Under the pieces are notes generated by a model, which searched no databases, was not told where the DNA came from, and was given only the letters and a program-made list of their open reading frames with translations. From assembly GCF_026341125.1 (NCBI RefSeq), contig NZ_JAPEOR010000002.1, positions 2,969,001 to 3,033,000 on the forward strand: a DNA stretch of 64,000 bases. Reading direction: 5' to 3'. Shown piece after piece: positions 1-64,000 of the stretch (its first letter is position 1; each line of letters begins with the position of its first letter). The DNA is from Streptomyces sp. NBC_01142 (GTDB lineage: Bacteria; Actinomycetota; Actinomycetes; Streptomycetales; Streptomycetaceae). A program made the translations under genes and the position numbers.

Positions 1-2
1 GA

Positions 3-1184
3 TTGGTAGTGATCGAAAATGTCCGTGGCCTTCTCTCGGCCAAGGCCGCTCGCGGTGTGGGACCGGACGGCGCGCCTTTGGATGAGGGCGACGACGGAAC
101 CAGCACTCTTCGAGCTATCGGCGCCGTTCTCGGAGACTTGGCCGACCTCGGGTTTGATGCGGAATGGCATGTGCAGCGTGCATCCGACATCGGGGCCCCG
201 CACCAGCGCGAGCGCGTTTTCATCATCGCGTGGCCTGCTGCCGACCCCAACCACGAGCGAGTGGAACGGGCCGGGGGCACCGGACGGGAACCGCAACGAC
301 ACGTTGCGGGCCCGCAACCGGCAGCTGCCGACGCCCAGGGCGAGGGACAGCAAGGGCGTGGGGTACGAGGACGGCCTACCGGCGGTTGTGCAGCTGCTCA
401 AGACGCCCACGGCGCAACTCGGGGTGAACGGGGGGTCGCAGCACCCGGACAAGAGGAAGCAGGGCGGGCACGGCCCGACGCTCGCCGACGAGGTCGAGCA
501 CCTGCTACCGACGGCGACCGTGGCGGACTCGCGCGGCACGAGGAACCGGCGCAGGGACGGGACGCCGTACAGCCCGGGGTACGGCGAGACGCTGACGGAC
601 GCCACGGCGTTGCTGCCGACGCCGAGGGCGAGCGACACGGGGACGCCGGGCCGACGGGCGGGCGAGGGGTTCCGGCCTCCACTGTCCGAGGTCGTGCTGC
701 CGATGTTCCCCACGCCGAGGGCGAGCGACGGCACGAAGGCGAGCCCGAATCAGAAGTTCGGGGACGGCACACCGACCCTGGCGAGCGCGGCGGCACGGCT
801 GCTTCCGACGCCCCAGGCGAGCGACCACGGTTCGTGCAGCAACACCGCGGAGCAACGGCAAGCGGCCGGACATCAGGTGTATCTGTCGGACGCGATCAAG
901 TCGGTGTCGACTGGGGCCGCTACGCCCCCGCCGTCGAGCGGTGGGAAGCGGTCACGGGCCGACCGGCACCCCGGCCAACTGACGATAGAGGCCGCCTGAC
1001 CGCGGCTTTCGTTGAGTGGATGATGGGACTGCCCGCCGGTCACGTCACGGCCGTCCCAGGCTTGTCCCGCTCCGCCCAGCTCAAGGCGTTGGGGAACGGC
1101 GTTGTACCCCAGCAGGCCGCGTACGCGCTGCGGTTCCTGCTGCACCGCGCCGGTATCGCCGAGCGGTTTGGCCTCGCCGCATGA
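3..1184 (+). CDS. Phage C5-cytosine DNA methyltransferase, 5' truncated by window edge
   Basis: The product methylates cytosine at C5 in DNA; phage enzymes of this kind usually protect phage DNA from host restriction. The visible part starts at motif IV (IENV, residues 4-7), continues to motif VIII (QRERVFII, 68-75), and ends with the conserved block FVEWMMGLPAGH (336-347) and LKALGNGVVPQQ (motif X). The SAM-binding motif I and the Pro-Cys nucleophile lie upstream of the window. Residues about 80-300, the target-recognition region, are low-complexity Ala/Asp/Gly/Arg-rich in this frame, because the same DNA encodes a second protein in frame 1 (19-999). The stop overlaps the next start (ATGA). 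Family assignment is firm; target specificity is unknown. Confidence 0.85.
   Translation: MVVIENVRGLLSAKAARGVGPDGAPLDEGDDGTSTLRAIGAVLGDLADLGFDAEWHVQRASDIGAPHQRERVFIIAWPAADPNHERVERAGGTGREPQRHVAGPQPAAADAQGEGQQGRGVRGRPTGGCAAAQDAHGATRGERGVAAPGQEEAGRARPDARRRGRAPATDGDRGGLARHEEPAQGRDAVQPGVRRDADGRHGVAADAEGERHGDAGPTGGRGVPASTVRGRAADVPHAEGERRHEGEPESEVRGRHTDPGERGGTAASDAPGERPRFVQQHRGATASGRTSGVSVGRDQVGVDWGRYAPAVERWEAVTGRPAPRPTDDRGRLTAAFVEWMMGLPAGHVTAVPGLSRSAQLKALGNGVVPQQAAYALRFLLHRAGIAERFGLAA
19..999 (+). CDS. LPTPxASD-repeat phage protein nested in the methyltransferase gene, different frame
   Basis: This 326-residue frame-1 ORF lies entirely inside the methyltransferase ORF. It reads as a coherent protein: FSETWPTSGLMRNG (37-50), then seven LPTPxASD-type units at about residues 74, 103, 127, 162, 198, 229 and 262, an NGGSQHPDKR segment (137-146), and a C-terminal HPGQLTIE. 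I recognise this combination from actinophage methyltransferase-associated sequences; function is unknown. By hand count over 241-420, third-position GC is about 92% here versus about 58% in the overlapping frame, so this is the main coding frame there. A stop at 7-9 forces the start to ATG 19 or later; no strong ribosome binding site is visible. Alternative: two compensating frameshifts in one methyltransferase gene. Confidence 0.6.
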   Translation: MSVAFSRPRPLAVWDRTARLWMRATTEPALFELSAPFSETWPTSGLMRNGMCSVHPTSGPRTSASAFSSSRGLLPTPTTSEWNGPGAPDGNRNDTLRARNRQLPTPRARDSKGVGYEDGLPAVVQLLKTPTAQLGVNGGSQHPDKRKQGGHGPTLADEVEHLLPTATVADSRGTRNRRRDGTPYSPGYGETLTDATALLPTPRASDTGTPGRRAGEGFRPPLSEVVLPMFPTPRASDGTKASPNQKFGDGTPTLASAAARLLPTPQASDHGSCSNTAEQRQAAGHQVYLSDAIKSVSTGAATPPPSSGGKRSRADRHPGQLTIEAA

Positions 1185-1327
1185 CCGCCGAGCCCCCGCC
1201 GCCGCCCGCGTGTGGCCACGGCAACCCCCGATGCGGCGCGCGGCCGGTCCGCCCCTATCCGTGCGGCTGGAGATGCGACGAGCACCAGCCCGCCCGGACC
1301 CGCCCGTACTTCCGCGCCGCCCCGTGA
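1181..1327 (+). CDS. Small Cys-rich phage protein, hypothetical
   Basis: This 48-residue protein starts at the ATG overlapping the methyltransferase stop (ATGA), implying translational coupling. It contains CGHG, RCG, YPCGWRCDEH, four Cys and several His, spaced as in a small zinc-binding knuckle. Similar short Cys-rich proteins with a GWRCxEH motif are common in Streptomyces prophages, but no function is established. It begins a run of closely spaced early genes. The length and arrangement support a real gene; the zinc-binding idea is inference. Confidence 0.55.
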   Translation: MTAEPPPPPACGHGNPRCGARPVRPYPCGWRCDEHQPARTRPYFRAAP

Positions 1328-1402
1328 ACGCCCCGGGGCGAGGGCTTGCCGACGACCGGCCCCTCGCCCCGGGCGCCCCACCCCGACAGGAGCACAACCC
1401 CC

Positions 1403-2353
1403 GTGACCTGGTTCAAAGTCGACGACACCGCCCACGCACACCCGAAGTTGCTCAAGGCCGGCAATGCCGCCCTCGGCCTGTGGGTCCGCGCGGGCGCCTA
1501 CGCCGCGCAGCACCTCACCGAGGGCGTGATTCCGGGCGTCGTCGCCCAGCTGTACGGCACCGCGCCCCAGGCCCGGAAGCTGGTCGCGTCCGGCCTGTGG
1601 CACCCCCACGGCCACGACTGCACCCGGTGCAAGCAGCCCGTCGCCGGCGACTACGTGATGCACGACTTCCTGATCTACAACCCGAGCCGTGCGCGCGTCG
1701 AGGACGACCGAGCCGCCGCCGCCGAGCGCCAGAAGCGGGCCCGCGAGCGCGCCGCCGAACAGCGGAACCAGGAGCGTCATCCCCTCGATTCGTCGGCGAA
1801 TCGTCCGCGAATCGACGACGATCCGTCGCCCGAAAATCGCGAACCGTCCGCGAATCAGATCGAATTTCCCGACGACATCGCAGGTCAGGGCGACCCGTCA
1901 CAGCGTGACGGTATGGACCCGTCACGGTCCCCCCGACCCGACCCGACCCGTCCCGCTGTACCTCCTACGGAGGTACAGCTAGCTAGCTACGGCTCGACAC
2001 CCGCCGTGCCCCCGAACGTTGTCCAGCTCCGCGACGAACTCACCGCCGCCGGAATCGTCGTCGAGTGGTCGCTCGAAACGGCCGAGTGGTTCCGCCTTGA
2101 GGCGATCGTCACCCGGACCGCCGTTCCCGCCCTGGTCGACCACGCCCGCGAGCAGTGGCACCGCGCCCGTTCCCGCCCGCGGTCGGTCCGTTACTTCCTG
2201 CCCGGCTGGACCGCACTCCCGCCCGTCCCCGCCGGCGCCCCCACCGCGCCCGGAGCCGACGTGATCCCCCTCGACGCCGCCCGCCCCGGCCGAGTGGCCC
2301 GCGCCGCCGACATGTTCGCCGCCGCCCTCAACCCCCAGGAGAACGCCCAGTGA
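1403..2353 (+). CDS. DnaD-like phage replication protein (putative)
   Basis: The 316-residue product opens with WFKVDDTAHAHPKLLKAG and ALGLWVRAGAYAAQHL, the N-terminal winged-helix-like block seen in phage replication-initiation proteins that resemble DnaD. The centre is hydrophilic and low complexity. The C-terminal part (about 205-290) contains EWSLETAEWFRLEAIV and an RSVRYFLPGW motif typical of the same phage family. I chose GTG 1403 because it is preceded by CAGGAG at a suitable distance; the frame is open further upstream without a good start. It overlaps the next gene by 4 bp (GTGA). Its place next to the zinc-ribbon protein, HNH and SSB genes fits replication. The exact role (helicase loader or origin binding) cannot be told. 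Confidence 0.6.
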   Translation: MTWFKVDDTAHAHPKLLKAGNAALGLWVRAGAYAAQHLTEGVIPGVVAQLYGTAPQARKLVASGLWHPHGHDCTRCKQPVAGDYVMHDFLIYNPSRARVEDDRAAAAERQKRARERAAEQRNQERHPLDSSANRPRIDDDPSPENREPSANQIEFPDDIAGQGDPSQRDGMDPSRSPRPDPTRPAVPPTEVQLASYGSTPAVPPNVVQLRDELTAAGIVVEWSLETAEWFRLEAIVTRTAVPALVDHAREQWHRARSRPRSVRYFLPGWTALPPVPAGAPTAPGADVIPLDAARPGRVARAADMFAAALNPQENAQ

Positions 2354-3177
2354 CCCGCGAAGAAGTCGCCGCCCTGCTCGCCTACGCCGTGAGCCTCGAC
2401 CCCCGCCTCGCCCCCGCCGACCAGGCCGAGGCCGACGAACGCCTCGCCCAGTGGTTCAACCTGCTCGAAGACGTGCCCCCAACCGCCCCGCACCCAGACG
2501 GCCGGCACTGGCACGCCGGCCACATCGTCCGCCACCACATCGCCAGCAGCCCGTACCGCCTCCAGCCGAGCGACGTATCGCGCCCGTGGCACACGTTCAA
2601 GGCCGACGTACTGGGACGCCACACCGACCCCGTGCCGCCGGTCGACCCGGACGACCACAAGGCGTACCGTGCCGCCCTCGCCGGCACCAGGACCGCCATA
2701 GCCGCCGGGCAGGCCGCCGCGTCGGTGTACCGCGAGTTGACCGGCGGAAGCACCCGCGAGGAGCGCAACGAGTTCGCCGCCGCCCGGTTGCGCGCCCTCG
2801 GCGACTACATGCCGCGCACCGTCGCCGCCGAACTCAAGGAATTCCGCAAGACGCGAGCCGAGCGCGAGCACCGCGCCGCCGCCGGCCTGCCCGACCCGCT
2901 CGACGTGACGTGCCCGTACGTGACGTGCCGCGCCCGGCCCGGCACGCCGTGCCAGCAAGGCGGGAAGCGCCGCACGGACCGCAGCACCCCGCACCCGTCC
3001 CGCCTCGACCTCGCCGCCGAGGCCGAGGCACGCGACCGCGCCGAGGCGCAGCGTCGCCCCACCGAGCAGTCCGAGCGCGAACTCGACGCCCTCGCCCGCA
3101 TGATGGCGCGCCCGCCGGTCGCCCGCGAGCAGTGCGGACGGCGCGAGGCCCGGCACGTTACCGGGGCGCAGCGATGA
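2350..3177 (+). CDS. Phage protein with C-terminal zinc-ribbon motif
   Basis: This protein has 275 residues and starts at GTG overlapping the upstream stop. The N-terminal half is helical and of unknown fold, with a conserved-looking WHAGHIVRHHIASSPYRLQP stretch. Near residue 195 there is a CPYVTCRARPGTPC cluster followed by HPSRL, the phage zinc-ribbon pattern in which four Cys bind one zinc ion, often in nucleic-acid binding proteins. The C-terminal tail is charged. Position directly after the DnaD-like protein suggests a DNA replication or loading role, which is inference. It overlaps the next small gene by 4 bp. Confidence 0.6.
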   Translation: MTREEVAALLAYAVSLDPRLAPADQAEADERLAQWFNLLEDVPPTAPHPDGRHWHAGHIVRHHIASSPYRLQPSDVSRPWHTFKADVLGRHTDPVPPVDPDDHKAYRAALAGTRTAIAAGQAAASVYRELTGGSTREERNEFAAARLRALGDYMPRTVAAELKEFRKTRAEREHRAAAGLPDPLDVTCPYVTCRARPGTPCQQGGKRRTDRSTPHPSRLDLAAEAEARDRAEAQRRPTEQSERELDALARMMARPPVAREQCGRREARHVTGAQR

Positions 3178-3344
3178 TGCCGCCCGCCGCCGTCGCCGCC
3201 ATCCGCGCGGGCGTCGAGGTCGCCCACGGGAACGGCCTACGAAGCGCCGAGGACGTGGCCGAGCTGATCGCGGACGAACTCACCGCCGTGGGTTGGACGA
3301 TCACCCTCGCCGAGCCCGAGAACGACCGCTCAACGACCGCGTAG
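3174..3344 (+). CDS. Hypothetical 56-aa phage protein
   Basis: This short ORF begins with tandem ATGs (MMPPAAVAAIRAG) overlapping the preceding stop. It is a single hydrophilic helical protein containing SAEDVAELIADELTAVGWTI. I do not recognise a family. Coupled start, codon bias like its neighbours and uninterrupted spacing support expression as the last gene of the first early operon; a promoter-like region with a perfect palindrome follows. Confidence 0.5.
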   Translation: MMPPAAVAAIRAGVEVAHGNGLRSAEDVAELIADELTAVGWTITLAEPENDRSTTA

Positions 3345-3399
3345 CGCCTCGACAGGGGGTGGGAATCCGAGCGGACCGCCCCGCCCCCCGTCATGTATC

Positions 3400-3417
3400 T
3401 TCCATCCATGGATGGAA
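3400..3417. promoter_or_regulatory. Perfect 18-bp palindrome, candidate operator
   Basis: TTCCATCCATGGATGGAA reads identically on both strands and lies 42 bp upstream of the HNH gene start. A TANNNT-type -10 candidate (TATCTT, 3396-3401) overlaps its left edge, so a bound repressor would block it. Half-sites recur nearby as CATCATCCATAG and ACATCCATGG. Operator function is inferred. Confidence 0.5.
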
Positions 3418-3458
3418 AGCATCATCCATAGAACGATTAACCCGACGGAGGTACATCC

Positions 3459-3971
3459 ATGGACCGGCCCACCCCGGCCGCACGGTTCGCCGCCAAGGTG
3501 AACACCGCGGGCCCCTGGTCACTCCGCCGGGACTGCCTCGGCCGCTGTCACCTGTGGGACGGCGCCGAGAACGAGAAGGGTTACGGGACGTTCTACGTCG
3601 CCGGCCGCACCGTCAAGGCCCACCGCTACGCCTACGAACAGGCCAACGGCCCCATACCGGCTGGCCTTGAGGTCGACCACCGATGTCGCCGCCGCGCATG
3701 CGTCGCACCTGTGCACCTTGAGGCCGTCACGCACCGCGTGAACATCCTCCGCTCCACGAACCACGTTGCCGCCCGCGCCGCCGTCACGCACTGTCCGGCC
3801 GGCCACGCCTACGACGAGGCCAACACGATCCGGGCCCGCAACGGAACGCGGAAGTGTCGGGCGTGCAAGAACGCCCAGGCCCGCACCGCCCGCGCCCGCG
3901 CCCGCGAGGACCGCCTCGCCCCCGTCGAACACATCCGCCCCCGTACAACCCACCTCGAAAGGGCCGCGTAA
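3459..3971 (+). CDS. HNH homing-type endonuclease
   Basis: The 170-residue protein matches the HNH_3 layout: [16 protein letters not shown] (about 27-42), then [20 protein letters not shown] and [20 protein letters not shown] carrying the beta-beta-alpha-metal residues. The usual NPxHLE element reads APVHLE, so the Asn normally found before Pro is Ala here. A C-terminal zinc-knuckle-like CPAGHAY and CRACKNAQ segment suggests DNA binding. It has a strong CGGAGG ribosome binding site and follows a candidate operator, so it may be an independently regulated free-standing nuclease. Packaging-linked HNH proteins usually sit by the terminase; this one sits by ssb, so homing or a replication role is more likely. 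Confidence 0.8.
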
Positions 3972-3973
3972 CC

Positions 3974-4462
3974 ATGAGTGGCGACACCCCCATCACCATG
4001 ACCGGCAACGTCGTTGCCGACCCCGAACTCAGGTTCACCCCGTCCGGCGCCGCCGTCTGCAACTTCCGCGTGGCCTCGACCCCGCGGAAGTTCAACCGAC
4101 AGACGAACGAATTCGAGGACGGCGAGCCGCTGTTCCTCGGCGTGGCCGTGTGGCGCCAGCAGGCCGAGCACGTCGCCGAGTCCGTACAGCGCGGCATGCG
4201 CGTGATCATCGTCGGACGCCTCACCCAGCGCCAGTACGAGGCCAACGACGGCAGCAAGCGCAGCAGTTACGAGATTCAGGCCGACGAGGTCGCCCCGAGC
4301 CTGCTCCGCGCGACCGCGGTCGTGACCAAGGCCAACGGCAACGCCCAGGGCGCCCAGCAGGCCACCCAGCAGCCGTACAACCAGCAGCCCCAGGGATACG
4401 GCCAGAAGCGCGCCGGCGACCCATGGGCGACCCCGGGATACGGCAACGAACCCCCGTTCTGA
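3974..4462 (+). CDS. ssb: Single-stranded DNA-binding protein
   Basis: The protein binds and protects single-stranded DNA during phage replication. The OB fold occupies about residues 5-110: [30 protein letters not shown], and [21 protein letters not shown] followed by [13 protein letters not shown]. The C-terminal third is Gln/Gly/Pro-rich and disordered. It ends GYGNEPPF, a weakened version of the acidic DDDIPF tip that recruits partner proteins in host SSBs, so partner docking may differ. The total of 162 residues is normal. It starts 2 bp after the HNH stop, with GAAAGGG upstream, so both genes are probably one transcript ending at the hairpin at 4471. Confidence 0.93.
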
Positions 4463-4470
4463 TCAGCCCT

Positions 4471-4497
4471 CCGCGACCGGCGCGCGTCCGGTCGCGG
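4471..4497 (+). terminator. Hairpin after ssb
   Basis: A perfect 10-bp stem (CCGCGACCGG / CCGGTCGCGG) with a 7-nt loop follows the ssb stop by 8 bp. There is no U-run, as is common for terminators in high-GC actinobacteria. Confidence 0.55.
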
Positions 4498-4559
4498 GCC
4501 CTCCCGCGCACGCGAGCAGCACCTCGACCCCCTCGGACCCGAGACAGGAGCACCACCCC

Positions 4560-5168
4560 ATGACCCGTATCCCCGACGCCGTCGCGTTCGCCTCGCTCGA
4601 CACTCACCGCCTGATCGTCACCGTCCCGAACGAGGGCCCGGCCGACGTGGCGTGCAACCTCCCGCGCACCGTGGCCGTCGGCGTCCTCCGCCAGATAGCC
4701 GCGAGCCTTGAAGGCCCCGCCGGGCACTGCGACACCGCCCTCGCGACCGCCGCGCCGTGCCCCATCCATGACGCACCCGCGCCGCGCCCGGCCGGCCTCG
4801 ACGCCCTGCTCGCCGCGGTCGCCGACCAGCTGCCCGACGAGGACCAGCAGGCGCCGACGGATTGGGTCGCCGACGTTCGGTCGGCCCTCGCGTTCAACGA
4901 GGGGGCGCAGCATCCGGCCGTGATCACGCTGCGCGACATCCTGCTCGACGACGCCCCGCGCACGCCCGAGCAGGCCCTCGCCGCCGCCCTGGCCGTCCTC
5001 GCCGCCCACACCCGCGAACTGTCCGCCCTCGCCCGCCGCGACGCCGACGAGTACCGCGACGAACACGGCGTGAACCGCAGCACGCGCGGCCTGCTCACCG
5101 GCATGGACCACACGCGGAAGCTGCTCGACCGCCACGCGACCCGCCTCGACGAGGAAACCGGCCAGTGA
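4560..5168 (+). CDS. Hypothetical phage early protein
   Basis: This 202-residue protein is mostly alpha-helical and acidic. It contains a CDTALATAAPCPIHD segment near residue 60 and a C-terminal helical region ALAVLAAHTRELSALARRD followed by a Lys/His-rich end. I do not recognise a family. It begins at ATG with the leader ACAGGAGCAC plus a C-rich spacer, which recurs before several other early genes here. Its stop overlaps the next start (GTGA). Confidence 0.55.
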   Translation: MTRIPDAVAFASLDTHRLIVTVPNEGPADVACNLPRTVAVGVLRQIAASLEGPAGHCDTALATAAPCPIHDAPAPRPAGLDALLAAVADQLPDEDQQAPTDWVADVRSALAFNEGAQHPAVITLRDILLDDAPRTPEQALAAALAVLAAHTRELSALARRDADEYRDEHGVNRSTRGLLTGMDHTRKLLDRHATRLDEETGQ

Positions 5169-5383
5169 GCAGCCTTACCGGCCTCGCGATCGTCGCTGGC
5201 CTCCTCGCGTCCAGCGTGCCCCTCGGCCTGTGGGCATGCCGGCGCGACCCCGGCCCCCTCGCCAGCCGACGCGCCCGCGCCGACGCCGACCGCGCCCTGT
5301 TGCGCCTCGCCCACACAGGATGCGTCCGCCCCGACCAGTGCCCGACCTGCCCGGCCCTCGCCGAGCGCGCCAACAGCAAGTAG
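5165..5383 (+). CDS. Small membrane protein with C-terminal CxxC
   Basis: The 72-residue product has one N-terminal hydrophobic segment (LTGLAIVAGLLASSVPLGLWA, about 4-24) and a cytoplasmic basic region ending in CVRPDQCPTCPAL, a possible metal site. It is translationally coupled to the upstream gene by GTGA. Such proteins recur in Streptomyces phage early regions; function is unknown. Confidence 0.5.
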   Translation: MSSLTGLAIVAGLLASSVPLGLWACRRDPGPLASRRARADADRALLRLAHTGCVRPDQCPTCPALAERANSK

Positions 5384-5402
5384 CACCAGGAGCAGCCACA
5401 CC

Positions 5403-6248
5403 ATGACGACCACCCTCGACTACGCCGCGCCGCCGGTCGCCCGCCGCGCCGCGGTCGACCTCGCCGCCGTGCGCGAGCAGTGGGGCGACCTGCTCGCCGC
5501 TATCGGCCGCCGGCCGGCCGCGGAGTGGCCGCCGCGCGAGGCCCGCGGATTCCTCGACCAACTCGCCGCCGACGACCGCGCCGAGAACGACGAGCACCCC
5601 GTCGAGGCCGTCGTCGGTCGACTCCCGCTCACCATCCGCGAGCACCCCGCCCCGCTCAACCTCGACGCCCTCGACGCCGCCCTCGCCATCGAGCGTGACC
5701 TGTTCGACCTCGCCGACGTCGTCGCCGAGCAGGTGCAGCGCTCCATACGGCCGGCCCGCGACGCACACGGCCGGTTCATCACCGACCAGGCCGACACCGC
5801 CGACCCCGCACGGTGGCACCCGCCCACGCACCGCGACGCCGGCCCCGCGAGCGCCGCCTCGGCCGGTAGCCGCGCGTACGGGCTGCATTGGGCCGCCGTA
5901 TGGCTGGAGGGGCGCGCCCTCGACGAGATGAGCGGCGACCTGTTCGAGCCGATCCCCCCGCGCCTGCTCGACGAGGTCGCCGCGACCGCCCGCCGGGCAC
6001 GCCTCACGGTCGAGCTGGCCCTCGGCCGCGACGGGCGGACGACCGCCCTCGACGAGCCGTGCCCGTTCTGTGGTGGGCAGCTCGCCGGCCACACCCGCCC
6101 CGGGGGCGAGCCTGTGGTCACCTGCTCGACCGGCGAGGCGTGCGAGGCGCCCGTCGACCTCGACGGCCGGCGCCGGCGGGCGTGGCGGGGCGCCGACATG
6201 GTCGGCCTGTGGGTCGCCCTCGACGCGCGCCGGCGAGGCGATGCGTAG
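5403..6248 (+). CDS. Hypothetical phage protein with zinc ribbon
   Basis: This 281-residue protein has a helical N-terminal region, an AHGRFITDQADTADPARWHP segment mid-protein, then a helical domain. Near residue 220 a CPFCGG motif is followed about 20 residues later by CSTGEAC, giving a four-Cys zinc ribbon. No catalytic motif is visible. Proteins of this shape occur in many Streptomyces phages upstream of the structural genes. The ATG follows CACCAGGAGC. It is the last gene before a promoter/operator region at 6313. Confidence 0.55.
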   Translation: MTTTLDYAAPPVARRAAVDLAAVREQWGDLLAAIGRRPAAEWPPREARGFLDQLAADDRAENDEHPVEAVVGRLPLTIREHPAPLNLDALDAALAIERDLFDLADVVAEQVQRSIRPARDAHGRFITDQADTADPARWHPPTHRDAGPASAASAGSRAYGLHWAAVWLEGRALDEMSGDLFEPIPPRLLDEVAATARRARLTVELALGRDGRTTALDEPCPFCGGQLAGHTRPGGEPVVTCSTGEACEAPVDLDGRRRRAWRGADMVGLWVALDARRRGDA

Positions 6249-6312
6249 CAACTCCCTTGGGGCCGACTGGAGTTAGGCCCGCCCCTCCGTTACCAGACCG
6301 TTACTGAACAAG

Positions 6313-6355
6313 GTTCTGAACTCAGTTGTGTACCCAGTTCTGAACTCGATACAGT
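6313..6355 (+). promoter_or_regulatory. Promoter with two GTTCTGAACTC operator copies
   Basis: GTTCTGAACTC occurs twice (6313-6323 and 6337-6347), 24 bp apart; each contains the palindrome GTTC-T-GAAC. The second copy sits between a -35-like TTGTGT (6326-6331) and a -10-like TACAGT (6350-6355) with an 18-bp spacer. A dimeric repressor bound at both sites would block RNA polymerase. It drives the 6413 gene. Sites are seen; function is inferred. Confidence 0.6.
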
Positions 6356-6412
6356 GGCGCTCCCGCCGGACGTCACCCGGCAACAGACCGACAGCCAAGG
6401 GAGCAACCCCCA

Positions 6413-7900
6413 ATGAGCGCAGTCACCATTCCCGGCGCCCTCGCCGACTACCTCAGCAACCAGTTCATCAGCGATGACGAGACCGCCGCCGCCCTCGACG
6501 CAGCCCGCCGCGGCCGAGGCCGCACGCTGGTGATCGAGCCCACCAGCCCGCGCGTGCTGCACGTGATCAGCCGCTTTGCCGAGCACCTGCTCAAGTACCC
6601 GAGCATCCGCACCCGCGCCCAGCGCGACGCCGCCCGCCTGTGGATCAAGCGCGCCGGCCACGCCCCCGCCCGCATGACCCACCAGTTCGACAACACCCGG
6701 GAGGCCTACAACCACACGCAGTGCCGCGACGACATCCGAGACGGCGACGTCCTGGTCGTCCGCTCCGAGCGCGTTGTCGGAATCCTGGTCAAGGCGTGGC
6801 CCGCGGCGATCACCGAGGCGCACGGCGAGCTGCACACCCTCACCGCGCCGGCCCGCGAGATCGAGGGCGGCGCATACGCCGAAGCCGCCGAGACCGCCGA
6901 ACAGGCCGCCCATAGCTACGGTTTCCCCCTCGCCGTACACACCCCCGTGAACTACCCAGTAGGCGCCCGCGTCCGTGAGGGCAACCGCCTCGGCACCGTG
7001 ACGGCCGTGAACGTCGAAACGTTCCACCTGAGCACGCTCACCACCACGCACGACAACGTGACCATCACGTGGGACCACGGCACCGAGTCGACCATTCACC
7101 CGAGCCACGTCGAGCCCGCCGAGGAGCCCGCCGAGGACATCGAGGCGCAGCAGGCCGCCGCCGAGGTGACCGAGACCGAGGCCGTAGCCGGCACGTGGCG
7201 GGGCGAGTGGATCGGCGAGCAGCAGGCCGGCGACGCCCTGTTCACCATCGAGCCGGCCGCCGAACAGGGCGCCCTGTTCACCGAGGGCGACCAGCCCACC
7301 CGCGAGGCCGTCACCGTGCGCATGACCCCGGACCCCGCCGGCCTCGCCCGCATCCGCGCCAAGGCCGCCGCCGACCGCAAGACGTACCGCGCCACGATGG
7401 ACGAGCGGCAGGCCGCCGACCACATCGCCCACGGCGCCCCCGTGCCGGCCGCCGTACAGGCCCGCATCGACGCCCGCCGCGCCACAGAGGCCGCCCCCGA
7501 GCAAGGCGAGCAGTTGCCCGCCCGCCGCGTGATCGAGGGCGTCATCGTGGGACACGCCGGCACCGCCGAGGGCAGCATGCCCGCGGACGCCGGGCACCCG
7601 AACGTGATCGCCGCGCGCGCCGCCCTCGACGGCCTCGCCGCCGCCCGCATGACCGACCACCACGACGTGAGCGACCCCACCGAGGCCGAGCAGGACATAC
7701 GCGGCTATCTGGTCGAGCCCCGCGGAGGCGCCCGCGTCGCCGTCTACTGGCTTGAGGGCGGGCGCACCATCCGCCGAGACACCCCCATCGACGGGGCCGC
7801 CCTTGACTGCCTCGCCCACACCCTCACTCGCCGCGGCTGGAAGGTCGAGAAGATGCTCAGGTCCTCGCAGTGCGTCTTTGCCCACCGTCCGACCGACTGA
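6413..7900 (+). CDS. Large hypothetical phage early protein
   Basis: This 495-residue protein is hydrophilic. Its N-terminal region (1-85) contains ADYLSNQFISDDETAAALD and a helical AEHLLKYPSIRTRAQRDAARL segment. A central beta-rich stretch (about 180-235, VGARVREGNRLGTVTAVN) looks like a small barrel, an acidic Ala/Glu-rich linker follows, and the C-terminal 60 residues are ordered (GARVAVYWLEGGRTIRRDTP). I do not recognise a family. It is the first gene behind a promoter with duplicated operators, so it is probably tightly repressed in the lysogen. The ATG follows GGGAGCAACCCCCA, the same leader as at 8518. Confidence 0.6.
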   Translation: MSAVTIPGALADYLSNQFISDDETAAALDAARRGRGRTLVIEPTSPRVLHVISRFAEHLLKYPSIRTRAQRDAARLWIKRAGHAPARMTHQFDNTREAYNHTQCRDDIRDGDVLVVRSERVVGILVKAWPAAITEAHGELHTLTAPAREIEGGAYAEAAETAEQAAHSYGFPLAVHTPVNYPVGARVREGNRLGTVTAVNVETFHLSTLTTTHDNVTITWDHGTESTIHPSHVEPAEEPAEDIEAQQAAAEVTETEAVAGTWRGEWIGEQQAGDALFTIEPAAEQGALFTEGDQPTREAVTVRMTPDPAGLARIRAKAAADRKTYRATMDERQAADHIAHGAPVPAAVQARIDARRATEAAPEQGEQLPARRVIEGVIVGHAGTAEGSMPADAGHPNVIAARAALDGLAAARMTDHHDVSDPTEAEQDIRGYLVEPRGGARVAVYWLEGGRTIRRDTPIDGAALDCLAHTLTRRGWKVEKMLRSSQCVFAHRPTD

Positions 7901-7909
7901 TCACCCGCC

Positions 7910-7935
7910 GGCCCGCCCTCGACCGAGGGCGGGCC
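7910..7935 (+). terminator. GC-rich hairpin after the 6413 gene
   Basis: GGCCCGCCCTC pairs perfectly with GAGGGCGGGCC across a 4-nt loop, 9 bp after the stop. It has no U-run. It may end the transcript or act as an attenuator before the 7959 gene. Confidence 0.5.
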
Positions 7936-7958
7936 CCGCCCGAACAGGAGCACCAGAG

Positions 7959-8453
7959 ATGAGCGACGAGCAGCAGCCCGGACCCGACGAGGAGCAGCGC
8001 GACGCACGGACCCCGGGCGACATCCGCCGCGCCATGCGGGGGCCGCGCCGCCTCGAATCCACCCCCGCCGGGCAGCGCCTCGCCGAGCAGATGCTCATCA
8101 TCATGAATGAGTTCGAGGAGGCCCGCCGCGCCGAGATCATCGCCGCCGGCGGAGACCCCGACGAGGACCGCGACCCGTTCGAGACGGTGCGTGCCATCGC
8201 CAACGATTGGGCCAGCAGCGCCGACGACACCGAGGCCCGCGCCGCCCTGCTCGACCACCTCGCCGACAGCCTCGACACCAGCGAGGTACGCGCGCTGCGC
8301 CTCGCCGCCGAGGCCGCCGCCGCCATCACCCCGCGGCTCATCTACGCGGACGCAGACGCGGGGGTGAGCGTCGCCGATACGGCCGCCGACCTCGGCGCCA
8401 CCGAGTCGTACGTCTACCGGATCTTGCGCAAGCGCTCCGCCGCCGACCAGTAG
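7959..8453 (+). CDS. Putative helix-turn-helix phage protein
   Basis: The 164-residue protein has an acidic, disordered N-terminus and a helical body. Its C-terminal 40 residues (DAGVSVADTAADLGATESYVYRI plus LRKR) form a helix-turn-helix of the type found in small regulators and small terminases. I therefore call it a probable DNA-binding protein; whether it is a late-gene regulator or a terminase accessory cannot be decided. The start is ATG 7959, preceded by AACAGGAGC. Longer upstream extensions of the frame overlap the 6413 gene and were not used. Confidence 0.5.
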   Translation: MSDEQQPGPDEEQRDARTPGDIRRAMRGPRRLESTPAGQRLAEQMLIIMNEFEEARRAEIIAAGGDPDEDRDPFETVRAIANDWASSADDTEARAALLDHLADSLDTSEVRALRLAAEAAAAITPRLIYADADAGVSVADTAADLGATESYVYRILRKRSAADQ

Positions 8454-8535
8454 CCCCGCACACAGCTGCGGGCCCGCACACGGTGACGTCACCACCGGGC
8501 GGGCCCGACTAACCACGATGGGAGCAACCCCCACC

Positions 8536-8997
8536 ATGACCGCCGCCAACCCTACCGAGCGCAAGAAGCCGACTGCACCGAAGGCCGGCGACCGCCCGAC
8601 CGTCCGTGTGACCGACGCGTTCGCCGACGACCTCGCCGTCATCATGAGCACCATGGGCACCGATGGCACGTTCGCCGATGCTGTCCGACAGGCCGTCGGA
8701 CAGCTCGCCGGGATATACCGGACCGCGTGGGCCCACGGCATCGTTCCCCGCGGCACCGCGCCGACACTCGGCGCGTACCAGTTCGTCGAGCAGCTGCCCG
8801 GCAGGCGCCCGACCAGCGGGTATGACGGCCGGTCGGACACGTCCGCCGGTCGTCCGACGCCCCACGTCGGTCGCATGCTCGCCGGTCGGCCGCCCGGCCC
8901 GCACATCCGGCACCAGTTCGCCGAGGAACTGCTCGGCCGTCCGACAGAGGTGACGCCGCCCGCGCGACCGGACGCGGAGCGACCCGCGCGCACGTGA
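8536..8997 (+). CDS. Hypothetical phage protein
   Basis: I chose ATG 8536 over the in-frame ATG 8518, because 8536 is preceded by GGGAGCAACCCCCACC, the same leader that precedes the 6413 gene. This gives 153 residues. After a basic N-terminus, the region PTVRVTDAFADDLAVIMSTM followed by TFADAVRQAVGQLAGIY resembles a ribbon-helix-helix-like or helical regulator domain. The C-terminal half is Pro/Arg/Gly-rich with several repeats of GRPT or RRPT. No family is recognised. Confidence 0.5.
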   Translation: MTAANPTERKKPTAPKAGDRPTVRVTDAFADDLAVIMSTMGTDGTFADAVRQAVGQLAGIYRTAWAHGIVPRGTAPTLGAYQFVEQLPGRRPTSGYDGRSDTSAGRPTPHVGRMLAGRPPGPHIRHQFAEELLGRPTEVTPPARPDAERPART

Positions 8998-9078
8998 CCG
9001 ATCAAGCTTGCGCCGTTATCAGTTCGTGACCTAAAGTTGGCGCTGTCTTCGGCGTGCCCGGAAACGGACGCCCTTCCC

Positions 9079-9114
9079 GAACGCCCCGTCGCTACCCCGA
9101 GCGGCGGGGCGTTC
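9079..9114 (+). terminator. Hairpin GAACGCCCCG / CGGGGCGTTC
   Basis: A 10-bp perfect outer stem encloses an inner CGCT/AGCG stem, between the early genes and the small terminase gene. The same stem sequence recurs at 17886-17915, so it looks like a reused phage terminator, separating early from packaging transcription. Confidence 0.6.
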
Positions 9115-9143
9115 GCATGTCCTCGGCGAGGGGGTGATCGCCT

Positions 9144-9671
9144 GTGGGCCGCCCCATCGACGACCACGACCGCGACCAAGTCCGGAAACTGCACGCCGCG
9201 GGCAAGAGCCGGAACGACATCGCGAGGGCGATCAAGAGGTCACCCTCGACCGTTTCCAAGATCGCCGCATCGTTCGACCCGCCCCTCACGTTCGACCGCG
9301 CCGCCGAGGTCGCCGTCGCCACCCAGGTACGCCGCGCAGACCTCGCTGCGCGCCGCGCCGATCTCGCGATCACGTTGCACGACATCGCCGAGCGCGAACT
9401 CTCACGGATGACCGCGCGCACTCTCTACTTCGAGTGGGGCGGGAAGGATCACACCTACGCCCAGAAGTGGCAGGACGAGCCGATACCCGCAGACCGGCGC
9501 ACCCTGATGGCCACCGCGGGCGCCGCCCTCGACCGGTCCCTCAAGCTCGCGCCCCCGCGCGAGGAAGCCGGCGAGCAGTCCCGTTCCGTGATCGGCCGCC
9601 TTATGGACGGCCTCGCCCGCAACTACGCCGAGCGCCACGGCAACGCACCGGGCGGCGACGATGAACACTGA
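9144..9671 (+). CDS. terS: Terminase small subunit (putative)
   Basis: The 175-residue protein starts at GTG after GAGGGGG. It begins with a resolvase-type helix-turn-helix (GRPIDDHDRDQVRKLHAAGK, then SRNDIARAIKRSPSTVSKIA), expected for recognition of the packaging site on phage DNA. The rest is helical and would form the oligomer. The call rests on the HTH plus immediate overlap (11 bp) with the large terminase gene; homology by motif alone is not diagnostic. Confidence 0.7.
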   Translation: MGRPIDDHDRDQVRKLHAAGKSRNDIARAIKRSPSTVSKIAASFDPPLTFDRAAEVAVATQVRRADLAARRADLAITLHDIAERELSRMTARTLYFEWGGKDHTYAQKWQDEPIPADRRTLMATAGAALDRSLKLAPPREEAGEQSRSVIGRLMDGLARNYAERHGNAPGGDDEH

Positions 9672-10893
9672 TCTTGCCCTGTCCCCGAAGCAAGTCGATT
9701 CGATCGTCGAGGCCGCCGAGTTCCTGAACTTGTGGGAAGGGTCGGTGCGTAGCGGGAAGACGATCGCCAGCCTCATAGCGTGGTTGGGGTACGTCGCCGA
9801 TCCGCCCAAGGGCGGCGAGTTGGTCATGGTCGGGCGCACCCGCGACAGCCTCGCCCGGAACGTGTTCGGGCCGCTCATGAACCCGGACGTGTTTGGCGAG
9901 GTCGCGCAGGATATCCACTACACCAGCGGCGCCCCGACCGCGCATGTCCTCGGCCGCACCGTTCACGCCCTCGGCGCCAATGACGCCCAGGCCGAACCGA
10001 AGGTACGAGGACTGACGTGCGCGGGCGCGTACGTGGACGAGGCGACGACGCTCCCCAAGTCGTTCTTTGACCAGCTCACGGCCCGTTGCAGCGTGCCAGG
10101 GTCGAAGGTCCTCGCGACGACGAACCCCGAAAACCCGAACCACTGGCTACGCCGCGACTACCTGCTCAGGCCCACCGAGGCCCGACTCAGGTCGTGGCAC
10201 TTCCAGTTGGACGACAATCCCGGCCTCGACGAGGAGTACAAAGCCCGGATCAAGTCGACGCACACCGGCCTGTTCTACAAGCGCAACGTGTTGGGCCTGT
10301 GGGTACAGGCCGAGGGCGCGATTTACGACATGTACGACGAGGCCGCGCACGTCGTTGACGAACTGCCCGCCATGCGCCGGCATTGGATCGGCCTCGACTA
10401 CGGCACCGTGAACGCTACGTCGGCGATCTTGCTCGGCGAGGGTGTCGACGGCCGACTGTACGCGTGCGCCGAGTGGCGCCACGACTCCCGCACGGCGCAC
10501 CGCCAGATGACCGACGCCCAGTACAGCGCCGCACTGCGCAAGTGGGTTGCCGAGCAGGGCGTCGCCCCTGAGTGGACGTTCATCGACCCGTCCGCGGCGT
10601 CGTTCATCACGCAACTGTGGGCCGACTCCTATCCAGGCGTCGCCCGCGCCTCGAACGAAGTAGTGGACGGAATCCGGTCCGTGGCGAGCCTGCTCGGCGC
10701 CGGCCTGCTCCGCATACACCGATCGTGCGAGGGACTGCTCGACGAACTGCCCGGTTACGTGTGGGACGAGTCCGCCGCCGACAAGGGCGAGGACAGGCCC
10801 GTCAAGCGGAACGACCACAGCTGTGACGCGCTGCGGTACGTGATCCACTCGACCGCCCAGGAGTGGCGGCACCTGCTCACCCTCGCCGCGTAA
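9661..10893 (+). CDS. terL: Terminase large subunit
   Basis: This is the packaging motor: an ATPase that pumps DNA into the prohead and a nuclease that cuts the concatemer. The ATPase has a Walker A GSVRSGKT (27-34) and Walker B AYVDEATT (123-130, Asp-Glu pair), with coupling motif ATTNPENPNHW at 152-162. The RNase-H-like nuclease shows GLDYGT (244-249), FIDPSAASF (307-315) and NDHSCDALRY (384-393), whose Asp residues bind metal. Its 410 residues fit the PBSX/Terminase_3-6C group. It overlaps terS by 11 bp. Confidence 0.95.
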   Translation: MNTDLALSPKQVDSIVEAAEFLNLWEGSVRSGKTIASLIAWLGYVADPPKGGELVMVGRTRDSLARNVFGPLMNPDVFGEVAQDIHYTSGAPTAHVLGRTVHALGANDAQAEPKVRGLTCAGAYVDEATTLPKSFFDQLTARCSVPGSKVLATTNPENPNHWLRRDYLLRPTEARLRSWHFQLDDNPGLDEEYKARIKSTHTGLFYKRNVLGLWVQAEGAIYDMYDEAAHVVDELPAMRRHWIGLDYGTVNATSAILLGEGVDGRLYACAEWRHDSRTAHRQMTDAQYSAALRKWVAEQGVAPEWTFIDPSAASFITQLWADSYPGVARASNEVVDGIRSVASLLGAGLLRIHRSCEGLLDELPGYVWDESAADKGEDRPVKRNDHSCDALRYVIHSTAQEWRHLLTLAA

Positions 10894-10906
10894 GGAGGCC
10901 GCCGTC

Positions 10907-11092
10907 ATGGCCGCAATGCCACCGCTTACCCTGCCCGTATCCCTCACCATCGGCGAGCACACCGTCGAGGCAGGCGAACTCACCCTCGCCCCCGGCGAGC
11001 AGGTGCGCCCCGCCCTCGCCGGACTGTTCCGCCGCGCCGCCGAGGCGTGCGAGGCAACCACCCAGGAGGGGGGAGACGATGCCACTCCCTGA
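10907..11092 (+). CDS. Hypothetical 61-aa phage protein
   Basis: A small acidic protein with a strong ribosome binding site (AAGGAGG). It contains a beta-hairpin-like SLTIGEHTVEAGELTLAPGE and a C-terminal helix. It lies between terL and the portal gene and overlaps the portal start by 14 bp. No family is recognised; position suggests a minor head or packaging role. Confidence 0.5.
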   Translation: MAAMPPLTLPVSLTIGEHTVEAGELTLAPGEQVRPALAGLFRRAAEACEATTQEGGDDATP

Positions 11093-12566
11093 CCAGGGCG
11101 CAGCGTGGCCGCCCCCGGCGTGGATCGCCTACTACGACGCGATGCGCATCGATGACGCGTGGTACAGCGGCGACCGCCAGCGCCTCGCGCATGTCCACAG
11201 CAACCACAAACGCCCCACCGAGCGCCGCCGCCTGTGGGGACGGAAGCCATTCGAGAACCGGCCTGACCGACGCGACCACCGCCTACACGTCCCGCTCGCC
11301 GGCGACATCGCTTCGACCTCGGCCGACCTGCTGTTCGCCGACATGCCGACGATCACCGTCGAGGACAAGGCCACACAGGACCGCCTCGACCAGCTCCTCG
11401 ACGAGGGCCGCGCGCAACAGGTGTTCCTCGGCGCCGCCGAACAAGCCGCCGCCCTGTCCGGCGTGTTCCTGCGCGTGACGTGGGACCGCGACCTAGCACC
11501 GCGCCCCCTGCTCACCGTGATGCAGCCGGACGGTGCCGTACCCGAGTTCCGGTTCGGAATGCTGCGCGCAGTGTCGTTCTGGCGTGAGCTGGACGGCTCG
11601 ACCGAGTCGACCGTCTGGCGCCACTTCGAGCGGCACGAGTCCGGCCGCATCGTGCACGCCCTCTACGAGGGGACCCGCGAGAACGTCGGCCGCCGGGTGC
11701 CGCTCACCGAGCACCCCGACACGGCCGACCTGGTCGACTCCCTCGACGGCGACGGCGACGGCATCACGACCGGCATACGCGACCTCACCGCCGCGTACAT
11801 CCCCAACATGCTGCCCAACCGGCTGCACCGCGGTTCCCCGATCGGACGCTCGGACTACGCCGCGCCGATCTATGACCTGTTCGACGCCCTCGACGAGACG
11901 TGGACATCGTGGATGCGCGACATCCGCCTCGCCCGCGCGCGCCTGATCGTCCCCGATGGGTACATGCGCAATGAGGGAGCCGGGCGCGGGGCGTCGTTCG
12001 ACGACGACCGCGAAGTCTGGCACAGCCTCAAAATGCCGCCCAACGAGGGCGCGGGCATCACCCTGAATCAGTTCGATATCCGGGTCGAGGAGCACCGCGC
12101 CACGGCCGAGGCGACCATGCGACAGGCCGCCCAGGCCGCCGGCTACTCGCCCCAGTCGTTCGGCCTCGACGGCGACGGACAGCCAGTCACCGCGACCGAG
12201 GTCGACAGCCGCGACCAACGAAGCATGGTCACCCGTCGGAAGAAAGCCGGGTACTGGCGACACGGCGTGGCCGACATGTGCCACGTCATGTTGCAGCTCG
12301 ACGCGAAGCTGTTCGGGCAGCGCATCACGCCTGCCCGCCCGCGCGTCGAGTTTGGCGACGGCATCGCGGAGTCGGAGCAGTCGACGGCGACAACCCTCGA
12401 CCTACTCAACCGCGCCGGAGCCGTGTCGACCTCGACCAAGGTCAAGATCCTGCACCCCGATTGGGACGACACCGCCATACGTCCCGAGGTCGACGCGATC
12501 CTCGCCGAGACCGGTGTCGTTGTTCCGGATCTGATGTTTCCTACATCCCCAATTCAGCCTTCTTAA
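11079..12566 (+). CDS. Portal protein (SPP1 gp6-like)
   Basis: The 495-residue protein forms the dodecameric ring through which DNA enters and leaves the capsid. Length and the segments GDIASTSADLLFADMP, TAAYIPNMLPNRLHRGSPIG and PQSFGLDGDGQPVTATEVDS are typical of SPP1-type portals in actinophages. Start ATG 11079 follows GGAGGGGGGAGAC; the frame is open upstream without a better start. The last ~15 residues (VVPDLMFPTSPIQPS) are unlike the usual acidic tail and are read from DNA overlapping the inserted reverse-strand gene by 26 bp, so the original C-terminus was probably replaced by that insertion. Confidence 0.88.
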   Translation: MPLPDQGAAWPPPAWIAYYDAMRIDDAWYSGDRQRLAHVHSNHKRPTERRRLWGRKPFENRPDRRDHRLHVPLAGDIASTSADLLFADMPTITVEDKATQDRLDQLLDEGRAQQVFLGAAEQAAALSGVFLRVTWDRDLAPRPLLTVMQPDGAVPEFRFGMLRAVSFWRELDGSTESTVWRHFERHESGRIVHALYEGTRENVGRRVPLTEHPDTADLVDSLDGDGDGITTGIRDLTAAYIPNMLPNRLHRGSPIGRSDYAAPIYDLFDALDETWTSWMRDIRLARARLIVPDGYMRNEGAGRGASFDDDREVWHSLKMPPNEGAGITLNQFDIRVEEHRATAEATMRQAAQAAGYSPQSFGLDGDGQPVTATEVDSRDQRSMVTRRKKAGYWRHGVADMCHVMLQLDAKLFGQRITPARPRVEFGDGIAESEQSTATTLDLLNRAGAVSTSTKVKILHPDWDDTAIRPEVDAILAETGVVVPDLMFPTSPIQPS

Positions 12567-12984
12567 CGTTGACTCCGTCGAACTTCCGAATTGCTTCTCC
12601 CACCTGCTGTGGGGGGGCTGTCCCCGCAACCCAACCGTCCCTGGCAGCCAGAAGTTCATCGTAGGCAGCAGTAAAATCGCCACACAGCGTGAGCATCTTC
12701 TCGCAGCGTTCACGCATTCCAAGAGCGGTTGGCAACGCAACCAGCACAGCAGCGAGAAATGACACCAAGGTGACTACTACCTGAGCCACAATCTCTGAGC
12801 TCTGGGAAATGACGGCCCACGCGGTAAGACCCGTGATTCCACTCACGATCGCAGAAGCGCCGTTGTAATTTCGGATAGTGCGCACCAATTTACTTGCTTC
12901 GCGAGGCATCGCGTCCGACCAATGGCGCGCACCTGCAATAGCTTCTTCAAGGCGGCGAGGTACGGCTCGGACCAGTTGACTCAT
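12541..12984 (-). CDS. SLATT-like two-TM membrane protein (moron)
   Basis: This 147-residue protein has a basic amphipathic N-terminus, two membrane segments (about 41-62 and 64-88), and a C-terminal helix RERCEKMLTLCGDFTAAYDE. This layout fits SLATT-type 2-TM effectors, which in other systems associate with nucleotide-sensing partners and are predicted to form pores in antiphage defence. The gene is reversed relative to the late genes, sits between portal and MuF genes, overlaps the portal end, and is visibly less GC-rich, all signs of recent acquisition. No sensor partner gene is adjacent. SLATT membership is by topology and sequence feel only; a generic superinfection-exclusion membrane protein is the alternative. 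Confidence 0.55.
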   Translation of the reverse strand: MSQLVRAVPRRLEEAIAGARHWSDAMPREASKLVRTIRNYNGASAIVSGITGLTAWAVISQSSEIVAQVVVTLVSFLAAVLVALPTALGMRERCEKMLTLCGDFTAAYDELLAARDGWVAGTAPPQQVGEAIRKFDGVNVKKAELGM

Positions 12985-13097
12985 TGCGAACTCGCATTCG
13001 ACATAGCGAGTACCAAAGATGACTCAGTGGGCATTTCCGTTCAAGCGTCCACGCGTGAATTGACAACTTAATCACTCGACCAGAGCAGGGGGGCACC

Positions 13098-15314
13098 GTG
13101 CCGATCCATCCGGGCATGGTCGAAGACCTCGCCTCCAACACGCGCGACCTTTACGCCGCCGCCGAGCAACGCCTGTTGGGCATCATCGCCCGGCAGCTCG
13201 CCGCTGGCCTCGACGCACCAGGGTGGGCCGAGCGGAAGCTCGCCGCCGTCCAGCAGCTACGCCGTGCCTCACAGGGCGTGGTCGACGAACTGGGCAAGGC
13301 CGTGAGCCTTGAGGTATTCGACGTGGTCGCCGAGGCGTACAACATCGGGCACCGCGCCGCGGTCGCCGAAATCGGCGCCCTGTCCAACGACGCGCGGGCC
13401 CTGGTCGACGACGTGACGCCGAACGCCCAGACCCTCGACCGGCTCGCACAGGAAACGGTCGACGTGGTCACCTCGACGCACCGCTCGATTCTGCGGGCCG
13501 TAGTCGACCGGTTCCGGGCGATCGTCGCCCAGGTCACCGCAACACCCCTACTCGGCACCGGCACCCGCAGGGAGGCCGTACAGGACGCCATGCGCCGGTT
13601 CGCCGACGAGGGCATAGGGTCGTTCACCGACCGCGCCGGCCGCCGATGGCAGCTCACCTCCTACGCGGAAATGGCCGTACGGACATCCGTTGGCCGTGCC
13701 GCGACCGAGGCGCACATGCGCACCCTGTCCGACGCCGGTATCGACCTGGTGATTGTCTCGAACGCGCCGCGCGAGTGCCCGGCCTGCCGCCCATGGGAGG
13801 GCCGCGTACTGGCCATAGACGGCCCGACCGGCGAGCGCACGGTCGAGGTCGAGCACGCGATCGAGGACGGTCGCATGATCCCCGTACGGGTCGCCGGCAC
13901 CCTCGACGAGGCTCGCCTCGCAGGATTTCAGCATCCGAATTGCAGGCACTCCGTAAGCGCCTACACCCCAGGTCTGACAACGATCGAGCAGGCCACCAGC
14001 GACTCCGCCGGGTACGAGGCAGGCCAGCGACAGCGGGCGATCGAGCGCAACATCAGGAAGCACAAGAAGCGCGAGGCCGCGGCCGTCACGCCCGAGGCGC
14101 AGCGCGCCGCACGGCTCAAGGTCAGGCAGTGGCAAAACGCGATGCGCGACCACCTCACGGCGAACCCCGATCTACGCCGGTTGCGGCACCGCGAGCAACC
14201 GGGCGCCTCGAACCTCCCCAAACAGCGGACCGAGGCGACGCCCGAGCAGGTCGACGCCGCGCGCGTGTGGTCGGGCGACGAGCAGGCCGTACGGGAGATG
14301 AGCGACGACCAGTTCGCCGCCGCCATGCGCTCGAACCTGCTCGACGACCGCGCCCGCGCCCGGATCGAGGCCGAGGCCGACCGCCGCGACCTCGACGACC
14401 TGCTCGCCCGCATCCGCCCCGGCGGCACCCTCGCCGAGGACTTGACCCAGTTCGGCGACCAGGAACTCGCGAAGGCTTTCCCCCACCTCGACGACGCCGA
14501 CGCGCTGAGCGTCATGGCGGAGATGGACCGCCGCGACCTCGCGGGACGTCTGCCGGGGGTGTCCCCGGACCTGGTCGGCCTGTCCGACCACGACCTCGCC
14601 GCGCGCGCCCGCGGCGCCGACCCGGACACGCTCGCCCTGATCGCCGCCGAGGCCGCCCGCCGCGACCTGCTCACCCGCCTGTTCCCCGGCGGGCAGCTGC
14701 GCGCCGACCTGTCCGACGTGACCGACGACGAACTCGCATGGTGCATGCAGTACGCCACACGCGACGAACTGCCCGGAATTGCCGGCGAGATGGACCGGCG
14801 CGACGCCCTCGACATGCCGCAACCGGCGGACACGGGCGACGCCGTCGCCGACCTGCTCGCCGACCGGAACGCCCTCGCCGACGCCCTCGACCCCGCCCCG
14901 AACCCGGACGGGTGGGGCGCCCTCGCCGACGACGCCGTGTGGGCCGCCATGGTCGGCGACGACCAGGCCGACACCGCGCCAGACGACCAGGGCGAGGACG
15001 AGCTGAGGATCACCCGCCGGCAGGCACGGGAGCTGTACGACGAGTACGTGTATCTCCAGTACCTCAAAGCGGAAGCGGACTGCAACGGCTACCTGCTCAA
15101 CAAGAAGGCCGCCGCCGAGAAACGCAACCCCATCACTCTGTTCTCAGGTCCGGCGCGTATCGCGTACGCGCACGCCTCGGACGAACTCAGGGAGTGGTGG
15201 GCCAACAACGGCCGTATGACACAAGCTGAGTTCGTCGAGCAGGCGACCGGCAAACCGCAGCGATGGGCCGCCGGGGCCCGGTTCAATGAGGCCAAGGAAC
15301 AGCAAAAGTGGTAA
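13098..15314 (+). CDS. MuF-like minor head protein with long repeat-bearing C-terminus
   Basis: Residues 1-310 match phage minor capsid/head morphogenesis proteins: a helical N-terminus, then YAEMAVRTSVGRAATEAHM, SNAPRECPACRPWEGRV and FQHPNCRHSVSAYTPG, with conserved Cys and His. Such proteins ride inside the head near the portal. Residues about 380-600 carry four units of the form (S)D-x-ELA...A-x-EMDRRDL, and the last ~100 residues (ITRRQARELYDEYVYLQYLK onwards) form another domain. The 738 residues far exceed a bare MuF protein, so the C-terminus may be an ejected or effector module. The start is GTG 13098 after GGGGGG, immediately downstream of the inserted reverse gene. Confidence 0.75.
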   Translation: MPIHPGMVEDLASNTRDLYAAAEQRLLGIIARQLAAGLDAPGWAERKLAAVQQLRRASQGVVDELGKAVSLEVFDVVAEAYNIGHRAAVAEIGALSNDARALVDDVTPNAQTLDRLAQETVDVVTSTHRSILRAVVDRFRAIVAQVTATPLLGTGTRREAVQDAMRRFADEGIGSFTDRAGRRWQLTSYAEMAVRTSVGRAATEAHMRTLSDAGIDLVIVSNAPRECPACRPWEGRVLAIDGPTGERTVEVEHAIEDGRMIPVRVAGTLDEARLAGFQHPNCRHSVSAYTPGLTTIEQATSDSAGYEAGQRQRAIERNIRKHKKREAAAVTPEAQRAARLKVRQWQNAMRDHLTANPDLRRLRHREQPGASNLPKQRTEATPEQVDAARVWSGDEQAVREMSDDQFAAAMRSNLLDDRARARIEAEADRRDLDDLLARIRPGGTLAEDLTQFGDQELAKAFPHLDDADALSVMAEMDRRDLAGRLPGVSPDLVGLSDHDLAARARGADPDTLALIAAEAARRDLLTRLFPGGQLRADLSDVTDDELAWCMQYATRDELPGIAGEMDRRDALDMPQPADTGDAVADLLADRNALADALDPAPNPDGWGALADDAVWAAMVGDDQADTAPDDQGEDELRITRRQARELYDEYVYLQYLKAEADCNGYLLNKKAAAEKRNPITLFSGPARIAYAHASDELREWWANNGRMTQAEFVEQATGKPQRWAAGARFNEAKEQQKW

Positions 15315-15325
15315 GGGGGCGCAGC

Positions 15326-15499
15326 ATGGGAACGCGCGAGGAGATCGCCGAGTCGATCCTCAAGGGCCGCGAGGCAGGCGAGAGCGGCCAGGAGCCGACA
15401 GTCTGCCCGTACCCGCGCGCCTCGATCCTCCGTACGGCGTGGGTCAAGGGCTACGCGCCCGCCCGCCGCGCGCGTGAGACGGACCGCGCCGCCGACTAG
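15326..15499 (+). CDS. Rmf/CrpP-like small protein
   Basis: The 57-residue protein contains SILKGREAGESGQ, CPYPRASILRTAWVKGY and a basic end. The pattern G-x2-A-G...CPYP...LR-x-W-x2-GY matches the fold shared by ribosome modulation factor and CrpP, a family often found in actinophages. In RMF the protein dimerises ribosomes; in phage its role is unknown. I use ATG 15326 with a GGGGGC upstream rather than GTG 15308, which overlaps the MuF stop. The stop codon lies in the left arm of a 22-bp inverted repeat. Confidence 0.6.
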   Translation: MGTREEIAESILKGREAGESGQEPTVCPYPRASILRTAWVKGYAPARRARETDRAAD

Positions 15500-15805
15500 G
15501 CCGTTTCGTTTGGATCAACGGGCGGACCAGAGGAAGATGCCCGGAACGCACGTCAGGTCATCGGCCCCGTGCGGAGCCGCCGCACGTCCCTCACGAGCGT
15601 GTACAAGACACTGAGGAAGATCACAGCTCCAGTCCCGATCCAGAGGGCCGACGCTCCGGAGCGGTACTCACGAACGGCAAGGACGAGCAGCAACATGCTG
15701 GCAAGGACGCCGAAGGCCGAGATCAGAGCGCTGATGCGGTTAGTCACACGGACATCATCAACGACAACCCCGGCCAGCGGGTGTGATCCAAACGAAACGG
15801 CCTAG
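15496..15805. repeat. 22-bp perfect inverted repeat enclosing a small reverse gene
   Basis: The left arm at 15496-15517 (begins CTAGGCCGTTTCG) and right arm at 15784-15805 (ends CGAAACGGCCTAG) are perfect reverse complements over 22 bp, separated by 266 bp. They bracket the reverse-strand 64-codon gene. No target-site duplication is visible next to the arms. The arms could be ends of a tiny mobile cassette or two copies of a bidirectional element. Confidence 0.8.
15553..15747 (-). CDS. 64-aa two-TM membrane protein (moron)
   Basis: The protein has two hydrophobic segments (about 5-25 and 34-53) with a short EYRSGAS turn and a basic C-terminus (RDVRRLRTG), giving a hairpin with cytoplasmic ends by the positive-inside rule. 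It starts at GTG. It is reversed within the head operon and enclosed by the 22-bp inverted repeat. I favour this frame over the opposite-strand ORF because of the clear membrane pattern. Small prophage membrane proteins of this kind often mediate superinfection exclusion; that role is inference. Confidence 0.5.
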   Translation of the reverse strand: MTNRISALISAFGVLASMLLLVLAVREYRSGASALWIGTGAVIFLSVLYTLVRDVRRLRTGPMT

Positions 15806-15830
15806 CACAGACCACCGACAGTACGACCGA

Positions 15831-15857
15831 GGGGCCCGCCTGGTGCGGGCCCCTTTT
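15831..15857 (+). terminator. Rho-independent terminator
   Basis: GGGGCCCGC pairs with GCGGGCCCC across a 5-nt loop and is followed by TTTT (15854-15857). It would end transcription from the head genes to the left, or modulate it before the scaffold gene. Confidence 0.75.
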
Positions 15858-15911
15858 GCATGCCCGAACGCGCCCGCCAGGAGCGGGCCTGACGCACCAG
15901 GAGTGCACCCC

Positions 15912-16673
15912 ATGCGTATACGCACCCTCGCCCGCCACCGCCTCGACGGCGCCGGCTGGGCCCACCCGTACCCGCTCGACCCGTTCTCTCCGGTCCTCTA
16001 CGCCGACGGCGGGGGCGCGGCGGGCGGTGATGGCGGACAGGGCGCCGCCGGGACCGGCCAGCAGGCAGGCGACGGCGGACAGCAGCAGGGCGGCGACGGT
16101 ACCGGCGGGCAGGACCCGACCGGCGCCCAGGGCGCGCCGCAGCAGGCCGCCGAGGCTGACATCAAGACCCTGCCCGACTGGGCACAGAAGGAGATCACCG
16201 ACGCCCGCAAGGAAGCGGGCAAGGCCCGGACCGTCGCGAAGCAGAACGCCGCCCAGGAGGCGCGCCAGCAGCTCGCGCAGGACATCGGGAAGGCCCTCGG
16301 CCTGGTCACCGACGACAAGCCCGCCGACCCCTCCCAGCTCACCCAGCAGGTCACCGACCTGTCCGGGCAGCTGCGCGCCGCGCGTACCGAACTCGCCGCG
16401 TACCGCGCCGCGGGCAAGGAAGGCGCCAACGCCGACCGGCTGCTCAACTCCCGCGAGTTCGCCGACAAGCTCGCCGCCCTCGACCCGAAGGCCGCCGAGT
16501 TCGCCGAGCAGCTGCGCAAGGCGATCACGGACGCGGTCGCCACCGATCCGGACCTGTACCGCGCTGCATCCGCCGGGCCTGCCCGCGGCGGCGCCGAGTT
16601 CAACGGGCCTCCGGCCGGTGACAAGCGCCCGGCCACCCTCACCGACGCCATCGCCGCCAAGCTCGGCGGCTGA
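15912..16673 (+). CDS. Capsid scaffolding protein
   Basis: The 253-residue protein has a Gly/Gln-rich disordered N-terminus (about 30-75) followed by a long charged coiled-coil region (ITDARKEAGKARTVAKQNAA, QLTQQVTDLSGQLRAARTEL) and a short C-terminus, the usual design of GP20-type scaffolds that organise capsid assembly and are removed before packaging. It lies directly before the major capsid gene. The start ATG 15912 follows CACCAGGAG. Assignment is from composition and gene order. Confidence 0.8.
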   Translation: MRIRTLARHRLDGAGWAHPYPLDPFSPVLYADGGGAAGGDGGQGAAGTGQQAGDGGQQQGGDGTGGQDPTGAQGAPQQAAEADIKTLPDWAQKEITDARKEAGKARTVAKQNAAQEARQQLAQDIGKALGLVTDDKPADPSQLTQQVTDLSGQLRAARTELAAYRAAGKEGANADRLLNSREFADKLAALDPKAAEFAEQLRKAITDAVATDPDLYRAASAGPARGGAEFNGPPAGDKRPATLTDAIAAKLGG

Positions 16674-16690
16674 CCCCCAGGAGTACACCC

Positions 16691-17701
16691 ATGGCGATCA
16701 CCCTCGCCGACGCCAAGCTCAACACAACCGATGACCTTGACCTGATGGTCATCGACGAATTCCGCAAGTCGTCGTGGCTGCTCGACAACCTCACGTTCGA
16801 CGACGTGGTCAACCCCGCCGGCGGGGGCGCGACCCTGACCTATGGATACACCCGACTCGTCTCCGAGCGGGGCGCCCAGTTCCGCCCGTTCAACACCGAG
16901 TACCCGACGGCCCAGGCGAAGCGCGCCCGGTACACGGTCGACCTGTCCCCGCTCGGCGGCGCGTTCGAGGTCGACCGTATCCTCGGCAACCTCGGCCCGG
17001 CCGCGACGAACGAGACCGCTTTTCAGATGGGCCAGCAGATCAAGGCCGCGCGGACGTTTTTCGCCGACCAGGTGATCAACGGTGTGCGCGACAAAACCGC
17101 CGCCGCAGAGAAGGGGTTCGACGGCCTCGACGTGGCCCTCACCGGGACCGCAACCGAGATGAACGCGAACGCGTCCGTCGACTGGACCGGCGCCACCCTC
17201 GGCACCGACCAGGCCAAGGCGCATGACGCGCTCGACCTGCTCGACGAGTTCCTGTCTCTGCTCGACGGCACCCCGTCGGCGCTGTTCGGGAACAAGAAGA
17301 CCATTGCGCGCGTGCGGTCTCTCGCCCGGCGGGCCGGGTACTACAGCCGGACCGAGAACGCGTTCGGCCAGACCGTCGAGTCGTACAACGGAATCCCGTT
17401 CGTCGACCTCGGTGAGAAGGCGGGCAGCACCACCCCGATCATCCCGATTGAGACTCGGGACGTGGACGGCGCAGGGGCTGGCGGGAACATCACCGGCCTG
17501 TCCGACCTGTACGCGGCGCGCCTCGGCCTCGACGGCTTCCACGGCGTGTCGACCGCCGGCGGAACGGTCGTGCGCCAGTGGCTTCCGGACTTCACCAGCG
17601 CCGGGGCCGTCAAGAAGGGCGAGGTGGAACTCGGCCCGGTCGCGGTCGTCCTCAAGGCGACCAAGGCCGCCGCGGTTCTGCGGAACGTCAAGGCTCAGTG
17701 A
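16691..17701 (+). CDS. Major capsid protein (HK97 fold)
   Basis: This 336-residue protein forms the icosahedral shell. It starts MAITLADAKLNTTDDLDLMV, has a central TEYPTAQAKRARYTVDLSPL region and a C-terminal domain ending VAVVLKATKAAAVLRNVKAQ. The pattern ALFGNKKTIARVRSLARRAG followed by GIPFVDLGEKAG is typical of actinophage capsid proteins of the HK97 class. Size, position after the scaffold and a CCAGGAG leader all agree. The stop overlaps the next ATG (TGATG). Confidence 0.9.
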   Translation: MAITLADAKLNTTDDLDLMVIDEFRKSSWLLDNLTFDDVVNPAGGGATLTYGYTRLVSERGAQFRPFNTEYPTAQAKRARYTVDLSPLGGAFEVDRILGNLGPAATNETAFQMGQQIKAARTFFADQVINGVRDKTAAAEKGFDGLDVALTGTATEMNANASVDWTGATLGTDQAKAHDALDLLDEFLSLLDGTPSALFGNKKTIARVRSLARRAGYYSRTENAFGQTVESYNGIPFVDLGEKAGSTTPIIPIETRDVDGAGAGGNITGLSDLYAARLGLDGFHGVSTAGGTVVRQWLPDFTSAGAVKKGEVELGPVAVVLKATKAAAVLRNVKAQ

Positions 17702-17949
17702 TGTCCGTGCGCTACGCCATCACCGCACCCGACGAGGGACGCGCCGGGCGGCTGCTCGGCGCCGACTTCACCGACGGCCGCGCCCCGCTCGACGATCCCC
17801 CGCCGGGTGTCCTGCTGTGGTTCCGCCGCCACGGCTTCACCGTCGAGGCGGACGACGGGCCGCCGCCCGCTACCCCGAACGCGCCGAACGCCCCGCCCGA
17901 GCCGGCGGGGCGTTCGCGTTCCCGCAGCAAGACCGCGAAGGAGGGGTGA
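17701..17949 (+). CDS. Small head protein, hypothetical
   Basis: The 82-residue protein has a folded N-terminus (YAITAPDEGRAGRLLGADF, then PPPGVLLWFRRHGFTVE) and a Pro/Asn/Arg-rich tail. The order capsid, small protein, connector is usual in Streptomyces siphophages, where this gene may be a head-decoration or joining protein; that is inference. The gene contains a strong hairpin at 17886-17915 within its 3' third. Confidence 0.55.
   Translation: MSVRYAITAPDEGRAGRLLGADFTDGRAPLDDPPPGVLLWFRRHGFTVEADDGPPPATPNAPNAPPEPAGRSRSRSKTAKEG
17886..17915 (+). terminator. 12-bp hairpin inside the end of the small head gene
   Basis: GAACGCCCCGCC pairs perfectly with GGCGGGGCGTTC across a 6-nt loop. The stem shares GAACGCCCCG/CGGGGCGTTC with the hairpin at 9079-9114. 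Lying just after the capsid gene, it may lower expression of downstream connector genes relative to capsid. Confidence 0.5.
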
Positions 17950-17952
17950 CCG

Positions 17953-18345
17953 GTGGCCGGTCGCGTCTACGCCACCCCCGAGCAGCTGGCCGCGTGGACC
18001 GGCCAGCCGGCCCCGACCGACGCCGACCGGCTGCTCGCGCGGGCGTCCGAGGACATCGACGACGCCCTACTCACCGCCGTGTACCGGACGGACGACCTCG
18101 GCATGCCGACGGACACGAAGGTGATTCAGGCCCTCGCCGATGCCGCGTGCGCCCAGGTTGAATACCAGCTCGCCACGGGCGACGACGGCACGGGGGCTGC
18201 GGGCCGGTGGGGAACTGTCTCGATCGGCCCCGTATCGCTCGGCGACCGCCGCGACGCCCCCCAGGCCGCCGGCGACGTGGACCTCGCGCCGCGCGCACAC
18301 CGCGCCCTCACGCGCGCGGGACTGCTGCCGGGGGTGATCTGGTGA
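17953..18345 (+). CDS. Head-tail connector (gp6/gp15-like adaptor)
   Basis: The 130-residue all-helical protein contains ATPEQLAAWTGQPAPTDADR, LLARASEDIDDALLTAVY and VIQALADAACAQVEYQ, the pattern of adaptor proteins that bind below the portal ring. The start is GTG 17953. It overlaps the next gene by 4 bp (GTGA). Position between capsid and stopper genes supports the call. Confidence 0.75.
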   Translation: MAGRVYATPEQLAAWTGQPAPTDADRLLARASEDIDDALLTAVYRTDDLGMPTDTKVIQALADAACAQVEYQLATGDDGTGAAGRWGTVSIGPVSLGDRRDAPQAAGDVDLAPRAHRALTRAGLLPGVIW

Positions 18346-18659
18346 ACGTCCCCCGGTACCTGTTGCGGCACCGGATCACGATCGAGTCCTACCGTGGCGA
18401 CAGCGCGTACGGCCAGCGGTACGGCCCGCCGGTCGCGAACGTGCCCGCCCTGGTCGCCGAGACCATCCGGACCGTGCGCGACCGCGAGGGACGCGAGGTC
18501 ACCAGCACCGCGCAGATCATCGCCGCGCCCGGCCTCGACTGTCCGGCCGAGTCGCGGATCACCCTCCCCGACGGCCGCACCACCCGGGCGATCAGCGTCG
18601 CCCACCACACCGCGCCGGGGCTCCCGGTGCCACAGTGCACGGAGGTGAGCGCCGAGTGA
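18342..18659 (+). CDS. Head closure protein (SPP1 gp16-like stopper)
   Basis: The 105-residue protein begins VNVPRYLLRHRITIESYRGD and is beta-rich, with RDREGREVTSTAQIIAAPG and ITLPDGRTTRAISV segments, as in phage head-completion proteins that plug the portal until tail attachment. It overlaps neighbours on both sides by 4 bp, so the connector genes form a coupled unit. Confidence 0.75.
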   Translation: MNVPRYLLRHRITIESYRGDSAYGQRYGPPVANVPALVAETIRTVRDREGREVTSTAQIIAAPGLDCPAESRITLPDGRTTRAISVAHHTAPGLPVPQCTEVSAE

Positions 18660-19009
18660 CTCAACGGGCCCGCCTCAGATGGAACGGCGCCGCCGCCATG
18701 CGTGGCACCCGCGCCGGGGCCGTGCGAGGTCTGCGGATCGCCGCCGAGCACGTCCTCGCTGATTCGAGGAAGGTCGTCCCGATTGAAGAGGCCACCCTCG
18801 AACGCTCCGGGGTCGCCACGGTCGACGAGTCGTCGCTCACGGCCGCCGTGTCGTATGACACGCCTTACGCGATCAGGCAGCACGAGGAACTGAACTACCG
18901 GCACGACGCCGGGCGTTCGGCGAAGTACCTCGAACGCCCCCTCACCGAGCAGGCCGACACCGTCGCCGAGATCATCGCCGCGCAGCTGCGGAGGTCGCTC
19001 CGTGGCTGA
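18656..19009 (+). CDS. HK97 gp10-like head-tail component
   Basis: The 117-residue protein carries a helical MRGTRAGAVRGLRIAAEHVL segment, then VVPIEEATLERSGVATVDES and SYDTPYAIRQHEELNYRHDA, the signature of HK97 gp10-type minor structural proteins. The C-terminal RSAKYLERPLTEQ followed by a long helix completes the family pattern. The start is GTG overlapping the upstream stop. Confidence 0.75.
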   Translation: MTQRARLRWNGAAAMRGTRAGAVRGLRIAAEHVLADSRKVVPIEEATLERSGVATVDESSLTAAVSYDTPYAIRQHEELNYRHDAGRSAKYLERPLTEQADTVAEIIAAQLRRSLRG

Positions 19010-19430
19010 CGCCGACCCGCTCGACGGAGTCGCCCGCCTGCTCGCCGCGCGCGGCCTGGTCACCTACGACCCGACCGGCACGACCGGCGATCTGTTCGTC
19101 GAGATCATGCCTCCCGCGCCCGATGCCGCGGTCGCCCTGTGGCTGTACGACGGCGAGGCGCCCGACACCCGCAATGCCTACGACACCCCGCGCCTCCAGG
19201 TGCGCGTGCGCGGCGGGCCCGACCCGCGCGTCTCGCGCCGCCGCTGCTGGGCGATCTACAGCGCGTTGCACGGCCTCGCCGGCGTCGAACTGCCCGACGG
19301 CACATGGCTTGTGCTCGCCGCAGCGCGCGGCACCCCGGCCCCGATGGGCCCCGATTCCGCCGGCCGGCACGAACACGTCGTCAATTTCGACCTCGACGTG
19401 TCGGCCCCCACCGACCACCGCACTGAATAG
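19002..19430 (+). CDS. Tail terminator protein
   Basis: The 142-residue protein has a helical DPLDGVARLLAARGLVTYDP start, then PRLQVRVRGGPDPRVSRRRC and a beta-rich second half ending NFDLDVS. This matches actinophage tail terminators that cap the tail tube and fix its length. It overlaps the gp10-like gene by 8 bp. The gene order to the tube protein is canonical. Confidence 0.75.
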   Translation: MADADPLDGVARLLAARGLVTYDPTGTTGDLFVEIMPPAPDAAVALWLYDGEAPDTRNAYDTPRLQVRVRGGPDPRVSRRRCWAIYSALHGLAGVELPDGTWLVLAAARGTPAPMGPDSAGRHEHVVNFDLDVSAPTDHRTE

Positions 19431-19441
19431 GAGGCCCCTGC

Positions 19442-19897
19442 ATGGGACGGCCCATCGACGCCCGCGGCTGGGAATTCGAGGTCGCGACCGAGACCGCCGG
19501 CACGTTCGTCCGGATCGGCAACCTCACCAGCTGGACCCACAACCCGGGCGAGAACGAAGAGACCGCCGACACGACCACGTTCGACAGCGACGGGTATTAC
19601 GAACAGGATGTGATGCAGCGCGGCGCGAAGATCGAGGTCAGCGGCCTGTACGCCCGTACGTCCGGCACCCGCGACGCCGGACAGGATTACATCGACAAGA
19701 CGTGGGCGTTCAAGTTCGGCGAGGAGTCGCGCGGAAAGCTGCGGTACCGGCACACCTCACAGACCACCTGGGCTGTGTGGGAATGCACGGTCACGCCGGG
19801 CGAGAACGGCGGCGAGACGAACGCCAAGACTTCATGGGGTGCGACATTCACCCGGTGCGGCGCCCCGACCACCGCCGCGGTGGTGACGACCCCGTGA
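19442..19897 (+). CDS. Major tail (tube) protein
   Basis: The 151-residue protein has the tube-protein features WTHNPGENEETADTTTFDSD near residue 32 and MQRGAKIEVSGLYARTSGTR, with a strand-rich C-terminus. It polymerises as hexameric rings around the tape measure. It has its own GGAGG-type leader (AGGAGGCCCCTGC), consistent with high expression. The stop overlaps the chaperone start. Confidence 0.8.
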   Translation: MGRPIDARGWEFEVATETAGTFVRIGNLTSWTHNPGENEETADTTTFDSDGYYEQDVMQRGAKIEVSGLYARTSGTRDAGQDYIDKTWAFKFGEESRGKLRYRHTSQTTWAVWECTVTPGENGGETNAKTSWGATFTRCGAPTTAAVVTTP

Positions 19898-20364
19898 CCG
19901 ACCCCCTGATCGAGCCAGCCGAGGTCGAGGTCGAGGTCGCCGACTTCGACGCGTTCTTCGCCGAGCAGGCGGAGCCGGAACCCAAGGGTGTACCGCTCAG
20001 GCTGTACGGGCGCACGTACACCCTGCCGCCGACCCTGCCCGCCCTGTTCACTCTCCAGCTGCACCGCGTGCAGCACTCCGCCCGGCCCGACGACATCCGG
20101 CGCCTGCTCGGCTCGCTGTTCGGCCCGGACGCCGTCGACCACTGGACCGAGGCGGGCATGTCCGACCGTCACCTCGGCATCGTCCTTCTGTGGTCGACCG
20201 CCAACGTTGCCGAGCCGGACGGCGTGTCCATGGAACGCGCCGCGCAGCTGTACGACGAGCGCGAGGCCGCCAAGGGAAAAGCGACACCGCGGCGGGCCCC
20301 GGCCAAGCCCAGGCCCAAGAGCAAGGGCAAGGGCAAGCCGCGGAGTTCTGGCAAGCGGTCCTGA
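19894..20364 (+). CDS. Tail assembly chaperone, short form (gpG-like)
   Basis: The 156-residue zero-frame product has an acidic N-terminus, VPLRLYGRTYTLPPTLPALF (about 32-51), a helical core and a very basic C-terminus (about 125-156, Lys/Arg/Pro-rich). It binds the tape measure during tail assembly. The start is GTG 19894 overlapping the tube gene stop. The gene contains the heptamer GGGAAAA in slip phase at 20274-20280, so a fraction of ribosomes makes the longer 19894-20561 product. Confidence 0.85.
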   Translation: MTDPLIEPAEVEVEVADFDAFFAEQAEPEPKGVPLRLYGRTYTLPPTLPALFTLQLHRVQHSARPDDIRRLLGSLFGPDAVDHWTEAGMSDRHLGIVLLWSTANVAEPDGVSMERAAQLYDEREAAKGKATPRRAPAKPRPKSKGKGKPRSSGKRS

Positions 20365-20561
20365 GCAACTGGGGCGCGGTCGAGTCTGACCTCGCTCAGA
20401 CGTACGGCATGTCGGCCCAGGACATCGCGGGCCTGTCCACGCGCGCGTTCCTGGTCCGCCTCGCCGGTCTGCCCTCCGAATCTCGGTTCGCGCATGCGTG
20501 GCGTACCACGCCCCGCATGGTGTCGGATCCCGAGGAAATCGCCCGGCTCACCGGGCGGTGA
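19894..20561 (+). CDS. Tail assembly chaperone, -1 frameshift product (gpGT-like)
   Basis: Ribosomes that slip at G GGA AAA (20274-20280) move to the -1 frame, re-read base 20280 and continue to the stop at 20559-20561, adding 93 residues to the first 129. The added part contains a Gln-rich linker and AEFWQAVLSNWGAVESDLAQ, TYGMSAQDIAGLS and WRTTPRMVSDPEEIARLTGR, a typical T-domain. The arrangement matches lambda gpG/gpGT, where the heptamer is GGGAAAG. The downstream ORF has no plausible independent start after its last upstream-frame stop. Confidence 0.85.
20274..20280 (+). promoter_or_regulatory. Programmed -1 frameshift site GGGAAAA
   Basis: The heptamer follows the X-XXY-YYZ rule in the correct phase (codons GGA AAA). 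It is placed 84 bp before the zero-frame stop, in the overlap of the two tail chaperone frames. GC-rich sequence downstream could form a stimulatory structure. Confidence 0.85.
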
Positions 20562-20605
20562 TCAGCGCGACAACTCCATAACAACTGCATAGCCGGGGGT
20601 GCTCA

Positions 20606-22828
20606 ATGGCCCTCACCATCGGCGAGTTGGTCGGTTTCATCGACCTCGACGACTCCGGGGCACAGCGCGGAGTCGACCGGACCGAGGCCGCTCTCGTTGG
20701 TCTCCAGCGGGACGCCGACGGGCGACTCAGGGACCTGCGGGGCCGGTTCGTCGCCGCGGGCGCAGAGATGGGCGGCGCCCTCGGCGACGGCATCGGCGGG
20801 GGTGCCGAGGAAGCAGGGCGCGGCCTCGCCGGTATCGGCCCCCTGATCGGCGCGGCGGCGACGAGTGCGAAGCTGCTCGCCGGCGGCGCCGTGGTCGCGG
20901 CGGGCGCGCTCGCCGCCGTGCCGCTCGCCGTGATCGGCCTCGGCGCGAAGGTGCTCGCCGAAAACGAGCAGGTCAAGGGCGCGTTTACCGACCTGTCGGA
21001 GCACGTCAAGGGGCGAATGCAGGAACTCGCCGCCCCGCTGGTCGAGCCGTTCGTCAATGCGGCCGACCAGTTGGGCGGCATCTTCGACGGCCTCGCCCCG
21101 CAGATCGGCTCCCTGTTCGAGGGCGTCGCCCCGCTGGTCGAGCCGCTGGTCGAGGGGATCGGCGCCCTCGCCAAGGGCGCAATGCCCGGCCTGGTCGCCG
21201 CCGTCGAGGCCGCCGGGCCGGTCATCGACGCACTGTCGACCGGCCTCGGCGCGGTCGGCGACGGCCTCGGCGGTTTCTTCGAGGGCGTCGCAACCGGCGC
21301 GGGCGGCGCGGCTGAGGGACTGGGCGGCCTGCTCGGCGCGGTGGGCGAGATCCTGCCCGCGCTCGGCGGTCTGATCGGTGCCCTCGCCGAGGCCGGCGGG
21401 CCGGTCCTGTCCGCCCTCGCGGGCGCGCTGGGCCCGCTGGTGTCGTCCCTTGCGGACGCTCTCGGCCCCGCCCTCGCCTCGCTCGGCCCGCCGCTCGCGC
21501 GGCTGGTCACGGCACTCGGCGACGGCCTAGAGCCGATCGTCGACGCGCTCGGCCCGGTCCTCGCCGTCGCGGCGGACGCGTTCGGCGTCCTGATCGACGC
21601 CCTGTCGCCGATCCTGCCCGTCATCGGCGAGCTGGTCGCGTCACTGCTGCCGGCCCTCACACCACTGCTGACTGCGGTAGGCGACGTGATCGCCCAGGCC
21701 GCGCCGGTCGTCATGCTGCTGGTCAACGCCCTTGCGGGCGCCCTGCGGCCGATCATCGCCCAACTGCCGGGCCTGGTCGCTCCGTTCGCGACCGTCCTCG
21801 GCGATCTCGCGGAAACGGTCCTGCCGATCCTCGCCCGGCTGATCGTCGCCCTGTCGCCGGCGCTCGCCACCATCGGCGAGGCGTTCGGGCAAATCCTGGT
21901 CGCCCTCGCCCCGCTGCTGCCCGCCATCGGCGAGCTGCTGATCGGTGCCCTGAACGCCCTGATGCCGATCATCGAACCGTTGATCGGCCTGGTGGGACAG
22001 CTCGCGGGCATCCTCGCGAACGGCCTCGCCGCCGTGATCGAGCAAGTCGTCGTACCCATCATCGGCGCCATCGTCGCGCTGCTGTCTGGCGATTTCGGCA
22101 GGGCGTGGGAGCTGGCCAAGGGCGCAGTACAAGCGGCCGGCCGGCTGATCGGCGAGGCCGCGATCAAGATCGGCGAATTCGTCGGCGCGGGAGTCTCCGC
22201 CGCCGTCGACTGGATCAAGGGATTGCCCGGCCGCGCGTTCGACGCCCTCGCCCCTCTCTCTGGGCGTCTGCGTGACCGCGCGGTGTCGGCCCTGTCCAGT
22301 TTCAAAGACTCGATCGTCACCAAGGCCAGCGAGGCGATCGCGTGGGTGCGCGGCCTGCCCGGCCGGATCGGCTCGGCGATCGGCAACCTTGGAACCCTGC
22401 TGGTCGACAAGGGCAAGGATGTCGTTCGCGGCCTGTGGAACGGCATCAAATCCATGGGCAGTTGGCTGAGATCCACGCTCACCAGCTGGGCGAAGGATCT
22501 CGTACCGGGCCCGATTGCCAAGGCTCTTGGCATCGCCTCGCCCTCGCGCGTCATGGCACGCGAGGTGGGCCGGTGGATTCCCGCCGGTCTGGTCAAGGGC
22601 ATCGAAGGCGGCGCCGGCGCGGTGGATCGCACGATGCGCAATCTGGTGACCCCTCCCAACGTTCCGTCCCTCTCGCCCGCCCTCGCGGGCGCAGGCGCGT
22701 ACGGGAACCCGTTCACCGCCTCGGCGTCCGGCGCGACCGTCCACGTCGAGCACTGGCACGCCGCCGAGAACGGCACCCCCGACGACAACGCGAAGGCCCT
22801 CGCTTGGCTCGCGAAGGCAAGGGGGTGA
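20606..22828 (+). CDS. Tail tape measure protein
   Basis: The 740-residue protein sets tail length. Residues 1-75 form the amphipathic start (LVGFIDLDDSGAQRGVDRTE), residues about 75-120 are hydrophobic, and residues 135-480 consist of repeated Leu/Ile-Gly-x2-Ala-Pro helices with few charged residues. The C-terminal 200 residues contain KGLPGRAFDALAPLSGRLRD, a second GLPGRIGSAI repeat, and GIASPSRVMAREVGRWIPAG, the classic tape-measure SPSRV motif. It starts 45 bp after the chaperone stop. At this length a relatively short tail is predicted. Confidence 0.93.
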   Translation: MALTIGELVGFIDLDDSGAQRGVDRTEAALVGLQRDADGRLRDLRGRFVAAGAEMGGALGDGIGGGAEEAGRGLAGIGPLIGAAATSAKLLAGGAVVAAGALAAVPLAVIGLGAKVLAENEQVKGAFTDLSEHVKGRMQELAAPLVEPFVNAADQLGGIFDGLAPQIGSLFEGVAPLVEPLVEGIGALAKGAMPGLVAAVEAAGPVIDALSTGLGAVGDGLGGFFEGVATGAGGAAEGLGGLLGAVGEILPALGGLIGALAEAGGPVLSALAGALGPLVSSLADALGPALASLGPPLARLVTALGDGLEPIVDALGPVLAVAADAFGVLIDALSPILPVIGELVASLLPALTPLLTAVGDVIAQAAPVVMLLVNALAGALRPIIAQLPGLVAPFATVLGDLAETVLPILARLIVALSPALATIGEAFGQILVALAPLLPAIGELLIGALNALMPIIEPLIGLVGQLAGILANGLAAVIEQVVVPIIGAIVALLSGDFGRAWELAKGAVQAAGRLIGEAAIKIGEFVGAGVSAAVDWIKGLPGRAFDALAPLSGRLRDRAVSALSSFKDSIVTKASEAIAWVRGLPGRIGSAIGNLGTLLVDKGKDVVRGLWNGIKSMGSWLRSTLTSWAKDLVPGPIAKALGIASPSRVMAREVGRWIPAGLVKGIEGGAGAVDRTMRNLVTPPNVPSLSPALAGAGAYGNPFTASASGATVHVEHWHAAENGTPDDNAKALAWLAKARG

Positions 22829-22830
22829 CG

Positions 22831-23709
22831 ATGGTCGGCTCCCTGGTCACCCGCCCCGGGCAGGTGCAGTACGGCGAGTTGCTGCTCGGCGCGGGCACCC
22901 CGTACCGGTGGCGCGGTATCACCGGGTGGGAAGACCTGCCCGCCCTCGACTCCGGAACGGCCGTGCGCAGCGATGCGCACGGCGCGTTCCCCGGTGGCCT
23001 GCTCGCACAGGCCCGGACGATCGGCCTCGACGGCCTGGTCATCCGGGCCCCGCGGGCATCCGTCGGCGCGGTCGTCGGCGCCCTGAACGCCGGCACGGTG
23101 CCGGTCGAGGACGAGCGACCGTTCGTCGCGTGGCTCGACGACCGCGGGCCCCTGCTCGCGTACGCGCGAGCGACCCGTCGGGCCGTTCCGGCGACGCTCG
23201 GGTACCGGCTCGGTACCATCACGGGCGGCGCCCTTGAGTTCGTGGCGACCGACCCGCGCCGGTACGAACTCGCCGCCCGCGCCGCCTCCTCGATGCTGCC
23301 CGCGTCCGAGGCTGGACTGTCGTGGCCGCTGGCGTGGCCGCTGTCCTTCGGCGCGCCAGGCAGTACCGGAGCAGTCACGGCGGCGAACGTCGGCGACGCC
23401 GACACACATCCCGTGATCGAGTTCCGGGGGCCTGTCGTGCGCCCGTCCTTGACCAACATCGGCACGGGCGACGTACTCGAATACGACATCGCGCTCGCCG
23501 CCGACGACGTCCTCAGCATCGACACGGCTGCTGGGACGGTCGTCCTCAACCGCACCGCGTCGCGGATCTACACCGCGACCTCGCGCTCTGTGCCCGAGCA
23601 GACGTTCACTTTCCCGCCCGGCACATCGACCCTCCACTTTCGCGCGGCAACCGGGAGCAGCGATCCCGCAGCGTCCGCGACCGTGCGCTACCGCTCGGCC
23701 TACTGGTAA
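22831..23709 (+). CDS. Distal tail protein (Dit-like)
   Basis: The 292-residue protein is beta-rich. It has an N-terminal WEDLPALDSGTAVRSDAHGA segment, then LVIRAPRASVGAVVGALN and a galectin-like C-terminal half, as in siphoviral Dit hub proteins that join tube and baseplate. ATG 22831 has AAGGGGG six bases upstream; GTG 22825, overlapping the tape-measure stop, is an equally possible start two codons earlier. Gene order after the tape measure supports the call. Confidence 0.75.
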   Translation: MVGSLVTRPGQVQYGELLLGAGTPYRWRGITGWEDLPALDSGTAVRSDAHGAFPGGLLAQARTIGLDGLVIRAPRASVGAVVGALNAGTVPVEDERPFVAWLDDRGPLLAYARATRRAVPATLGYRLGTITGGALEFVATDPRRYELAARAASSMLPASEAGLSWPLAWPLSFGAPGSTGAVTAANVGDADTHPVIEFRGPVVRPSLTNIGTGDVLEYDIALAADDVLSIDTAAGTVVLNRTASRIYTATSRSVPEQTFTFPPGTSTLHFRAATGSSDPAASATVRYRSAYW

Positions 23710-23721
23710 GGAGACACGCCC

Positions 23722-24723
23722 GTGACCGTGCGTACCGCATGGCTTCTGCCGGAGGGACAGACCCGCGAAGACACCCGCCTCGCGCCCGTCGCCCCGATGA
23801 CGCCCGAGACAGAGACCCGCATCCGCGACGGAGTGCTCGCCGGCGGAAACCCGTTCGCCGCGACCGGAGCCGGCGCGATGGGCCTACAGATAGGTGTCGG
23901 GCGCGCCATGGTGCAGGGAACCGACGCGCAGGGCGCATACCCGATCGCCCTCGACGCACCCGTGACCGTCCAGTTCGCCGACGGCGACGCACAGTTCGGC
24001 CGCATCGACGCCGTCGCGCTGCGCGTCTACGACCAGCTGTTCGACACCAGCGGGCAGAACCTCGCCCGCGTCGAAATCGTCCCAGGTACCCCGTCAGCGA
24101 CCCCCGAGGCGCCGAACATGCCCTCTGCCACGCTGCGCCTGTGGGACGTGACGGTACCCGCGGGCGCGTCCGCGGGCGTGGGCGGTATCAACTGGGCCGC
24201 CGCCCTCGCCGACCGGCGCCGCTACACCGCGGCAGCCGGCGGCATCATCCCGCGCGGCTGGGGACTCGCATTCGATGGCGCCTACGACGGCCAGTACCGC
24301 GACAGCGGGGGCGTACTGGAACGCTGGTCGGGCCCGCTCGGCGCGTGGCAGACCTACCGCGCCCCGACCGAGACGCCACTCGTCACCACCACGGGGGCGA
24401 CCGCCTCGACCGGCTACTCGGTTACGTCCTTTCACGCCCGTCGTGTGCCCGGCGTTCAGTCATTCACTGTCGCCGTCCAGCGGACAGGAGCGACGATCAC
24501 CTCGCCCGCCGGCGGCAACATCGCCGATCAGCCGCTCGTCACCCTCCCGTCCGGGTGGCGCCCCCCGAGCGGGCACGACCTCGAACTCGCCGCATCCGAC
24601 GGATTCGGCGACGGAACGGCCTACCTGAACACCGCCGGACTGATCACCCTCCGCGTGTGGGTGCCGGCCGGAACGATCCAGACCGGCCGCACCATCCGCA
24701 TGTCCGGATGCTTCGTCACGTGA
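23722..24723 (+). CDS. Minor tail / baseplate protein
   Basis: The 333-residue product starts at GTG after AAGGAGACAC. Residues 1-150 (RTAWLLPEGQTREDTRLAPV, then NPFAATGAGAMGLQIGVGRA and VALRVYDQLFDTSGQNLARV) match actinophage minor tail proteins. The C-terminal half is beta-rich and ends in RTIRMSGCFVT, resembling a small receptor-binding or carbohydrate-binding head. It is a candidate for host recognition together with the 26679 fibre protein; which one binds the receptor is unknown. Confidence 0.65.
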   Translation: MTVRTAWLLPEGQTREDTRLAPVAPMTPETETRIRDGVLAGGNPFAATGAGAMGLQIGVGRAMVQGTDAQGAYPIALDAPVTVQFADGDAQFGRIDAVALRVYDQLFDTSGQNLARVEIVPGTPSATPEAPNMPSATLRLWDVTVPAGASAGVGGINWAAALADRRRYTAAAGGIIPRGWGLAFDGAYDGQYRDSGGVLERWSGPLGAWQTYRAPTETPLVTTTGATASTGYSVTSFHARRVPGVQSFTVAVQRTGATITSPAGGNIADQPLVTLPSGWRPPSGHDLELAASDGFGDGTAYLNTAGLITLRVWVPAGTIQTGRTIRMSGCFVT

Positions 24724-24729
24724 TCGGGG

Positions 24730-25830
24730 GTGAACGTGGCCACCCCCTACCGGGTCCTGTTCTGTGACCTGCGATCCGACCAGCTGCTCGACGCCCTGCC
24801 CGTACAGGGCGTCGCCCTTGACGACTACATCGGCAAGACAGGCCGGCTCACCGGCACCGTGCCGATCCCCAACCGCGCCATGGCCGAGCGGGCACGCCGG
24901 GCGATCCTGCCCGGCCGTACGGGCGTATGGGTCGAGCGGGGGCGCGAGCTGTGGTGGGGCGGTGTCCTGTGGACGCTCGCCCTCGCCTCGGACAGCCGCG
25001 GGCGCCTCGGCGCACAGATACAGGCCGGCGGGTGGGAGTCCTATCTCTACCGGCGCCTTTTGTTCGACACCCAGACCGCCGACGGCGTCGATCAATTCGA
25101 CATCGTGCGCGGCCTGGTCGACTACGCGCAGAACACCCGCGGCGGCGACATCGGCATCACATACGACACCGGCCTCGTCGGCGTACCGCGCGACCGCACG
25201 TTCACCCGCTACGACCTGAACAGCATCGGCGACCTGCTCGACGACCTCGCCGCAGTCGAGGACGGCTTCGAATGGCGCATCGCAAGCTTCCGCGACCGCG
25301 ACGGCCGCAGGGTCAAGCGGCTGCAACTGGGGCACCCCGTGATCCGTACCGGCGCATCCGACATCGTCCTCGACCATCCGGGGCCGGTCCTGTCCTACAC
25401 ATGGCCAATCGACGCGACCGCCAAGGCAAACGGGTGGCAGAGCCGCGGCGCGAGCATCAACAAGAACCAGGCCGTAGACAGCTACCCCCTGACCTCGCCG
25501 GTTCTGGTCGCCGAGGACGACATCGACGCCGGGTGGCCCCGCCTCGACGGATCGAGCGACTACACCACCGTTGAGCGACAGACGACCCTCGACGCGCACG
25601 CCCGCGCCGACTGGACCGCCGCCCGCAACCCGGTGACCATCCCAGAAATCACGGTCCTGCTCGGCGGGACCATCACGCCCGCCCTGCTCGGCGCCACGAT
25701 CCGAATCCGCATCCGCGACCTGTGGCACCCGACCGCCCTCGACGCCCGATACCGCGTCGTCGGCATGTCCGTCACCCCGCCCGAGCGCGGACGCCCCGAA
25801 ACCGCGCAGCTGTACTTGGAGGTCCCGTAA
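24730..25830 (+). CDS. Tail-associated baseplate protein
   Basis: The 366-residue protein starts near GTG 24730 (GTG 24736 is also possible) after CGGGG. It has an N-terminal [19 protein letters not shown] segment with [20 protein letters not shown], a [20 protein letters not shown] core and a C-terminal beta-domain. This organisation is typical of the Tal-like central baseplate component of actinophages. No lysozyme or peptidase motif is visible, so it is probably structural. Confidence 0.65.
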
Positions 25831-25832
25831 CC

Positions 25833-26570
25833 GTGCCGTACGTGCCACAGGACGTACTCGACCGCCTCGCCACCATCGAGCGCGAGATCAGGCAGCTTCG
25901 CGGGCGCGCACAGATGCGCCCCGCCCTTAACCAGGTGTTGAACGGCGACGTCGTGATCGGCGAGGGCGGGCAGCTGATCGCCAAGACCCCCGGCGGCATC
26001 CGGACGTTCGTCGTCGGGCAGACCCCGGAAGGCGACTGGGGTGTCGGCCTCGGCCGCGAAAACGGCACGGCCGCCCTTACCGTCGGCGACGACGTGAACA
26101 GCGGCAAAGCCCAAATGATCCGCATGTGGTCACGCGACACCACCGCGCCCGACCGGATCATCGTCATGGACGACGCCTATTCGGGCCGGTTCCTCGGCCG
26201 GCCGTCGATGCCGATCCCGATGCAATCGACCGCCGGACAGATGACCGCCAGCACGAACGACACGACCGCATGGACCGGCGCGACCAGGCTCATGAACCCG
26301 GTCCTCTATGCCGCATTCGAGACCTACACGCCCGCCGGCACCACGGCCGACGTGCGGTTCGAGGACAGCGACGGCGTGATCGAGTCGTGGGTCGCCAACA
26401 CCTCGAACGGCTGGACGCTACGGCAGATCACCAAGCCTGTCCGGCAGGACTTCATGAACCACGTCAACTACCGGCTGAAACACTCCGTACGGTCCGGCAA
26501 CGGCCCGATCCAAACGAACTGCCTCGGTGTCTACACCCGGAACACGTTCACGCCCTCGGAGGCCCCGTGA
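25833..26570 (+). CDS. Minor tail protein
   Basis: The 245-residue protein starts at GTG and has a short helical N-terminus (VLDRLATIEREIRQLRGRAQ), a beta-rich GDVVIGEGGQLIAKTPGGI stretch and a C-terminal beta domain. The N-terminal coiled coil followed by beta-helix-like strands fits a trimeric tail spike or fibre base. The stop overlaps the next gene (GTGA). No enzyme motif is visible. Confidence 0.6.
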   Translation: MPYVPQDVLDRLATIEREIRQLRGRAQMRPALNQVLNGDVVIGEGGQLIAKTPGGIRTFVVGQTPEGDWGVGLGRENGTAALTVGDDVNSGKAQMIRMWSRDTTAPDRIIVMDDAYSGRFLGRPSMPIPMQSTAGQMTASTNDTTAWTGATRLMNPVLYAAFETYTPAGTTADVRFEDSDGVIESWVANTSNGWTLRQITKPVRQDFMNHVNYRLKHSVRSGNGPIQTNCLGVYTRNTFTPSEAP

Positions 26571-26737
26571 CCACCCCGACCCCCGCCCCCGCTCCGGACT
26601 CCGCGAGCAGCGGCGTGATGCCCGAACCGGGCAACGACCCCAACCCCAGCGCCCCGCCGCCAATGGAGGACACCACCGATGCCGCTCCCCGAGGGAATAC
26701 CGACAGTCCGAGTAACGGGCCGGTTCCTGACGCCTGA
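26567..26737 (+). CDS. Short Pro-rich protein, hypothetical
   Basis: The 56-residue ORF is almost entirely Pro, Ser, Asp, Asn and Thr. It starts with GTG on the preceding stop and its 3' end overlaps the fibre gene by 59 bp in another frame. It may be a linker-like accessory or merely a leader that couples translation of the fibre gene. Confidence that a stable protein is made is low. Confidence 0.35.
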   Translation: MTTPTPAPAPDSASSGVMPEPGNDPNPSAPPPMEDTTDAAPRGNTDSPSNGPVPDA

Positions 26738-28124
26738 CGGAAAGCCCCTGACGGGCCAAGTCGTGTGGCGCGCGCCCGGCCTGGTCACGTTCGGTGCGTA
26801 CGACGTGATCCTCGGCGGGCCCGTCACCGCGCCGCTTGACGCCATGGGCGCGTTCGAGATCGTTCTACCGGCCACCAACGCCCCCGGGATGAACCCGAGC
26901 GGCTGGTCGTACACCGTCGCCGAACAGCTCGCAGGCGTGCCGGTCAACCGCGTCTATCAGATCCTCTTGCCCGCCGAGACGCCCGCGGTCGACCTCGCCG
27001 ACATTGCCCCGACCGATCCCTCAACGCCGAACTACGTTGCCGTACGCGGCGACAGCGCGTACGAGGTCGCCGTCAAGAACGGGTTTACCGGCACCGTCGC
27101 CCAGTGGCTCGCCTCGCTGGTCGGCCCGCAGGGCGTCAACGGCGACCAGGGAACGCCCGGTACGCCGGGCGTCGTCCAGTCCGTCAACGGGCAGTCCCTC
27201 GCCGCAGTCGTCCTCACCGCCGCCGACGTAGGCGCCGTGCCCGCCACCGCACCGGGCGCAGCGAACGGCGTCGCCCAGCTGGACGCATCCGGTAAGGTCC
27301 CGGCCGCGCAGCTCCCGGCATCGAGCGGGGGCGCCGTCGCGTCCGTCAACGGGTACACGGGCGCCGTCAACCTCACCGCCGCCGATGTGGGCGCCTCGGC
27401 GACCACCCACACCCACACAGCCGCGACTGTGGGCGCCCTCGCAACGACCGCCCGCAGCGCAGCGAACGGTGTCGCGTCCCTCGACGCCTCGACCAGGCTC
27501 CCCATCGCACAGATGCCGACCGCGGTCGCCAAGAACACATGGACCCCGCAGAGCCTCGGCTTTCAGGCGTGGTCGTGCGACCCAGCCCACGTCAGCAACC
27601 CGACGACGCTCAAGGCCGCCGTACTGCAACGCATCTACATGAGCGGGATCAACATCACGGAACCCACCCAGGTAAACCGCGTGGTGATCTTCGCTCGCGG
27701 GTGGGCCGGATCGACGGCTGTCCCCGCAGCCCGGTTCTATGCCGGGATCTACAACGAGAGCGGGTCACGCGTCGCCACATCCGGACTCGTGTCGAGCCTG
27801 CCAGCCGCCGGCCAGATCGCCGGAACCGCGCCCGGCGGGAACGACAACCACATCGGTGCCGTCCCGGTATCGCTCACGGCAACGGCCGACCTGCAACCAG
27901 GCCGGTACTGGGCTGCGTTCCTGCTGTCCGCCGGAAGTGCGACGGATTTCTACTACATGCACGTTCAGAACGAGAGCCCGAGCGCCCCGGCGAACTTCTT
28001 CCTTGGCACCGCCTTTCAGCGCGCATGGTGCCTCAACAGCCAGGCGTCACTGCCCGCAACCGTGAACCAGTCGACGGGCGAGGTCGGCCTCGACCCTGCC
28101 GTCATGGCCCTGGCCATGGTCTGA
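26679..28124 (+). CDS. Tail fibre protein with short collagen-like segment
   Basis: The 481-residue protein begins with a beta domain (VRVTGRFLTPDGKPLTGQVV). Then come YEVAVKNGFTGTVAQWLASL, a collagen-like GPQGVNGDQGTPGTPG, and two copies of a VNG-x-L/T...LTAADVGA repeat separated by AAxGVAxLDASGKVP-type units, all standard in siphoviral fibres. The C-terminal ~180 residues form a beta-rich head domain likely to contact the host surface. ATG 26679 lies inside the preceding ORF. It is the last tail gene before a terminator. Confidence 0.8.
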   Translation: MPLPEGIPTVRVTGRFLTPDGKPLTGQVVWRAPGLVTFGAYDVILGGPVTAPLDAMGAFEIVLPATNAPGMNPSGWSYTVAEQLAGVPVNRVYQILLPAETPAVDLADIAPTDPSTPNYVAVRGDSAYEVAVKNGFTGTVAQWLASLVGPQGVNGDQGTPGTPGVVQSVNGQSLAAVVLTAADVGAVPATAPGAANGVAQLDASGKVPAAQLPASSGGAVASVNGYTGAVNLTAADVGASATTHTHTAATVGALATTARSAANGVASLDASTRLPIAQMPTAVAKNTWTPQSLGFQAWSCDPAHVSNPTTLKAAVLQRIYMSGINITEPTQVNRVVIFARGWAGSTAVPAARFYAGIYNESGSRVATSGLVSSLPAAGQIAGTAPGGNDNHIGAVPVSLTATADLQPGRYWAAFLLSAGSATDFYYMHVQNESPSAPANFFLGTAFQRAWCLNSQASLPATVNQSTGEVGLDPAVMALAMV

Positions 28125-28140
28125 CGCTCCCACCTTCCGT

Positions 28141-28171
28141 ACGCCCCGGCACCGCGCTGCGGGCGTTTTTT
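28141..28171 (+). terminator. Rho-independent terminator after tail genes
   Basis: ACGCCC (28141-28146) pairs with GGGCGT (28161-28166), with additional CG pairing inside, followed by six T (28166-28171). It separates tail and lysis modules by 20 bp before the amidase start. Confidence 0.75.
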
Positions 28172-28191
28172 CATGTCTGGAGACAACCCCT

Positions 28192-29145
28192 ATGGCATCC
28201 CCCCTGTCCGCAACCGCGTTCCGCGACGCCATCAAGCGCGAAGGCGTGAGCGTCGTCGAGGTCGGTTCCTGGCCTACCCACAACCGCAACCACAAGGGCG
28301 CATGGGGCCCGCTGCACGGCGTGATGATCCACCACACCGTGAGCGAGGGCACCGCGCACAGCGTCGCTCTGTGCCGCAGCGGATACACCAAGTTGCCCGG
28401 CCCTCTGTGCCATGGCGTCATCGACAAGACCGGCACCGTGCACCTCGTCGGTTTCGGCCGCGCCAACCACGCCGGAAGCGGCGACGACGACGTACTCGAC
28501 GCCGTCATCGCCGAGCGGTCCCCGCTCCCCGTCGACAACGAACTCAACGCCGACGGCAACCGGTCGTTCTACGGGTTCGAGTGCATCAACCTGGGCGACA
28601 ACGCCGACCCGTGGCCCGAGGCTCAGGTCGAGGCCATCGCCCGCACCGCCGCCGGCATCTGCCGCGCGCACGGGTGGGGCGCCCATTCCGTGATCGGACA
28701 CTCGGAATGGCAGACCGGCAAGGTCGACCCCCGCGGCCCGATCGGCCACAAGGGCGGGCCCGCCCTCACCATGGACAAGATCAGGGCACGCGTCGCCCAG
28801 CTCCTCGACGACGACACCGCGCCGGCGCCGGGCAAGCCGACGCCGGGCAAGCCGCCGGCGAAGGTCGTCGCCCTCTCCCAGCTGATCGCCGCCGCCCGCC
28901 ACGACTCGGTTCAGGCCGGTACCCCCGTTTCGTACGCGGGCGCGCGCATCGTCGAGGACGCCCTCGCCGCCGAGGGACTGCTCGCCCGGAAGTACGTCGA
29001 TGGCCACTACGGCACGCAGACCAAGGCGGCGTACGCCGCGTGGCAGCGCCGATGCGGTTACTCCGGGGCCGCCGCCGACGGCATCCCGGGCCGCGCCTCG
29101 CTGGACGCCCTTGCCAAACGGCACGGGTTCGGCGTCGCCGCCTGA
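28192..29145 (+). CDS. Endolysin, N-acetylmuramoyl-L-alanine amidase with peptidoglycan-binding domain
   Basis: This enzyme cuts the amide bond between MurNAc and L-Ala to lyse the host. The Amidase_2/PGRP domain spans about 20-195, with zinc ligands H47 (MIHHTVSEG) and H170 and catalytic K177 in GHSEWQTGKVDP. A Pro/Lys-rich linker (205-215) leads to a PG-binding domain ending in GHYGTQTKAAYAAWQRRCGY and a helical terminus. The 317 residues are normal. There is no signal peptide, so release depends on the small membrane proteins downstream. Confidence 0.92.
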   Translation: MASPLSATAFRDAIKREGVSVVEVGSWPTHNRNHKGAWGPLHGVMIHHTVSEGTAHSVALCRSGYTKLPGPLCHGVIDKTGTVHLVGFGRANHAGSGDDDVLDAVIAERSPLPVDNELNADGNRSFYGFECINLGDNADPWPEAQVEAIARTAAGICRAHGWGAHSVIGHSEWQTGKVDPRGPIGHKGGPALTMDKIRARVAQLLDDDTAPAPGKPTPGKPPAKVVALSQLIAAARHDSVQAGTPVSYAGARIVEDALAAEGLLARKYVDGHYGTQTKAAYAAWQRRCGYSGAAADGIPGRASLDALAKRHGFGVAA

Positions 29146-29189
29146 TCAACCCCCGCCCGTACGTTCCTCACCCCACCGGAGAAATAGCC

Positions 29190-29426
29190 ATGGCACCCGC
29201 CAACAAGCGCACCATCCGCACCGTTCTGCAAGGCGTCATTGCGTTCACCGTCGCGCTCCCCGGCATCGTCGCCGCGTCCGGAGTGTCCGACTCCCTGCCC
29301 TGGGTCGCCAGCGGCCTCGCCGCCGCAGGTGGCCTCGCGCGCGTCATGGCCCTGCCCACCGTCGAGCAGCTGCTCGACCGCGTCGGCCTCGGCCTGGTCG
29401 ACGAGGAGAACGGCGGTAGCGCGTGA
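29190..29426 (+). CDS. Holin-like membrane protein
   Basis: The 78-residue protein has two hydrophobic stretches (about 10-30 and 36-54) and an acidic C-terminus (EENGGSA), which fits a class II holin forming membrane lesions that release the amidase. ATG 29190 follows CCGGAGAAATAGCC. It overlaps the next gene by 4 bp, so the two lysis membrane proteins are coupled. Confidence 0.75.
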   Translation: MAPANKRTIRTVLQGVIAFTVALPGIVAASGVSDSLPWVASGLAAAGGLARVMALPTVEQLLDRVGLGLVDEENGGSA

Positions 29427-29680
29427 CCCAGCCATCCCGGCCCGAGTCCGTCGCCGTCGAGCTGGAGAAGCTACGCGGCACGATGGCTGCGGGGTTCGCC
29501 CGCGTCGACGGATCGCTCGCCCTGCTCGTACAACGTGGCGACCAGACCGACCAGCAGCTCACCGACCACGACCAACGGCTCGACGCCCTCGAACGCTCCC
29601 GGTGGCCCCTGCCATCGGTCGCCGCCCTGGTCGGAGCTCTCGGCCTCACCCTGTCCCTTTGGCAGTTCGCCACCAAGTGA
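29423..29680 (+). CDS. Coiled-coil protein with C-terminal TM segment, lysis accessory
   Basis: The 85-residue protein has an N-terminal coiled coil (VAVELEKLRGTMAAGFARVD to TDHDQRLDALERSR) and one C-terminal TM helix (VAALVGALGLTLSLWQF). This is the XhlA-like design of haemolysin/holin partners. It is coupled to the holin by GTGA and is the last gene of the late operon. Confidence 0.7.
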   Translation: MTQPSRPESVAVELEKLRGTMAAGFARVDGSLALLVQRGDQTDQQLTDHDQRLDALERSRWPLPSVAALVGALGLTLSLWQFATK

Positions 29681-29687
29681 CACAGCA

Positions 29688-29727
29688 ACGCCCCCCGTAC
29701 GGCCCTGCGTGGCCGTACGGGGGGCGT
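29688..29727. terminator. 17-bp-stem bidirectional terminator
   Basis: ACGCCCCCCGTACGGCC pairs perfectly with GGCCGTACGGGGGGCGT across a 6-nt loop, between the convergent lysis operon and the XRE regulator gene. It should stop transcription from both sides. Confidence 0.8.
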
Positions 29728-29750
29728 CGTTGTGCTTTCAGGGTTCCCCG

Positions 29751-31100
29751 TCAGTTCTTCAATGCCGCCACCTTGCGGGCGCGGCCGGCCAGTTCTCGAA
29801 CCGGCCGGGCGTTCGTATGCCTCCGCAGCTGAGTGGTCATCATCTCGAAGTGGTCGTCACCACGAGCCGAAGAGACATGCTCGTATTCGTCCAGGAACCG
29901 CCCCCAGGAGTCGCAGGCGGCGTCGAGGTGTCCAAAGGCATACTGCCGCTGCGCCAACAACGCGTACGAGTGCACGCGCCCCTGACGCTCCACTTTCGGT
30001 TGCACCTTGATGGACTGCTGAAGTGCCTTGATGCTGCCAGGAAGATCTCGTTCTTCGTACAGCACATGGGAAACGTGGAACAGCCACGCTGTTTGATCGT
30101 ACCCACCGATCGCATCTCGCCGGCTGTCGGCTTTGGATAGTGCGGCCTCGGCCTCCCGCAGACGCCTGTGCGACAAGTGCCGATCGCCGACCATGCTCGC
30201 GGCGTGTGCCTGCTGCCCCCGCAGGAACGCCACGAGTCGAGGCCCTGCGGCGGGCGCCGCTTCCGCAGCCGAGTCAGCAAGCTCCAATGACTTCCGGCCG
30301 TAGCCCAGGTTGGACGCCTGCAAGCTCATGCCGCGCAGCGTCCGGCAGTAGGTCACGTGGTCTTGCGCCTCGTTCGCCAGCTTCAATGCCTTGACGTAGT
30401 AGGTCTGGCCAAGGCCGTGGGCTTTCTCGTACATGGCCATCCACCCCGTGAGGTACGTGAGGTCGGATGATGCGGCAAGCATGTCGAGGCGAACCCGTTC
30501 AGTCGCCTGTGCACGTAGCCAGGGGCCTACGGTATTGACAAGGAACGCGGCGGCCATGGGGCGGGCATGCCCCGCTCCGAGTTCGTCGAGGATGTCCGCG
30601 ATACGTTCCGTCATGGTGCGCACGGCCTGAACCTGCGAAGCACCGATACGAATCGTCTTCTTGCCGGGACTCACCGGCTGATCAGCAGCATGCACGGCGC
30701 CGGAGAAGCCGGGAACGGCCAGTGCCGCCGAGAACACGCCTGCGGCGAGCACGCCGCGACGGGATGGGTCCATATCCGCCCTTCCGAGGTCAATCAACTC
30801 CTCGACAGTGTCCGCCGGTTCAGACCTCAAGACAGACGGAGCGGGCGTCAGGCCAGCTTCGGCATGCGTGACCGGTCGACCAAGCTGCGCCGACAGCACC
30901 TCAACGATCAGCGCCCTGGCCTCGGCTTTCGGCTGCGCACCGGCAATCCAGTGCGAAACGGTGGATTGGCTGTAATGAAGATCCAATCCCGCCTGCACGC
31001 CGAGGCGATTCACGCGCTGCGCAAGCTGCGTCCGCGTCAATTTCGCCTGGTCAAGTAACCCCGCAAGCGCAGGGTTGGGTGTGCGCTTCTTCGTGGCCAT
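29751..31100 (-). CDS. XRE-family regulator with TPR-like domain, graspetide cluster
   Basis: The 449-residue protein has an N-terminal helix-turn-helix (LTRTQLAQRVNRLG to YSQSTVSHWIAGAQP, about 20-58), a variable linker containing MDPSRRGVLAAGVFSAALA, and a C-terminal region of about 270 residues made of repeated helix pairs (YYVKALKLANEAQDHVTYCR, LVAFLRGQQAHAASMVGD) of TPR type. Such proteins often sense a peptide or small molecule. It is transcribed divergently from the RiPP operon, and the shared 125-bp gap carries a candidate operator, so it probably controls that operon. It is not an obvious phage repressor (those are much shorter). Confidence 0.75.
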   Translation of the reverse strand: MATKKRTPNPALAGLLDQAKLTRTQLAQRVNRLGVQAGLDLHYSQSTVSHWIAGAQPKAEARALIVEVLSAQLGRPVTHAEAGLTPAPSVLRSEPADTVEELIDLGRADMDPSRRGVLAAGVFSAALAVPGFSGAVHAADQPVSPGKKTIRIGASQVQAVRTMTERIADILDELGAGHARPMAAAFLVNTVGPWLRAQATERVRLDMLAASSDLTYLTGWMAMYEKAHGLGQTYYVKALKLANEAQDHVTYCRTLRGMSLQASNLGYGRKSLELADSAAEAAPAAGPRLVAFLRGQQAHAASMVGDRHLSHRRLREAEAALSKADSRRDAIGGYDQTAWLFHVSHVLYEERDLPGSIKALQQSIKVQPKVERQGRVHSYALLAQRQYAFGHLDAACDSWGRFLDEYEHVSSARGDDHFEMMTTQLRRHTNARPVRELAGRARKVAALKN

Positions 31101-31165
31101 GCCTCATCTCCCGACGGCGTTCATGGCGTTCACGTTGTCACCAGCTTCCAACGGTACCCGCGGAG

Positions 31166-31183
31166 GGTGACCGCACGGTTACC
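31166..31183. promoter_or_regulatory. Candidate operator between XRE regulator and RiPP operon
   Basis: GGTGACC-GCAC-GGTTACC is an inverted repeat with one mismatch, with a further GGTACC 13 bp upstream. It lies between the two divergent starts and is the best symmetric site in the gap. Direct repeats of GGCGTTCA also occur near 31115-31130. Binding is inferred. Confidence 0.4.
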
Positions 31184-31225
31184 TCTTCACCGAACCCCGA
31201 AAGTTCTCGGCCTGAAAGGGGGCTG

Positions 31226-31615
31226 ATGGTGACCACAACCGAAAAGAAGGCAGTCGGCACGGCCACAGGGGCGCACAGCGCCAACGCCGAACCGCCCATC
31301 AACGTCGACGCCGTTCAAGAGGCGATCAGCAAAGCCAACACGATCTGGCTCGACGTGCCCCCGCGCCGCCAAGTCGACCAGCACACGCAAGAACTGACCG
31401 AGCACGCCCAGCGCTTGCTACGCGAGGACTACCCGGCAGGCGAGCAGAACAACCCGGTTGTGATCGCAGCGTTCCGCGCCCTGTACAAACTGCTCGACCT
31501 TGCCCACAGACCCACGCCGACCACGACCAACTACACGGCATGGATGTACACACGCAACCTCGCCAACGCCACTCACACGCTGCTCGACCTGCACCGCCGG
31601 TACCAGGTTCCGTGA
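31226..31615 (+). CDS. Conserved hypothetical protein of the graspetide cluster
   Basis: The 129-residue soluble helical protein contains NVDAVQEAISKANTIWLDVP, EHAQRLLREDYPAGEQNNPV and TNYTAWMYTRNLANATHTLL. No catalytic motif is visible. It starts at ATG 31226 (GTG 31229 is the next codon) after AAAGGGGG and is coupled by GTGA to the following membrane-protein gene. It is the first gene of the operon that leads to the precursor and modifying enzymes, so a regulatory or accessory role is likely; the actual function is unknown. Confidence 0.6.
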   Translation: MVTTTEKKAVGTATGAHSANAEPPINVDAVQEAISKANTIWLDVPPRRQVDQHTQELTEHAQRLLREDYPAGEQNNPVVIAAFRALYKLLDLAHRPTPTTTNYTAWMYTRNLANATHTLLDLHRRYQVP

Positions 31616-31731
31616 CCGCGCGACCGCCACGCCGCCTGTCACAGATCGGCGAAATCGTCATCACGACCGTCCTCGTCGCCCTGATCGTGACCGCCTTCGG
31701 CGCCGCTCTCTACAGCAGCGCCACCCCATAG
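31612..31731 (+). CDS. 39-aa single-TM protein
   Basis: The short protein has a basic N-terminus (RPPRRLSQIGE) and one TM helix (IVITTVLVALIVTAFGAALY, about 15-34). The GTG start sits on the preceding stop (GTGA), so translation is coupled. It may anchor the 31226 protein or help export; both ideas are inference. Confidence 0.55.
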   Translation: MTARPPRRLSQIGEIVITTVLVALIVTAFGAALYSSATP

Positions 31732-31836
31732 ACCCCCGTCGCGCGCTCTGCTGCGTCCGCCGAACGGCGAACGCGCAGGAAAATCGAGCGCGCGGCGGGA
31801 GCCCTGCACCACCCATCGCATTCCCTTGGAGGGAAC

Positions 31837-32058
31837 ATGACGACAACCACGATTCCGTTCGCCGCGCGTGCCGCGGCACCGCCCTGCCTAGTCACCACCT
31901 CAATCGCCGGGGTGACGTGGAACAGTGGCCGGCAGCTGAACGAGAACGCGGACGGCACCCCCTGGCACACGGGGGACATGGCCGCTTCGACCACCGACAC
32001 CAACCTCGACGGCCAGGGCGACGACGTCTCTGACCCGTACTACGCGCCCGCGTCATGA
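31837..32058 (+). CDS. tgmA: Graspetide precursor peptide (TgmA-like)
   Basis: The 73-residue peptide matches putative ATP-grasp-modified RiPP precursors. The leader carries the recognition-like segment WNSGRQLNENADGTPW (residues 28-43), and the core is rich in Thr/Ser and Asp/Glu (ASTTDTNLDGQGDDVSD, from residue 50), which supply alcohol donors and acid acceptors for side-chain ester links. It ends PYYAPAS. A good ribosome binding site (GGAGGGAAC) precedes the ATG. The stop overlaps the ATP-grasp ligase start. The Asp residues before Gly or Val are also possible aspartimide sites for the methyltransferase. Confidence 0.85.
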   Translation: MTTTTIPFAARAAAPPCLVTTSIAGVTWNSGRQLNENADGTPWHTGDMAASTTDTNLDGQGDDVSDPYYAPAS

Positions 32059-33035
32059 CAAGCGCCGCCCGCCCTGTGCTCATCGTCGCTGAACAGCTCG
32101 ATGCGGCTGCCGACATGGTCGTCGACCAGCTGAACCAGCGCGACATTCCCGTCATACGGTTCGACGCCGCCGTGTTCCCCCAACAACTCACGCTCACAGC
32201 CGGCCACGGGTCGACCGAGCTGGGATGGACCGGGGTACTGGACGACGGGCACCGGACGGCGCGGCTTGAAGACGTCCGGGCCGTCTACTGGAGGCGGCCC
32301 GGACGCTCCGCCATCGCCGACACCGTCCCCGAGCCATATGCGACGTGGGCCCAGAACCAGGCTGACGCCGCCCTACTCAACCTGTTAGCAGCCCTCCCGG
32401 GTGTCCGATGGATCAACAACCCTCATCACGACCGGATCGCCGCCCACAAGCCCCAGCAGCTCACCACCGCAACGCACTGCGGACTGAGGGTGCCACGCAG
32501 CCTCATCACGAACGACCCCAAGGCCGCCCAAGCATTCGCAAAGCAGATCGACGCCCCGATCATCTGCAAGCCCATCCTCGGCGGGCGCCTCCCTGTCGAA
32601 GAAGGTCGCTCCCTGATGGTGGCCACGCACTACGTCAATGCCAAGGAGTTCGACGACAGCATCCGCACCACCGCCCACTACTTCCAGGAAGCCATCGACA
32701 AGGCATACGAGGTACGCCTCGTAGCCGTGGGCGATCAGGTGTTCGGCGGCACCCTGCACACCACGTCGGAACGCGCGCGTACCGACTGGCGCACGGACTA
32801 CAAACACATCGAGTACGGCACCACGTCCGTTCCCGACCACATCATCTACGGCGTACGGCGCTTCCTGGCTTACTACGGGATCGTGTTCGGGTCGTTCGAC
32901 TTCGCCGTGACTCCTGATGACGAGTGGGTGTTCTTCGAGAACAACCCCGCCGGCACATGGGCATGGGTGGAGAACCGAACCGGCCTGCCGATCGCCGCTG
33001 CCCATGCCGACTACCTGCAAGGAGACACCGAATGA
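32055..33035 (+). CDS. tgmB: ATP-grasp graspetide maturase (TgmB-like)
   Basis: The enzyme uses ATP to activate acidic side chains of the precursor and join them to Thr/Ser (ester) or Lys (amide). The 326 residues fit the family. The N-terminal domain includes VLIVAEQLDAAADMVVDQL and VRAVYWRRPGRS. The ATP-grasp core shows PGVRWINNPHHDRIAAHKPQ, IICKPILGG and the end EWVFFENNPAGTWAWVENRT, containing the metal-binding Glu-x-Asn-Pro. It overlaps the precursor by 4 bp and the methyltransferase by 4 bp, so the three are one coupled unit. Confidence 0.9.
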   Translation: MTSAARPVLIVAEQLDAAADMVVDQLNQRDIPVIRFDAAVFPQQLTLTAGHGSTELGWTGVLDDGHRTARLEDVRAVYWRRPGRSAIADTVPEPYATWAQNQADAALLNLLAALPGVRWINNPHHDRIAAHKPQQLTTATHCGLRVPRSLITNDPKAAQAFAKQIDAPIICKPILGGRLPVEEGRSLMVATHYVNAKEFDDSIRTTAHYFQEAIDKAYEVRLVAVGDQVFGGTLHTTSERARTDWRTDYKHIEYGTTSVPDHIIYGVRRFLAYYGIVFGSFDFAVTPDDEWVFFENNPAGTWAWVENRTGLPIAAAHADYLQGDTE

Positions 33036-34120
33036 CTTGGCCGGACACCGGAGTGTCGGCCGCGCTGCGGCAAACGTTCGCCGCGGAACTCGACCCACAG
33101 TTCGACAGAGGGTGGGTAGACGCGTTCGCGGCCGTCCCCCGGCACGTATTCGTCCCCCGCTACTACGCCCAGTCTGACGACAGGTCGTGGCGGAGTGTCA
33201 CCTTGGGTGACCCGGGCTACATGGAAACGATCTACTCGAACCAGGCACTGACCACCCAGCTTGACGAACACGGCATCCCCACCAGTTCGTCAAGCGAACC
33301 CGCCCTCATGCTGGAAATGCTCGACGCCCTCGACGCTCACCAAGGCGACACGGTGTTCGAACTCGGGACGGGCACCGGCTACAACACGGCGCTGCTCTCG
33401 CACCGGCTCGGCGACGACAACGTGACAAGTATCGATGTCGACCCGAGCCTCGTGGAAGCTGCGGCCTTCCGGCTGGAAAAGGCCGGGTACCGCCCCTTCG
33501 TGACGACCGGCGACGGCGCCCGCGGCTGGCCGCAGCGCTCCCCCTACACCCGGATCATCGCCACCGCCGCGCTGCGTGCCGTGCCGGCCCCATTCCTCGA
33601 CCAGGCCGCACCTGGCGCGATCATCGTCGCCCCCATCGGGTACGGCGTACTACGTGCCACCATCACCGCCCCCGGCCACGCCACGGGCAGGTTCCTGCCG
33701 ACACCCGCGCACTTCATGCCTCGCCGGACGCCCGGCGCTGCCCCTGCGTTCGACGCGGTGCGTAGCGTGGAACCAACGGATACCAAGGTGGCGCCAACCG
33801 ACGTCCTCGACCGCCTGCGCTTTCCCCTGTCGATCGCCTTGCCCGGCCACAGCTCGTGCTCGTGGCGGGACGATGACGGCGAACTCACGGCCGTTGGCCT
33901 GTGGACCGAGGACGGCTCAACAGCAACCGCCCACGTCTCCGGCTCCGTCCGCCAGATCGGGCCACGGCGCCTGTGGGATGTCGTGGAAGACCTTGCCATC
34001 TTCGAGAACGTGCCGCATCGCGATGACTTCCACATGACCATCACGCCCAGTCGGCAAACCGTCTGGTACAACGCGCCCGACGGGCCTTCATGGGAACTGC
34101 CCGGAGGAGACGGCCCATGA
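33032..34120 (+). CDS. PCMT-type methyltransferase of graspetide system (TgmC-like)
   Basis: The 362-residue protein has a protein-L-isoaspartate methyltransferase core (about 25-225): HVFVPRYYAQSDDRSW, then SAM-binding VFELGTGTGYNTALLS (108-123), SIDVDPSLVEAAAFRLEKAG and APIGYGVLRATI. The C-terminal ~130 residues form an extra domain typical of methyltransferases linked to ATP-grasp RiPPs. In characterised relatives (fuscimiditide and imiditide pathways), methylation of an Asp side chain leads to a stable aspartimide, which is the likely role here. The start ATG overlaps the ligase stop. Confidence 0.85.
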   Translation: MTWPDTGVSAALRQTFAAELDPQFDRGWVDAFAAVPRHVFVPRYYAQSDDRSWRSVTLGDPGYMETIYSNQALTTQLDEHGIPTSSSSEPALMLEMLDALDAHQGDTVFELGTGTGYNTALLSHRLGDDNVTSIDVDPSLVEAAAFRLEKAGYRPFVTTGDGARGWPQRSPYTRIIATAALRAVPAPFLDQAAPGAIIVAPIGYGVLRATITAPGHATGRFLPTPAHFMPRRTPGAAPAFDAVRSVEPTDTKVAPTDVLDRLRFPLSIALPGHSSCSWRDDDGELTAVGLWTEDGSTATAHVSGSVRQIGPRRLWDVVEDLAIFENVPHRDDFHMTITPSRQTVWYNAPDGPSWELPGGDGP

Positions 34121-34206
34121 TCACCATGCTCGGCACCATCGCCGCGTTATGCGGCGCGGCAACGGCTTACTACACCCTCACTCACAACCGAGGCCGCTCA
34201 CGATGA
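34117..34206 (+). CDS. 29-aa membrane microprotein A
   Basis: The ORF encodes MITMLGTIAALCGAATAY followed by a short hydrophilic end (THNRGRSR). It starts on the methyltransferase stop (ATGA) and its stop overlaps the next microORF (ATGA), an arrangement strongly suggesting translation. A single short TM helix is predicted. Possible roles include export or self-protection; unproven. Confidence 0.5.
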   Translation: MITMLGTIAALCGAATAYYTLTHNRGRSR

Positions 34207-34292
34207 GACAACGCCTCTTCTGCCTCGTGATGATCATCAGTTCGGTCGCTGTGGTGCTGCCTCTGGCCATCCTCGGCGATCCCGGCCGCTGA
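34203..34292 (+). CDS. 29-aa membrane microprotein B
   Basis: The ORF encodes MRQRLFCLVMIISSVAVVLP followed by LAILGDPGR, a basic start and one hydrophobic helix with a terminal RQRLFC positively charged cap. It is coupled to microprotein A by a 4-bp overlap and is the last gene before two strong hairpins. It could also be read as a very short signal peptide-like sequence. Function unknown. Confidence 0.45.
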   Translation: MRQRLFCLVMIISSVAVVLPLAILGDPGR

Positions 34293-34314
34293 ACCCCGGC
34301 CCCGCACGAGCCGG

Positions 34315-34401
34315 CCGCGCCGCCCTCGTTCCCCCACCGGGCGGCGCGGTCTCCTGCCCACGACGGCCCCGGTTCCTCCCACAGGAGGGGCCGGGGCCGT
34401 C
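34315..34401 (+). terminator. Tandem strong hairpins ending the prophage operon
   Basis: First stem 34315-34325/34339-34349 (CCGCGCCGCCC with GGGCGGCGCGG); second stem 34362-34372/34391-34401 (GACGGCCCCGG with CCGGGGCCGTC) containing an inner CCTCC/GGAGG stem. Two terminators in a row at the prophage edge would insulate host genes. Confidence 0.75.
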
Positions 34402-34430
34402 TGTCTGCCCTAACGCCGCAAAACCCCAGG

Positions 34431-34679
34431 TCACACCGAGAGTGTTTTACCCACGTTGCTGCACATGAGGGTGGCGACGCGCTGGTCGCCGTCGATTCCG
34501 AGTTCGTCCCGCAGGGCGTTGGCCAGCTGGGTCGCCCGCGCACCCACCTCCGCGAAGGTGCGGCGCTGCGGCTCGGCTTCCCCTGTCCAGGTAGTGATCT
34601 GTGACTTACCGTGGATCGTCATCCCGTGGTGAAGGATGCGGGTCACAGTCAGCGGTACGTCCTGCATGGTGCTCAGCAC
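34431..34679 (-). pseudogene. Acyl-CoA synthetase, 5' fragment cut by prophage insertion
   Basis: The fragment encodes MLSTMQDVPLTVTRILHHGM, TTWTGEAEPQRRTFAEVG and DELGIDGDQRVATLM, the start of a long-chain fatty-acid CoA ligase (family length about 540). After about 75 residues it runs into phage DNA and stops. The AMP-binding core should lie beyond the left end of the prophage. While integrated, the prophage inactivates this gene; precise excision would restore it. Confidence 0.8.
34440..34490. other. Right prophage attachment junction (attR or attL)
   Basis: On the reverse strand the acyl-CoA synthetase reading frame is intact up to ATL-M at about 34,467 and then departs from the family (which normally continues W-N-N-A-E) into CSNVGKTLSV and a stop. 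The change falls at about 34,461-34,467 (GCACATG). This places the crossover in a coding gene, as is common for serine integrases of Streptomyces phages. The exact core cannot be fixed without the left junction. Confidence 0.65.
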
Positions 34680-34738
34680 GGCGTCCTCCCGGTGGGCGCT
34701 AGCGCTACGTGGCAGTTACGGGTGTGTAGATTCTGCTC

Positions 34739-34756
34739 ACATACCGCGCGGTATGT
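34739..34756. promoter_or_regulatory. 18-bp perfect palindrome upstream of acyl-CoA synthetase
   Basis: ACATACCGCGCGGTATGT is perfectly symmetric and sits 60 bp upstream of the disrupted gene's start (reverse strand). TetR-family regulators of fatty-acid genes bind palindromes of this kind; the regulator is not in the window. Confidence 0.55.
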
Positions 34757-34828
34757 CACTACCCGGGAGTAAGGAATCACGGTGGAGGCCGTCCGGATCC
34801 GCAGGGGCACCGCGCCGCCGGCGGCAGG

Positions 34829-35401
34829 TCAGCGGACCGGCGAAAGCTCCGGGTCCTCGCGGAGCTTGCCGAGCGCCCGCGATACCGCGCTCTTGACCGT
34901 GCCGATCGAGACGCCGAGCACCTCGGCCGTCTGGGCCTCGCTCAGATCCTCGTAGTAGCGAAGGACGACCATCGCCCGCTGCCGGTCCGGCAGCTTCATC
35001 ACGGCGCGCCACATGGCGTCGTGCAGAACCTGCTGTTCGGCCGGGTCGGTCTCGGGCACGGCCTCCCGCTCGGGCAGCTCGTCGCAGGCGAACTCGTCCA
35101 CCTTGCGCTTGCGCCACTGTGAGGTGCGGGTGTTCAGCAGTGCGCGGCGGACATAGCCGTCGAGCGCCCGGTGGTCCTCGATCCGCTCCCACGCGACGTA
35201 GGTCTTGGTGAGCGCGGTCTGCAGCAGGTCCTCGGCATCGCTCGGGTTCGCGGTGAGCGAGCGGGCGGTACGCAGCAGTACGGGCCCCCGCGCCCGTACG
35301 TACGAGGAGAACGACGAGTAGGTCGCACTGCGCGTCTGGGGCGCGTACGACGGCACCGGCGCGGCGGGCTTGGAAGCGCTTGTGCAGACTGGCGTGGTCA
35401 T
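34829..35401 (-). CDS. ECF sigma factor, SigE family
   Basis: The 190-residue protein directs RNA polymerase to a small regulon. Region 2 covers about 28-95 (SYVRARGPVLLRTARSLTAN, DAEDLLQTALTKTYVAWERI, YVRRALLNTRTSQWRKRK), and region 4 covers about 130-185 (VMKLPDRQRAMVVLRYYEDL, SEAQTAEVLGVSIGTVKSAV). An N-terminal Ser/Thr/Pro-rich extension of about 27 residues precedes region 2. No anti-sigma gene is adjacent. The sigma gene is followed by the acyl-CoA synthetase gene in the same direction, but a palindrome and 149-bp gap separate them. Confidence 0.9.
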   Translation of the reverse strand: MTTPVCTSASKPAAPVPSYAPQTRSATYSSFSSYVRARGPVLLRTARSLTANPSDAEDLLQTALTKTYVAWERIEDHRALDGYVRRALLNTRTSQWRKRKVDEFACDELPEREAVPETDPAEQQVLHDAMWRAVMKLPDRQRAMVVLRYYEDLSEAQTAEVLGVSIGTVKSAVSRALGKLREDPELSPVR

Positions 35402-35583
35402 AGGTCCACGCTAGGAGCGGGCACTACCGTCGCGGATCGGCCCCAGGTCCCGAAGCCCTCTCCGCCTCAGGTTGTAGTGGTGGTGCTGCCCCCACCTCCT
35501 GAAGGTGGAGGAGACCCTCAGGGTCGGATACGGGCCACCCGGCTCCCCAGCCGTCGGCACAGGGTGCGCCCAGCTGTCTCAGC

Positions 35584-35650
35584 AGCCCACTCACCAGTCC
35601 GTTCGGCAGTCCGTTCAGCAGTCCGCTCAGCAGCCCGTTCAGCAGTCCGC
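35584..35650. repeat. 12-bp tandem repeat at the end of the thiolase gene
   Basis: About 5.5 imperfect copies of AGTCCGTTCAGC run from 35584 to 35650, covering the stop codon and last residues of the Ltp2-like gene. Copy-number change here could alter the C-terminus. Confidence 0.7.
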
Positions 35651-36805
35651 GCCCAGGATCAGCCCGGATGTGGGAACTCCGGTGCCCGCCGTGACCAGGG
35701 CGCGGGCCGCGCCCGGTATCTGGTTCACCGAGGTGCCGCGCAACTGTCTCACCGCCTCCGCGATGCCGTTCATCCCGTGCAGATACGCCTCTCCGAGCTG
35801 CCCTCCATGGGTGTTCAGCGGGAGGGAGTCCGCCGCCACGAACTCCGCCGCCTCACCCGGCTTGCAGAACCCGAACTCCTCCAGCTGCATCAGCACAAAT
35901 GGCGTGAAATGGTCGTAAAGAATGCCCACATCGATATCACCGGGCGCAAGCCCGGAAGTCCGCCAGAGCTGCCGGGCGACCACGCTCATCTCGGGCAGGC
36001 CGGTGAGGTCGTCGCGGTAGAAGCTGGTCATCGCCTCCTGGTTGCGGCCGGCCCCCTGCGCCGCGGCGACGATCACCGCGGGCGGATGCGGCAGATCCCG
36101 GGCCCGCTCGACGGAGGTGACCACGATCGCCTGGGCGCCGTCGGTCTCCTGACAGCAGTCGAGAAGACGCAGCGGCTCCACGATCCAGCGCGATGCGGCA
36201 TGGTCGGCGAGGGTGATCGGCTTCTCGTAGAAGTACGCCGCGGGGTTGTTCGCCGCATGACGGCGGTCGGTGACGGCGACGGGCCCGAACGCCTCGGGCG
36301 TGAGCCCGTATGTGTGGAGATAGCGCTGGGCGGCCATGGCGACCCAGGATGCGGGGGTAAGCAGCCCGAAGGGCAGGCTCCAGCCGAGCGCCGCGCCCTC
36401 GGCGGACGGCTCCCGGTGCTGCACACCGGAGCCGAAACGCCGTCCGGAACGCTCATTGAACGCCCGGTAGCAGACGACGACTTCGGCGATGCCCGACGCG
36501 ACGGCGAGGGCGGCCTGCTGCACGGTGGCGCAGGCCGCACCACCGCCGTAGTGGACACGGGAGAAGAACGACAGCTCGCCGATACCGGCCGCCTGGGCGA
36601 CCGTGATCTCGGGGCTGGTGTCCATCGTGAAGGTAACCAGGCCGTCGACGTCGGCGGGGGAGAGCCCCGCGTCGTCGAGGGCGGTATGCACCGCCTCGAC
36701 GGCCAGCTTGAGCTCGCTGCGCCCGGAGTCCTTGGAGAACTCGGTGGCCCCGATCCCGGCGACGGCCGCCCTGCCGCCGAGTGAGTCGCGGTGATGGATG
36801 CTCAT
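35639..36805 (-). CDS. Ltp2-like lipid-transfer thiolase/aldolase
   Basis: The 388-residue protein belongs to the SCP-X/lipid-transfer thiolases. It has VAGIGATEFSKDSGRSELKL at the start, a VHYGGGAACATVQQAALAVA active-site region (about 84-103), and a C-terminal NTHGGQLGEAYLHGMNGIAE motif. In mycobacteria Ltp2 performs the retro-aldol step that removes the last side-chain carbons of cholesterol, in complex with the DUF35 domain of ChsH2. Here it is the last gene of an operon with the same set of partners. Substrate in this organism is not known. Its start overlaps the MaoC stop (ATGA). Confidence 0.85.
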   Translation of the reverse strand: MSIHHRDSLGGRAAVAGIGATEFSKDSGRSELKLAVEAVHTALDDAGLSPADVDGLVTFTMDTSPEITVAQAAGIGELSFFSRVHYGGGAACATVQQAALAVASGIAEVVVCYRAFNERSGRRFGSGVQHREPSAEGAALGWSLPFGLLTPASWVAMAAQRYLHTYGLTPEAFGPVAVTDRRHAANNPAAYFYEKPITLADHAASRWIVEPLRLLDCCQETDGAQAIVVTSVERARDLPHPPAVIVAAAQGAGRNQEAMTSFYRDDLTGLPEMSVVARQLWRTSGLAPGDIDVGILYDHFTPFVLMQLEEFGFCKPGEAAEFVAADSLPLNTHGGQLGEAYLHGMNGIAEAVRQLRGTSVNQIPGAARALVTAGTGVPTSGLILGADC

Positions 36806-37194
36806 GCGCCGGCCTCCGGGAGGATCACGGTCACCGTGCCGGTGACGTGGTTACCGATGCCATTGGCTCCGACGACCCTCACTTCGGCTGTGGCGCCCTC
36901 GACGGAGGTCACCGTGCCGCTCAACACCATGGTGTCTCCCGGATAGTTGGGCGCCCCGAGGCGGATGGCTACCTTGCGCAGCACGGCACGCTCTCCGATG
37001 CAGTCGGTGATGTACCGCCCGACCAGTCCGTTGGTCGTCAGAATGTTCATGAAGATGTCCGGGGAGCCCCTTTCCCTGGCGAGCTCCGTGTCATGGTGCA
37101 CGTCCTGGTAGTCGCGGGAGACGACGGCTCCGGCGACGATCAGGGTGCGGGTGATGGGGATGGTGAGCGGCGGCAGTGCGTCACCGGCTTTCAC
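36802..37194 (-). CDS. MaoC-family dehydratase (ChsH1-like)
   Basis: The 130-residue single-hotdog protein contains SRDYQDVHHDTELARERGSP and DIFMNILTTNGLVGRYITD, the MaoC hydratase region with its Asp/His pair, and ends in a beta-sheet GNHVTGTVTVILPE. In the igr operon ChsH1 pairs with the MaoC domain of ChsH2 to hydrate the enoyl-CoA. The start is GTG 37194, overlapping the upstream dehydrogenase stop by 14 bp; longer forms run into that gene. The stop overlaps the thiolase start. Confidence 0.85.
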   Translation of the reverse strand: MKAGDALPPLTIPITRTLIVAGAVVSRDYQDVHHDTELARERGSPDIFMNILTTNGLVGRYITDCIGERAVLRKVAIRLGAPNYPGDTMVLSGTVTSVEGATAEVRVVGANGIGNHVTGTVTVILPEAGA

Positions 37195-38218
37195 ACGAGG
37201 GCTCCCTTGCGAGTAACTGGCCGAGTTCAGCGAGGAGTTCTGAACCGCATCCGAGGTAGGCGTCCAGCTGGCGCCCCCACAGGAAGTGGCGGTGGACAGG
37301 GTGGTCCAGGTCGGCGCCCGTCCCGCCGTGCAAATGCTGCCCGGCATGGACGACGCGCTTTCCGGCCTCGGAGGCCCACCAGGCGGCGGTGAGCACCTGG
37401 GTGGCGTGCGGCAGCCCTTCGTCGTACCGCCAGGCCGCTTCATAGGCCGTGACCCGTATCGCCTCGGTATCCATGTATGCGTCGGCGGCGCGGATCAGCA
37501 CGCCCTGGTTGGTGGAGAGGGGACGCCCGAACTGCTCGCGGGTCGAGGTGTACTCCACGGCCCGGGCGAGCGAGCCCGTGCACACCCCGGCCTGCAGCCC
37601 CGCGAAGGCGGTACGGCCCAGAGCCAGTACGGACTCGTACGCACCGGGCCCGCCGATCCGTTCGCCCGGGGTCTGGGACAGGACGAGCCGCCCGGCCGCC
37701 CAGGGCGCGGTGGTCTCCACCTCCGCCACCTCCGCATCGGTGGTCCGTACGAGCCACAGCGCACGGTCGGCGTCGGGGACCAGCACATGCGTGGCGTCCC
37801 GCAGCCAGGGGACGTACGGCACCGATCCGGTCAGCCGCCCCGGAGCGGAGGCTCGTACACCACCCTGGGCAGGGAACGCGCCGGTCGCCACCGCCCTGCC
37901 GTCGCGGAGCACCGGCAGCAGCCGGGCCCGCTGCTCGTCGGTGCCGTGCGCGGCCACCGCCAGCAGTCCGTATACACAGGTGGCCGCGAGCGGCACCTGC
38001 GCGGTGGTCCGCCCCTGTTCCTCCAGCACCAGCACCAGACCGAGCAGGCCTATGTCCTCGGCGGCCCCGACAAGCCCCGCCGCACACAACGCCTTCCACA
38101 GCTCGGCGTCACTGCCCGTCCCCGCCGCGGCGAGGCGCTCGTGGGTGGAGAGGTCGCCGAATATCTGCGCCGCCAGCTCCCGCGCAGCCGTCTGCTCCTC
38201 CGTGGGCGTGAAGTCCAT
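37181..38218 (-). CDS. Acyl-CoA dehydrogenase (FadE28-like subunit)
   Basis: The 345-residue protein starts MDFTPTEEQTAARELAAQIF and has the shortened acyl-CoA dehydrogenase fold, with TSTREQFGRPLSTNQGVLIR (about 240-260) and HGGTGADLDHPVHRHFLWGR near the C-terminus. The length and operon position match FadE28, which forms an alpha2beta2 enzyme with FadE29 (ChsE1-ChsE2 type) for side-chain dehydrogenation. The start ATG 38218 is 1 bp from the preceding stop. The longer upstream extension lies in the MaoC/DUF35 gene and was rejected. Confidence 0.85.
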   Translation of the reverse strand: MDFTPTEEQTAARELAAQIFGDLSTHERLAAAGTGSDAELWKALCAAGLVGAAEDIGLLGLVLVLEEQGRTTAQVPLAATCVYGLLAVAAHGTDEQRARLLPVLRDGRAVATGAFPAQGGVRASAPGRLTGSVPYVPWLRDATHVLVPDADRALWLVRTTDAEVAEVETTAPWAAGRLVLSQTPGERIGGPGAYESVLALGRTAFAGLQAGVCTGSLARAVEYTSTREQFGRPLSTNQGVLIRAADAYMDTEAIRVTAYEAAWRYDEGLPHATQVLTAAWWASEAGKRVVHAGQHLHGGTGADLDHPVHRHFLWGRQLDAYLGCGSELLAELGQLLAREPSCESR

Positions 38219-38219
38219 A

Positions 38220-39188
38220 TCAGCCCGCACCCCCCTCCGAGGCCCGGAAGACAGGAAGCTCCAATTCCTCGTCCACCCGGAGAAATTCAAGCTGCACAGG
38301 CATCCCGATCCGCACCTTGTCGTACGGCACCCCGACCACATTGCTGACCATCCGCACGCCCTCCGCCAGCTCGATCAGGCCCACCGCATAGGGCGGGTCA
38401 AAGGCAGGGAAAGGCGGGTGGTGCATCACGACGTACGAGTACACGCTCCCCGCGCCGCTCGCCTCGACCGTGTCCCACTCGGGGGACCCGCACGCACTGC
38501 ACCCAGGCAACCAGGGGAAGCGCAGCGCCTCGCATCCCCCGCAGCGCTGGATCAGCAGCCGGTGCTCGGCCACTGCGTCCCAGAACCCGGCGTTGTCCCG
38601 GTTGATCACCGGGCGCGGCCGCTTGCCCGGGCGCTTCGGCCGCGCGGCCGGCGCGTACTTGAGGATCCTGAAGCGGTGTGTGCCCGCCGGCTCCCCGTTC
38701 GCCCGGACGTCCATCCGCGTGGTGACGAAGTAGCCCGTCCCCAGCTTGGTGGTCTTCCGCTCCGACACCGACTCGATGGCCGCGTCGAACGTGATCCGGT
38801 CCCCAGGCCGAAGCGGCCGCAGATAGTCCTGCTCGCAGTCGGTCGCAACCACCGAGGTGAATCCCGCCCCGTCGAGCAGCCCGAACAGTTCGTCGTGCAC
38901 CACGGTCCGGTCCGTGTGCCCCGAAAGACCGCCCATCGTCCACGCCTGCAGCATGGCCGGCGGAGCTATGGCGTCCGGCCCGCCGTACGCGGGGTTGGCA
39001 TCCCCCATCACCTCGCACCAGTGCCTGATCATCGCCTCGTTGACCAGATCCTTGCCGACGACTGAGGTGGCAGTTGCCCTCCCCTCGTACGCCTTCAGCC
39101 GTACGTACAACTCGTCGGACACCTCAGTCCCGTCAGTCACGTCCGTCATGTCCTTCGTGCCCGTCACGTAAGTCATGTCGTCACGCAA
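38220..39188 (-). CDS. MaoC-DUF35 fusion protein (ChsH2-like)
   Basis: The 322-residue protein has an N-terminal hotdog domain (about 25-170: AMIRHWCEVMGDANPAYGGP, RPLRPGDRITFDAAIESVSE) and a C-terminal DUF35 region with a rubredoxin-like zinc ribbon (CGGCEALRFPWLPGCSACG) and OB fold. In the mycobacterial cholesterol pathway ChsH2 provides half of the hydratase and its DUF35 domain docks Ltp2. The same fusion in the same neighbourhood supports the role. The start may be 39188 or one of several in-frame ATGs within the next 15 codons. Confidence 0.85.
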   Translation of the reverse strand: MRDDMTYVTGTKDMTDVTDGTEVSDELYVRLKAYEGRATATSVVGKDLVNEAMIRHWCEVMGDANPAYGGPDAIAPPAMLQAWTMGGLSGHTDRTVVHDELFGLLDGAGFTSVVATDCEQDYLRPLRPGDRITFDAAIESVSERKTTKLGTGYFVTTRMDVRANGEPAGTHRFRILKYAPAARPKRPGKRPRPVINRDNAGFWDAVAEHRLLIQRCGGCEALRFPWLPGCSACGSPEWDTVEASGAGSVYSYVVMHHPPFPAFDPPYAVGLIELAEGVRMVSNVVGVPYDKVRIGMPVQLEFLRVDEELELPVFRASEGGAG

Positions 39189-39261
39189 GCCATGTCAGCC
39201 ACCCCAGTCACCCCTGCCACCCCTGCCACCCTCGGCATCTCCGGCATCTCCGGCATCTTGG

Positions 39262-40452
39262 TCACCTCTTCCCCCTCTTCATGCCGAGCCGCATCGTCGC
39301 GACGATCTCCCGCTGCACCTCGCTCACCCCGCCCCCGAAGGTGTTGATCTGCGCCGCCCTGTTCATCCGCTCCAGCTCCCCGTCCCCCAGAACGCCGATG
39401 TCGACCGAGCCGGGCGAACCTGCCCGGATCAGGCCCGCTTCCCCCGTGATTTCCTGGCACATTCGATACACCTCGACAGCGGATTCGGTTCCCGCGAATT
39501 TCACGCCGCTCGCATCCCCGGGCGCCGGTCCACCCGCCCCCACATCCCCCACCAAACGCCAGCTGAGCAGGCGCGTTGCCGCCAACCGGGCATGTACTTC
39601 GGCCACCCTGAACTGCACCCACGACTCGTCAATCCGGCGCTCGCCAGCCACTGGATCGGGTGTACGAGCCCGCTGAAGCGCCGCCTCGTAGAAGTCCTCG
39701 GCCTGCATTCCGATCGCCGCCAGCGCCACCCGCTCATGGTTGAGCTGGTTGGTGATCAGCCCCCAGCCGCCGTTCTCCTCGCCGACCAGATTCGCGGCGG
39801 GCACCCGTATCCCGTCGTAGTACGTCGATGTCGTCGTCAGCCCGCCCACCGTCTGGATGGGCGTCCACGCGAAGCCGGGCACATCCGTCGGCACGAGGAT
39901 GATCGAGATGCCCTTGTGCTTGGGCGCCTCGGGATCCGTACGGCAGGCGAGCCAGATCCAGTCCGCGTTCTGGCCGTTGCTGGTGAAGATCTTCTGCCCG
40001 TCGACGGCCCAGAAGTCGCCGTCGGCAGTTCGCTCCCGCGCGGCCCTCGTACGCAGCGAGGCGAGGTCGGTCCCGGCTTCCGGCTCGCTGTAGCCGATGG
40101 CGAAGACGAGCTCCCCGCTGAGAATGCGCGGCAGGAAGAACGACTTCTGCTCCTCGGTCCCGTACTTCATCAACGTCGGGCCGACGGTGTTCAGCGTCAC
40201 CATGGAGACGGGCGCTCCGGCCCGGTACGCCTCGTCGAAGAAGACGAACTGCTCATCGGGACCACGCCCCTGGCCCCCGTATGCGACAGGCCAGCCGAGG
40301 CCGAGCATCCCGTCCGCACCGATCCGCCGCAGCAGCCGGCGCTGCTCGGTACCGTCGTCGGCGTGCGGTGGACCGTCCGGCATCACATCACGGAAGTACG
40401 AACGAAGTTCGGCGCGCAGCTGCTGCTGCCGCTCCGTCGGGGCGAGGTGCAC
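39262..40452 (-). CDS. Acyl-CoA dehydrogenase (FadE29-like subunit)
   Basis: The 396-residue flavoenzyme has N-terminal helices, the FAD/substrate segment FAIGYSEPEAGTDLASLRTR (about 118-137), FTSNGQNADWIWLACRTDP, and a C-terminal region with EVYRMCQEITGEAGL and INTFGGGVSEVQREIVATMR. The length matches FadE29 of the igr operon. It is the first gene of the five-gene operon and is preceded by a TCTGAC-N5-GTCAGA palindrome. The paired FadE28-like subunit is two genes downstream. Confidence 0.87.
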   Translation of the reverse strand: MHLAPTERQQQLRAELRSYFRDVMPDGPPHADDGTEQRRLLRRIGADGMLGLGWPVAYGGQGRGPDEQFVFFDEAYRAGAPVSMVTLNTVGPTLMKYGTEEQKSFFLPRILSGELVFAIGYSEPEAGTDLASLRTRAARERTADGDFWAVDGQKIFTSNGQNADWIWLACRTDPEAPKHKGISIILVPTDVPGFAWTPIQTVGGLTTTSTYYDGIRVPAANLVGEENGGWGLITNQLNHERVALAAIGMQAEDFYEAALQRARTPDPVAGERRIDESWVQFRVAEVHARLAATRLLSWRLVGDVGAGGPAPGDASGVKFAGTESAVEVYRMCQEITGEAGLIRAGSPGSVDIGVLGDGELERMNRAAQINTFGGGVSEVQREIVATMRLGMKRGKR

Positions 40453-40485
40453 GGCGGCCGCCTCCCGGGCGTACGGATCAGGGTT

Positions 40486-40502
40486 TCTGACTGTCCGTCA
40501 GA
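40486..40502. promoter_or_regulatory. Operator-like palindrome upstream of the igr-like operon
   Basis: TCTGAC-TGTCC-GTCAGA, 34 bp upstream of the FadE29-like start. The same CTGAC-N5-GTCAG design occurs at 46712 and (one mismatch) 46803. It fits a TetR-type operator; it does not resemble the published KstR or KstR2 motifs as I recall them. Confidence 0.6.
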
Positions 40503-40674
40503 TCTGTACTCACTGTCAAGGTCCGGGCCGCCGCCCACTTCGCCACCGTCGCACCCCTGCGATGCCGCACACGCACAACCGCCTGCGCGAACGGCGCGCC
40601 GAAGCACCGTCGCACAGGCGGTCATTCACCCCTCGGTCAAACCCCTCTCGGTCAAACCCCCCTCGGGCCGTCGG

Positions 40675-40980
40675 TCACCAGAAGTTCGTGCAATTCACCA
40701 GGGTGTTCGACTGGTCGACAGCTGCGAAGCCGGAGCCGTCCACGCCGGCGGTGTTGTTCTGGTTGGTCGCGCCGGCGCCGGTCGCCACTTGTTGGGTGGT
40801 GGTCGAATTCCGTTGTTGTCGCCGCCGACGCCGCTACCGAGGACCGTGACCACGGTCGCGTTTGATCCGTCGCCTGCAAAGGAGCCGCTGTCGGCCTGGG
40901 CAAACACCCGAGAACAGGGCGGCCGCGAGGGGCAGAGCGGAAACAGCGGCGAGAACGCGGGCGGCACGGATGCTTGCCAT
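40675..40980 (-). pseudogene. Small secreted protein gene with two frameshifts
   Basis: A signal peptide (MASIRAARVLAAVSALPLAA) is followed by ALFSGV. One extra base at about 40900-40905 (GTTTGC), and one missing base at about 40804-40811, interrupt the frame. Correcting both gives AQADSGSFAGDGSNATVVTV, then STTTQQVATGAGATNQNNTA and a C-terminal CTNFW, a Streptomyces-type ~98-residue secreted Asn/Gly/Thr-rich protein. As given, translation stops at 40834. The ribosome binding site (GGAGG) is intact. Either a recent pseudogene or assembly errors. Confidence 0.6.
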
Positions 40981-41302
40981 GTCATTTCCTCCAGGAACCG
41001 GCACTGCGAATGGACGGAAGTACGGCTTGCTCCAAGGCAGTTGGCCAACCGTTGCCCAACCGCCCGGGATCTTGGTCACGACGTCGCGAGATCAGAGTTG
41101 CCCACCGAATCCCCGGCAAACCACCCTGGAGACCCTGATTCCCCCTCAAGCGTGATGACATGTCGATAAACACCTTCATGCCACCAGAACCCCGGCCCGG
41201 GCCGCCACAAGCCGCCGAACCCCGCCACCGCAAGGGAGGAAGCGTTCCGGCATGTTTTCGGCCAATCCGCCCCGGGGCCTCCGCAGAGGCCCCTTCCCTT
41301 CT
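40981..41302. other. Intergenic region, no gene seen
   Basis: This gap between the divergent small secreted protein and prim-pol genes holds the GGAGG ribosome binding site of the former near 40988. Reverse ORFs here are shadows of the prim-pol gene. I see no RNA gene or strong hairpin. A LexA-like box begins at 41303. Confidence 0.5.
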
Positions 41303-41318
41303 TCGAACACTTGTACGA
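41303..41318 (+). promoter_or_regulatory. LexA-like SOS box
   Basis: TCGAAC-ACTT-GTACGA differs by one base from the actinobacterial LexA consensus TCGAAC-N4-GTTCGA. It lies 11 bp before the prim-pol start, where LexA would block initiation. Confidence 0.55.
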
Positions 41319-41328
41319 ACATAGGGCT

Positions 41329-42230
41329 ATGGCCACCACCGACCGGCAGACCGCCACCCTGGCCCTTGCCCACGCTCTCTCCGCCGCCGAGCGCGGGCTC
41401 CCTGTCATCCCGCTGTCCCCCACCAAGCTCCCCGCCCTGCGCTCCCCCCACCGGGGCGACCCCGAGCCGGTCCTGTGCCGTGGCGAATGCGGCCTCCCGG
41501 GCCACGGCGTCCACGACGCCACCACGGACCCGGCGGCCGTACGCGCCCTTTTCGCCGCCGCCCCCTGGGCCACCGGCTACGGCATCGCCTGCGGCCGGCC
41601 CCCGCACCATCTGATCGGCATCGACCTCGACACCAAGTCCGCGACGGACTCCTCGTCCGCGACCGACTCGGTGGCCGCGCTTGAGGACCTGGCCCTGCGG
41701 CATCTGTTCACGATCCCGGAGACAGTCACGGTCCTCACCCCCAGCGGCGGCCGCCACCTCTGGCTGACCGGCCCGCCCGACGTGGTCGTCCCCAACTCGG
41801 CGAGCCGTCTCGCCCCCGGCATCGACATCCGCGGCGCCGGCGGCTATCTGGTGGGCCCGGGCTCGGTCGCCGCCCACGGCGCGTACCGCCTCGCCCCCGG
41901 CACGGCGGATCTGTCACCCGCACCCTGCCCCCGCGCACTCCTGCGCCTCGTGACCCCTCAGCACGCCCCCACCGCCCCGAGAACCCCACGAACCTTGCAT
42001 CTCCGCGCTCGCCCCAGGGGCAGGGCCTGGTCCAGTTCGTGCTCGCGGCCCACGAGGGCCAGCGCAACACCCGTCTGTTCTGGGCGGCTTGCCGCGCGTA
42101 CGAGAACGGCTTCGGCGACAAGCTCGCGGACGCCCTCACCGAGGCCGCCGTCCACGCCGGCCTCACCGAACGCGAGGCCCGCGCCACGATCGCCTCGGCC
42201 GACCGCCTCACCTCGGTCCGCGGCCGCTGA
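41329..42230 (+). pseudogene. Bifunctional DNA primase/polymerase (prim-pol) gene, frameshifted
   Basis: The first part (frame 1, ATG 41329) encodes LALAHALSAAERGLPVIPLS, CGLPGHGVHDATTDPAAVRA, IACGRPPHHLIGIDLDTKSA and LTPSGGRHLWLTG, the archaeo-eukaryotic primase-type prim-pol domain with its Asp-x-Asp. After about residue 215 the homologous reading moves to frame 0: GQGLVQFVLAAHEGQRNTRL, then LFWAACRAYENGFGDKLADA and TSVRGR with stop at 42230. The shift falls at about 41,960-42,010. In other Streptomyces the two parts are one ~300-residue protein. A base error or real mutation is equally possible. Confidence 0.65.
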
Positions 42231-42421
42231 ACCCGCCGGGTATCGCAGCCCCTCATCCACGGCCCGAGCGCGAAAGGGGTGCCCGGAAACTCCGGACACC
42301 CCTGCACCTCTGGGACCGTGAACGCCTTCGGCCCGGCACGTCTCGGCGCCTGATGTCCGGTCCCGGCCGATGCGGGGCGGGCGCCGCTTCTTACGCTCGC
42401 CCCGCACATGGGTCGGCAGGG

Positions 42422-42742
42422 TTACTGCACCCAGTCGATTCGTTCCACCGTGTCGTTGTACCCCGCCGGCTCCTCGAGCTTCTCGCCGGCCTTCAGGATG
42501 CGCTCACCCTTGCCGATCAGCTTCGCGTCGCTGTCCGTCAGGTTCACCCATGACGAGACATTCTTGGACATGCTTCCGCCGCCGGGGAGGGGAAGCTGAC
42601 CGAGGTCCACTTCGAAGCCGGCTCCGATCCCGTACCCCGTGCCCTGACAGTTGTAGTGCCGGTAGAGGCCCAGAGTCTTGGGCGGACAGGGCGCACCGTC
42701 AGGGGTGATCTGGACTACGCCGGGCGGCAATTGAGTACTCAT
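42422..42742 (-). CDS. Peptidase inhibitor I36 / crystallin-like protein
   Basis: The 106-residue protein contains LGLYRHYNCQGTGYGIGAGF and MSKNVSSWVNLTDSDAKLIG, the Greek-key signature shared by beta/gamma-crystallins and family I36 metalloproteinase inhibitors (SMPI type). I36 proteins are normally secreted, but no signal peptide is visible: the protein starts MSTQLPPGVVQITPDGAP. It may act in the cytoplasm, or a signal may be lost. A hairpin (CCCGCCGG/CCGGCGGG) lies in the leader. Confidence 0.6.
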   Translation of the reverse strand: MSTQLPPGVVQITPDGAPCPPKTLGLYRHYNCQGTGYGIGAGFEVDLGQLPLPGGGSMSKNVSSWVNLTDSDAKLIGKGERILKAGEKLEEPAGYNDTVERIDWVQ

Positions 42743-43074
42743 GGCTCGCTCCGCTCTTCAGCTCCCGCCGGCGTTTCCGGCGGGACTTGGACCGCCAACG
42801 TTCCACAGGAAACCGGTGCGAACGGACTTCACGGGGGCTTGATCGTTTCTGCAATGGACACGACCGCCCGCATAGCCGAGTTATCCGCTCGGCATGTGGC
42901 ACGTAGACGCCAACGCCCCTGGTCCGGACACCAGTCAGTGCAGCGTTGAACAGTGTTGCGCCATCTGCCTCGCGAGCGCACTCAAGCGGTTTGGAGCACC
43001 CCGGCCTTGCCACACACCCCTCTTGACGAGAAACGGGCGACCGGCCCGGGGCGGCCGTCAGCCGAGACGATGGG
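42743..43074. other. Intergenic region
   Basis: This 332-bp stretch holds a hairpin at 42764-42784 (CCCGCCGG, 5-nt loop, CCGGCGGG) in the leader of the I36-like gene. The rest shows no convincing ORF, RNA gene or repeat. Confidence 0.5.
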
Positions 43075-43911
43075 TCAGGGGCGCTCGAAGAACTGGAACA
43101 GGCCTCCGACGGAGAAGCACAGTGCTCCCGCGAGCGTTCCCCAGTTGGCGATGTCGACGTTCACCATGCTTCCTGTCGTGGGACGCGTGAAGGCAGCCAG
43201 CGCCGAACCCAGGAAGAGAAAGGATCCGAGCTGATTGATCGCGACGATCCACCAGCCCAGGTCTCGGGGGCGGACGCCTGGCCGGCCATGGCAGACCTCG
43301 ACCAGTGCGAGGTGCCCCGAGACCAGGAACAGGATGCACCCGACCATGTCGGGGGCCCAGATCAGCCTGTTCACCTGCTGGACCGAGAGCCCCTCCAGCA
43401 AAGAATTCAGCAGGTTGATGCCGAACACGAGCGTTCCCACGAACAGCAGGAAGGTACTGAGCCAGTCGATCCGAGTGGGCTCGTAGCTCCACCATCTCCA
43501 GCTCCGTGCGGCCAGCGCACCAGCCCCGCTGTCCCGGCGAGGAGCGTTGATCGTCTGGAGCAATGAGGCGTATCCACCGGCGTTGAAGAACAGGCCGCCT
43601 GCGAAGTAGATCCAGGCGCTCGTCGCATCGCCCGGGCCGAACTGAGCCGCCCCGGCCCCGAGAGCGAAAAGGGCACCGCCGACTGCGAACGCGCCCGCGG
43701 CAATGACATTCAGCCTGCGCAGACGGCCGACCGACACGCTGTCCGCTCTTCGGGAACGGGGCTCCAGCTCGCCCGCGGCCCGCACGGTGAGCAGGCCACG
43801 CTTGCGTGCCGGGCGTGACTCCCAGACCGCAGTGCCCCCATCCAGTAGGCGCCAGGTCAGCCGGGTTGTGAACGGCCCCGCGCCCTCCGCGTGCTCCTCA
43901 ATTCGGGTCAC
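43075..43911 (-). CDS. Multi-pass membrane protein, YrhK-like
   Basis: The 278-residue protein has a cytoplasmic N-terminus (1-70), then about six TM helices arranged as two similar halves: NVIAAGAFAVGGALFALGAG with WIYFAGGLFFNAGGYASLLQ, and WLSTFLLFVGTLVFGINLLN with IVAINQLGSFLFLGSALAAF. The small TM pairs resemble YrhK-domain proteins. No transport or catalytic motif is seen. It starts at ATG 43911 and is monocistronic. Confidence 0.55.
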   Translation of the reverse strand: MTRIEEHAEGAGPFTTRLTWRLLDGGTAVWESRPARKRGLLTVRAAGELEPRSRRADSVSVGRLRRLNVIAAGAFAVGGALFALGAGAAQFGPGDATSAWIYFAGGLFFNAGGYASLLQTINAPRRDSGAGALAARSWRWWSYEPTRIDWLSTFLLFVGTLVFGINLLNSLLEGLSVQQVNRLIWAPDMVGCILFLVSGHLALVEVCHGRPGVRPRDLGWWIVAINQLGSFLFLGSALAAFTRPTTGSMVNVDIANWGTLAGALCFSVGGLFQFFERP

Positions 43912-44416
43912 CTGCCGACCTTAGCCTTCTGGTGTGGAAAATCCCTTTTGCGGCTGCGGCTTCGTAAGCCGCCAGGTGCCTGGATGAGCAGGCACCCACG
44001 TAGGTGAAGTCTCAGACCGGAGCTCCTGACGGAGCTCGCCGGCCAGTAGGTGCCTGCCGTCGGCGGCAGGCACCACGGCCGCCCGCCACCGGGACCGTTT
44101 CCACCCCGCTCCCGCACCACCCGCAACAGCCCCTCGAACTGCCTCATCCACAGCCCGGTGAACATCTCCATCCACAACGGCTCAACCCTCAACACCCCAC
44201 GCATACAAGGGAAATGTTCGGAACACAGCCTCCTGCAACACGCTTTAGTGCCCGCGCCGACCGGCGCCACGCCGCAGCCGGCCCCGGGCCGTCCGTGAGT
44301 GAGTGAGGATTCCCGCCGGCGCACAACCCTTGCGCCCCGTCGCGTGTCTCATGTGCGGAACTGTCGTTCGCGCGCAGTTCACCCGTCCATCGTCGTCGTT
44401 TCACCAGGGGATCCGC
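43912..44416. other. Intergenic region with IS remnant and hairpins
   Basis: The 505-bp gap contains a degenerate transposase start on the reverse strand (to 44171), and a 10-bp stem hairpin at 44049-44074 (GGTGCCTGCC/GGCAGGCACC). The last ~200 bp before the LAxTG gene should carry its promoter; I could not pick a clear one. Confidence 0.5.
43921..44171 (-). pseudogene. Transposase N-terminal remnant (IS5-type)
   Basis: Reading leftward from 44171, the frame gives MEMFTGLWMRQFEGLLRVVR then ERGGNGPGGGRPWCLPP, the helix-turn-helix start of IS5-group DDE transposases common in Streptomyces. The match ends after about 45 residues. The rest of the transposase is absent, and no terminal inverted repeats are visible, so it is a dead fragment. 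Confidence 0.55.
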
Positions 44417-45697
44417 ATGCTGCACACCACTCCCGGCCTCCGTACCCTGCGCAGGACCGCGGGCGTCATCGGCGCCGGTGCGCTGATCGCGCTGGGCGCC
44501 GCGCCCGGTGCCGTGGCCGAGGACGCCGAGACGGGGCTGGTGCTGGGCGAGATCGCCCCCGTCAACGGGGTGAAGCCGGGGAGCACCTTCGACGTGCCGG
44601 TGAGCTTCACGAACAAGGGCACCGAGGCGCTGAAGAAGGTCTGGCTGTCGTACTCGGTCACGCGAGGCCTGAGCCACACCGAGGTGCCCTCGAACTGCGA
44701 GCGGTGGGAGGTGATCGCGTACGACGAGATGACGGCCAAGTCCACGGTGATCTGCGAGTTCGACCAGACCGTGGCACCCGGTGGGGTCTACGCGCCCGAG
44801 AGGCCACTGACGCTGAAGGCGCTCGACCACGCCCTGTACGACGACCTCCGGGTGGCGGTCACGAACTACGATGAGGGCGCCGACGAGAACGCCTCCGGTC
44901 CCGTACAGGGAACCGCTCCCGCTGTGAAACTGGTGGAAAAGTCTGCGGCCTCCCCGGCTGATGACGCCACTGCGGCGGAAGAACTGGACTGGGACGCGGC
45001 CGATGTGCGGGTGACCTCGGTGAACACGGCCGACTTGCAGGTCACGGGAGCGAAGCTGAAGGGCCGTGTCGGGGACAAGGTCACCCTGGACGTGAAGTTC
45101 ACCAACGCCGGGCCCGCCTGGGTGATGAGGCCTGTCGACGTGCCGCCGGTCTTCGCTCTGATCAAGGTCCCTGACGGCACGACGGTGGTCGAGAACAAGC
45201 GCTGCACGAAGGTCGAGACAGGAAGTTACCGGTGCGGCACCGGACAGTCCTGGATCGACGAGGGCGCGACGGAGACCTACACCTTCAAGCTGAAGATCGA
45301 GAAGAAGGTGCCGGGGGCCAAGGGCTCGGTGCAGCTCGGTGGGGAGCAGCCCCGTCCGTACGACGAGAACAAGGCGAACGACAAGGCCGACATCCTGATC
45401 GACGTCGAGGGCAGTGGGTCGACGGGCGGCAGCGGCTCGGCGTCCTCCACCGGCGGAAGCGGTACGACCGGTGGCTCGGGCACCACCGGCGGTTCCGGGT
45501 CCGCTGACGGCGGATCCACGAGCGGCTCCGGTTCCACAGGTGGATCGACCACGACCGGCGGCACCTCCTCCACCGGCGGCAACCTCGCCAACACCGGATC
45601 GGGCTCGGCCCTGCCCCTCGCGGGTGCGGCCGCCGCGGCCGCCGTCGCAGGTGCGGGTGCGGTACTGCTTGTACGCCGCCGCGCGGCCCAGCGGTAG
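44417..45697 (+). CDS. LAxTG-anchored cell-surface protein
   Basis: The 426-residue protein has a signal peptide (residues 1-34, cut after GAVA), two beta-sandwich domains (about 40-165 and 195-330) of DUF11-like type, and a Gly/Ser/Thr-rich stalk (about 335-390). The sorting signal is LANTG followed by a hydrophobic helix and the tail RRRAAQR. Streptomyces class E sortases recognise LAxTG, so the protein should be linked to the cell wall. ATG 44417 is preceded by AGGGGATCC. A very strong terminator follows. Confidence 0.85.
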   Translation: MLHTTPGLRTLRRTAGVIGAGALIALGAAPGAVAEDAETGLVLGEIAPVNGVKPGSTFDVPVSFTNKGTEALKKVWLSYSVTRGLSHTEVPSNCERWEVIAYDEMTAKSTVICEFDQTVAPGGVYAPERPLTLKALDHALYDDLRVAVTNYDEGADENASGPVQGTAPAVKLVEKSAASPADDATAAEELDWDAADVRVTSVNTADLQVTGAKLKGRVGDKVTLDVKFTNAGPAWVMRPVDVPPVFALIKVPDGTTVVENKRCTKVETGSYRCGTGQSWIDEGATETYTFKLKIEKKVPGAKGSVQLGGEQPRPYDENKANDKADILIDVEGSGSTGGSGSASSTGGSGTTGGSGTTGGSGSADGGSTSGSGSTGGSTTTGGTSSTGGNLANTGSGSALPLAGAAAAAAVAGAGAVLLVRRRAAQR

Positions 45698-45712
45698 CCC
45701 GCGCGCACCCAA

Positions 45713-45756
45713 CGCTGAGGGGGCGGCGGCCAGGCCGGGCCGCCGCCCCCTCAGCG
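45713..45756. terminator. 19-bp-stem terminator after the surface-protein gene
   Basis: CGCTGAGGGGGCGGCGGCC pairs perfectly with GGCCGCCGCCCCCTCAGCG across a 6-nt loop. It would work from both directions. Confidence 0.85.
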
Positions 45757-45975
45757 TAGGACGGCCCAGTCCCCCGGGGAGACCGCCCAAGCAAGGAAAC
45801 GGCAATCGCTTCCGAAGTCGGTGAGGATCCACATCTCGCGTCCCTCCGGGGCCTCGTAGCGGCCGGTACGACCGTCGCTGACCGATTCGGCCAGAGCTAC
45901 GGACCAGAAGGCAGCCGTGCCCTCCTCGTGCCCGTTCGGTCGGGAAACAGCGGTCGCTGACGGACACCGTTCATG
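45751..45975 (-). pseudogene. Possible truncated/frameshifted small gene
   Basis: One reverse frame reads HEEGTAAFWSVALAESVSDG, GRYEAPEGREMWILTDFGSD and CRFLAWAVSPGDWAVLR to a stop at 45751, with coding-like base bias, but it has no start codon in frame. An ATG at 45975 in another frame encodes only 25 residues. It could be a small gene with a frameshift or a 3' remnant. Its stop lies in the terminator arm. Confidence 0.35.
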
Positions 45976-46020
45976 AGAACGACCCCTGACCGAGTTGCCT
46001 GGTCAGGGGCCGTTCACCTG

Positions 46021-46107
46021 CGGTGGGTGTGGGATTTGAACCCACGGTGACATCGCTGCCACGACGGTTTTCAAGACCGTTCCCTTAGGCCGCTCGGGCA
46101 ACCCACC
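46021..46107 (-). tRNA. tRNA-Ser (anticodon TGA)
   Basis: Acceptor arms GGTGGGT and ACCCACC with discriminator G pair correctly. The D-arm region GCCCGAGCGG is followed by anticodon stem/loop ACGGT-CTTGAAA-ACCGT, giving anticodon TGA. The long variable arm of class II tRNAs precedes TGGGTTCAAATCCCA. It reads UCA codons, rare in this GC-rich genome. Confidence 0.95.
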
Positions 46108-46184
46108 CACGCCCCGCCGACCAGCGACGGAGCGGGCTACAGACTACCGGCTGCCGACTTCCGGCGCTCGGGTGGACGCGGCGC

Positions 46185-46634
46185 CTAGAGGAAGAGGCCC
46201 AGCGCGCTGTCCAGCGACCAGTTCTGCCAGCTCATCGCGAACAGCGCGACCCCGGAGATCAGCGCCATCATCAGGTTCTGACCCTGCTCCGCCCAGTCAT
46301 GGATCATCAGGACGAGATAGATCAGGCTGAGCACCAGGCCGCCGGCGAGGGCGACCGGCGTCAGGAAGCCGACGATGAGACCGAGGCCGAGAGCCAGCTC
46401 CGCGTAGGCGACGATGTACGCCATCACCCGTGGGCGGGGCTTCACCACCCGGTCGAAGCCGCTCCGCACCAAGGACCACCGGTGCTTGTCGGCTATGCCG
46501 GCCGCCCAGGTGATGCCGCCGCCCGCGAACCAGGTCTTCTTGTCCTTGTGCCGCCAGCTTTCCAGCCACCACAGGCCCAGGCCGATCCGGAGCACGGCCA
46601 TCCATTCGGCCCCGTCGAGCCACATCGTCTCCAT
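46185..46634 (-). CDS. DoxX-family membrane protein
   Basis: The 149-residue protein starts at ATG 46634 (METMWLDGAEWMAVLRIGLG) preceded by GAGGGGGG. The upstream extension is a low-complexity tandem repeat and was rejected. Four TM helices are visible, including ELALGLGLIVGFLTPVALAG and LVLSLIYLVLMIHDW. DoxX/DoxD-like proteins bind quinone or thiosulfate-related partners or support redox balance; here the role is unknown. It is divergent from the amidohydrolase gene, with two copies of a shared operator between them. Confidence 0.75.
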   Translation of the reverse strand: METMWLDGAEWMAVLRIGLGLWWLESWRHKDKKTWFAGGGITWAAGIADKHRWSLVRSGFDRVVKPRPRVMAYIVAYAELALGLGLIVGFLTPVALAGGLVLSLIYLVLMIHDWAEQGQNLMMALISGVALFAMSWQNWSLDSALGLFL

Positions 46635-46653
46635 GGACCCCCCTCTCCGCTCG

Positions 46654-46691
46654 CAGGCACACAGGCGCACAGGCGCACAGGCGCACAGGCG
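46654..46691. repeat. 8-bp tandem repeat CAGGCGCA in the doxX leader
   Basis: 4.75 copies of CAGGCGCA (the first is CAGGCACA) lie directly upstream of the DoxX start. The unit length is not a multiple of three and it lies outside the chosen CDS, so length changes would alter the leader, not the protein. Confidence 0.75.
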
Positions 46692-46710
46692 TGCCGACGC
46701 GCCGACACCG

Positions 46711-46729
46711 AACTGACGATTCGTCAGTT
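46711..46729. promoter_or_regulatory. Operator-like palindrome, doxX side
   Basis: AACTGACGATTCGTCAGTT: perfect CTGAC-N5-GTCAG arms with outer AA/TT. It lies 77 bp upstream of the DoxX start. Confidence 0.6.
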
Positions 46730-46798
46730 CATCGGATGGACGGGGCTGGCGCAAGAGGGCTGCTACGTCTTGCTGTCGACCCGGTGAAGTCCTAGCCT

Positions 46799-46821
46799 GA
46801 ATCTGATGGATCGTCAGATTC
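46799..46821. promoter_or_regulatory. Operator-like palindrome, amidohydrolase side
   Basis: GAATCTGA and TCAGATTC arms with a 7-bp centre (TGGATCG) form a palindrome about 38 bp upstream of the amidohydrolase start. It contains the CTGAT-N5-GTCAG version of the motif. Confidence 0.6.
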
Positions 46822-46858
46822 GGGCCGGGGAAACCGGCGGCAGCAAGGGGTAATCGAC

Positions 46859-48184
46859 GTGATGGGCAATCAGGACGGCACGGAACTCCCCAAGGTCATC
46901 AGCGTGGACGACCATGTGATCGAGCCCGCGCATCTCTTCGAGACCTGGCTTCCCGCCAAGTACCGCGACAAGGGGCCGAAGCCCTTCACCGCCGGCATCG
47001 GGGAGTTGGAGTACATCGGCGGGAAGTACCGCTTCACCACCGACCCGGACGGTCAGGTCACCGACTGGTGGGAGTACGAGGGGGAAAACTTCCCGTACAA
47101 GCGGATCATTGCCGCCGTCGGCTTCTCGCGCGACGAGATGACGCTCGACGGCATCACCCGGGAGCAGATGAGACGCGGATGCTGGGACCCGACGGCACGG
47201 CTCGCGGACATGGATCTCAACCACGTCGAGGCGTCACTGTGCTTCCCGACGTTCCCGCGCTTCTGCGGGCAGACCTTCGCGGAGGCCAAGGACAAGGAGG
47301 TCGGCCTCGCCTGCGTACGCGCGTACAACGACTGGATGGTGGAGGAGTGGTGCGGTGACAGCGGCGGGCGGCTGATTCCCCTGTGCCTCATCCCGCTCTG
47401 GGACATCGACCTCGCAGTCGCCGAGATCAGGCGCAACGCCGCCCGTGGTGTGCGGGCGGTGACTTTCAGCGAGATCCCGACCCATCTGGGGCTGCCGTCG
47501 ATCCACTCCGGCTACTGGGACCCCTTCTTCGCCGCGTGCGAGGAGACCGGCACGGTGGTGAACATGCACATCGGGTCGTCGTCGCAGATGCCCGCCGCCT
47601 CGCCGGACGCGCCACCGGCCGTGCAGGCGTCGCTGTCCTTCAACAACGCCATGGCCTCGATGATGGACTTCCTCTTCAGCGGGGTTCTGGTGAAGTTCCC
47701 GCGGCTCAAGCTGGCGTACAGCGAGGGCCAGATGGGGTGGATTCCGTACGCCCTGGAGCGCGCCGACGACGTGTGGGAGGAGCACCGCGCCTGGGGCGGC
47801 GTCAAGGATCTGATCCCCGAGCCCCCGTCGACGTACTACTACCGGCAGATCTTCTGCTGCTTCTTCCGCGACAAACACGGCATCGCCTCGATCGACACCG
47901 TGGGCGTCGACAACGCGACCTTCGAGACCGACTATCCGCATGTCGACTCGACATGGCCGCACACGAAGAAGGTGGCTGCCGAGCACATGGCCGGGCTGCC
48001 CGAGGACGTGATCTACAAGATCATGCGCGGGAACGCCATCCGTATGCTGCAACTGCCGCTGGACCGGGACAGGAAAGGCGACCGGCACCAGGACCGAAAA
48101 GGCGGCCAGGACGGGAATGGCGACCGCGGCCGGGGCCACGACCGGGGTCACGACGTGGGCCGCGACCGGACGGTACGCGGCTAG
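46859..48184 (+). CDS. Amidohydrolase 2 family metal-dependent hydrolase
   Basis: The 441-residue protein opens with VISVDDHVIEPAHLFETWLP (about 13-32), the metal-binding Asp-x-His motif of amidohydrolase 2 (ACMSD-like) enzymes. Later segments MDLNHVEASLCFPTFPRFCG, TGTVVNMHIGSSS and GVDNATFETDYPHVDSTWP carry the other expected His/Asp ligands. Such enzymes hydrolyse or decarboxylate aromatic or steroid-derived acids. The last ~45 residues are a charged low-complexity tail, unusual for the family. The start is GTG 46859 or ATG 46862. The operator shared with the igr-like operon suggests a catabolic link. Confidence 0.8.
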   Translation: MMGNQDGTELPKVISVDDHVIEPAHLFETWLPAKYRDKGPKPFTAGIGELEYIGGKYRFTTDPDGQVTDWWEYEGENFPYKRIIAAVGFSRDEMTLDGITREQMRRGCWDPTARLADMDLNHVEASLCFPTFPRFCGQTFAEAKDKEVGLACVRAYNDWMVEEWCGDSGGRLIPLCLIPLWDIDLAVAEIRRNAARGVRAVTFSEIPTHLGLPSIHSGYWDPFFAACEETGTVVNMHIGSSSQMPAASPDAPPAVQASLSFNNAMASMMDFLFSGVLVKFPRLKLAYSEGQMGWIPYALERADDVWEEHRAWGGVKDLIPEPPSTYYYRQIFCCFFRDKHGIASIDTVGVDNATFETDYPHVDSTWPHTKKVAAEHMAGLPEDVIYKIMRGNAIRMLQLPLDRDRKGDRHQDRKGGQDGNGDRGRGHDRGHDVGRDRTVRG

Positions 48185-48199
48185 CGGCCGCCCAGGACC

Positions 48200-48225
48200 G
48201 GCCACGCTGCGCGCGTAGCGTGGCC
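48200..48225. terminator. Hairpin between convergent amidohydrolase and protease genes
   Basis: GGCCACGCT pairs with AGCGTGGCC across an 8-nt loop, 15 bp after the amidohydrolase stop and before the protease stop. Confidence 0.65.
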
Positions 48226-48244
48226 GTCGGCCCCGGAGCGAGCG

Positions 48245-49813
48245 TCAGCTGTCGCCCTTGCGCTCGCCGAGGACGACCTCCGCCGTCTTCTCCACACCGT
48301 CACGCTCGTAGCTCAGCGTGATCTTGTCGCCCGACTTGTGGGTCCAGATCTCGCTGATCAGGGTCGGGCCGCTGTCGATCGGCTTGCCGTTGAACTTGGT
48401 GATGATGTCGCCCGCCTTGAGTCCGGCCTTCGCGGCCGGGCCGTTCGGAACCACCGCCGCGGAACCGCCCGCGGCCTGGGCGGCGATCTTGGCACCCGCG
48501 TCCTTGCCCGCCATGTCGACCGTCGCGCCGATCACCGGATACACCGGCTGCCCCGTCCTGATCAGCTGCTGGGCGACGTTCTTCGCCTGGTTGATGGGGA
48601 TGGCGAAACCGAGGCCGATCGAGCCGGCCTGCGTCTGACCGAAGCCGCCGCTGCCCGCCGACTGAATCGCGGAGTTGATGCCGATCACCGCGCCGCTCCC
48701 GTCCAGCAGCGGGCCGCCGGAGTTGCCCGGGTTGATGGAGGCGTCGGTCTGCAGGGCGCTCATGTACGAGTTCTTGCCGCTGGAGCCGTCGCCGGACGCG
48801 ACCGGGCGGTTCTTCGCGCTGATGATGCCGGTGGTGACGGTGTTCGACAGACCGAAGGGCGCGCCGATCGCGATGGTCGAATCGCCGACCGCGACCCTCT
48901 CGGAGTTGCCGAGGGGCAGCGGGGACAGCCCCGAGGGGGCGTTCTTCAGCTTCAGTACGGCGACGTCGTAGCCCTGCGCCCGGCCCACCACCTCGGCGTC
49001 GTACTTCTTGCCGTTGGAGAAGATCGCGGACAGCGTGCCGCCGCCGGCCGCGGATGCCACCACATGGTTGTTGGTGAGGATGTGGCCTTCCTTGTCGTAC
49101 ACAAAGCCGGTGCCCGTACCGCCCTCGGCCTCGCTGTCGCCCTCGCCGATGCCGCCGCCGCCCGACTTGGCCTCGATGGTGACCACGCTCGGCAGGGCCT
49201 TGCCGGCGACCGCGGCGACCGTGCCGGGATCACGCTTGAGCTCCCGGGGGGCGTCGGCCGCCGAGACCGTGGTCGAGCCGATGTCGTCGTTGCGCTCGGC
49301 GGCCCAGTAGCCGATACCGCCGCCGACGCCGCCCGCGACCAGCGCGGCCACGAGCACACCGGCGACCAGTCCGCCGGAGCGCCTTCGCGGGGGCTCCGGC
49401 ACCGGAACCGGCGCTCCCCAGGCCGGACCGCCGCTGCCGCCGCTGCCGTAGGAGGGGGGCCCCGGCGGGGAAGGCGGCCACCCGGCGCCCGGCTGCTGCA
49501 CTCCCGCGGGCACACCCGCGGACGCGTCCGCAGGTGCTTCTGCCGGGTAGGCGGCCGGTACGTATCCGGGCAGCGGGGCGGTGGGCTGCTCGGGCTGGGG
49601 GGAGTGCCCGGGCTGCCCGCCCGCCGCCGCTGCCGGCTCGTGGGCCTCACGGGCCGCGTACGGCTCCGGTGAGACGGGTGTCTCGCGCATGTCCTGCGTG
49701 TCGTGCGCGCCGGACCCCGGAGCGGACGCAGGCGTGCCCTCGGGAGCGGCGACCGGCACAGGAGGTACGGACGGGGCGGCCGGAACCGCGTTGCCCTCGT
49801 TCTCGGTGCTCAC
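48245..49813 (-). CDS. HtrA/DegP-type membrane-anchored serine protease
   Basis: The 522-residue protein has a Pro/Ala-rich cytoplasmic N-terminus (1-145), one TM segment (149-170), a trypsin-like protease domain with H250 (LTNNHVV), D283 (YDVAVLK) and S365 (NPGNSGGPL), and a C-terminal PDZ domain (about 425-515, AAKAGLKAGDIITKFNGKPI). It degrades or refolds damaged proteins outside the membrane. Several paralogues are normal in Streptomyces. It is monocistronic, with a 308-bp upstream region. Confidence 0.92.
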   Translation of the reverse strand: MSTENEGNAVPAAPSVPPVPVAAPEGTPASAPGSGAHDTQDMRETPVSPEPYAAREAHEPAAAAGGQPGHSPQPEQPTAPLPGYVPAAYPAEAPADASAGVPAGVQQPGAGWPPSPPGPPSYGSGGSGGPAWGAPVPVPEPPRRRSGGLVAGVLVAALVAGGVGGGIGYWAAERNDDIGSTTVSAADAPRELKRDPGTVAAVAGKALPSVVTIEAKSGGGGIGEGDSEAEGGTGTGFVYDKEGHILTNNHVVASAAGGGTLSAIFSNGKKYDAEVVGRAQGYDVAVLKLKNAPSGLSPLPLGNSERVAVGDSTIAIGAPFGLSNTVTTGIISAKNRPVASGDGSSGKNSYMSALQTDASINPGNSGGPLLDGSGAVIGINSAIQSAGSGGFGQTQAGSIGLGFAIPINQAKNVAQQLIRTGQPVYPVIGATVDMAGKDAGAKIAAQAAGGSAAVVPNGPAAKAGLKAGDIITKFNGKPIDSGPTLISEIWTHKSGDKITLSYERDGVEKTAEVVLGERKGDS

Positions 49814-50121
49814 AGCTCTTTCTCCTCAGGTTCCACGTCGGTCTCGTCGGTCTCGTCGGTCTGCGCCAAGAGTTCCGCTGTGCAAGTGTCTGCGGTCAGC
49901 TTTTCCCACAGCACGTCAGGCCACTGTAAGCAGGACCTGTGTGTATTCCGGCAATCCTTTACGTCCGGCAAAAGGGACGCACCCCCAGGGCGTCCGCCCG
50001 GCGTTCGACAGGCGCCGCCCGGCGGCTGCCCGGCGCCTCCAATGCGACTGCCGTGCGACTGCCCGGTGACGGATCTGCCACCGTTCCCACGCCTACCCCG
50101 CCACAGTGACACCATGACGCG
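49814..50121. other. Intergenic region between htrA and glpQ-like genes
   Basis: It contains a short triplet-like repeat (TCTCGTCGG twice near 49841-49860) and GC-rich imperfect inverted repeats near 50000-50040. It holds the promoters of two divergent genes; no ORF or RNA is evident. Confidence 0.5.
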
Positions 50122-50931
50122 GTGACTCAAGCACGGCAGCACAACATCCAGGTCGTCGCCCACCGAGGCGCCTCCGAAGACGCCCCCGAGCACACTCTGG
50201 CCGCCTACAAGAAGGCGATCGAAGACGGCGCGGACGCCCTCGAGTGCGATGTAAGGCTCACCGCCGACGGCCATCTCGTCTGCGTCCACGACCGCCGCGT
50301 CAACCGCACCTCCAACGGCCGCGGCGCCGTCTCCGCCCTGGAGCTCGCGGATCTCGCCGCCCTCGACTTCGGCACGTGGAAGGGCCATGAGGACGCCCCG
50401 GAGAGCCCCGACTGGAAAGACCCCTCCTTCACGTCCGTACTCACCCTGGAACGGCTGCTCGAGCTGGTGGCCGATTCCGGCCGTCGTATCGAGCTGGCCA
50501 TCGAGACCAAGCACCCCACCCGCTGGGCGGGCCAGGTCGAGGAGCGGCTCCTCCATCTGCTGGGCCGCTTCGGTCTGGACGATCCGATGTCGGCCGACGA
50601 CTCGCCCGTACGGATCATGAGCTTCTCGGCCCGCTCCCTGCACCGGGTCGCGACGGCCGCCCCGAACATCCCCACCGTCTATCTGATGCAGTTCGTGACA
50701 CCGCGGCTGCGCGACGGACGGCTGCCTGCCGGGTCACGGATCGCCGGCCCCGGCATGCGGATCGTCCGCAACCACCCCGCATACATCGCCCGGCTGCACC
50801 GGGCGGGCCACCGTGTGCACGTCTGGACGGTCAACGAGCCGGAGGACGTCGAACTCTGCGCCCGCCTCGGCGTCGAGGCAATCATCACCAACCGCCCCAA
50901 ACAGGTGCTGTCCCAACTGGGTCGCCTCTGA
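50122..50931 (+). CDS. glpQ: Glycerophosphodiester phosphodiesterase
   Basis: The 269-residue TIM-barrel enzyme hydrolyses glycerophosphodiesters to glycerol-3-phosphate and an alcohol. The motifs are VAHRGASEDAPEHTLAAY (HR at 14-15), LECDVRLTADGHLVCVHD (E41, D43, H56, D57), IELAIETKHPTRWAG and VHVWTVNEPEDVE. There is no signal peptide, so the enzyme is cytoplasmic and likely recycles lipid headgroups. The start is GTG 50122. Confidence 0.92.
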   Translation: MTQARQHNIQVVAHRGASEDAPEHTLAAYKKAIEDGADALECDVRLTADGHLVCVHDRRVNRTSNGRGAVSALELADLAALDFGTWKGHEDAPESPDWKDPSFTSVLTLERLLELVADSGRRIELAIETKHPTRWAGQVEERLLHLLGRFGLDDPMSADDSPVRIMSFSARSLHRVATAAPNIPTVYLMQFVTPRLRDGRLPAGSRIAGPGMRIVRNHPAYIARLHRAGHRVHVWTVNEPEDVELCARLGVEAIITNRPKQVLSQLGRL

Positions 50932-51071
50932 CACCGGTGACAGGGAGTGCACCGGCGCGTTCGGTCCGTACTCGATCGTTACGAGTGCGTCACCGGCCCG
51001 CCGCTGGCCGGTTTCCGGTCCAGTCCATTGGGGCATTCACACCGTGGCGTGGGGCAAAGGAGGTCTCGGGG

Positions 51072-51590
51072 GTGGCGTTGGTGGTGGCACAGGAGGTGCC
51101 CACGTCGTCGAGCATGGCCGTACCCCACGGCCCTGCGGGCGTGGGTCAGGCACGACACCGGATGCGTGAGCAGCTGGGCCGCAGCGGGGTGACGGACACG
51201 GTCCTCGACGATGCAGTACTGATCCTTTCCGAACTGCTCAGCAATGCCTGCCGACACGGCAGGCCGTTGGGGCACGCGGAGGTGGGCGACGGCGACGTCC
51301 GCGCCGCGTGGCGCGTGGACAAAACGGGCCGGCTGACCGTCGAAGTGACGGACGGAGGCGGTCCGACCCGACCGGTTCCGGCCACTCCTTCGGTCACGGC
51401 CCGAGGCGGCCGCGGTCTCAGCATCATCAGCGCGCTGGCCCAGGAGTGGGGCGTGCGCGACAGCGCGGCCGGCGAGGTCACCGTCTGGGTGATCGTCACC
51501 GAAGGGCACCGCCGCGAGGATTTCGCTACGCGCGTCGCAGGCCCCGGCGCCGACTTCGACTACATGGAGTCGTACGACGACATCGACTGA
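51072..51590 (+). CDS. Regulatory ATPase domain protein (HATPase_c)
   Basis: The 172-residue protein has an anti-sigma-like GHKL ATPase domain: N-box LSELLSNACRHGRPLG (about 53-68), G1-box VEVTDGGGPTRPV and G2-box ARGGRGLSIISALAQEWG. Such Streptomyces proteins act as switch kinases on anti-sigma-antagonists or as stand-alone regulators. I use GTG 51072 with AAAGGAGG 8 bp upstream, giving VALVVAQEVPTSSSMAVPHG, as in homologues. The C-terminus is acidic (YMESYDDID). Confidence 0.8.
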   Translation: MALVVAQEVPTSSSMAVPHGPAGVGQARHRMREQLGRSGVTDTVLDDAVLILSELLSNACRHGRPLGHAEVGDGDVRAAWRVDKTGRLTVEVTDGGGPTRPVPATPSVTARGGRGLSIISALAQEWGVRDSAAGEVTVWVIVTEGHRREDFATRVAGPGADFDYMESYDDID

Positions 51591-51726
51591 AGGTCGTACG
51601 ACGACGACATCGACTGCTGCAGCGGGACCCGGCACGCCTGCGGAGTGCTGCTCCCCCACCACGGCGGCGGCGGACGGCTAGGCTCGCGCCCGACACAGCA
51701 CCGCCGCAATCGGGAGAAGCCACACC

Positions 51727-52719
51727 ATGGCCAAGAAGCGCGCCCAGACGAAGGCCACCAAGCCGCAGGTGACGAACGGCGCCCGCGCCGCCGGCGCTGA
51801 TGTGAACGTCCCGGTGGTCGGAGCCCGCGAGCCCTGCCCCTGCGGATCCGGCCGCCGTTACAAGGCCTGTCACGGCCGGGCAGCCGCGCACGCCGTGACC
51901 GAGCTGGTCCAGCGCCCCTTCGAGGGACTGCCCGGCGAGTGCGACTGGGTGGCGCTGCGCGAGCTGGTGCCCGCCGCGACCGTCCCGCTGACCCTCAAGG
52001 GCGGGCTGCCCGAGGGTGTGCCGTCCGTGACGCTCGCGACCGTACTGCCCATGGCCTGGCCCGCCCTGCGCCGCGACGACGGCTCCGTGCTGCTCGGACT
52101 GCAGAACGACACCTCTTCCGGCGACATCAGCCGCGATCTCGCCGACACCCTGCAGCGGGCGCTGACCGCCAAGCCGGGCGGCCCGGTCACCGCCCAGCGC
52201 GTACCGGCCGACGGCGTACGGCTGCAGGACCTCCTGGACGCGGACAGCGCCTTCGAGCCGGCCGTCCACTCCGGCTTCGAGTTCTGGGTCCCGGGCAACG
52301 CGGAGAACGCCACGCCCGAGGTGTCCGCATCCCTGGAGCGTGCCAATGCGGCGGCGATTCCGACGGTGCGGCTCTCCAGCGTCGACGCCGCGTACTGGTG
52401 CGAGACCCCGGAGAAGAACCACCTCCGCTGGGTCATGCCGCACCCCGAGGAGCAGCTTCTGGACGGGCTCGCCCGGCTGCACGCCGCCGGGGCGTCCTCG
52501 CTCGGCGAGGGGACCCGGCTGGTCGGCTCCTTCCGCGCGCACGGGCTGATGGTCCCGGTCTGGGACCTGCCGAGCGCGATGGGCGCCGAGGACTGCGAGA
52601 AGCCGGCGGCCGAGCTCGCCGAGCGCCTGGCAAAGGCCCTCGCGACCGAGGCACCGCTGACCCCGGAGGAGCGCCGGGCGCGCGGCGGGCTCACCAACCG
52701 CCAAGTCACCCTCAGCTGA
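51727..52719 (+). CDS. DUF5926 family protein with SEC-C motif
   Basis: The 330-residue protein starts with a basic segment and a SEC-C zinc motif EPCPCGSGRRYKACHG (C37, C39, C48, H49). The rest is a conserved Streptomyces domain (LVQRPFEGLPGECDWVALRE, LPMAWPALRRDDGSVLLGLQ) of unknown function. SEC-C usually binds SecB or ribosomal partners; that does not define the role here. A hairpin terminator follows at 52845. Confidence 0.85.
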   Translation: MAKKRAQTKATKPQVTNGARAAGADVNVPVVGAREPCPCGSGRRYKACHGRAAAHAVTELVQRPFEGLPGECDWVALRELVPAATVPLTLKGGLPEGVPSVTLATVLPMAWPALRRDDGSVLLGLQNDTSSGDISRDLADTLQRALTAKPGGPVTAQRVPADGVRLQDLLDADSAFEPAVHSGFEFWVPGNAENATPEVSASLERANAAAIPTVRLSSVDAAYWCETPEKNHLRWVMPHPEEQLLDGLARLHAAGASSLGEGTRLVGSFRAHGLMVPVWDLPSAMGAEDCEKPAAELAERLAKALATEAPLTPEERRARGGLTNRQVTLS

Positions 52720-52738
52720 GAGTGACGGTTTCTGTCGA

Positions 52739-52774
52739 CCGATAGGTGACTCCAGTCACAACTCGCTCTATCGG
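52739..52774 (+). other. Nested stem-loop downstream of DUF5926 gene
   Basis: CCGATAG (52739-52745) pairs with CTATCGG (52768-52774) around an inner GTGACT-CC-AGTCAC palindrome (52746-52759). It could be an RNA structure or a protein-binding site; function is unknown. Confidence 0.4.
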
Positions 52775-52844
52775 CAGGTAAATCCCTGTCCGAATACCCG
52801 AGATCGAATTTGCTAACTGCCGATCTCTTGTTACCGTTCTAGAA

Positions 52845-52884
52845 GCCCGGTCGCTGGTGCATCCCCCGTCGCCAGCGACCGGGC
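52845..52884. terminator. 13-bp-stem terminator between convergent genes
   Basis: GCCCGGTCGCTGG pairs with CCAGCGACCGGGC across a 14-nt loop, between the DUF5926 gene and the secreted-protein gene on the other strand. Confidence 0.75.
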
Positions 52885-52914
52885 GCTTCCATTTCCACGG
52901 AACGGTTCGTTCCG

Positions 52915-53571
52915 TCAACGGCCCGCAGGCTCACGGGAGTTGCTCCCGGATCGCAGCAGCAGCGGCCCTTCCTCCGCGCCGCCCCCGGCTGTGAACTCCA
53001 CCACCGCCGAATACTGCGCATCAGCGCCGCGCGTCGGTTCTCGAGACGTCTCACAGGCGCCCGGCTCATCTCCCGCCTCGACCTCACAGTGCGTCTGCAG
53101 AGTGCGCCCGCCGGGGGCCATGAGCGTGAGTACGGAACGCAATTCCTGGCCTGTCGCATTGCGGTAGTAGGTACGCGCCCAGGTGTCGCGCCCCTCGGTC
53201 AGCACACAGGTCTGCGCCTCGACACCATCGGGAGAGGCGAGTTCCGGCCCACATCGCGCGGTCGCGTGCGGTGGAATGTGCCCGGCCCCGTCTGATAGTG
53301 CGGACTCGTCGGTAGTTTCGTCAGTTTCGTCGGCGGCGGACTCACTGGACGCGCCCGCCTCACCCGCCTCGCCGGAGGTGCCGGACTCGCCGGAGGTGCC
53401 GCCGGACGCACGGATCCCGCCCAGCGGGCCCCGCTCCGCCTCCCGCTCGGACTCGGCCATCGGCTCGGCGTTGGGCTTCGCATCGTCCGTGAGCGACCCC
53501 GCGGAGGCGGCCAGTGGCAGCAACACGGTGAACACCACTGCGGTGGCGAGCCCGATCACGCGGAGATTCAT
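52915..53571 (-). CDS. Secreted low-complexity protein, hypothetical
   Basis: The 218-residue protein has a signal peptide (residues 1-25, VIGLATAVVFTVLLPLAASA), a Gly/Ser/Glu-rich disordered region (about 45-95), and a folded C-terminal half with three or four Cys (ATARCGPELAS, VEAQTCVLTEGRD, LQTHCEVEAGDEPGACE) likely forming disulfides. It resembles Streptomyces exported proteins of unknown function. Confidence 0.7.
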   Translation of the reverse strand: MNLRVIGLATAVVFTVLLPLAASAGSLTDDAKPNAEPMAESEREAERGPLGGIRASGGTSGESGTSGEAGEAGASSESAADETDETTDESALSDGAGHIPPHATARCGPELASPDGVEAQTCVLTEGRDTWARTYYRNATGQELRSVLTLMAPGGRTLQTHCEVEAGDEPGACETSREPTRGADAQYSAVVEFTAGGGAEEGPLLLRSGSNSREPAGR

Positions 53572-53724
53572 GGTGGGTCCACCTGCCGACTGCGCGGGAA
53601 TTCATGACGGTGGTCCGAAGATATCGACGGAATGCAGGCACCTGGGATGCCGCGCACCCAATTCCCGTACAACTCGGGCCGGCTCTTACCCGTACGAGTG
53701 ACGTACGCGTGACAGAGCCGGCCC

Positions 53725-53845
53725 TCCCTGCGCATGCGCTCGCGTACGTGCGTTCACATGCTTGCGCTCGCCTGTTTGCGCTCTCATACGTGCCCTCGCA
53801 CACGCGTTCCCATGCATGCGTTCGCGCACGTACGCTCCCGCTCCT
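53725..53845. repeat. Degenerate alternating purine-pyrimidine stretch
   Basis: Repeated GCGTACGTGCG, CATGC and GCACACGCG elements at roughly 27-bp spacing form a low-complexity region rich in CG/CA/TG steps, downstream of the second prim-pol gene. Such sequence can adopt Z-DNA. No gene is supported in it. Confidence 0.5.
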
Positions 53846-53855
53846 GTACGGGCTC

Positions 53856-54569
53856 TCAGTACGCGAGCCGGCTGCCGCCGTCCGGTGCGCTGGTGCTCGC
53901 CTCGACCAGCGCGTCCACCACCGCCTCCACATCGGGCAGCCACGGAGCCGCGGATCCGGGCAGCGGCGCCCGCTCCCAGCGCACCTGCCCCGTACCCGTC
54001 TCCGAGGGAGGCAGCACCAGATAGCCGCCCTCGCCGTGGAAGCGCAGCGAACTCGGCACGCAGTCCTTCGCGAAGAGCAGTTCGCCGAGCTGTTCGAGGG
54101 TGTACGGAGCCACCAGCAGGGACCAGCGGGTGGGGGTCGCCACGACCGGTCCCAGCCGCATGCCCATCCGGTCCAGCGCGGAGAGCGCGCGGGCCCCGGC
54201 GACCGCGGACAGGCTCACCGCGCACGGCGCCCGCCCGCCGCCGGAGGCTCCGGCCCGGGAGGTGCCCCCGGTGGCCAGCATGATCGGGGCAGTGGGCCGG
54301 TTGGTCCACCACCAGCGCACCATTCGCTCGTCGGTCGATGCCGCAAGGATTCCGGGATCGAAGGGGTGCGCGCCGGGTACGACGCACTCAGGGTCGGGGC
54401 AGAGGCAGGCACGCTCGCGGTCGCCGCGACTGCCGGCGGCTTTCAGTCCCACACCGGGCAGGACGGGCCAGTGCCACTCGGTGGCGCAGGTGAGCGCCGC
54501 TTCGAGCTGTACAGGCCCCCTCTTGCGCCGGAACCGGAGCCTGCGTCGCCTTCCGAGGATCTCGCGCAT
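53856..54569 (-). CDS. Prim-pol domain protein (bifunctional DNA primase/polymerase-like)
   Basis: The 237-residue protein starts at ATG 54569 (MREILGRRRRLRFRRKRG), has LEAALTCATEWHWPVLPGVG, CLCPDPECVVPGAHPFDPG and a truncated-looking catalytic region lacking an evident D-x-D at the usual place. It represents the second, more divergent prim-pol family of Streptomyces, often annotated as DNA primase/polymerase but unproven as an enzyme. The upstream extension contains a different signal and was rejected. It may be regulatory rather than catalytic. Confidence 0.65.
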   Translation of the reverse strand: MREILGRRRRLRFRRKRGPVQLEAALTCATEWHWPVLPGVGLKAAGSRGDRERACLCPDPECVVPGAHPFDPGILAASTDERMVRWWWTNRPTAPIMLATGGTSRAGASGGGRAPCAVSLSAVAGARALSALDRMGMRLGPVVATPTRWSLLVAPYTLEQLGELLFAKDCVPSSLRFHGEGGYLVLPPSETGTGQVRWERAPLPGSAAPWLPDVEAVVDALVEASTSAPDGGSRLAY

Positions 54570-55036
54570 GAGCGCTCGTTCCTTTCCGTTGAACGCCGAG
54601 GTCCACATCACACAATGTGTGCAGCTCATAACTGTGCGTACAAAAGTGCGTACTCGTCGGCGCATCACCGCCCCTTGCCTGTGGCATGGGCGATCCCCCG
54701 CTTCGCCTGCGGCAGGATCGCCGCCCGGGGGCCGAACGTGGGCTGTAGTCCATTAAACGCATGGCGAGGGGTGGCGCGCGCCTGGCGCTTGCAGTCCCGC
54801 TGTAACTTTTCCCCGCCACTCGGGGATGGGGCGCGGCCTCCGGCTGCTAAGACGCCCGGGCCCGCCGCCAGGTTCCGGGGCGGTCCCAACTGCCCCTGGC
54901 CATCACCGTTTACGTACCCATCACGCTTGGAATGACGCTCTGCCGAACACCCTCAGTCGACCCCAATGGGCCGCCACCAGGTGCGTTTTTCAGCCAAGTT
55001 AACAGTCCCGCAGACACCATCAATCCCACTGGAGCA
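54570..55036. other. Intergenic region between divergent prim-pol-like and phosphatase genes
   Basis: The 467-bp gap contains a direct repeat GTGCGTAC (54634-54641 and 54646-54653, 12-bp period), a near-palindrome ACACAATGTGT (54609-54619), and imperfect GC hairpins near 54690-54730. These are likely regulatory for the prim-pol-like gene. No further gene is supported. Confidence 0.5.
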
Positions 55037-56602
55037 ATGCTGGACATCCCCTCACGTGTGCGTGTACATGTGGATGCATTGATAGCGGCGCAGAATGACA
55101 TGGGGGTTTGCGATGCTATTGAGCGAAACGCACCAGCTGGAAAGCCGGCTGCCATGAGCGCCCCTCACCTGCCGAAAGTGGCTGGAATCGATTCAGCGGT
55201 TCCGGCACCCGCGCACACTGCCTCGCCCCTGCCCGGCGTCCCTGCCGCACCGGCCCCGCCCGGAGCGGTGATTCAGGACCGGCTGGCCGGCTGGGTCTCC
55301 GACCTGACCACCCTCCACGAACTCACCGAACGACTGGCCCGGACCGGTTCGCTCGAGGACGCCCTCCATGAACTGCTGCGTGCCGGGGCCGCCCTGGTCG
55401 GCGCCCGCCGCGGCATGATCGTCCTCGAACCGCCGCAGGGCCCCGCGCGGGCCGACTGCTTCGAGGGCGGCCGCGGTCCGGCCCTCACCAGAGGCCTCGG
55501 GCTCACCCACGCCGAACTGGGCCATATCGACACGGTGCCCCGCAGCGCGATCGCGTACGGCCGGATTCTGGACGGCCGGATTCCGGACGGCCGCTTCCCC
55601 GACGGACAGCCCGGGCCGACCGGTCCCCCGCAGGCCGTCGCCGATCCCGACCTGCTCGGCGACGAGTCGCTGGACCCCCGCCACCGCGAGGTCGCCGTCC
55701 GTCTCGGATACGCCGCCAGTTACACCCTGCCGCTCACCACCGAGGCGGCCGGCACGCTCGGCGCGGCCTTCTGGCTGTACGACGAGCCGGCCGCCCCGGT
55801 GGAGCGCCAGTGCCACCTCGTCGGCCTCTATATGCGGTACGCAACCGAGCATCTGGCCCGCCTCCTCGAGCTGGAGCACGCCCGCGCCACGGTGGCGACC
55901 GTTGCCGAGGAGCTGCTGCCCAGCAGGCTGCCCCGGGTGCCCGGCGTCCAGCTGGCCGCCCGGCACCGCACAGGTCCGCGCGGCGGCGGCGACTGGTACG
56001 ACGCGCTGCCTCTGCCCGAAGGCGCGCTGGGGCTCGCGGTCGGTTCGGTCAGCGGATCCGGGCCGAGTGCGCTGGCGGCGATGGGGCGGCTGCGCGCCTC
56101 CCTGCGGGCGTACGCCGTGATGGAGGGCGAGGACCCCGTCGCCGTACTCTCCGATCTGGAGCTGCTGCTACGGCTGACCGAGCCCGCCCGTACCGCCACC
56201 GCGCTCTTCGCCTACGCCGAGCCGTCCCGGGGAAAGATGGTGCTGGCCGGGGCGGGGCACACCCCGCCGCTGATCGTGGGCGAGCGGCGCACCGAGTTCG
56301 TCGAGACGTCCCTGTCGGCACCGTTGGGGATGCTCGCCTGCTGGGAGGCGCCGAGCGTGGAGCTCGCGCCCGAGCCCGGAGAAACGGTGCTGCTGTATAC
56401 GGACGGGCTGCTGCGACGTACCGGCGATCCCATGGACCGGGCGTTCGCACGGCTGCACGCGGCGGCGGCGAGCGTGCCCCGGACGGTCCGCGGCGACCCG
56501 GGCGCCATCGCCGACCATGTGCTGCGCACGATGCTGCCCGAAGGCCTGGACCAGGGCGACGATGCCGAGGACGTGGTGCTGCTCGCCGCCCGGTTCGACT
56601 GA
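55037..56602 (+). CDS. GAF-PP2C (SpoIIE-type) Ser/Thr phosphatase
   Basis: The 521-residue regulator has a poorly conserved N-terminus, a GAF sensor domain (about 90-280, DLTTLHELTERLARTGSLED) and a SpoIIE/RsbU phosphatase domain (about 295-515): RTGPRGGGDWYDALPLPEG, SVSGSGPSALAAMGRLRASL and LYTDGLLRRTGDPMD carry metal-binding Asp residues. Such proteins dephosphorylate anti-sigma-factor antagonists. I use ATG 55037 (MLDIPSRVRVHVDALIAAQN) with GGAGC upstream, as in homologues; the longer frame is probably leader. Confidence 0.85.
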   Translation: MLDIPSRVRVHVDALIAAQNDMGVCDAIERNAPAGKPAAMSAPHLPKVAGIDSAVPAPAHTASPLPGVPAAPAPPGAVIQDRLAGWVSDLTTLHELTERLARTGSLEDALHELLRAGAALVGARRGMIVLEPPQGPARADCFEGGRGPALTRGLGLTHAELGHIDTVPRSAIAYGRILDGRIPDGRFPDGQPGPTGPPQAVADPDLLGDESLDPRHREVAVRLGYAASYTLPLTTEAAGTLGAAFWLYDEPAAPVERQCHLVGLYMRYATEHLARLLELEHARATVATVAEELLPSRLPRVPGVQLAARHRTGPRGGGDWYDALPLPEGALGLAVGSVSGSGPSALAAMGRLRASLRAYAVMEGEDPVAVLSDLELLLRLTEPARTATALFAYAEPSRGKMVLAGAGHTPPLIVGERRTEFVETSLSAPLGMLACWEAPSVELAPEPGETVLLYTDGLLRRTGDPMDRAFARLHAAAASVPRTVRGDPGAIADHVLRTMLPEGLDQGDDAEDVVLLAARFD

Positions 56603-56691
56603 CTCCTCACACGTTGTCCACAGGGCTCGGGGCCGTCTTCCCGTCGCACATACGATGGTGAGGTCACCCCTACGAACGTAGGGGAGGTCCA

Positions 56692-58194
56692 GTGTCGTAT
56701 CAGGAAGGCCGACAGGCCCAGGAGGCAGACGTGGCCCAGGAGCTCACCCCGGAGACCCCGGAGACCCCGGAAGAAGAGCAGCCGATCAAGCAGCGCAAGA
56801 ACGGCCTGTACCCGGGCGTGTCCGACGAGCTCGCCGAGAACATGACGAGCGGCTGGGCCGACACCGAGCTGCGCGATCTGAAGCCCATCGCGCAGGCCTC
56901 GCAGACCGCCGCCCGCCGTACCGCGCTCTCGGCGCGCTTCCCCGGCGAGCGTCTGGTGATCCCCGCGGGACATATCAAGACCCGCTCCAATGACACCGAG
57001 TACGCCTTCCGCGCCTCGACGGAGTACGCCTACCTCACCGGCGACCAGTCCGAGGACGGTGTCCTGGTGCTGGAGCCCAAGGACGGCGGGCACCGGGCCA
57101 CCGTCTACCTGCTGCCGCGCTCCAACCGCGAGGACGGCGAGTTCTGGCTCTCGGGCCAGGGCGAGCTGTGGGTCGGCCGCCGCCACTCCCTCGCCGAGGC
57201 CGAGCAGCTGCTGGGCATCCCTGCCAAGGATGTGCGCGAGCTGGCCGAACAGCTGCGCGAGGCCACCGGCCCGGTGCGCAATGTCCGCGGCCACGACGCC
57301 GGTATCGAGTCCGCCCTGACCGACAAGGTCACCGCGGAGCGCGACGACGAGCTGCGCGTCTACCTCTCCGAGGCGCGTGCCGTGAAGGACGAGTTCGAGA
57401 TCGGCGAGCTGCAGAAGGCGTGCGATTCCACCGCGCGCGGCTTCGAGGACGTCGTCAGGATCCTGGACAAGGCCGAGGCGACCAGCGAGCGCTACATCGA
57501 GGGCACCTTCTTCCTGCGCGCCCGTGTCGAGGGCAACGACATCGGCTACGGCTCGATCTGCGCGGCGGGCCCGCACGCCACGACCCTGCACTGGGTGCGC
57601 AACGACGGCCCGGTCCGCTCCGGCGAGCTGCTGCTGCTGGACGCCGGCGTGGAGACCCACACCCTCTACACCGCCGACATCACGCGCACCCTGCCGATCA
57701 ACGGCCGCTTCAACGAGCTCCAGCGCAAGATCTACGACGCGGTGTACGAGTCGCAGGAGGCGGGCATCGCGGCGGTGAAGCCGGGAGCCAAGTACCGCGA
57801 CTTCCACGACGCCTCGCAGCGTGTGCTCGCCGAGAAGCTCGTCGAGTGGGGTCTGGTCGAGGGCCCGGTGGAGCGCGTGCTCGAGCTGGGCCTGCAGCGC
57901 CGCTGGACGCTGCACGGCACCGGCCACATGCTCGGCATGGATGTCCACGACTGCGCGGCCGCGCGCACCGAGGCGTACGTCGACGGGACGCTGGAGCCGG
58001 GCATGTGTCTGACGGTGGAGCCCGGGCTCTACTTCCAGGCGGACGATCTGACGGTGCCGGAGGAGTACCGCGGCATCGGCGTCCGGATCGAGGACGACAT
58101 CCTGGTCACCGAGGACGGCAACAGGAACCTGTCGGCGGCGCTGCCGCGGCAGGCCGACGAGATCGAGGCATGGATGGCCTCGCTCAAGGGCTGA
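56692..58194 (+). CDS. pepP: Xaa-Pro aminopeptidase P
   Basis: The 500-residue cytoplasmic enzyme removes N-terminal residues preceding proline. After an acidic N-terminus come the creatinase-type N-domain (about 60-225) and the pita-bread catalytic domain with dinuclear metal ligands D317, D329, H412, E443 and E467 (LLLDAGVETHTLYTADITRT, GTGHMLGMDVHD, TVEPGLY, RIEDD). The length fits. It starts at GTG 56692 and ends at a strong convergent terminator. Confidence 0.93.
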   Translation: MSYQEGRQAQEADVAQELTPETPETPEEEQPIKQRKNGLYPGVSDELAENMTSGWADTELRDLKPIAQASQTAARRTALSARFPGERLVIPAGHIKTRSNDTEYAFRASTEYAYLTGDQSEDGVLVLEPKDGGHRATVYLLPRSNREDGEFWLSGQGELWVGRRHSLAEAEQLLGIPAKDVRELAEQLREATGPVRNVRGHDAGIESALTDKVTAERDDELRVYLSEARAVKDEFEIGELQKACDSTARGFEDVVRILDKAEATSERYIEGTFFLRARVEGNDIGYGSICAAGPHATTLHWVRNDGPVRSGELLLLDAGVETHTLYTADITRTLPINGRFNELQRKIYDAVYESQEAGIAAVKPGAKYRDFHDASQRVLAEKLVEWGLVEGPVERVLELGLQRRWTLHGTGHMLGMDVHDCAAARTEAYVDGTLEPGMCLTVEPGLYFQADDLTVPEEYRGIGVRIEDDILVTEDGNRNLSAALPRQADEIEAWMASLKG

Positions 58195-58223
58195 CCGCCG
58201 CACCTCGCGCCTTTCGCACTCCC

Positions 58224-58262
58224 GCCGGCCGACGGGGCCCGCCACGGGCCCCGTCGGCCGGC
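58224..58262. terminator. 17-bp-stem terminator between convergent genes
   Basis: GCCGGCCGACGGGGCCC pairs with GGGCCCCGTCGGCCGGC across a 5-nt loop, between pepP and the reverse ATPase gene. Confidence 0.85.
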
Positions 58263-58318
58263 TCTGCTGTGCGCGCACCCGGGCACGAGCCCTGCGGCCT
58301 ATGCGCTGCGGCTCTCGC

Positions 58319-58843
58319 TCATGACGCGACGAGCGGCGCGTCCTCGCGCCATTTGAGGATCTTGTCGAAGCTGACCACCGCGCCGTGCCCCGGCCGGTTG
58401 CGGAAGTGGACATGGTCGGCGAGCTGCTCGATCAGACAGAGTCCGCGGCCGCCCTCCGCGATGGCCGCGACGGCGGCGGTGGTCGGCGTCGATGTGGTCG
58501 CTGCCGTTGCCGTGGTGGCCGCCATTGCCGCTGACTGGGCCGCGGTGTGCGCGCACTGTCCGCCGCGCCGGGCCGGGAAGCCAGGACCGGAATCCGCGAC
58601 CTCGATACGGCACGTCTCTCCGTCCAGATACGCCGTCACCCGGTACGCCGCCGAGGCCTCACCTGCCCCCTGGTCGCCCCCGTGCTCCACGGCGTTCGCA
58701 CAAGCCTCGCTGAGCGCGACCGAGAGGTCGTACGAAACGTCCGGATCAACCCCCGCGGTCTCCATGGTCCCGAGCAGCAGACGGCGAGCCAGCGGGACGC
58801 TCGCGGCTTCGCGCCGCAAGTGGAGAGACCACCAGATGCTCAT
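58319..58843 (-). CDS. RsbW-like anti-sigma regulatory ATPase
   Basis: The 174-residue GHKL kinase begins MSIWWSLHLRREAASVPLAR, has the N-box LSEACANAVEHGGD (about 46-59), G1 IEVADSGPGFPARRG and G2 EGGRGLCLIEQLADHVHF, separated by an unusual Ala/Thr-rich insert of about 35 residues (AAQSAAMAATTATAATTSTP). It is typical of switch-protein kinases binding sigma factors. The start 58843 is chosen over the longer frame because MSIWW is the common homologue start. The insert is odd and may be a disordered lid extension. Confidence 0.8.
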   Translation of the reverse strand: MSIWWSLHLRREAASVPLARRLLLGTMETAGVDPDVSYDLSVALSEACANAVEHGGDQGAGEASAAYRVTAYLDGETCRIEVADSGPGFPARRGGQCAHTAAQSAAMAATTATAATTSTPTTAAVAAIAEGGRGLCLIEQLADHVHFRNRPGHGAVVSFDKILKWREDAPLVAS

Positions 58844-59035
58844 GCTCCAGCCTCCTGGCTGCGGCTCGACATACCGATACGTATTGCCGCAAGACACGGT
58901 CGGTAAGCACAGACTTACTGTGATAGCGCTCATTCGGCGGATGTGCGCGCCGCGGAGGCCGGTGTATGTCAGCAAAGGGGATCTTCCGGACCTGGCGTAT
59001 GGGCGAACCCGGCGCAGTGCGATGATGACCCGGCC

Positions 59036-59818
59036 ATGTCGTCCATCCCCATTGCACGCGCCGGAGCCGGTCTGTGGCTGCTGAGGGCCGCGGTGTTCAC
59101 CGCGGTCTGTGTCGTGCTGTCCGCGACGGGACATGTGCTGGCCGCCTGCGCGGCCGTCCCCTGGTGGACCCTGGCACTCGGCTTCCTCGGGGTGTTCGCC
59201 CTGGTCGCGCCGTTCGCCGGACGGGAGCGCTCACTACCGTCCATCGCCGCCGCGCTGACCGTCGGACAGCTCGCGCTGCACGCTCTGTTCGGGCTCGGGC
59301 AGAACCGGCTGCGGCTGGCCCCGACGGCCGACGACGCGCTGATCAGGATGGCGGCGAAGCTGGTGTGCGGGGCGGGCGTCTCGTCCATCAGTCCCACCGA
59401 GGCGCACCGGATCGTGAGGACAGCGGGCATCGACCCTGCTGCGCACAGCTCCCATGCCCCGCTGGCGGAGGCCGCCGCAGCGCCCGCGCTACTGCCCACC
59501 CTCCCCATGGTGCTCGGCCATCTGCTGGCCGCGGTCGCGACCGGCTGGCTGCTGCGGCGTGGGGACCGGGCGCTGGGCCGGCTCATCCGGCTGTCGGCCG
59601 ACTCGGCCCATGAGCTGGCCGAGGGTGCGCGGTTGCGTGCGCTGCGGGCCGCGCTCGCTCTCGTACGGACGCTGCTCACCGGCCTCCAGGGGGCGCCCGC
59701 GGTGGATCCGCGCGCTCCCCGGCCGTCGTCCGACCCACCACTGGCGCCCGCGGCAGAAGCACTCCAGCACTCGGTGATCAGGCGCGGGCCCCCCGGACAC
59801 TTCGCTCTCGCAGCCTGA
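59036..59818 (+). CDS. Membrane protein, hypothetical
   Basis: The 260-residue protein has about five TM helices (LWLLRAAVFTAVCVVLSATG, WWTLALGFLGVFALVAPFAG, IAAALTVGQLALHALFG, LPMVLGHLLAAVATGWLLR) and a basic cytoplasmic C-terminus. It has the look of a Streptomyces copper-cluster integral protein whose homologues sit next to ycnI. No motif defines a function. Confidence 0.7.
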   Translation: MSSIPIARAGAGLWLLRAAVFTAVCVVLSATGHVLAACAAVPWWTLALGFLGVFALVAPFAGRERSLPSIAAALTVGQLALHALFGLGQNRLRLAPTADDALIRMAAKLVCGAGVSSISPTEAHRIVRTAGIDPAAHSSHAPLAEAAAAPALLPTLPMVLGHLLAAVATGWLLRRGDRALGRLIRLSADSAHELAEGARLRALRAALALVRTLLTGLQGAPAVDPRAPRPSSDPPLAPAAEALQHSVIRRGPPGHFALAA

Positions 59819-59912
59819 CGCGGCCCACTCGACGGGAGTGGTGTCGCGGTGCCCGCGCACCCATGTGCCCGGCACACACCCACCTTTTCTGATCTGTGGA
59901 GTGTCCACTGCC

Positions 59913-60656
59913 ATGAACGTCACCCGCATCGCGCTCGCGACCGGCGTCGCCGCCACCTCCGTCCTGCTGCTCTCCGGCACCGCCTTCGCACACGTCAGCG
60001 TGCAGCCGCAGGGCGAGGCGGCCAAGGGCGGTTACGCCACCGTCAACTTCAAGGTCCCCAACGAGCGCGACGACGCCTCGACCGTGAAGCTCGAGGTCAA
60101 CCTCCCCACCGAGCACCCGCTGGCCTCCGTGATGCCGCAGCCCGTGCCCGGCTGGAAGGTCGAGGTCACCAAGTCCAAGCTGGCCAAGCCGCTCGAGGTG
60201 CACGGCAAGCAGATCACCGAGGCGGTCTCCAAGGTCACCTGGACCGCGGACAGTTCCAAGATCGGGCCCGGCCAGTTCCAGCAGTTCCCGCTCTCGCTCG
60301 GCCGGCTCCCCGAGGACGCCGACCAGATGGTGTTCAAGGCCCTGCAGACGTACGACAACAAGGAAGTCGTGCGCTGGATCGAGGAGCCGAAGGAGGGCGG
60401 CGAGGAGCCCGAGTCCCCGGCGCCGGTCCTGCAGCTGTCGGCCGCCACCGAGGACCACCACGGCGGCGGGGCAAGGGATGCGTCCGCCAAGGACGACGCC
60501 AAGAACGCCGGGCACGCCGAGGACAAGAAGTCCCAGGCGGCATCCGACGACAGCAGCGACTCCACCGCCCGCGTCCTGGGCATCGTCGGCATCCTCGTCG
60601 GCGCCGCGGGTCTCGCCTTCGGCATCGTGGCCGGCCGCCGCCGCGCCGGCGCCTGA
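59913..60656 (+). CDS. YcnI-family copper-binding protein
   Basis: The 247-residue exported protein has a signal peptide cut before H27 (AFA-HVSVQPQGEAAKGGY). The N-terminal His is the known Cu(II) ligand of YcnI (DUF1775) proteins, with further residues from the beta-sandwich (Trp in PGWKVEVT). A disordered His/Asp/Lys-rich linker (about 185-215) leads to one C-terminal TM helix (VLGIVGILVGAAGLAFGIVA). It is the first copper gene of the operon ycnI-sco-pcuAC-copCD-dyp. Confidence 0.87.
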   Translation: MNVTRIALATGVAATSVLLLSGTAFAHVSVQPQGEAAKGGYATVNFKVPNERDDASTVKLEVNLPTEHPLASVMPQPVPGWKVEVTKSKLAKPLEVHGKQITEAVSKVTWTADSSKIGPGQFQQFPLSLGRLPEDADQMVFKALQTYDNKEVVRWIEEPKEGGEEPESPAPVLQLSAATEDHHGGGARDASAKDDAKNAGHAEDKKSQAASDDSSDSTARVLGIVGILVGAAGLAFGIVAGRRRAGA

Positions 60657-60739
60657 CGGCGATCCTCGTGACGCGTCACCGGACGCGGCACCTGACGCGC
60701 CATCTGACGCCTCGTACATCACATTTGGGACATTTCTCC

Positions 60740-61396
60740 ATGCGCAAGAAGACTGTGCTCGCGGCCGCGCTCGTCGTGGCCGCCGGGCTCACCCTGCCCG
60801 CCTGCGGCACCGGCGACGACTCCCCCAAGAGTCCCGTCACCGATGTCTCCGCCGAGGCGAAGACCCGGGCCGCGACGGTGCTCGACCGCCCGTTCACCAA
60901 GCCGGACCTGGTTCTGACCGACACTCGCGGCAAGAAGTACGACCTGCGCGAGCAGACCAAGGGCAAGCCGACGCTGATCTACTTCGGCTACACACACTGC
61001 CCCGACGTCTGCCCGCTGACGATGAGCAACATCGCCATCGCCAAGAAGAAGCTCCCCAAGGCCGACCAGGACAAACTCCAGGTCGTCTTCGTCACCACCG
61101 ATCCGGAGCGAGACACCCCGGCCGAGCTCGCCAAGTGGCTGCCCAGCGCGGGCGACCCGTCCTTCACCGGTCTCACCGGCGACTTCCCCACCATCCAGGC
61201 GGGCGCACGCCAGATCGGCATCGGCATCGACCCGCCGCAGAAGAAGAAGGACGGCTCGGTCGTCTCCATGCACGGCGCGCAGGTCATCGCGTTCTCCCCG
61301 AAGACCGACGGGGGCTATGTCCTGTACGACGATGACACCAGGGCCGAGGAGTTCGCCAAGGATCTGCCGAAGCTCGTCCGTGGGGAGAACCCGTGA
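60740..61396 (+). CDS. sco: Sco1/SenC copper chaperone lipoprotein
   Basis: The 218-residue lipoprotein (lipobox LPAC, C22) has a thioredoxin fold with the CPDVC copper site (C87, C91) and the third ligand H178 (SMHGAQV). It delivers copper to cytochrome c oxidase CuA and, in S. lividans, to other extracellular copper enzymes. It starts at ATG 60740 and overlaps the PCuAC gene by 4 bp (GTGA). Confidence 0.93.
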   Translation: MRKKTVLAAALVVAAGLTLPACGTGDDSPKSPVTDVSAEAKTRAATVLDRPFTKPDLVLTDTRGKKYDLREQTKGKPTLIYFGYTHCPDVCPLTMSNIAIAKKKLPKADQDKLQVVFVTTDPERDTPAELAKWLPSAGDPSFTGLTGDFPTIQAGARQIGIGIDPPQKKKDGSVVSMHGAQVIAFSPKTDGGYVLYDDDTRAEEFAKDLPKLVRGENP

Positions 61397-61860
61397 ACCG
61401 CCGCACCACCCTCGCCCGCACCACCCTCGTCGCCTTCATAGCCCTGAGCGCGGGGCCGGCGCTGGCGGGCTGCTCGTCCTCGGCCGGCGGCGAGCCCGCA
61501 TTGAAGGTCAGCGGCGCGTTCATGCCGCAGCCCGTCGACGACATGGCTGCCGGGTTTCTGAGGGTCGAGAACAGCGGCGGCACCGCGGACCGGCTCACCT
61601 CGGTCACCAGCGACATCTCCGACGACGTCACGATCCACGAGACGAAGAACCAGAAGATGCAGCGGGTGAAGTCCTTCGACGTCCCCGCGGACGGCGAACT
61701 CGATCTTGAGCGCGGTGGGAACCACATCATGTTCATGAAGCTCAAGCAGAAGCCGGAGCAGGGCCAGAAGGTCGCCGTGGAGCTGCACTTCGAGAAGTCC
61801 GACCCGATCACGGTTGAGCTTCCCGTCAAGGAGTCCACGTACAACCCGAAGAAGCACTGA
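61393..61860 (+). CDS. PCu(A)C extracellular copper chaperone lipoprotein
   Basis: The 155-residue lipoprotein (LAGC, C27) carries the copper site H-x6-M...H-x-M: H82, M89, H111 and M113 in IHETKNQKMQRV and GGNHIMFMKL. It binds Cu(I) outside the cell and passes it to Sco; in S. lividans the homologue (ECuC) works with Sco. It starts on the sco stop. Confidence 0.92.
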   Translation: MNRRTTLARTTLVAFIALSAGPALAGCSSSAGGEPALKVSGAFMPQPVDDMAAGFLRVENSGGTADRLTSVTSDISDDVTIHETKNQKMQRVKSFDVPADGELDLERGGNHIMFMKLKQKPEQGQKVAVELHFEKSDPITVELPVKESTYNPKKH

Positions 61861-61883
61861 GCACTGAGGGGACCGACTACTCC

Positions 61884-63827
61884 ATGACAGCCACCGCCCC
61901 GCGCCTCGGCCCATCCCCGGCACGGCTGCTGCTCGCCGCGGCCGTGCTCCTGGGCACGCTCCTCGGCGCACTTCTGGCCGGCGCAAGCCCCGCGTCGGCC
62001 CACGCCGCGCTGACCGGGAGCAACCCGAAGGACGGGGCGGTGGTCGCCACCGCCCCCAAGGACGTCACGCTCACCTTCTCCGAGCAGATCGCCATGGGCG
62101 ACAACTCGATCCGGGTCCTCGAACCCAGCGGCAAACGCGCCGACAAGGCCAAGGTCCGTGACCTCGGCACCGGCGGCAAGGTCGTCTACGGCGTCGATCT
62201 GCACGCCGGCCTGCCCACCGGCACCTACACCGTGGCCTGGCAGGCCGTCTCCGCCGACAGCCACCCCGTCTCGGGCGCCTTCACCTTCTCCATCGGAGCG
62301 CCGTCCAAGACCACCGTCGCCCTGCCCGAGCAGAAGGCCGGCGGAGGCGTGGTCGGCGCCCTCTACGACATCGCGCGCTACGCCTCGTACACCGGCTTCA
62401 TCCTGCTCACCGGCGGCGCGGCCTTCGTCCTCGCGTGCTGGCGGCGCGGCGCCTCCGTACGCTCCCTGCAGCGCCTGGTCGTACGGGGCTGGCTGACCCT
62501 CACCGCCGCCACCCTCGCGATGCTGCTGCTGCGCACCCCCTACACCGGCTCCGGCTCACTGGCGGACGCCTTCGATCTCGGTGGGCTGAGCGACGTCCTG
62601 GAGACCAAGACCGGGGCCGCACTCGTGTCCCGGCTGCTGCTGCTCGGGGCCGCCGCGCTGTTCGTCGCCGTCCTCTTCGGGACGTACGCGAAGCGGGAGG
62701 ACGAGACCGAGAAGAATGACCTCACCTTCGGCCTCACCATCGGCGGGACCGTCGTCGCGGCGGGAATCGCCGCAACCTGGGCACTCTCGGAGCATGCTTC
62801 GACCGGCATTCAGCCCGGCCTCGCAATGCCCGTGGACGTACTGCATCTGCTGGCCGTGGCGGCCTGGCTCGGCGGTCTGGCGGCACTGCTGACCGCGCTC
62901 TACCGGGCGCCGTCGATCGAGCGGGCCGCGGTACGACGGTTCTCCGGGCTCGCGTTCGGCAGCGTCGTGGTCCTCACCGCGACCGGGCTCTACCAGTCCT
63001 GGCGGCAGGTCGGCTCCTGGTCGGCGCTGACCGGGACGTCGTACGGGCAACTGCTGCTGCTCAAGGTGGGCCTGGTCGCCGTCATGGTCGCCGTCGCGTG
63101 GATCTCGCGGCGGTGGACCTCACAGCTGGGGGAAGTGACGGCGGACGAGACCGAGCGGGAACCGGTCACCGTCCCCGAGACGACGGCAGAAGCGACAGAA
63201 GAAACAGAGGCGGCCAAGGCGGCGGGGCCGTCGGAGGCAGCGGCCCCAGGGCGGGCCGCTCAACTCGCGCGCCAGAAGGCCGCGGTAGCGACCGCCCGGA
63301 AGAACAAGGACCGGGAAGCCGACCCCGAGCGTTCCGGACTGCGCCGCTCCGTGCTGGCCGAGGCGGGGGTCGCGGTGGTCCTGCTCGCCGTGACGACCGT
63401 ACTGACGGCCACCGAACCGGGCCGTACCGAAGAAGAGGCGGCCAAGGCGGGCGACGGCAGCCAGGCGGCCGCCTCCGTGCCCGAGGGGCCCACCAAGATC
63501 AAGCTGCCCTTCGACACCGGCGGCCAGAACGGCAAGGGCACCGTACGCCTCAGTCTCGACCCGGCCCGCTCCGGCGCCAACGAGATGGACATCCGGCTCG
63601 ACAGCCCGGACGGAAAGCCGCTGGACGCCGCGGAGGTGAAGGTCGCCTTCACCCTCAAGGCCAAGGAGATCGGCCCGCTGCCGATCGTTCCCGACCGCCT
63701 CGCCAAGGGACACTGGAGCGCGCCCGTGGTCCAGATCCCGATGCCCGGCGACTGGGAGGTCAAGGTGACCGTACGGACCTCCGACATCGACCAGACGACC
63801 ATCGACAAGAACGTGAAGATCGGCTGA
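61884..63827 (+). CDS. CopC-CopD fusion copper protein
   Basis: The 647-residue protein has a signal peptide, a CopC domain starting at mature H40 (SAHAALTGSNPKDG) with copper ligands D125/H127 (SADSHPVSG), a CopD domain of about eight TM helices (150-420), a charged Ala/Glu-rich loop (430-490), one more TM and a C-terminal YtkA-like beta domain (530-640). It likely imports copper across the membrane. Fusion of CopC and CopD is common in actinobacteria. Confidence 0.88.
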   Translation: MTATAPRLGPSPARLLLAAAVLLGTLLGALLAGASPASAHAALTGSNPKDGAVVATAPKDVTLTFSEQIAMGDNSIRVLEPSGKRADKAKVRDLGTGGKVVYGVDLHAGLPTGTYTVAWQAVSADSHPVSGAFTFSIGAPSKTTVALPEQKAGGGVVGALYDIARYASYTGFILLTGGAAFVLACWRRGASVRSLQRLVVRGWLTLTAATLAMLLLRTPYTGSGSLADAFDLGGLSDVLETKTGAALVSRLLLLGAAALFVAVLFGTYAKREDETEKNDLTFGLTIGGTVVAAGIAATWALSEHASTGIQPGLAMPVDVLHLLAVAAWLGGLAALLTALYRAPSIERAAVRRFSGLAFGSVVVLTATGLYQSWRQVGSWSALTGTSYGQLLLLKVGLVAVMVAVAWISRRWTSQLGEVTADETEREPVTVPETTAEATEETEAAKAAGPSEAAAPGRAAQLARQKAAVATARKNKDREADPERSGLRRSVLAEAGVAVVLLAVTTVLTATEPGRTEEEAAKAGDGSQAAASVPEGPTKIKLPFDTGGQNGKGTVRLSLDPARSGANEMDIRLDSPDGKPLDAAEVKVAFTLKAKEIGPLPIVPDRLAKGHWSAPVVQIPMPGDWEVKVTVRTSDIDQTTIDKNVKIG

Positions 63828-63834
63828 CGTACCC

Positions 63835-64000
63835 GTGAGTGACCGTGCGAGTGATCCCGTGAATGCCGCGGTGAGTGACCCTGCGAATGCCCCTGGGGAT
63901 GCCTGTGGCCGTGTCCCCGGCAATGTCCCCGGGAGTGAAACGGACATCTCCCGGCGACGGCTGCTCGGTACCGTGGGCGCGGCCGGTCTTGTGCTGGGTG
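63835..64000 (+). CDS. Dyp-type haem peroxidase (DtpA-like), 5' part only
   Basis: Only the first ~55 codons lie in the window. A degenerate repeat-like leader is followed by ISRRRLLGTVGAAGLVLG, a Tat signal (twin Arg). The position after copCD matches the Streptomyces DtpA gene, whose product is a Tat-exported haem peroxidase that works with copper enzymes. The start is GTG 63835, 7 bp after the copCD stop. The GTGAGTGACC-like pieces repeat in the leader. Confidence 0.7.
   Translation, partial: MSDRASDPVNAAVSDPANAPGDACGRVPGNVPGSETDISRRRLLGTVGAAGLVLG

Follow-up and report, generated by a model that had tools for sequence, protein, structure and literature searches.

A cluster of graspetide genes lies in a prophage of approximately 40.9 kb, SV1/Raleigh-like, that interrupts the host gene fadD, and it is probably a lysogenic-conversion module (moron) occupying the cargo slot that a temperate Streptomyces phage has between its lysis genes and its attachment site. 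Its position, gene families, conservation and recurrence are directly supported. The window (the whole stretch of DNA analysed) was 64,000 nt long; coordinates are those of the window, except where prefixed C2.

1..34466, no strand: right-hand 34.5 kb of the prophage, structural genes running left to right (PHROGs and both junctions)
28192..29145, plus: endolysin (phrog_880, 242 bits)
29190-29426 and 29423-29680, plus: two small putative holin-region genes (phrog_4316 and phrog_5225, both families of unknown function)
29681..29734, no strand: hairpin 3' of the lysis genes (24-nt arms, 92% complementary)
29751..31100, minus: NsdA-family HTH/TPR regulator, divergent from the cluster (NF053720, 397 bits, cut-off 75)
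31226..31615, plus: DUF6415-like helper/regulatory gene (PF19979, 22.8 bits in a scan that included an upstream extension, below the cut-off of 27.5)
31612..31731, plus: membrane-type peptide of 39 aa containing a single strongly hydrophobic stretch (GTGA overlap, hydropathy)
31837..32058, plus: precursor, 73 aa (orthologues, core selection; no library family)
32055..33035, plus: TgmB, ATP-grasp graspetide synthetase (TIGR04187, 365 bits, cut-off 350)
33032..34120, plus: PIMT-type O-methyltransferase with C-terminal extension, TgmM/PAMT (PF01135, 100 bits, cut-off 20.3)
34117..34206, plus: 29-aa peptide 1, weakly hydrophobic (ATGA overlap, hydropathy)
34203..34292, plus: 29-aa peptide 2, strongly hydrophobic (ATGA overlap)
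34362..34401, no strand: hairpin 3' of the cluster (18-nt arms, 89% complementary)
34431..34679, minus: 5' piece of the host gene fadD, which the prophage interrupts (host DNA from approximately 34462 to 34679)
34454..34466, no strand: attR crossover region (from junction comparison)
34829..35401, minus: putative sigma-factor-like gene of the host, right flank (same neighbour at the empty site of G005)

Prophage boundaries and cargo slot

The prophage spans C2:2962559-3003466, both junctions having been located. PHROGs matches were obtained for terminase, portal, head, tape measure, tail and endolysin; the genes for structure, lysis and integration are homologous to those of the SV1/Raleigh group (Picardvirus, Raleighvirus) and stand in the same order, and the endolysin, the holin-region genes, the serine integrase and a regulator in the slot are likewise shared. 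The left junction lies near C2:2962560, adjoining the gene for a serine integrase of 539 aa; at the right junction the attR core is most likely CACAT/ATGTG (34462-34466). Another five-base identity, CGTTG/CAACG, is seen at 34454-34458. The relative G005 carries an intact fadD adjoining the same sigma-factor-like gene, and in the six relatives compared (blastn) both prophage flanks match a single uninterrupted locus; one integration event, which an earlier note on this DNA had left for confirmation, is supported as the explanation of both fadD halves. The fadD (acyl-CoA synthetase) fragment at 34,431 had been taken there to place the cluster within the inserted DNA, and this holds, the fragment lying outside the cluster and both junctions being mapped. 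A tRNA attachment site was rejected, the sole tRNA of the window being at 46.0 kb, away from either junction. Phage R4 has been linked with a gene for an acyl-CoA synthetase. The fadD site hinted at an R4 origin, but this was set aside; the gene is not named in the available text of the R4 paper (PMC5000831).

The two putative holin-region genes, which SV1 and the sister prophages also keep, are the last genes before the slot, and the hairpins bracket the cluster, one on each side; its position between the lysis genes and the right junction, as first described, was borne out. Three sister prophages inserted at this fadD site (G351, G019, G266) have identical surroundings, with the same holin-region genes and fadD fragment on either side of different cargo, which argues that the DNA from holin to attR is a phage cargo slot and not host DNA. 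The cluster is thus inside the insert and missing from three same-site sister prophages, as befits a moron, dispensable in related phages; a graspetide-type gene was absent from the stretch read in 5 of the 7 sister prophages examined. Reference slots (SV1, Darolandstone, Raleigh, ToastyFinz, SoJo, Picard) are filled by regulators or hypothetical genes, with a tRNA-synthetase-like gene in Picard, and no annotated graspetide genes were found in these six. Across 29.5-34.7 kb there was no integrase-like ORF (ORFs judged by eye) and no direct repeat of at least 16 nt at >88% identity; neither result points to the second attachment site between 29.7 and 31.1 kb that would have detached the RiPP genes from the prophage.

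Cluster genes, precursor core and predicted chemistry

Every gene named in the earlier note is present at the coordinates given there, in the order NsdA-family regulator, DUF6415-like gene, 39-aa peptide, 73-aa precursor, TgmB, PIMT-type methyltransferase and two 29-aa peptides, and from this gene content the pathway looks complete. Relatives of the regulator occur in 8 phage records, and the DUF6415-like gene has a 39% relative in phage L005. Four-base overlaps (GTGA or ATGA) were found in five of the six neighbouring forward gene pairs, precursor and tgmB (4 nt) included, and on this ground the small ORFs are argued to be real. Best 15-residue hydropathy means were 2.81 (39-aa peptide), 1.86 (29-aa peptide 1) and 2.97 (29-aa peptide 2); both microproteins proposed at the end of the cluster stand as ORFs, corrected in that the second is strongly and the first weakly hydrophobic. 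A peptide like the second was found at the same position only in phage L005 (15 loci scanned) and had no match in isolated phages; the 39-aa peptide matched no NCBIfam/Pfam family. Among the eight genes of the module none was seen that looks like a transporter or protease gene or is plainly one for immunity, and defence-system models gave no match except partial similarity of the methyltransferase (mads_2).

An MvdD/TgmB-type ATP-grasp ligase beside a precursor marks these as graspetide genes. TgmB also matches PF21068 (45 bits, cut-off 27), and its relatives in the PDB include AMdnB and CdnC. The methyltransferase scored 298 bits against TIGR04188, under the cut-off of 380, which phage cluster L061 passes at 440 and L115 fails at 318; its part beyond the PIMT domain is conserved in 10 aligned sequences (this one included). 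Judged by family matches, TgmB and the methyltransferase make up the enzyme pair of group-13 graspetides ("graspimiditides"), by virtue of the PIMT homologue and with neither the TIGR04188 cut-off nor a TIGR04186 precursor attained. Known members (fuscimiditide, amycolimiditide, albusimiditide, SsfA(BM)) likewise have precursor, ATP-grasp ligase and PIMT homologue, together with a Thr/Asp-rich core and Asp-Gly in the predicted loop, both shared with this precursor (available text of PMC13001092), whereas here the precursor falls outside TIGR04186, the methyltransferase stays under its cut-off and the cluster is phage-borne.

At E ≤ 1 the precursor matched nothing in NCBIfam or Pfam, GRASP_targ (TIGR04186) included; the single match among solved structures (E 1.9) was not credible and was discarded. 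Orthologues (64-80%) lie directly upstream of tgmB in related loci. The conserved C-terminal core comprises residues 49-73 (31981-32055), AASTTDTNLDGQGDDVSDPYY; 17 of its 25 residues are invariant across 16 sequences (this precursor and 15 orthologues), more than one synonymous codon being used at 16 of these 17. The ratio of replacement to synonymous codon differences is 0.36 in the core vs 1.32 in residues 1-48; by such codon comparison the core is under purifying selection. Asp58-Gly59 is invariant in the 16 sequences, with Asp-Ser instead in the distant precursors L033 and L034.

The chemistry predicted from these sequences is very likely right in kind and less surely so in detail. TgmB would link Ser/Thr to Asp side chains of the core, the simplest ring map being three nested esters (T55-D62, T53-D63, S51-D66); the methyltransferase would then esterify the loop residue Asp58, which would close to an aspartimide with Gly59. 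The divergent NsdA-family protein would govern the operon separately from the lytic genes.

Recurrence in the slot and elsewhere

Orthologues of the cluster were found at three further phage loci and also on plasmids and chromosomes, so that the cluster occurs with and without phage, as the earlier note had thought worth examining; most orthologues were not seen on phages. In seven loci of phages or prophages, among which two types of integrase occur, a graspetide cluster fills this slot. Canonical graspimiditide clusters of the phages or prophages L061, L062, L064, L074, L076 and L115 have the same slot and the same enzyme pair, whereas TgmB of L061, L062, L064 and L115 is just 35-41% identical to this TgmB, and the precursor of L061 (the one scanned) is GRASP_targ, unlike the present one.

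In 81 genomes, tgmB lies 12.6-17.1 kb downstream of 4 of 33 tape-measure hits, 0.06 being expected if placement is uniform. The cluster was placed inside the prophage for two of these four, G075 and G036 being the others; for the two placed loci alone the Poisson P is 0.0018. G036 was rejected as a slot example, since junction mapping puts its different graspetide cluster in host DNA past the fadD junction; G075 was set aside for a pterin-dehydratase gene (PF01329) between lysis genes and cluster and a LacI-type regulator after the cluster. LacI-type regulators can occur on phages too.

TIGR04187 matches above the cut-off numbered 112 and were spread over 56 of the 81 genomes, tgmB thus being common on Streptomyces chromosomes. 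On the tgmB tree the phage label takes 7 changes, and 162 of 500 shuffles were as low, i.e., there is no clustering beyond chance; together with the frequency of tgmB on chromosomes and the mostly non-phage orthologues, this means that a benefit, if there is one, may not be specific to phages. Isolated Streptomyces phages yielded no relative of tgmB, and a literature search no phage-borne graspetide; words beginning with "phage" ("bacteriophage" and "prophage" lie outside this test) are absent from the main texts, as available, of PMC13001092, PMC13097080 and PMC10787088.

Function and alternative explanations

The peptide may work within the lysogen to the benefit of the prophage-host pair, e.g., against superinfecting phage; this is a tentative guess, made with the lack of a recognised transporter or protease gene in the module in mind. 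Intracellular lanthipeptides that protect Streptomyces from phage are described in the available part of a review (PMC12360287).

Export or release of the product as a bacteriocin against non-lysogens is unlikely, no gene for transport, proteolysis or evident immunity having been seen in the module, yet has a precedent in the prophage SPbeta of Bacillus, which likewise carries a full RiPP pathway and whose lysogens release sublancin and inhibit strains without SPbeta (PMC10516654, in the text available). Sublancin is a released, antibacterial glycocin, and chemistry, host and regulation differ from those of the cluster here, in which export or immunity could fall only to the three small peptides. 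A 2021 survey, as cited in the accessible text of PMC10452541, found phage-encoded clusters to be rare and mostly in temperate phages.

It is improbable that the cluster is a neutral hitch-hiker, of a kind abundant in Streptomyces and picked up by phages at random. The 112 matches in the 81 genomes and the unclustered phage label would suit such pick-up; the selection on the core, the occupation of a single slot in phages whose integrases differ and the excess of linked tape-measure hits over uniform placement speak against it. About as improbable is selection for the regulator itself, in which NsdA-family proteins of phages would tune host development and secondary metabolism and the peptide genes behind the regulator would be exchangeable passengers. 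Such regulators do occupy the slot of SoJo, G351 and this prophage, another starts the Ponzi genome, and no tgmB was found in the annotated slot of SoJo, the G351 stretch read or two Ponzi stretches read; against this, the peptide core is conserved, and a different HTH protein precedes the cluster in L061, L064 and L074. An origin of the RiPP genes in the host or in a second element, either of which would just border the prophage, a kind of neighbourhood that G036 shows to exist, was rejected as very improbable on the junctions with the fadD fragment outside the cluster, the empty site of G005, the holin-to-fadD interval that G351, G019 and G266 share with other cargo, and the negative search for long direct repeats and, by eye, for integrase-like ORFs.

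Aspartimide-type graspetides have no established biological role, and a 2026 review calls linking them to function the bigger challenge (PMC13001092, available text). As a probable moron of a temperate phage, the present cluster puts graspetides among the classes of RiPP that prophages have been seen to carry, and in Streptomyces phages the interval between lysis genes and integrase becomes a place to search for peptide clusters. Recurrence as temperate-phage cargo points to a role in lysogens. A broader and doubtful proposal is that temperate Streptomyces phages routinely carry graspimiditides, different synthetase lineages having been captured repeatedly into the slot near the attachment site, and that the peptides act inside lysogens as a peptide-based superinfection defence; if true, it would give a function to a RiPP class without one.

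Insertion of the prophage in fadD

The window covers C2:2969001–3033000 of a 10.1-Mb assembly, which DNA and protein matches assign to Streptomyces. PHROGs matches were obtained for terminase, portal, head, tape measure, tail and endolysin of the prophage. The left junction, which the earlier note had proposed to look for, was located before the window, at fadD, beside the serine integrase; with both junctions mapped, the element measures ~40.9 kb.

Features at the prophage ends
34431–34679, (−): fadD start fragment (acyl-CoA ligase gene), by family matches
Adjoining the second fadD copy, before the window: serine integrase, 539 aa, phrog_95

The second fadD start, 6.2 kb before the window, is 70% identical to the first and is fused to the remaining fadD (568 aa); the phage supplies its own fadD 5' end, and host fadD is therefore restored at attL as a hybrid. 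ATGTG is common to both junctions (window 34462–34466 and C2:2962559–2962563), as is CAACG, three bases past it. Because the base following ATGTG differs between attR and attL, ATGTG was taken as the putative attachment core. A single integration explains both parts of fadD: the gene is uninterrupted in the relative G005, directly after the same sigma-factor-like gene that flanks attR in the window, and the two prophage flanks map to one continuous locus in 6/6 relatives compared (blastn).

Lysis-end DNA matched 44 phage records, all Streptomyces phages, the SV1/Raleigh group best. The lysis-to-integrase interval was read in six phages of this group (SV1, Darolandstone, Raleigh, ToastyFinz, SoJo, Picard) and holds 1–2 backward regulatory genes plus 2–4 forward genes; in the window the graspetide cluster fills this same interval. 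In Picard this slot includes, by annotation, a tRNA synthetase and an RNA-binding protein (gp28–29, L042:4193–5664). NsdA is a host regulator of antibiotic production; NsdA-family genes of Streptomyces phages and prophages (SoJo gp25, L041:1486–2835; prophage of G351, L103:11059–12408; Ponzi gp1, L037:283–1629) lie in the cargo slot or close to the integrase.

Cluster genes and predicted peptide

Identity of the cluster and its prophage location are correct as first described; gene content was as claimed, with the methyltransferase scoring under the TIGR04188 cut-off and the precursor matching no family. Four-base overlaps occur in 5/6 adjacent forward gene pairs.

Cluster genes (29751–34292) and flanking hairpins
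29681–29734: hairpin
Regulator: NsdA family, 397 bits
DUF6415-like gene: score under Pfam cut-off
Precursor: 73 aa, no family match
TgmB (ATP-grasp synthetase): TIGR04187, over cut-off
Methyltransferase: PIMT domain, TIGR04188 under cut-off
34362–34401: hairpin

Precursor alignment: 16 sequences (window and 15 orthologues) were aligned; near-copies L008/L012, distant L033/L034 and the precursors of L068–L073 were excluded. In the C-terminal core 17/25 residues are invariant, 16 of these 17 being encoded by two or more synonymous codons; the pairwise ratio of replacement to synonymous codon differences is 0.36 in the core vs 1.32 in residues 1–48. S51, T53, T55, D58, D62, D63 and D66 are invariant, and are found in L033 and L034 also, where Gly59 is replaced by Ser. 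According to a 2026 review (PMC13001092), the four characterised graspimiditides (aspartimide-type graspetides) are stem-loops with Thr-Asp esters and a methylated Asp in the loop, Ser being among the residues possible after that Asp. We infer a ring map in which the core would form nested rings T55–D62, T53–D63 and S51–D66, with Asp58 in the loop.

The cluster with and without phage

Sister prophages: the prophage integrase was found at E ≤ 1e−150 in 9/392 genomes (host included), and 7/8 of the other carriers were examined (G139 left out). The prophages of G351, G019 and G266 are likewise integrated in this fadD gene, next to its fragment and the sigma-like gene; their cargo is an NsdA-family regulator plus ATPase-like gene, a DUF397/HTH pair, and an HTH-like region plus other ORFs, respectively, and no tgmB was present in the 20 kb read. 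No tgmB was seen in the stretch read of G382 and G180. The order in G300 is endolysin, tgmB, methyltransferase, HAD hydrolase, GDT1-type gene. G004 (L107:1987–3168) has a TIGR04188-like graspetide-type methyltransferase beside holin-region genes, and no tgmB on that contig; immediately upstream of this methyltransferase lies a short ORF, rich in Gly and Ser, that contains a GKHG motif.

Close relatives of TgmB (64–81% identity): these were found in 2 viral contigs, 12/13 loci in GTDB contigs (the remaining locus distant) and 4/77 plasmid records (other 73 <60%). TgmB matches at E ≤ 1e−100 occur in 10/392 sampled genus genomes (host included; two at 50–52%), and alignment matches at E ≤ 1e−140 in 11/394 family genomes, a set overlapping the genus sample. 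The cluster is present both in phage-type loci (L005, L006, L016) and on plasmids. The 67-kb viral contig L005 has the regulator (67%), DUF6415-like gene (39%), precursor, TgmB, methyltransferase and a peptide resembling the second 29-aa peptide, with a minor tail gene close by; in L006 and L016 (S. ardesiacus) a phage portal gene lies a short way downstream. Downstream of the portal gene S. ardesiacus also has one 5,495-codon open frame (L058:3453–19940).

TgmB tree: the marked set of 9 rows comprises the window, L005, L006, L016, two plasmids and three loci from a different or unassigned setting. Across the full tree, 7 changes of the phage label are required (two ambiguous rows excluded; not all necessarily gains), and the label is not clustered beyond chance vs other labelled groups (162/500 shuffles as low). 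Further observations: tgmB of S. jietaisiensis plasmid L008 is apparently broken, its matches split over two frames, and intact relatives exist; G308, a 10.3-Mb single-contig assembly, has two close-cluster copies near its ends (C1:29717–30688 and 10293801–10294772); the host itself has two more tgmB genes outside the prophage, of other lineages (C2:1226317–1227240 and C3:517463–518371; L082, L083).

Recurrence as phage cargo

Viral contigs: alignment search with TgmB gave 7 loci, the two close ones and L060–L064 at 36–41%; GRASP_targ precursors are present in L060, L061 and L063. The cluster is flanked by lysis genes and an integrase in L061 (serine type) and L062 (tyrosine type), and L064 has the same order as far as the contig end; the cluster lies by head-tail genes in L060, and after a tail fibre at the contig end in L063. 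tgmB of L062 carries an in-frame stop; intact relatives exist. Two TgmB queries vs 50,697 records of isolated phages (tblastn, E ≤ 1e−5) gave the same two distant matches, none in Streptomyces phages: MvdD/TgmB-like ATP-grasp proteins of KF114876 (Leptospira phage, 59120–60061) and MT835913 (human faecal phage record, 8836–9777), at 26–32% identity.

Linkage in 81 Streptomyces genomes: TIGR04187 gave 112 matches over cut-off in 56 genomes, and tape-measure model PF10145 gave 33 in 26 (one gene counted as two rows; the tape measure of the window prophage is not among them). Four tape-measure loci have tgmB 12.6–17.1 kb downstream on the same strand, with no further pairs within 40 kb; 0.06 were expected under uniform placement (Poisson P 6e−7). 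Two of the four are clean (P for these alone 0.0018): the order is endolysin, cluster, phrog_95 serine integrase, UPF0102 gene in G078, and endolysin, cluster, phrog_1 tyrosine integrase, alpha/beta hydrolase gene in G046. Since integrase and then host-looking genes follow, the cluster is inside the prophage in both. In G075 a pterin-dehydratase gene separates lysis genes from cluster, which was not counted as inside; in G036 the cluster is on the far, host side of the fadD junction. At the G036 fadD site (C1:1–76000, L077–L081) two copies of a ~24.8-kb stretch of phage DNA, 99% identical, lie 39 kb from each other, and two fadD pieces are present, with a different graspetide cluster between fadD and the sigma-like gene.

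Altogether, the slot between lysis genes and integrase or att site holds a graspetide cluster at seven loci: the window, L061, L062, L064 (contig ending ahead of any integrase), L074 (G078), L076 (G046) and L115 (G300, counted with no mapped att site). Sublancin of SPbeta is a known prophage-borne RiPP (PMC10516654), phage-encoded clusters were surveyed in 2021 (as cited in PMC10452541), and of the papers searched only PMC11118758 (ocean prokaryotes) and PMC11048544 (review) mention both graspetide and prophage. Among the titles and abstract openings listed, none was on a phage-borne graspetide; most subscription papers lay outside this search, so absence is unproven. What is new here is that graspetide clusters are a recurrent kind of phage cargo. 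Because no transporter or protease gene was seen among the eight genes of the cluster, and since intracellular action has a reported precedent in lanthipeptides (PMC12360287), the peptide may act inside the cell.
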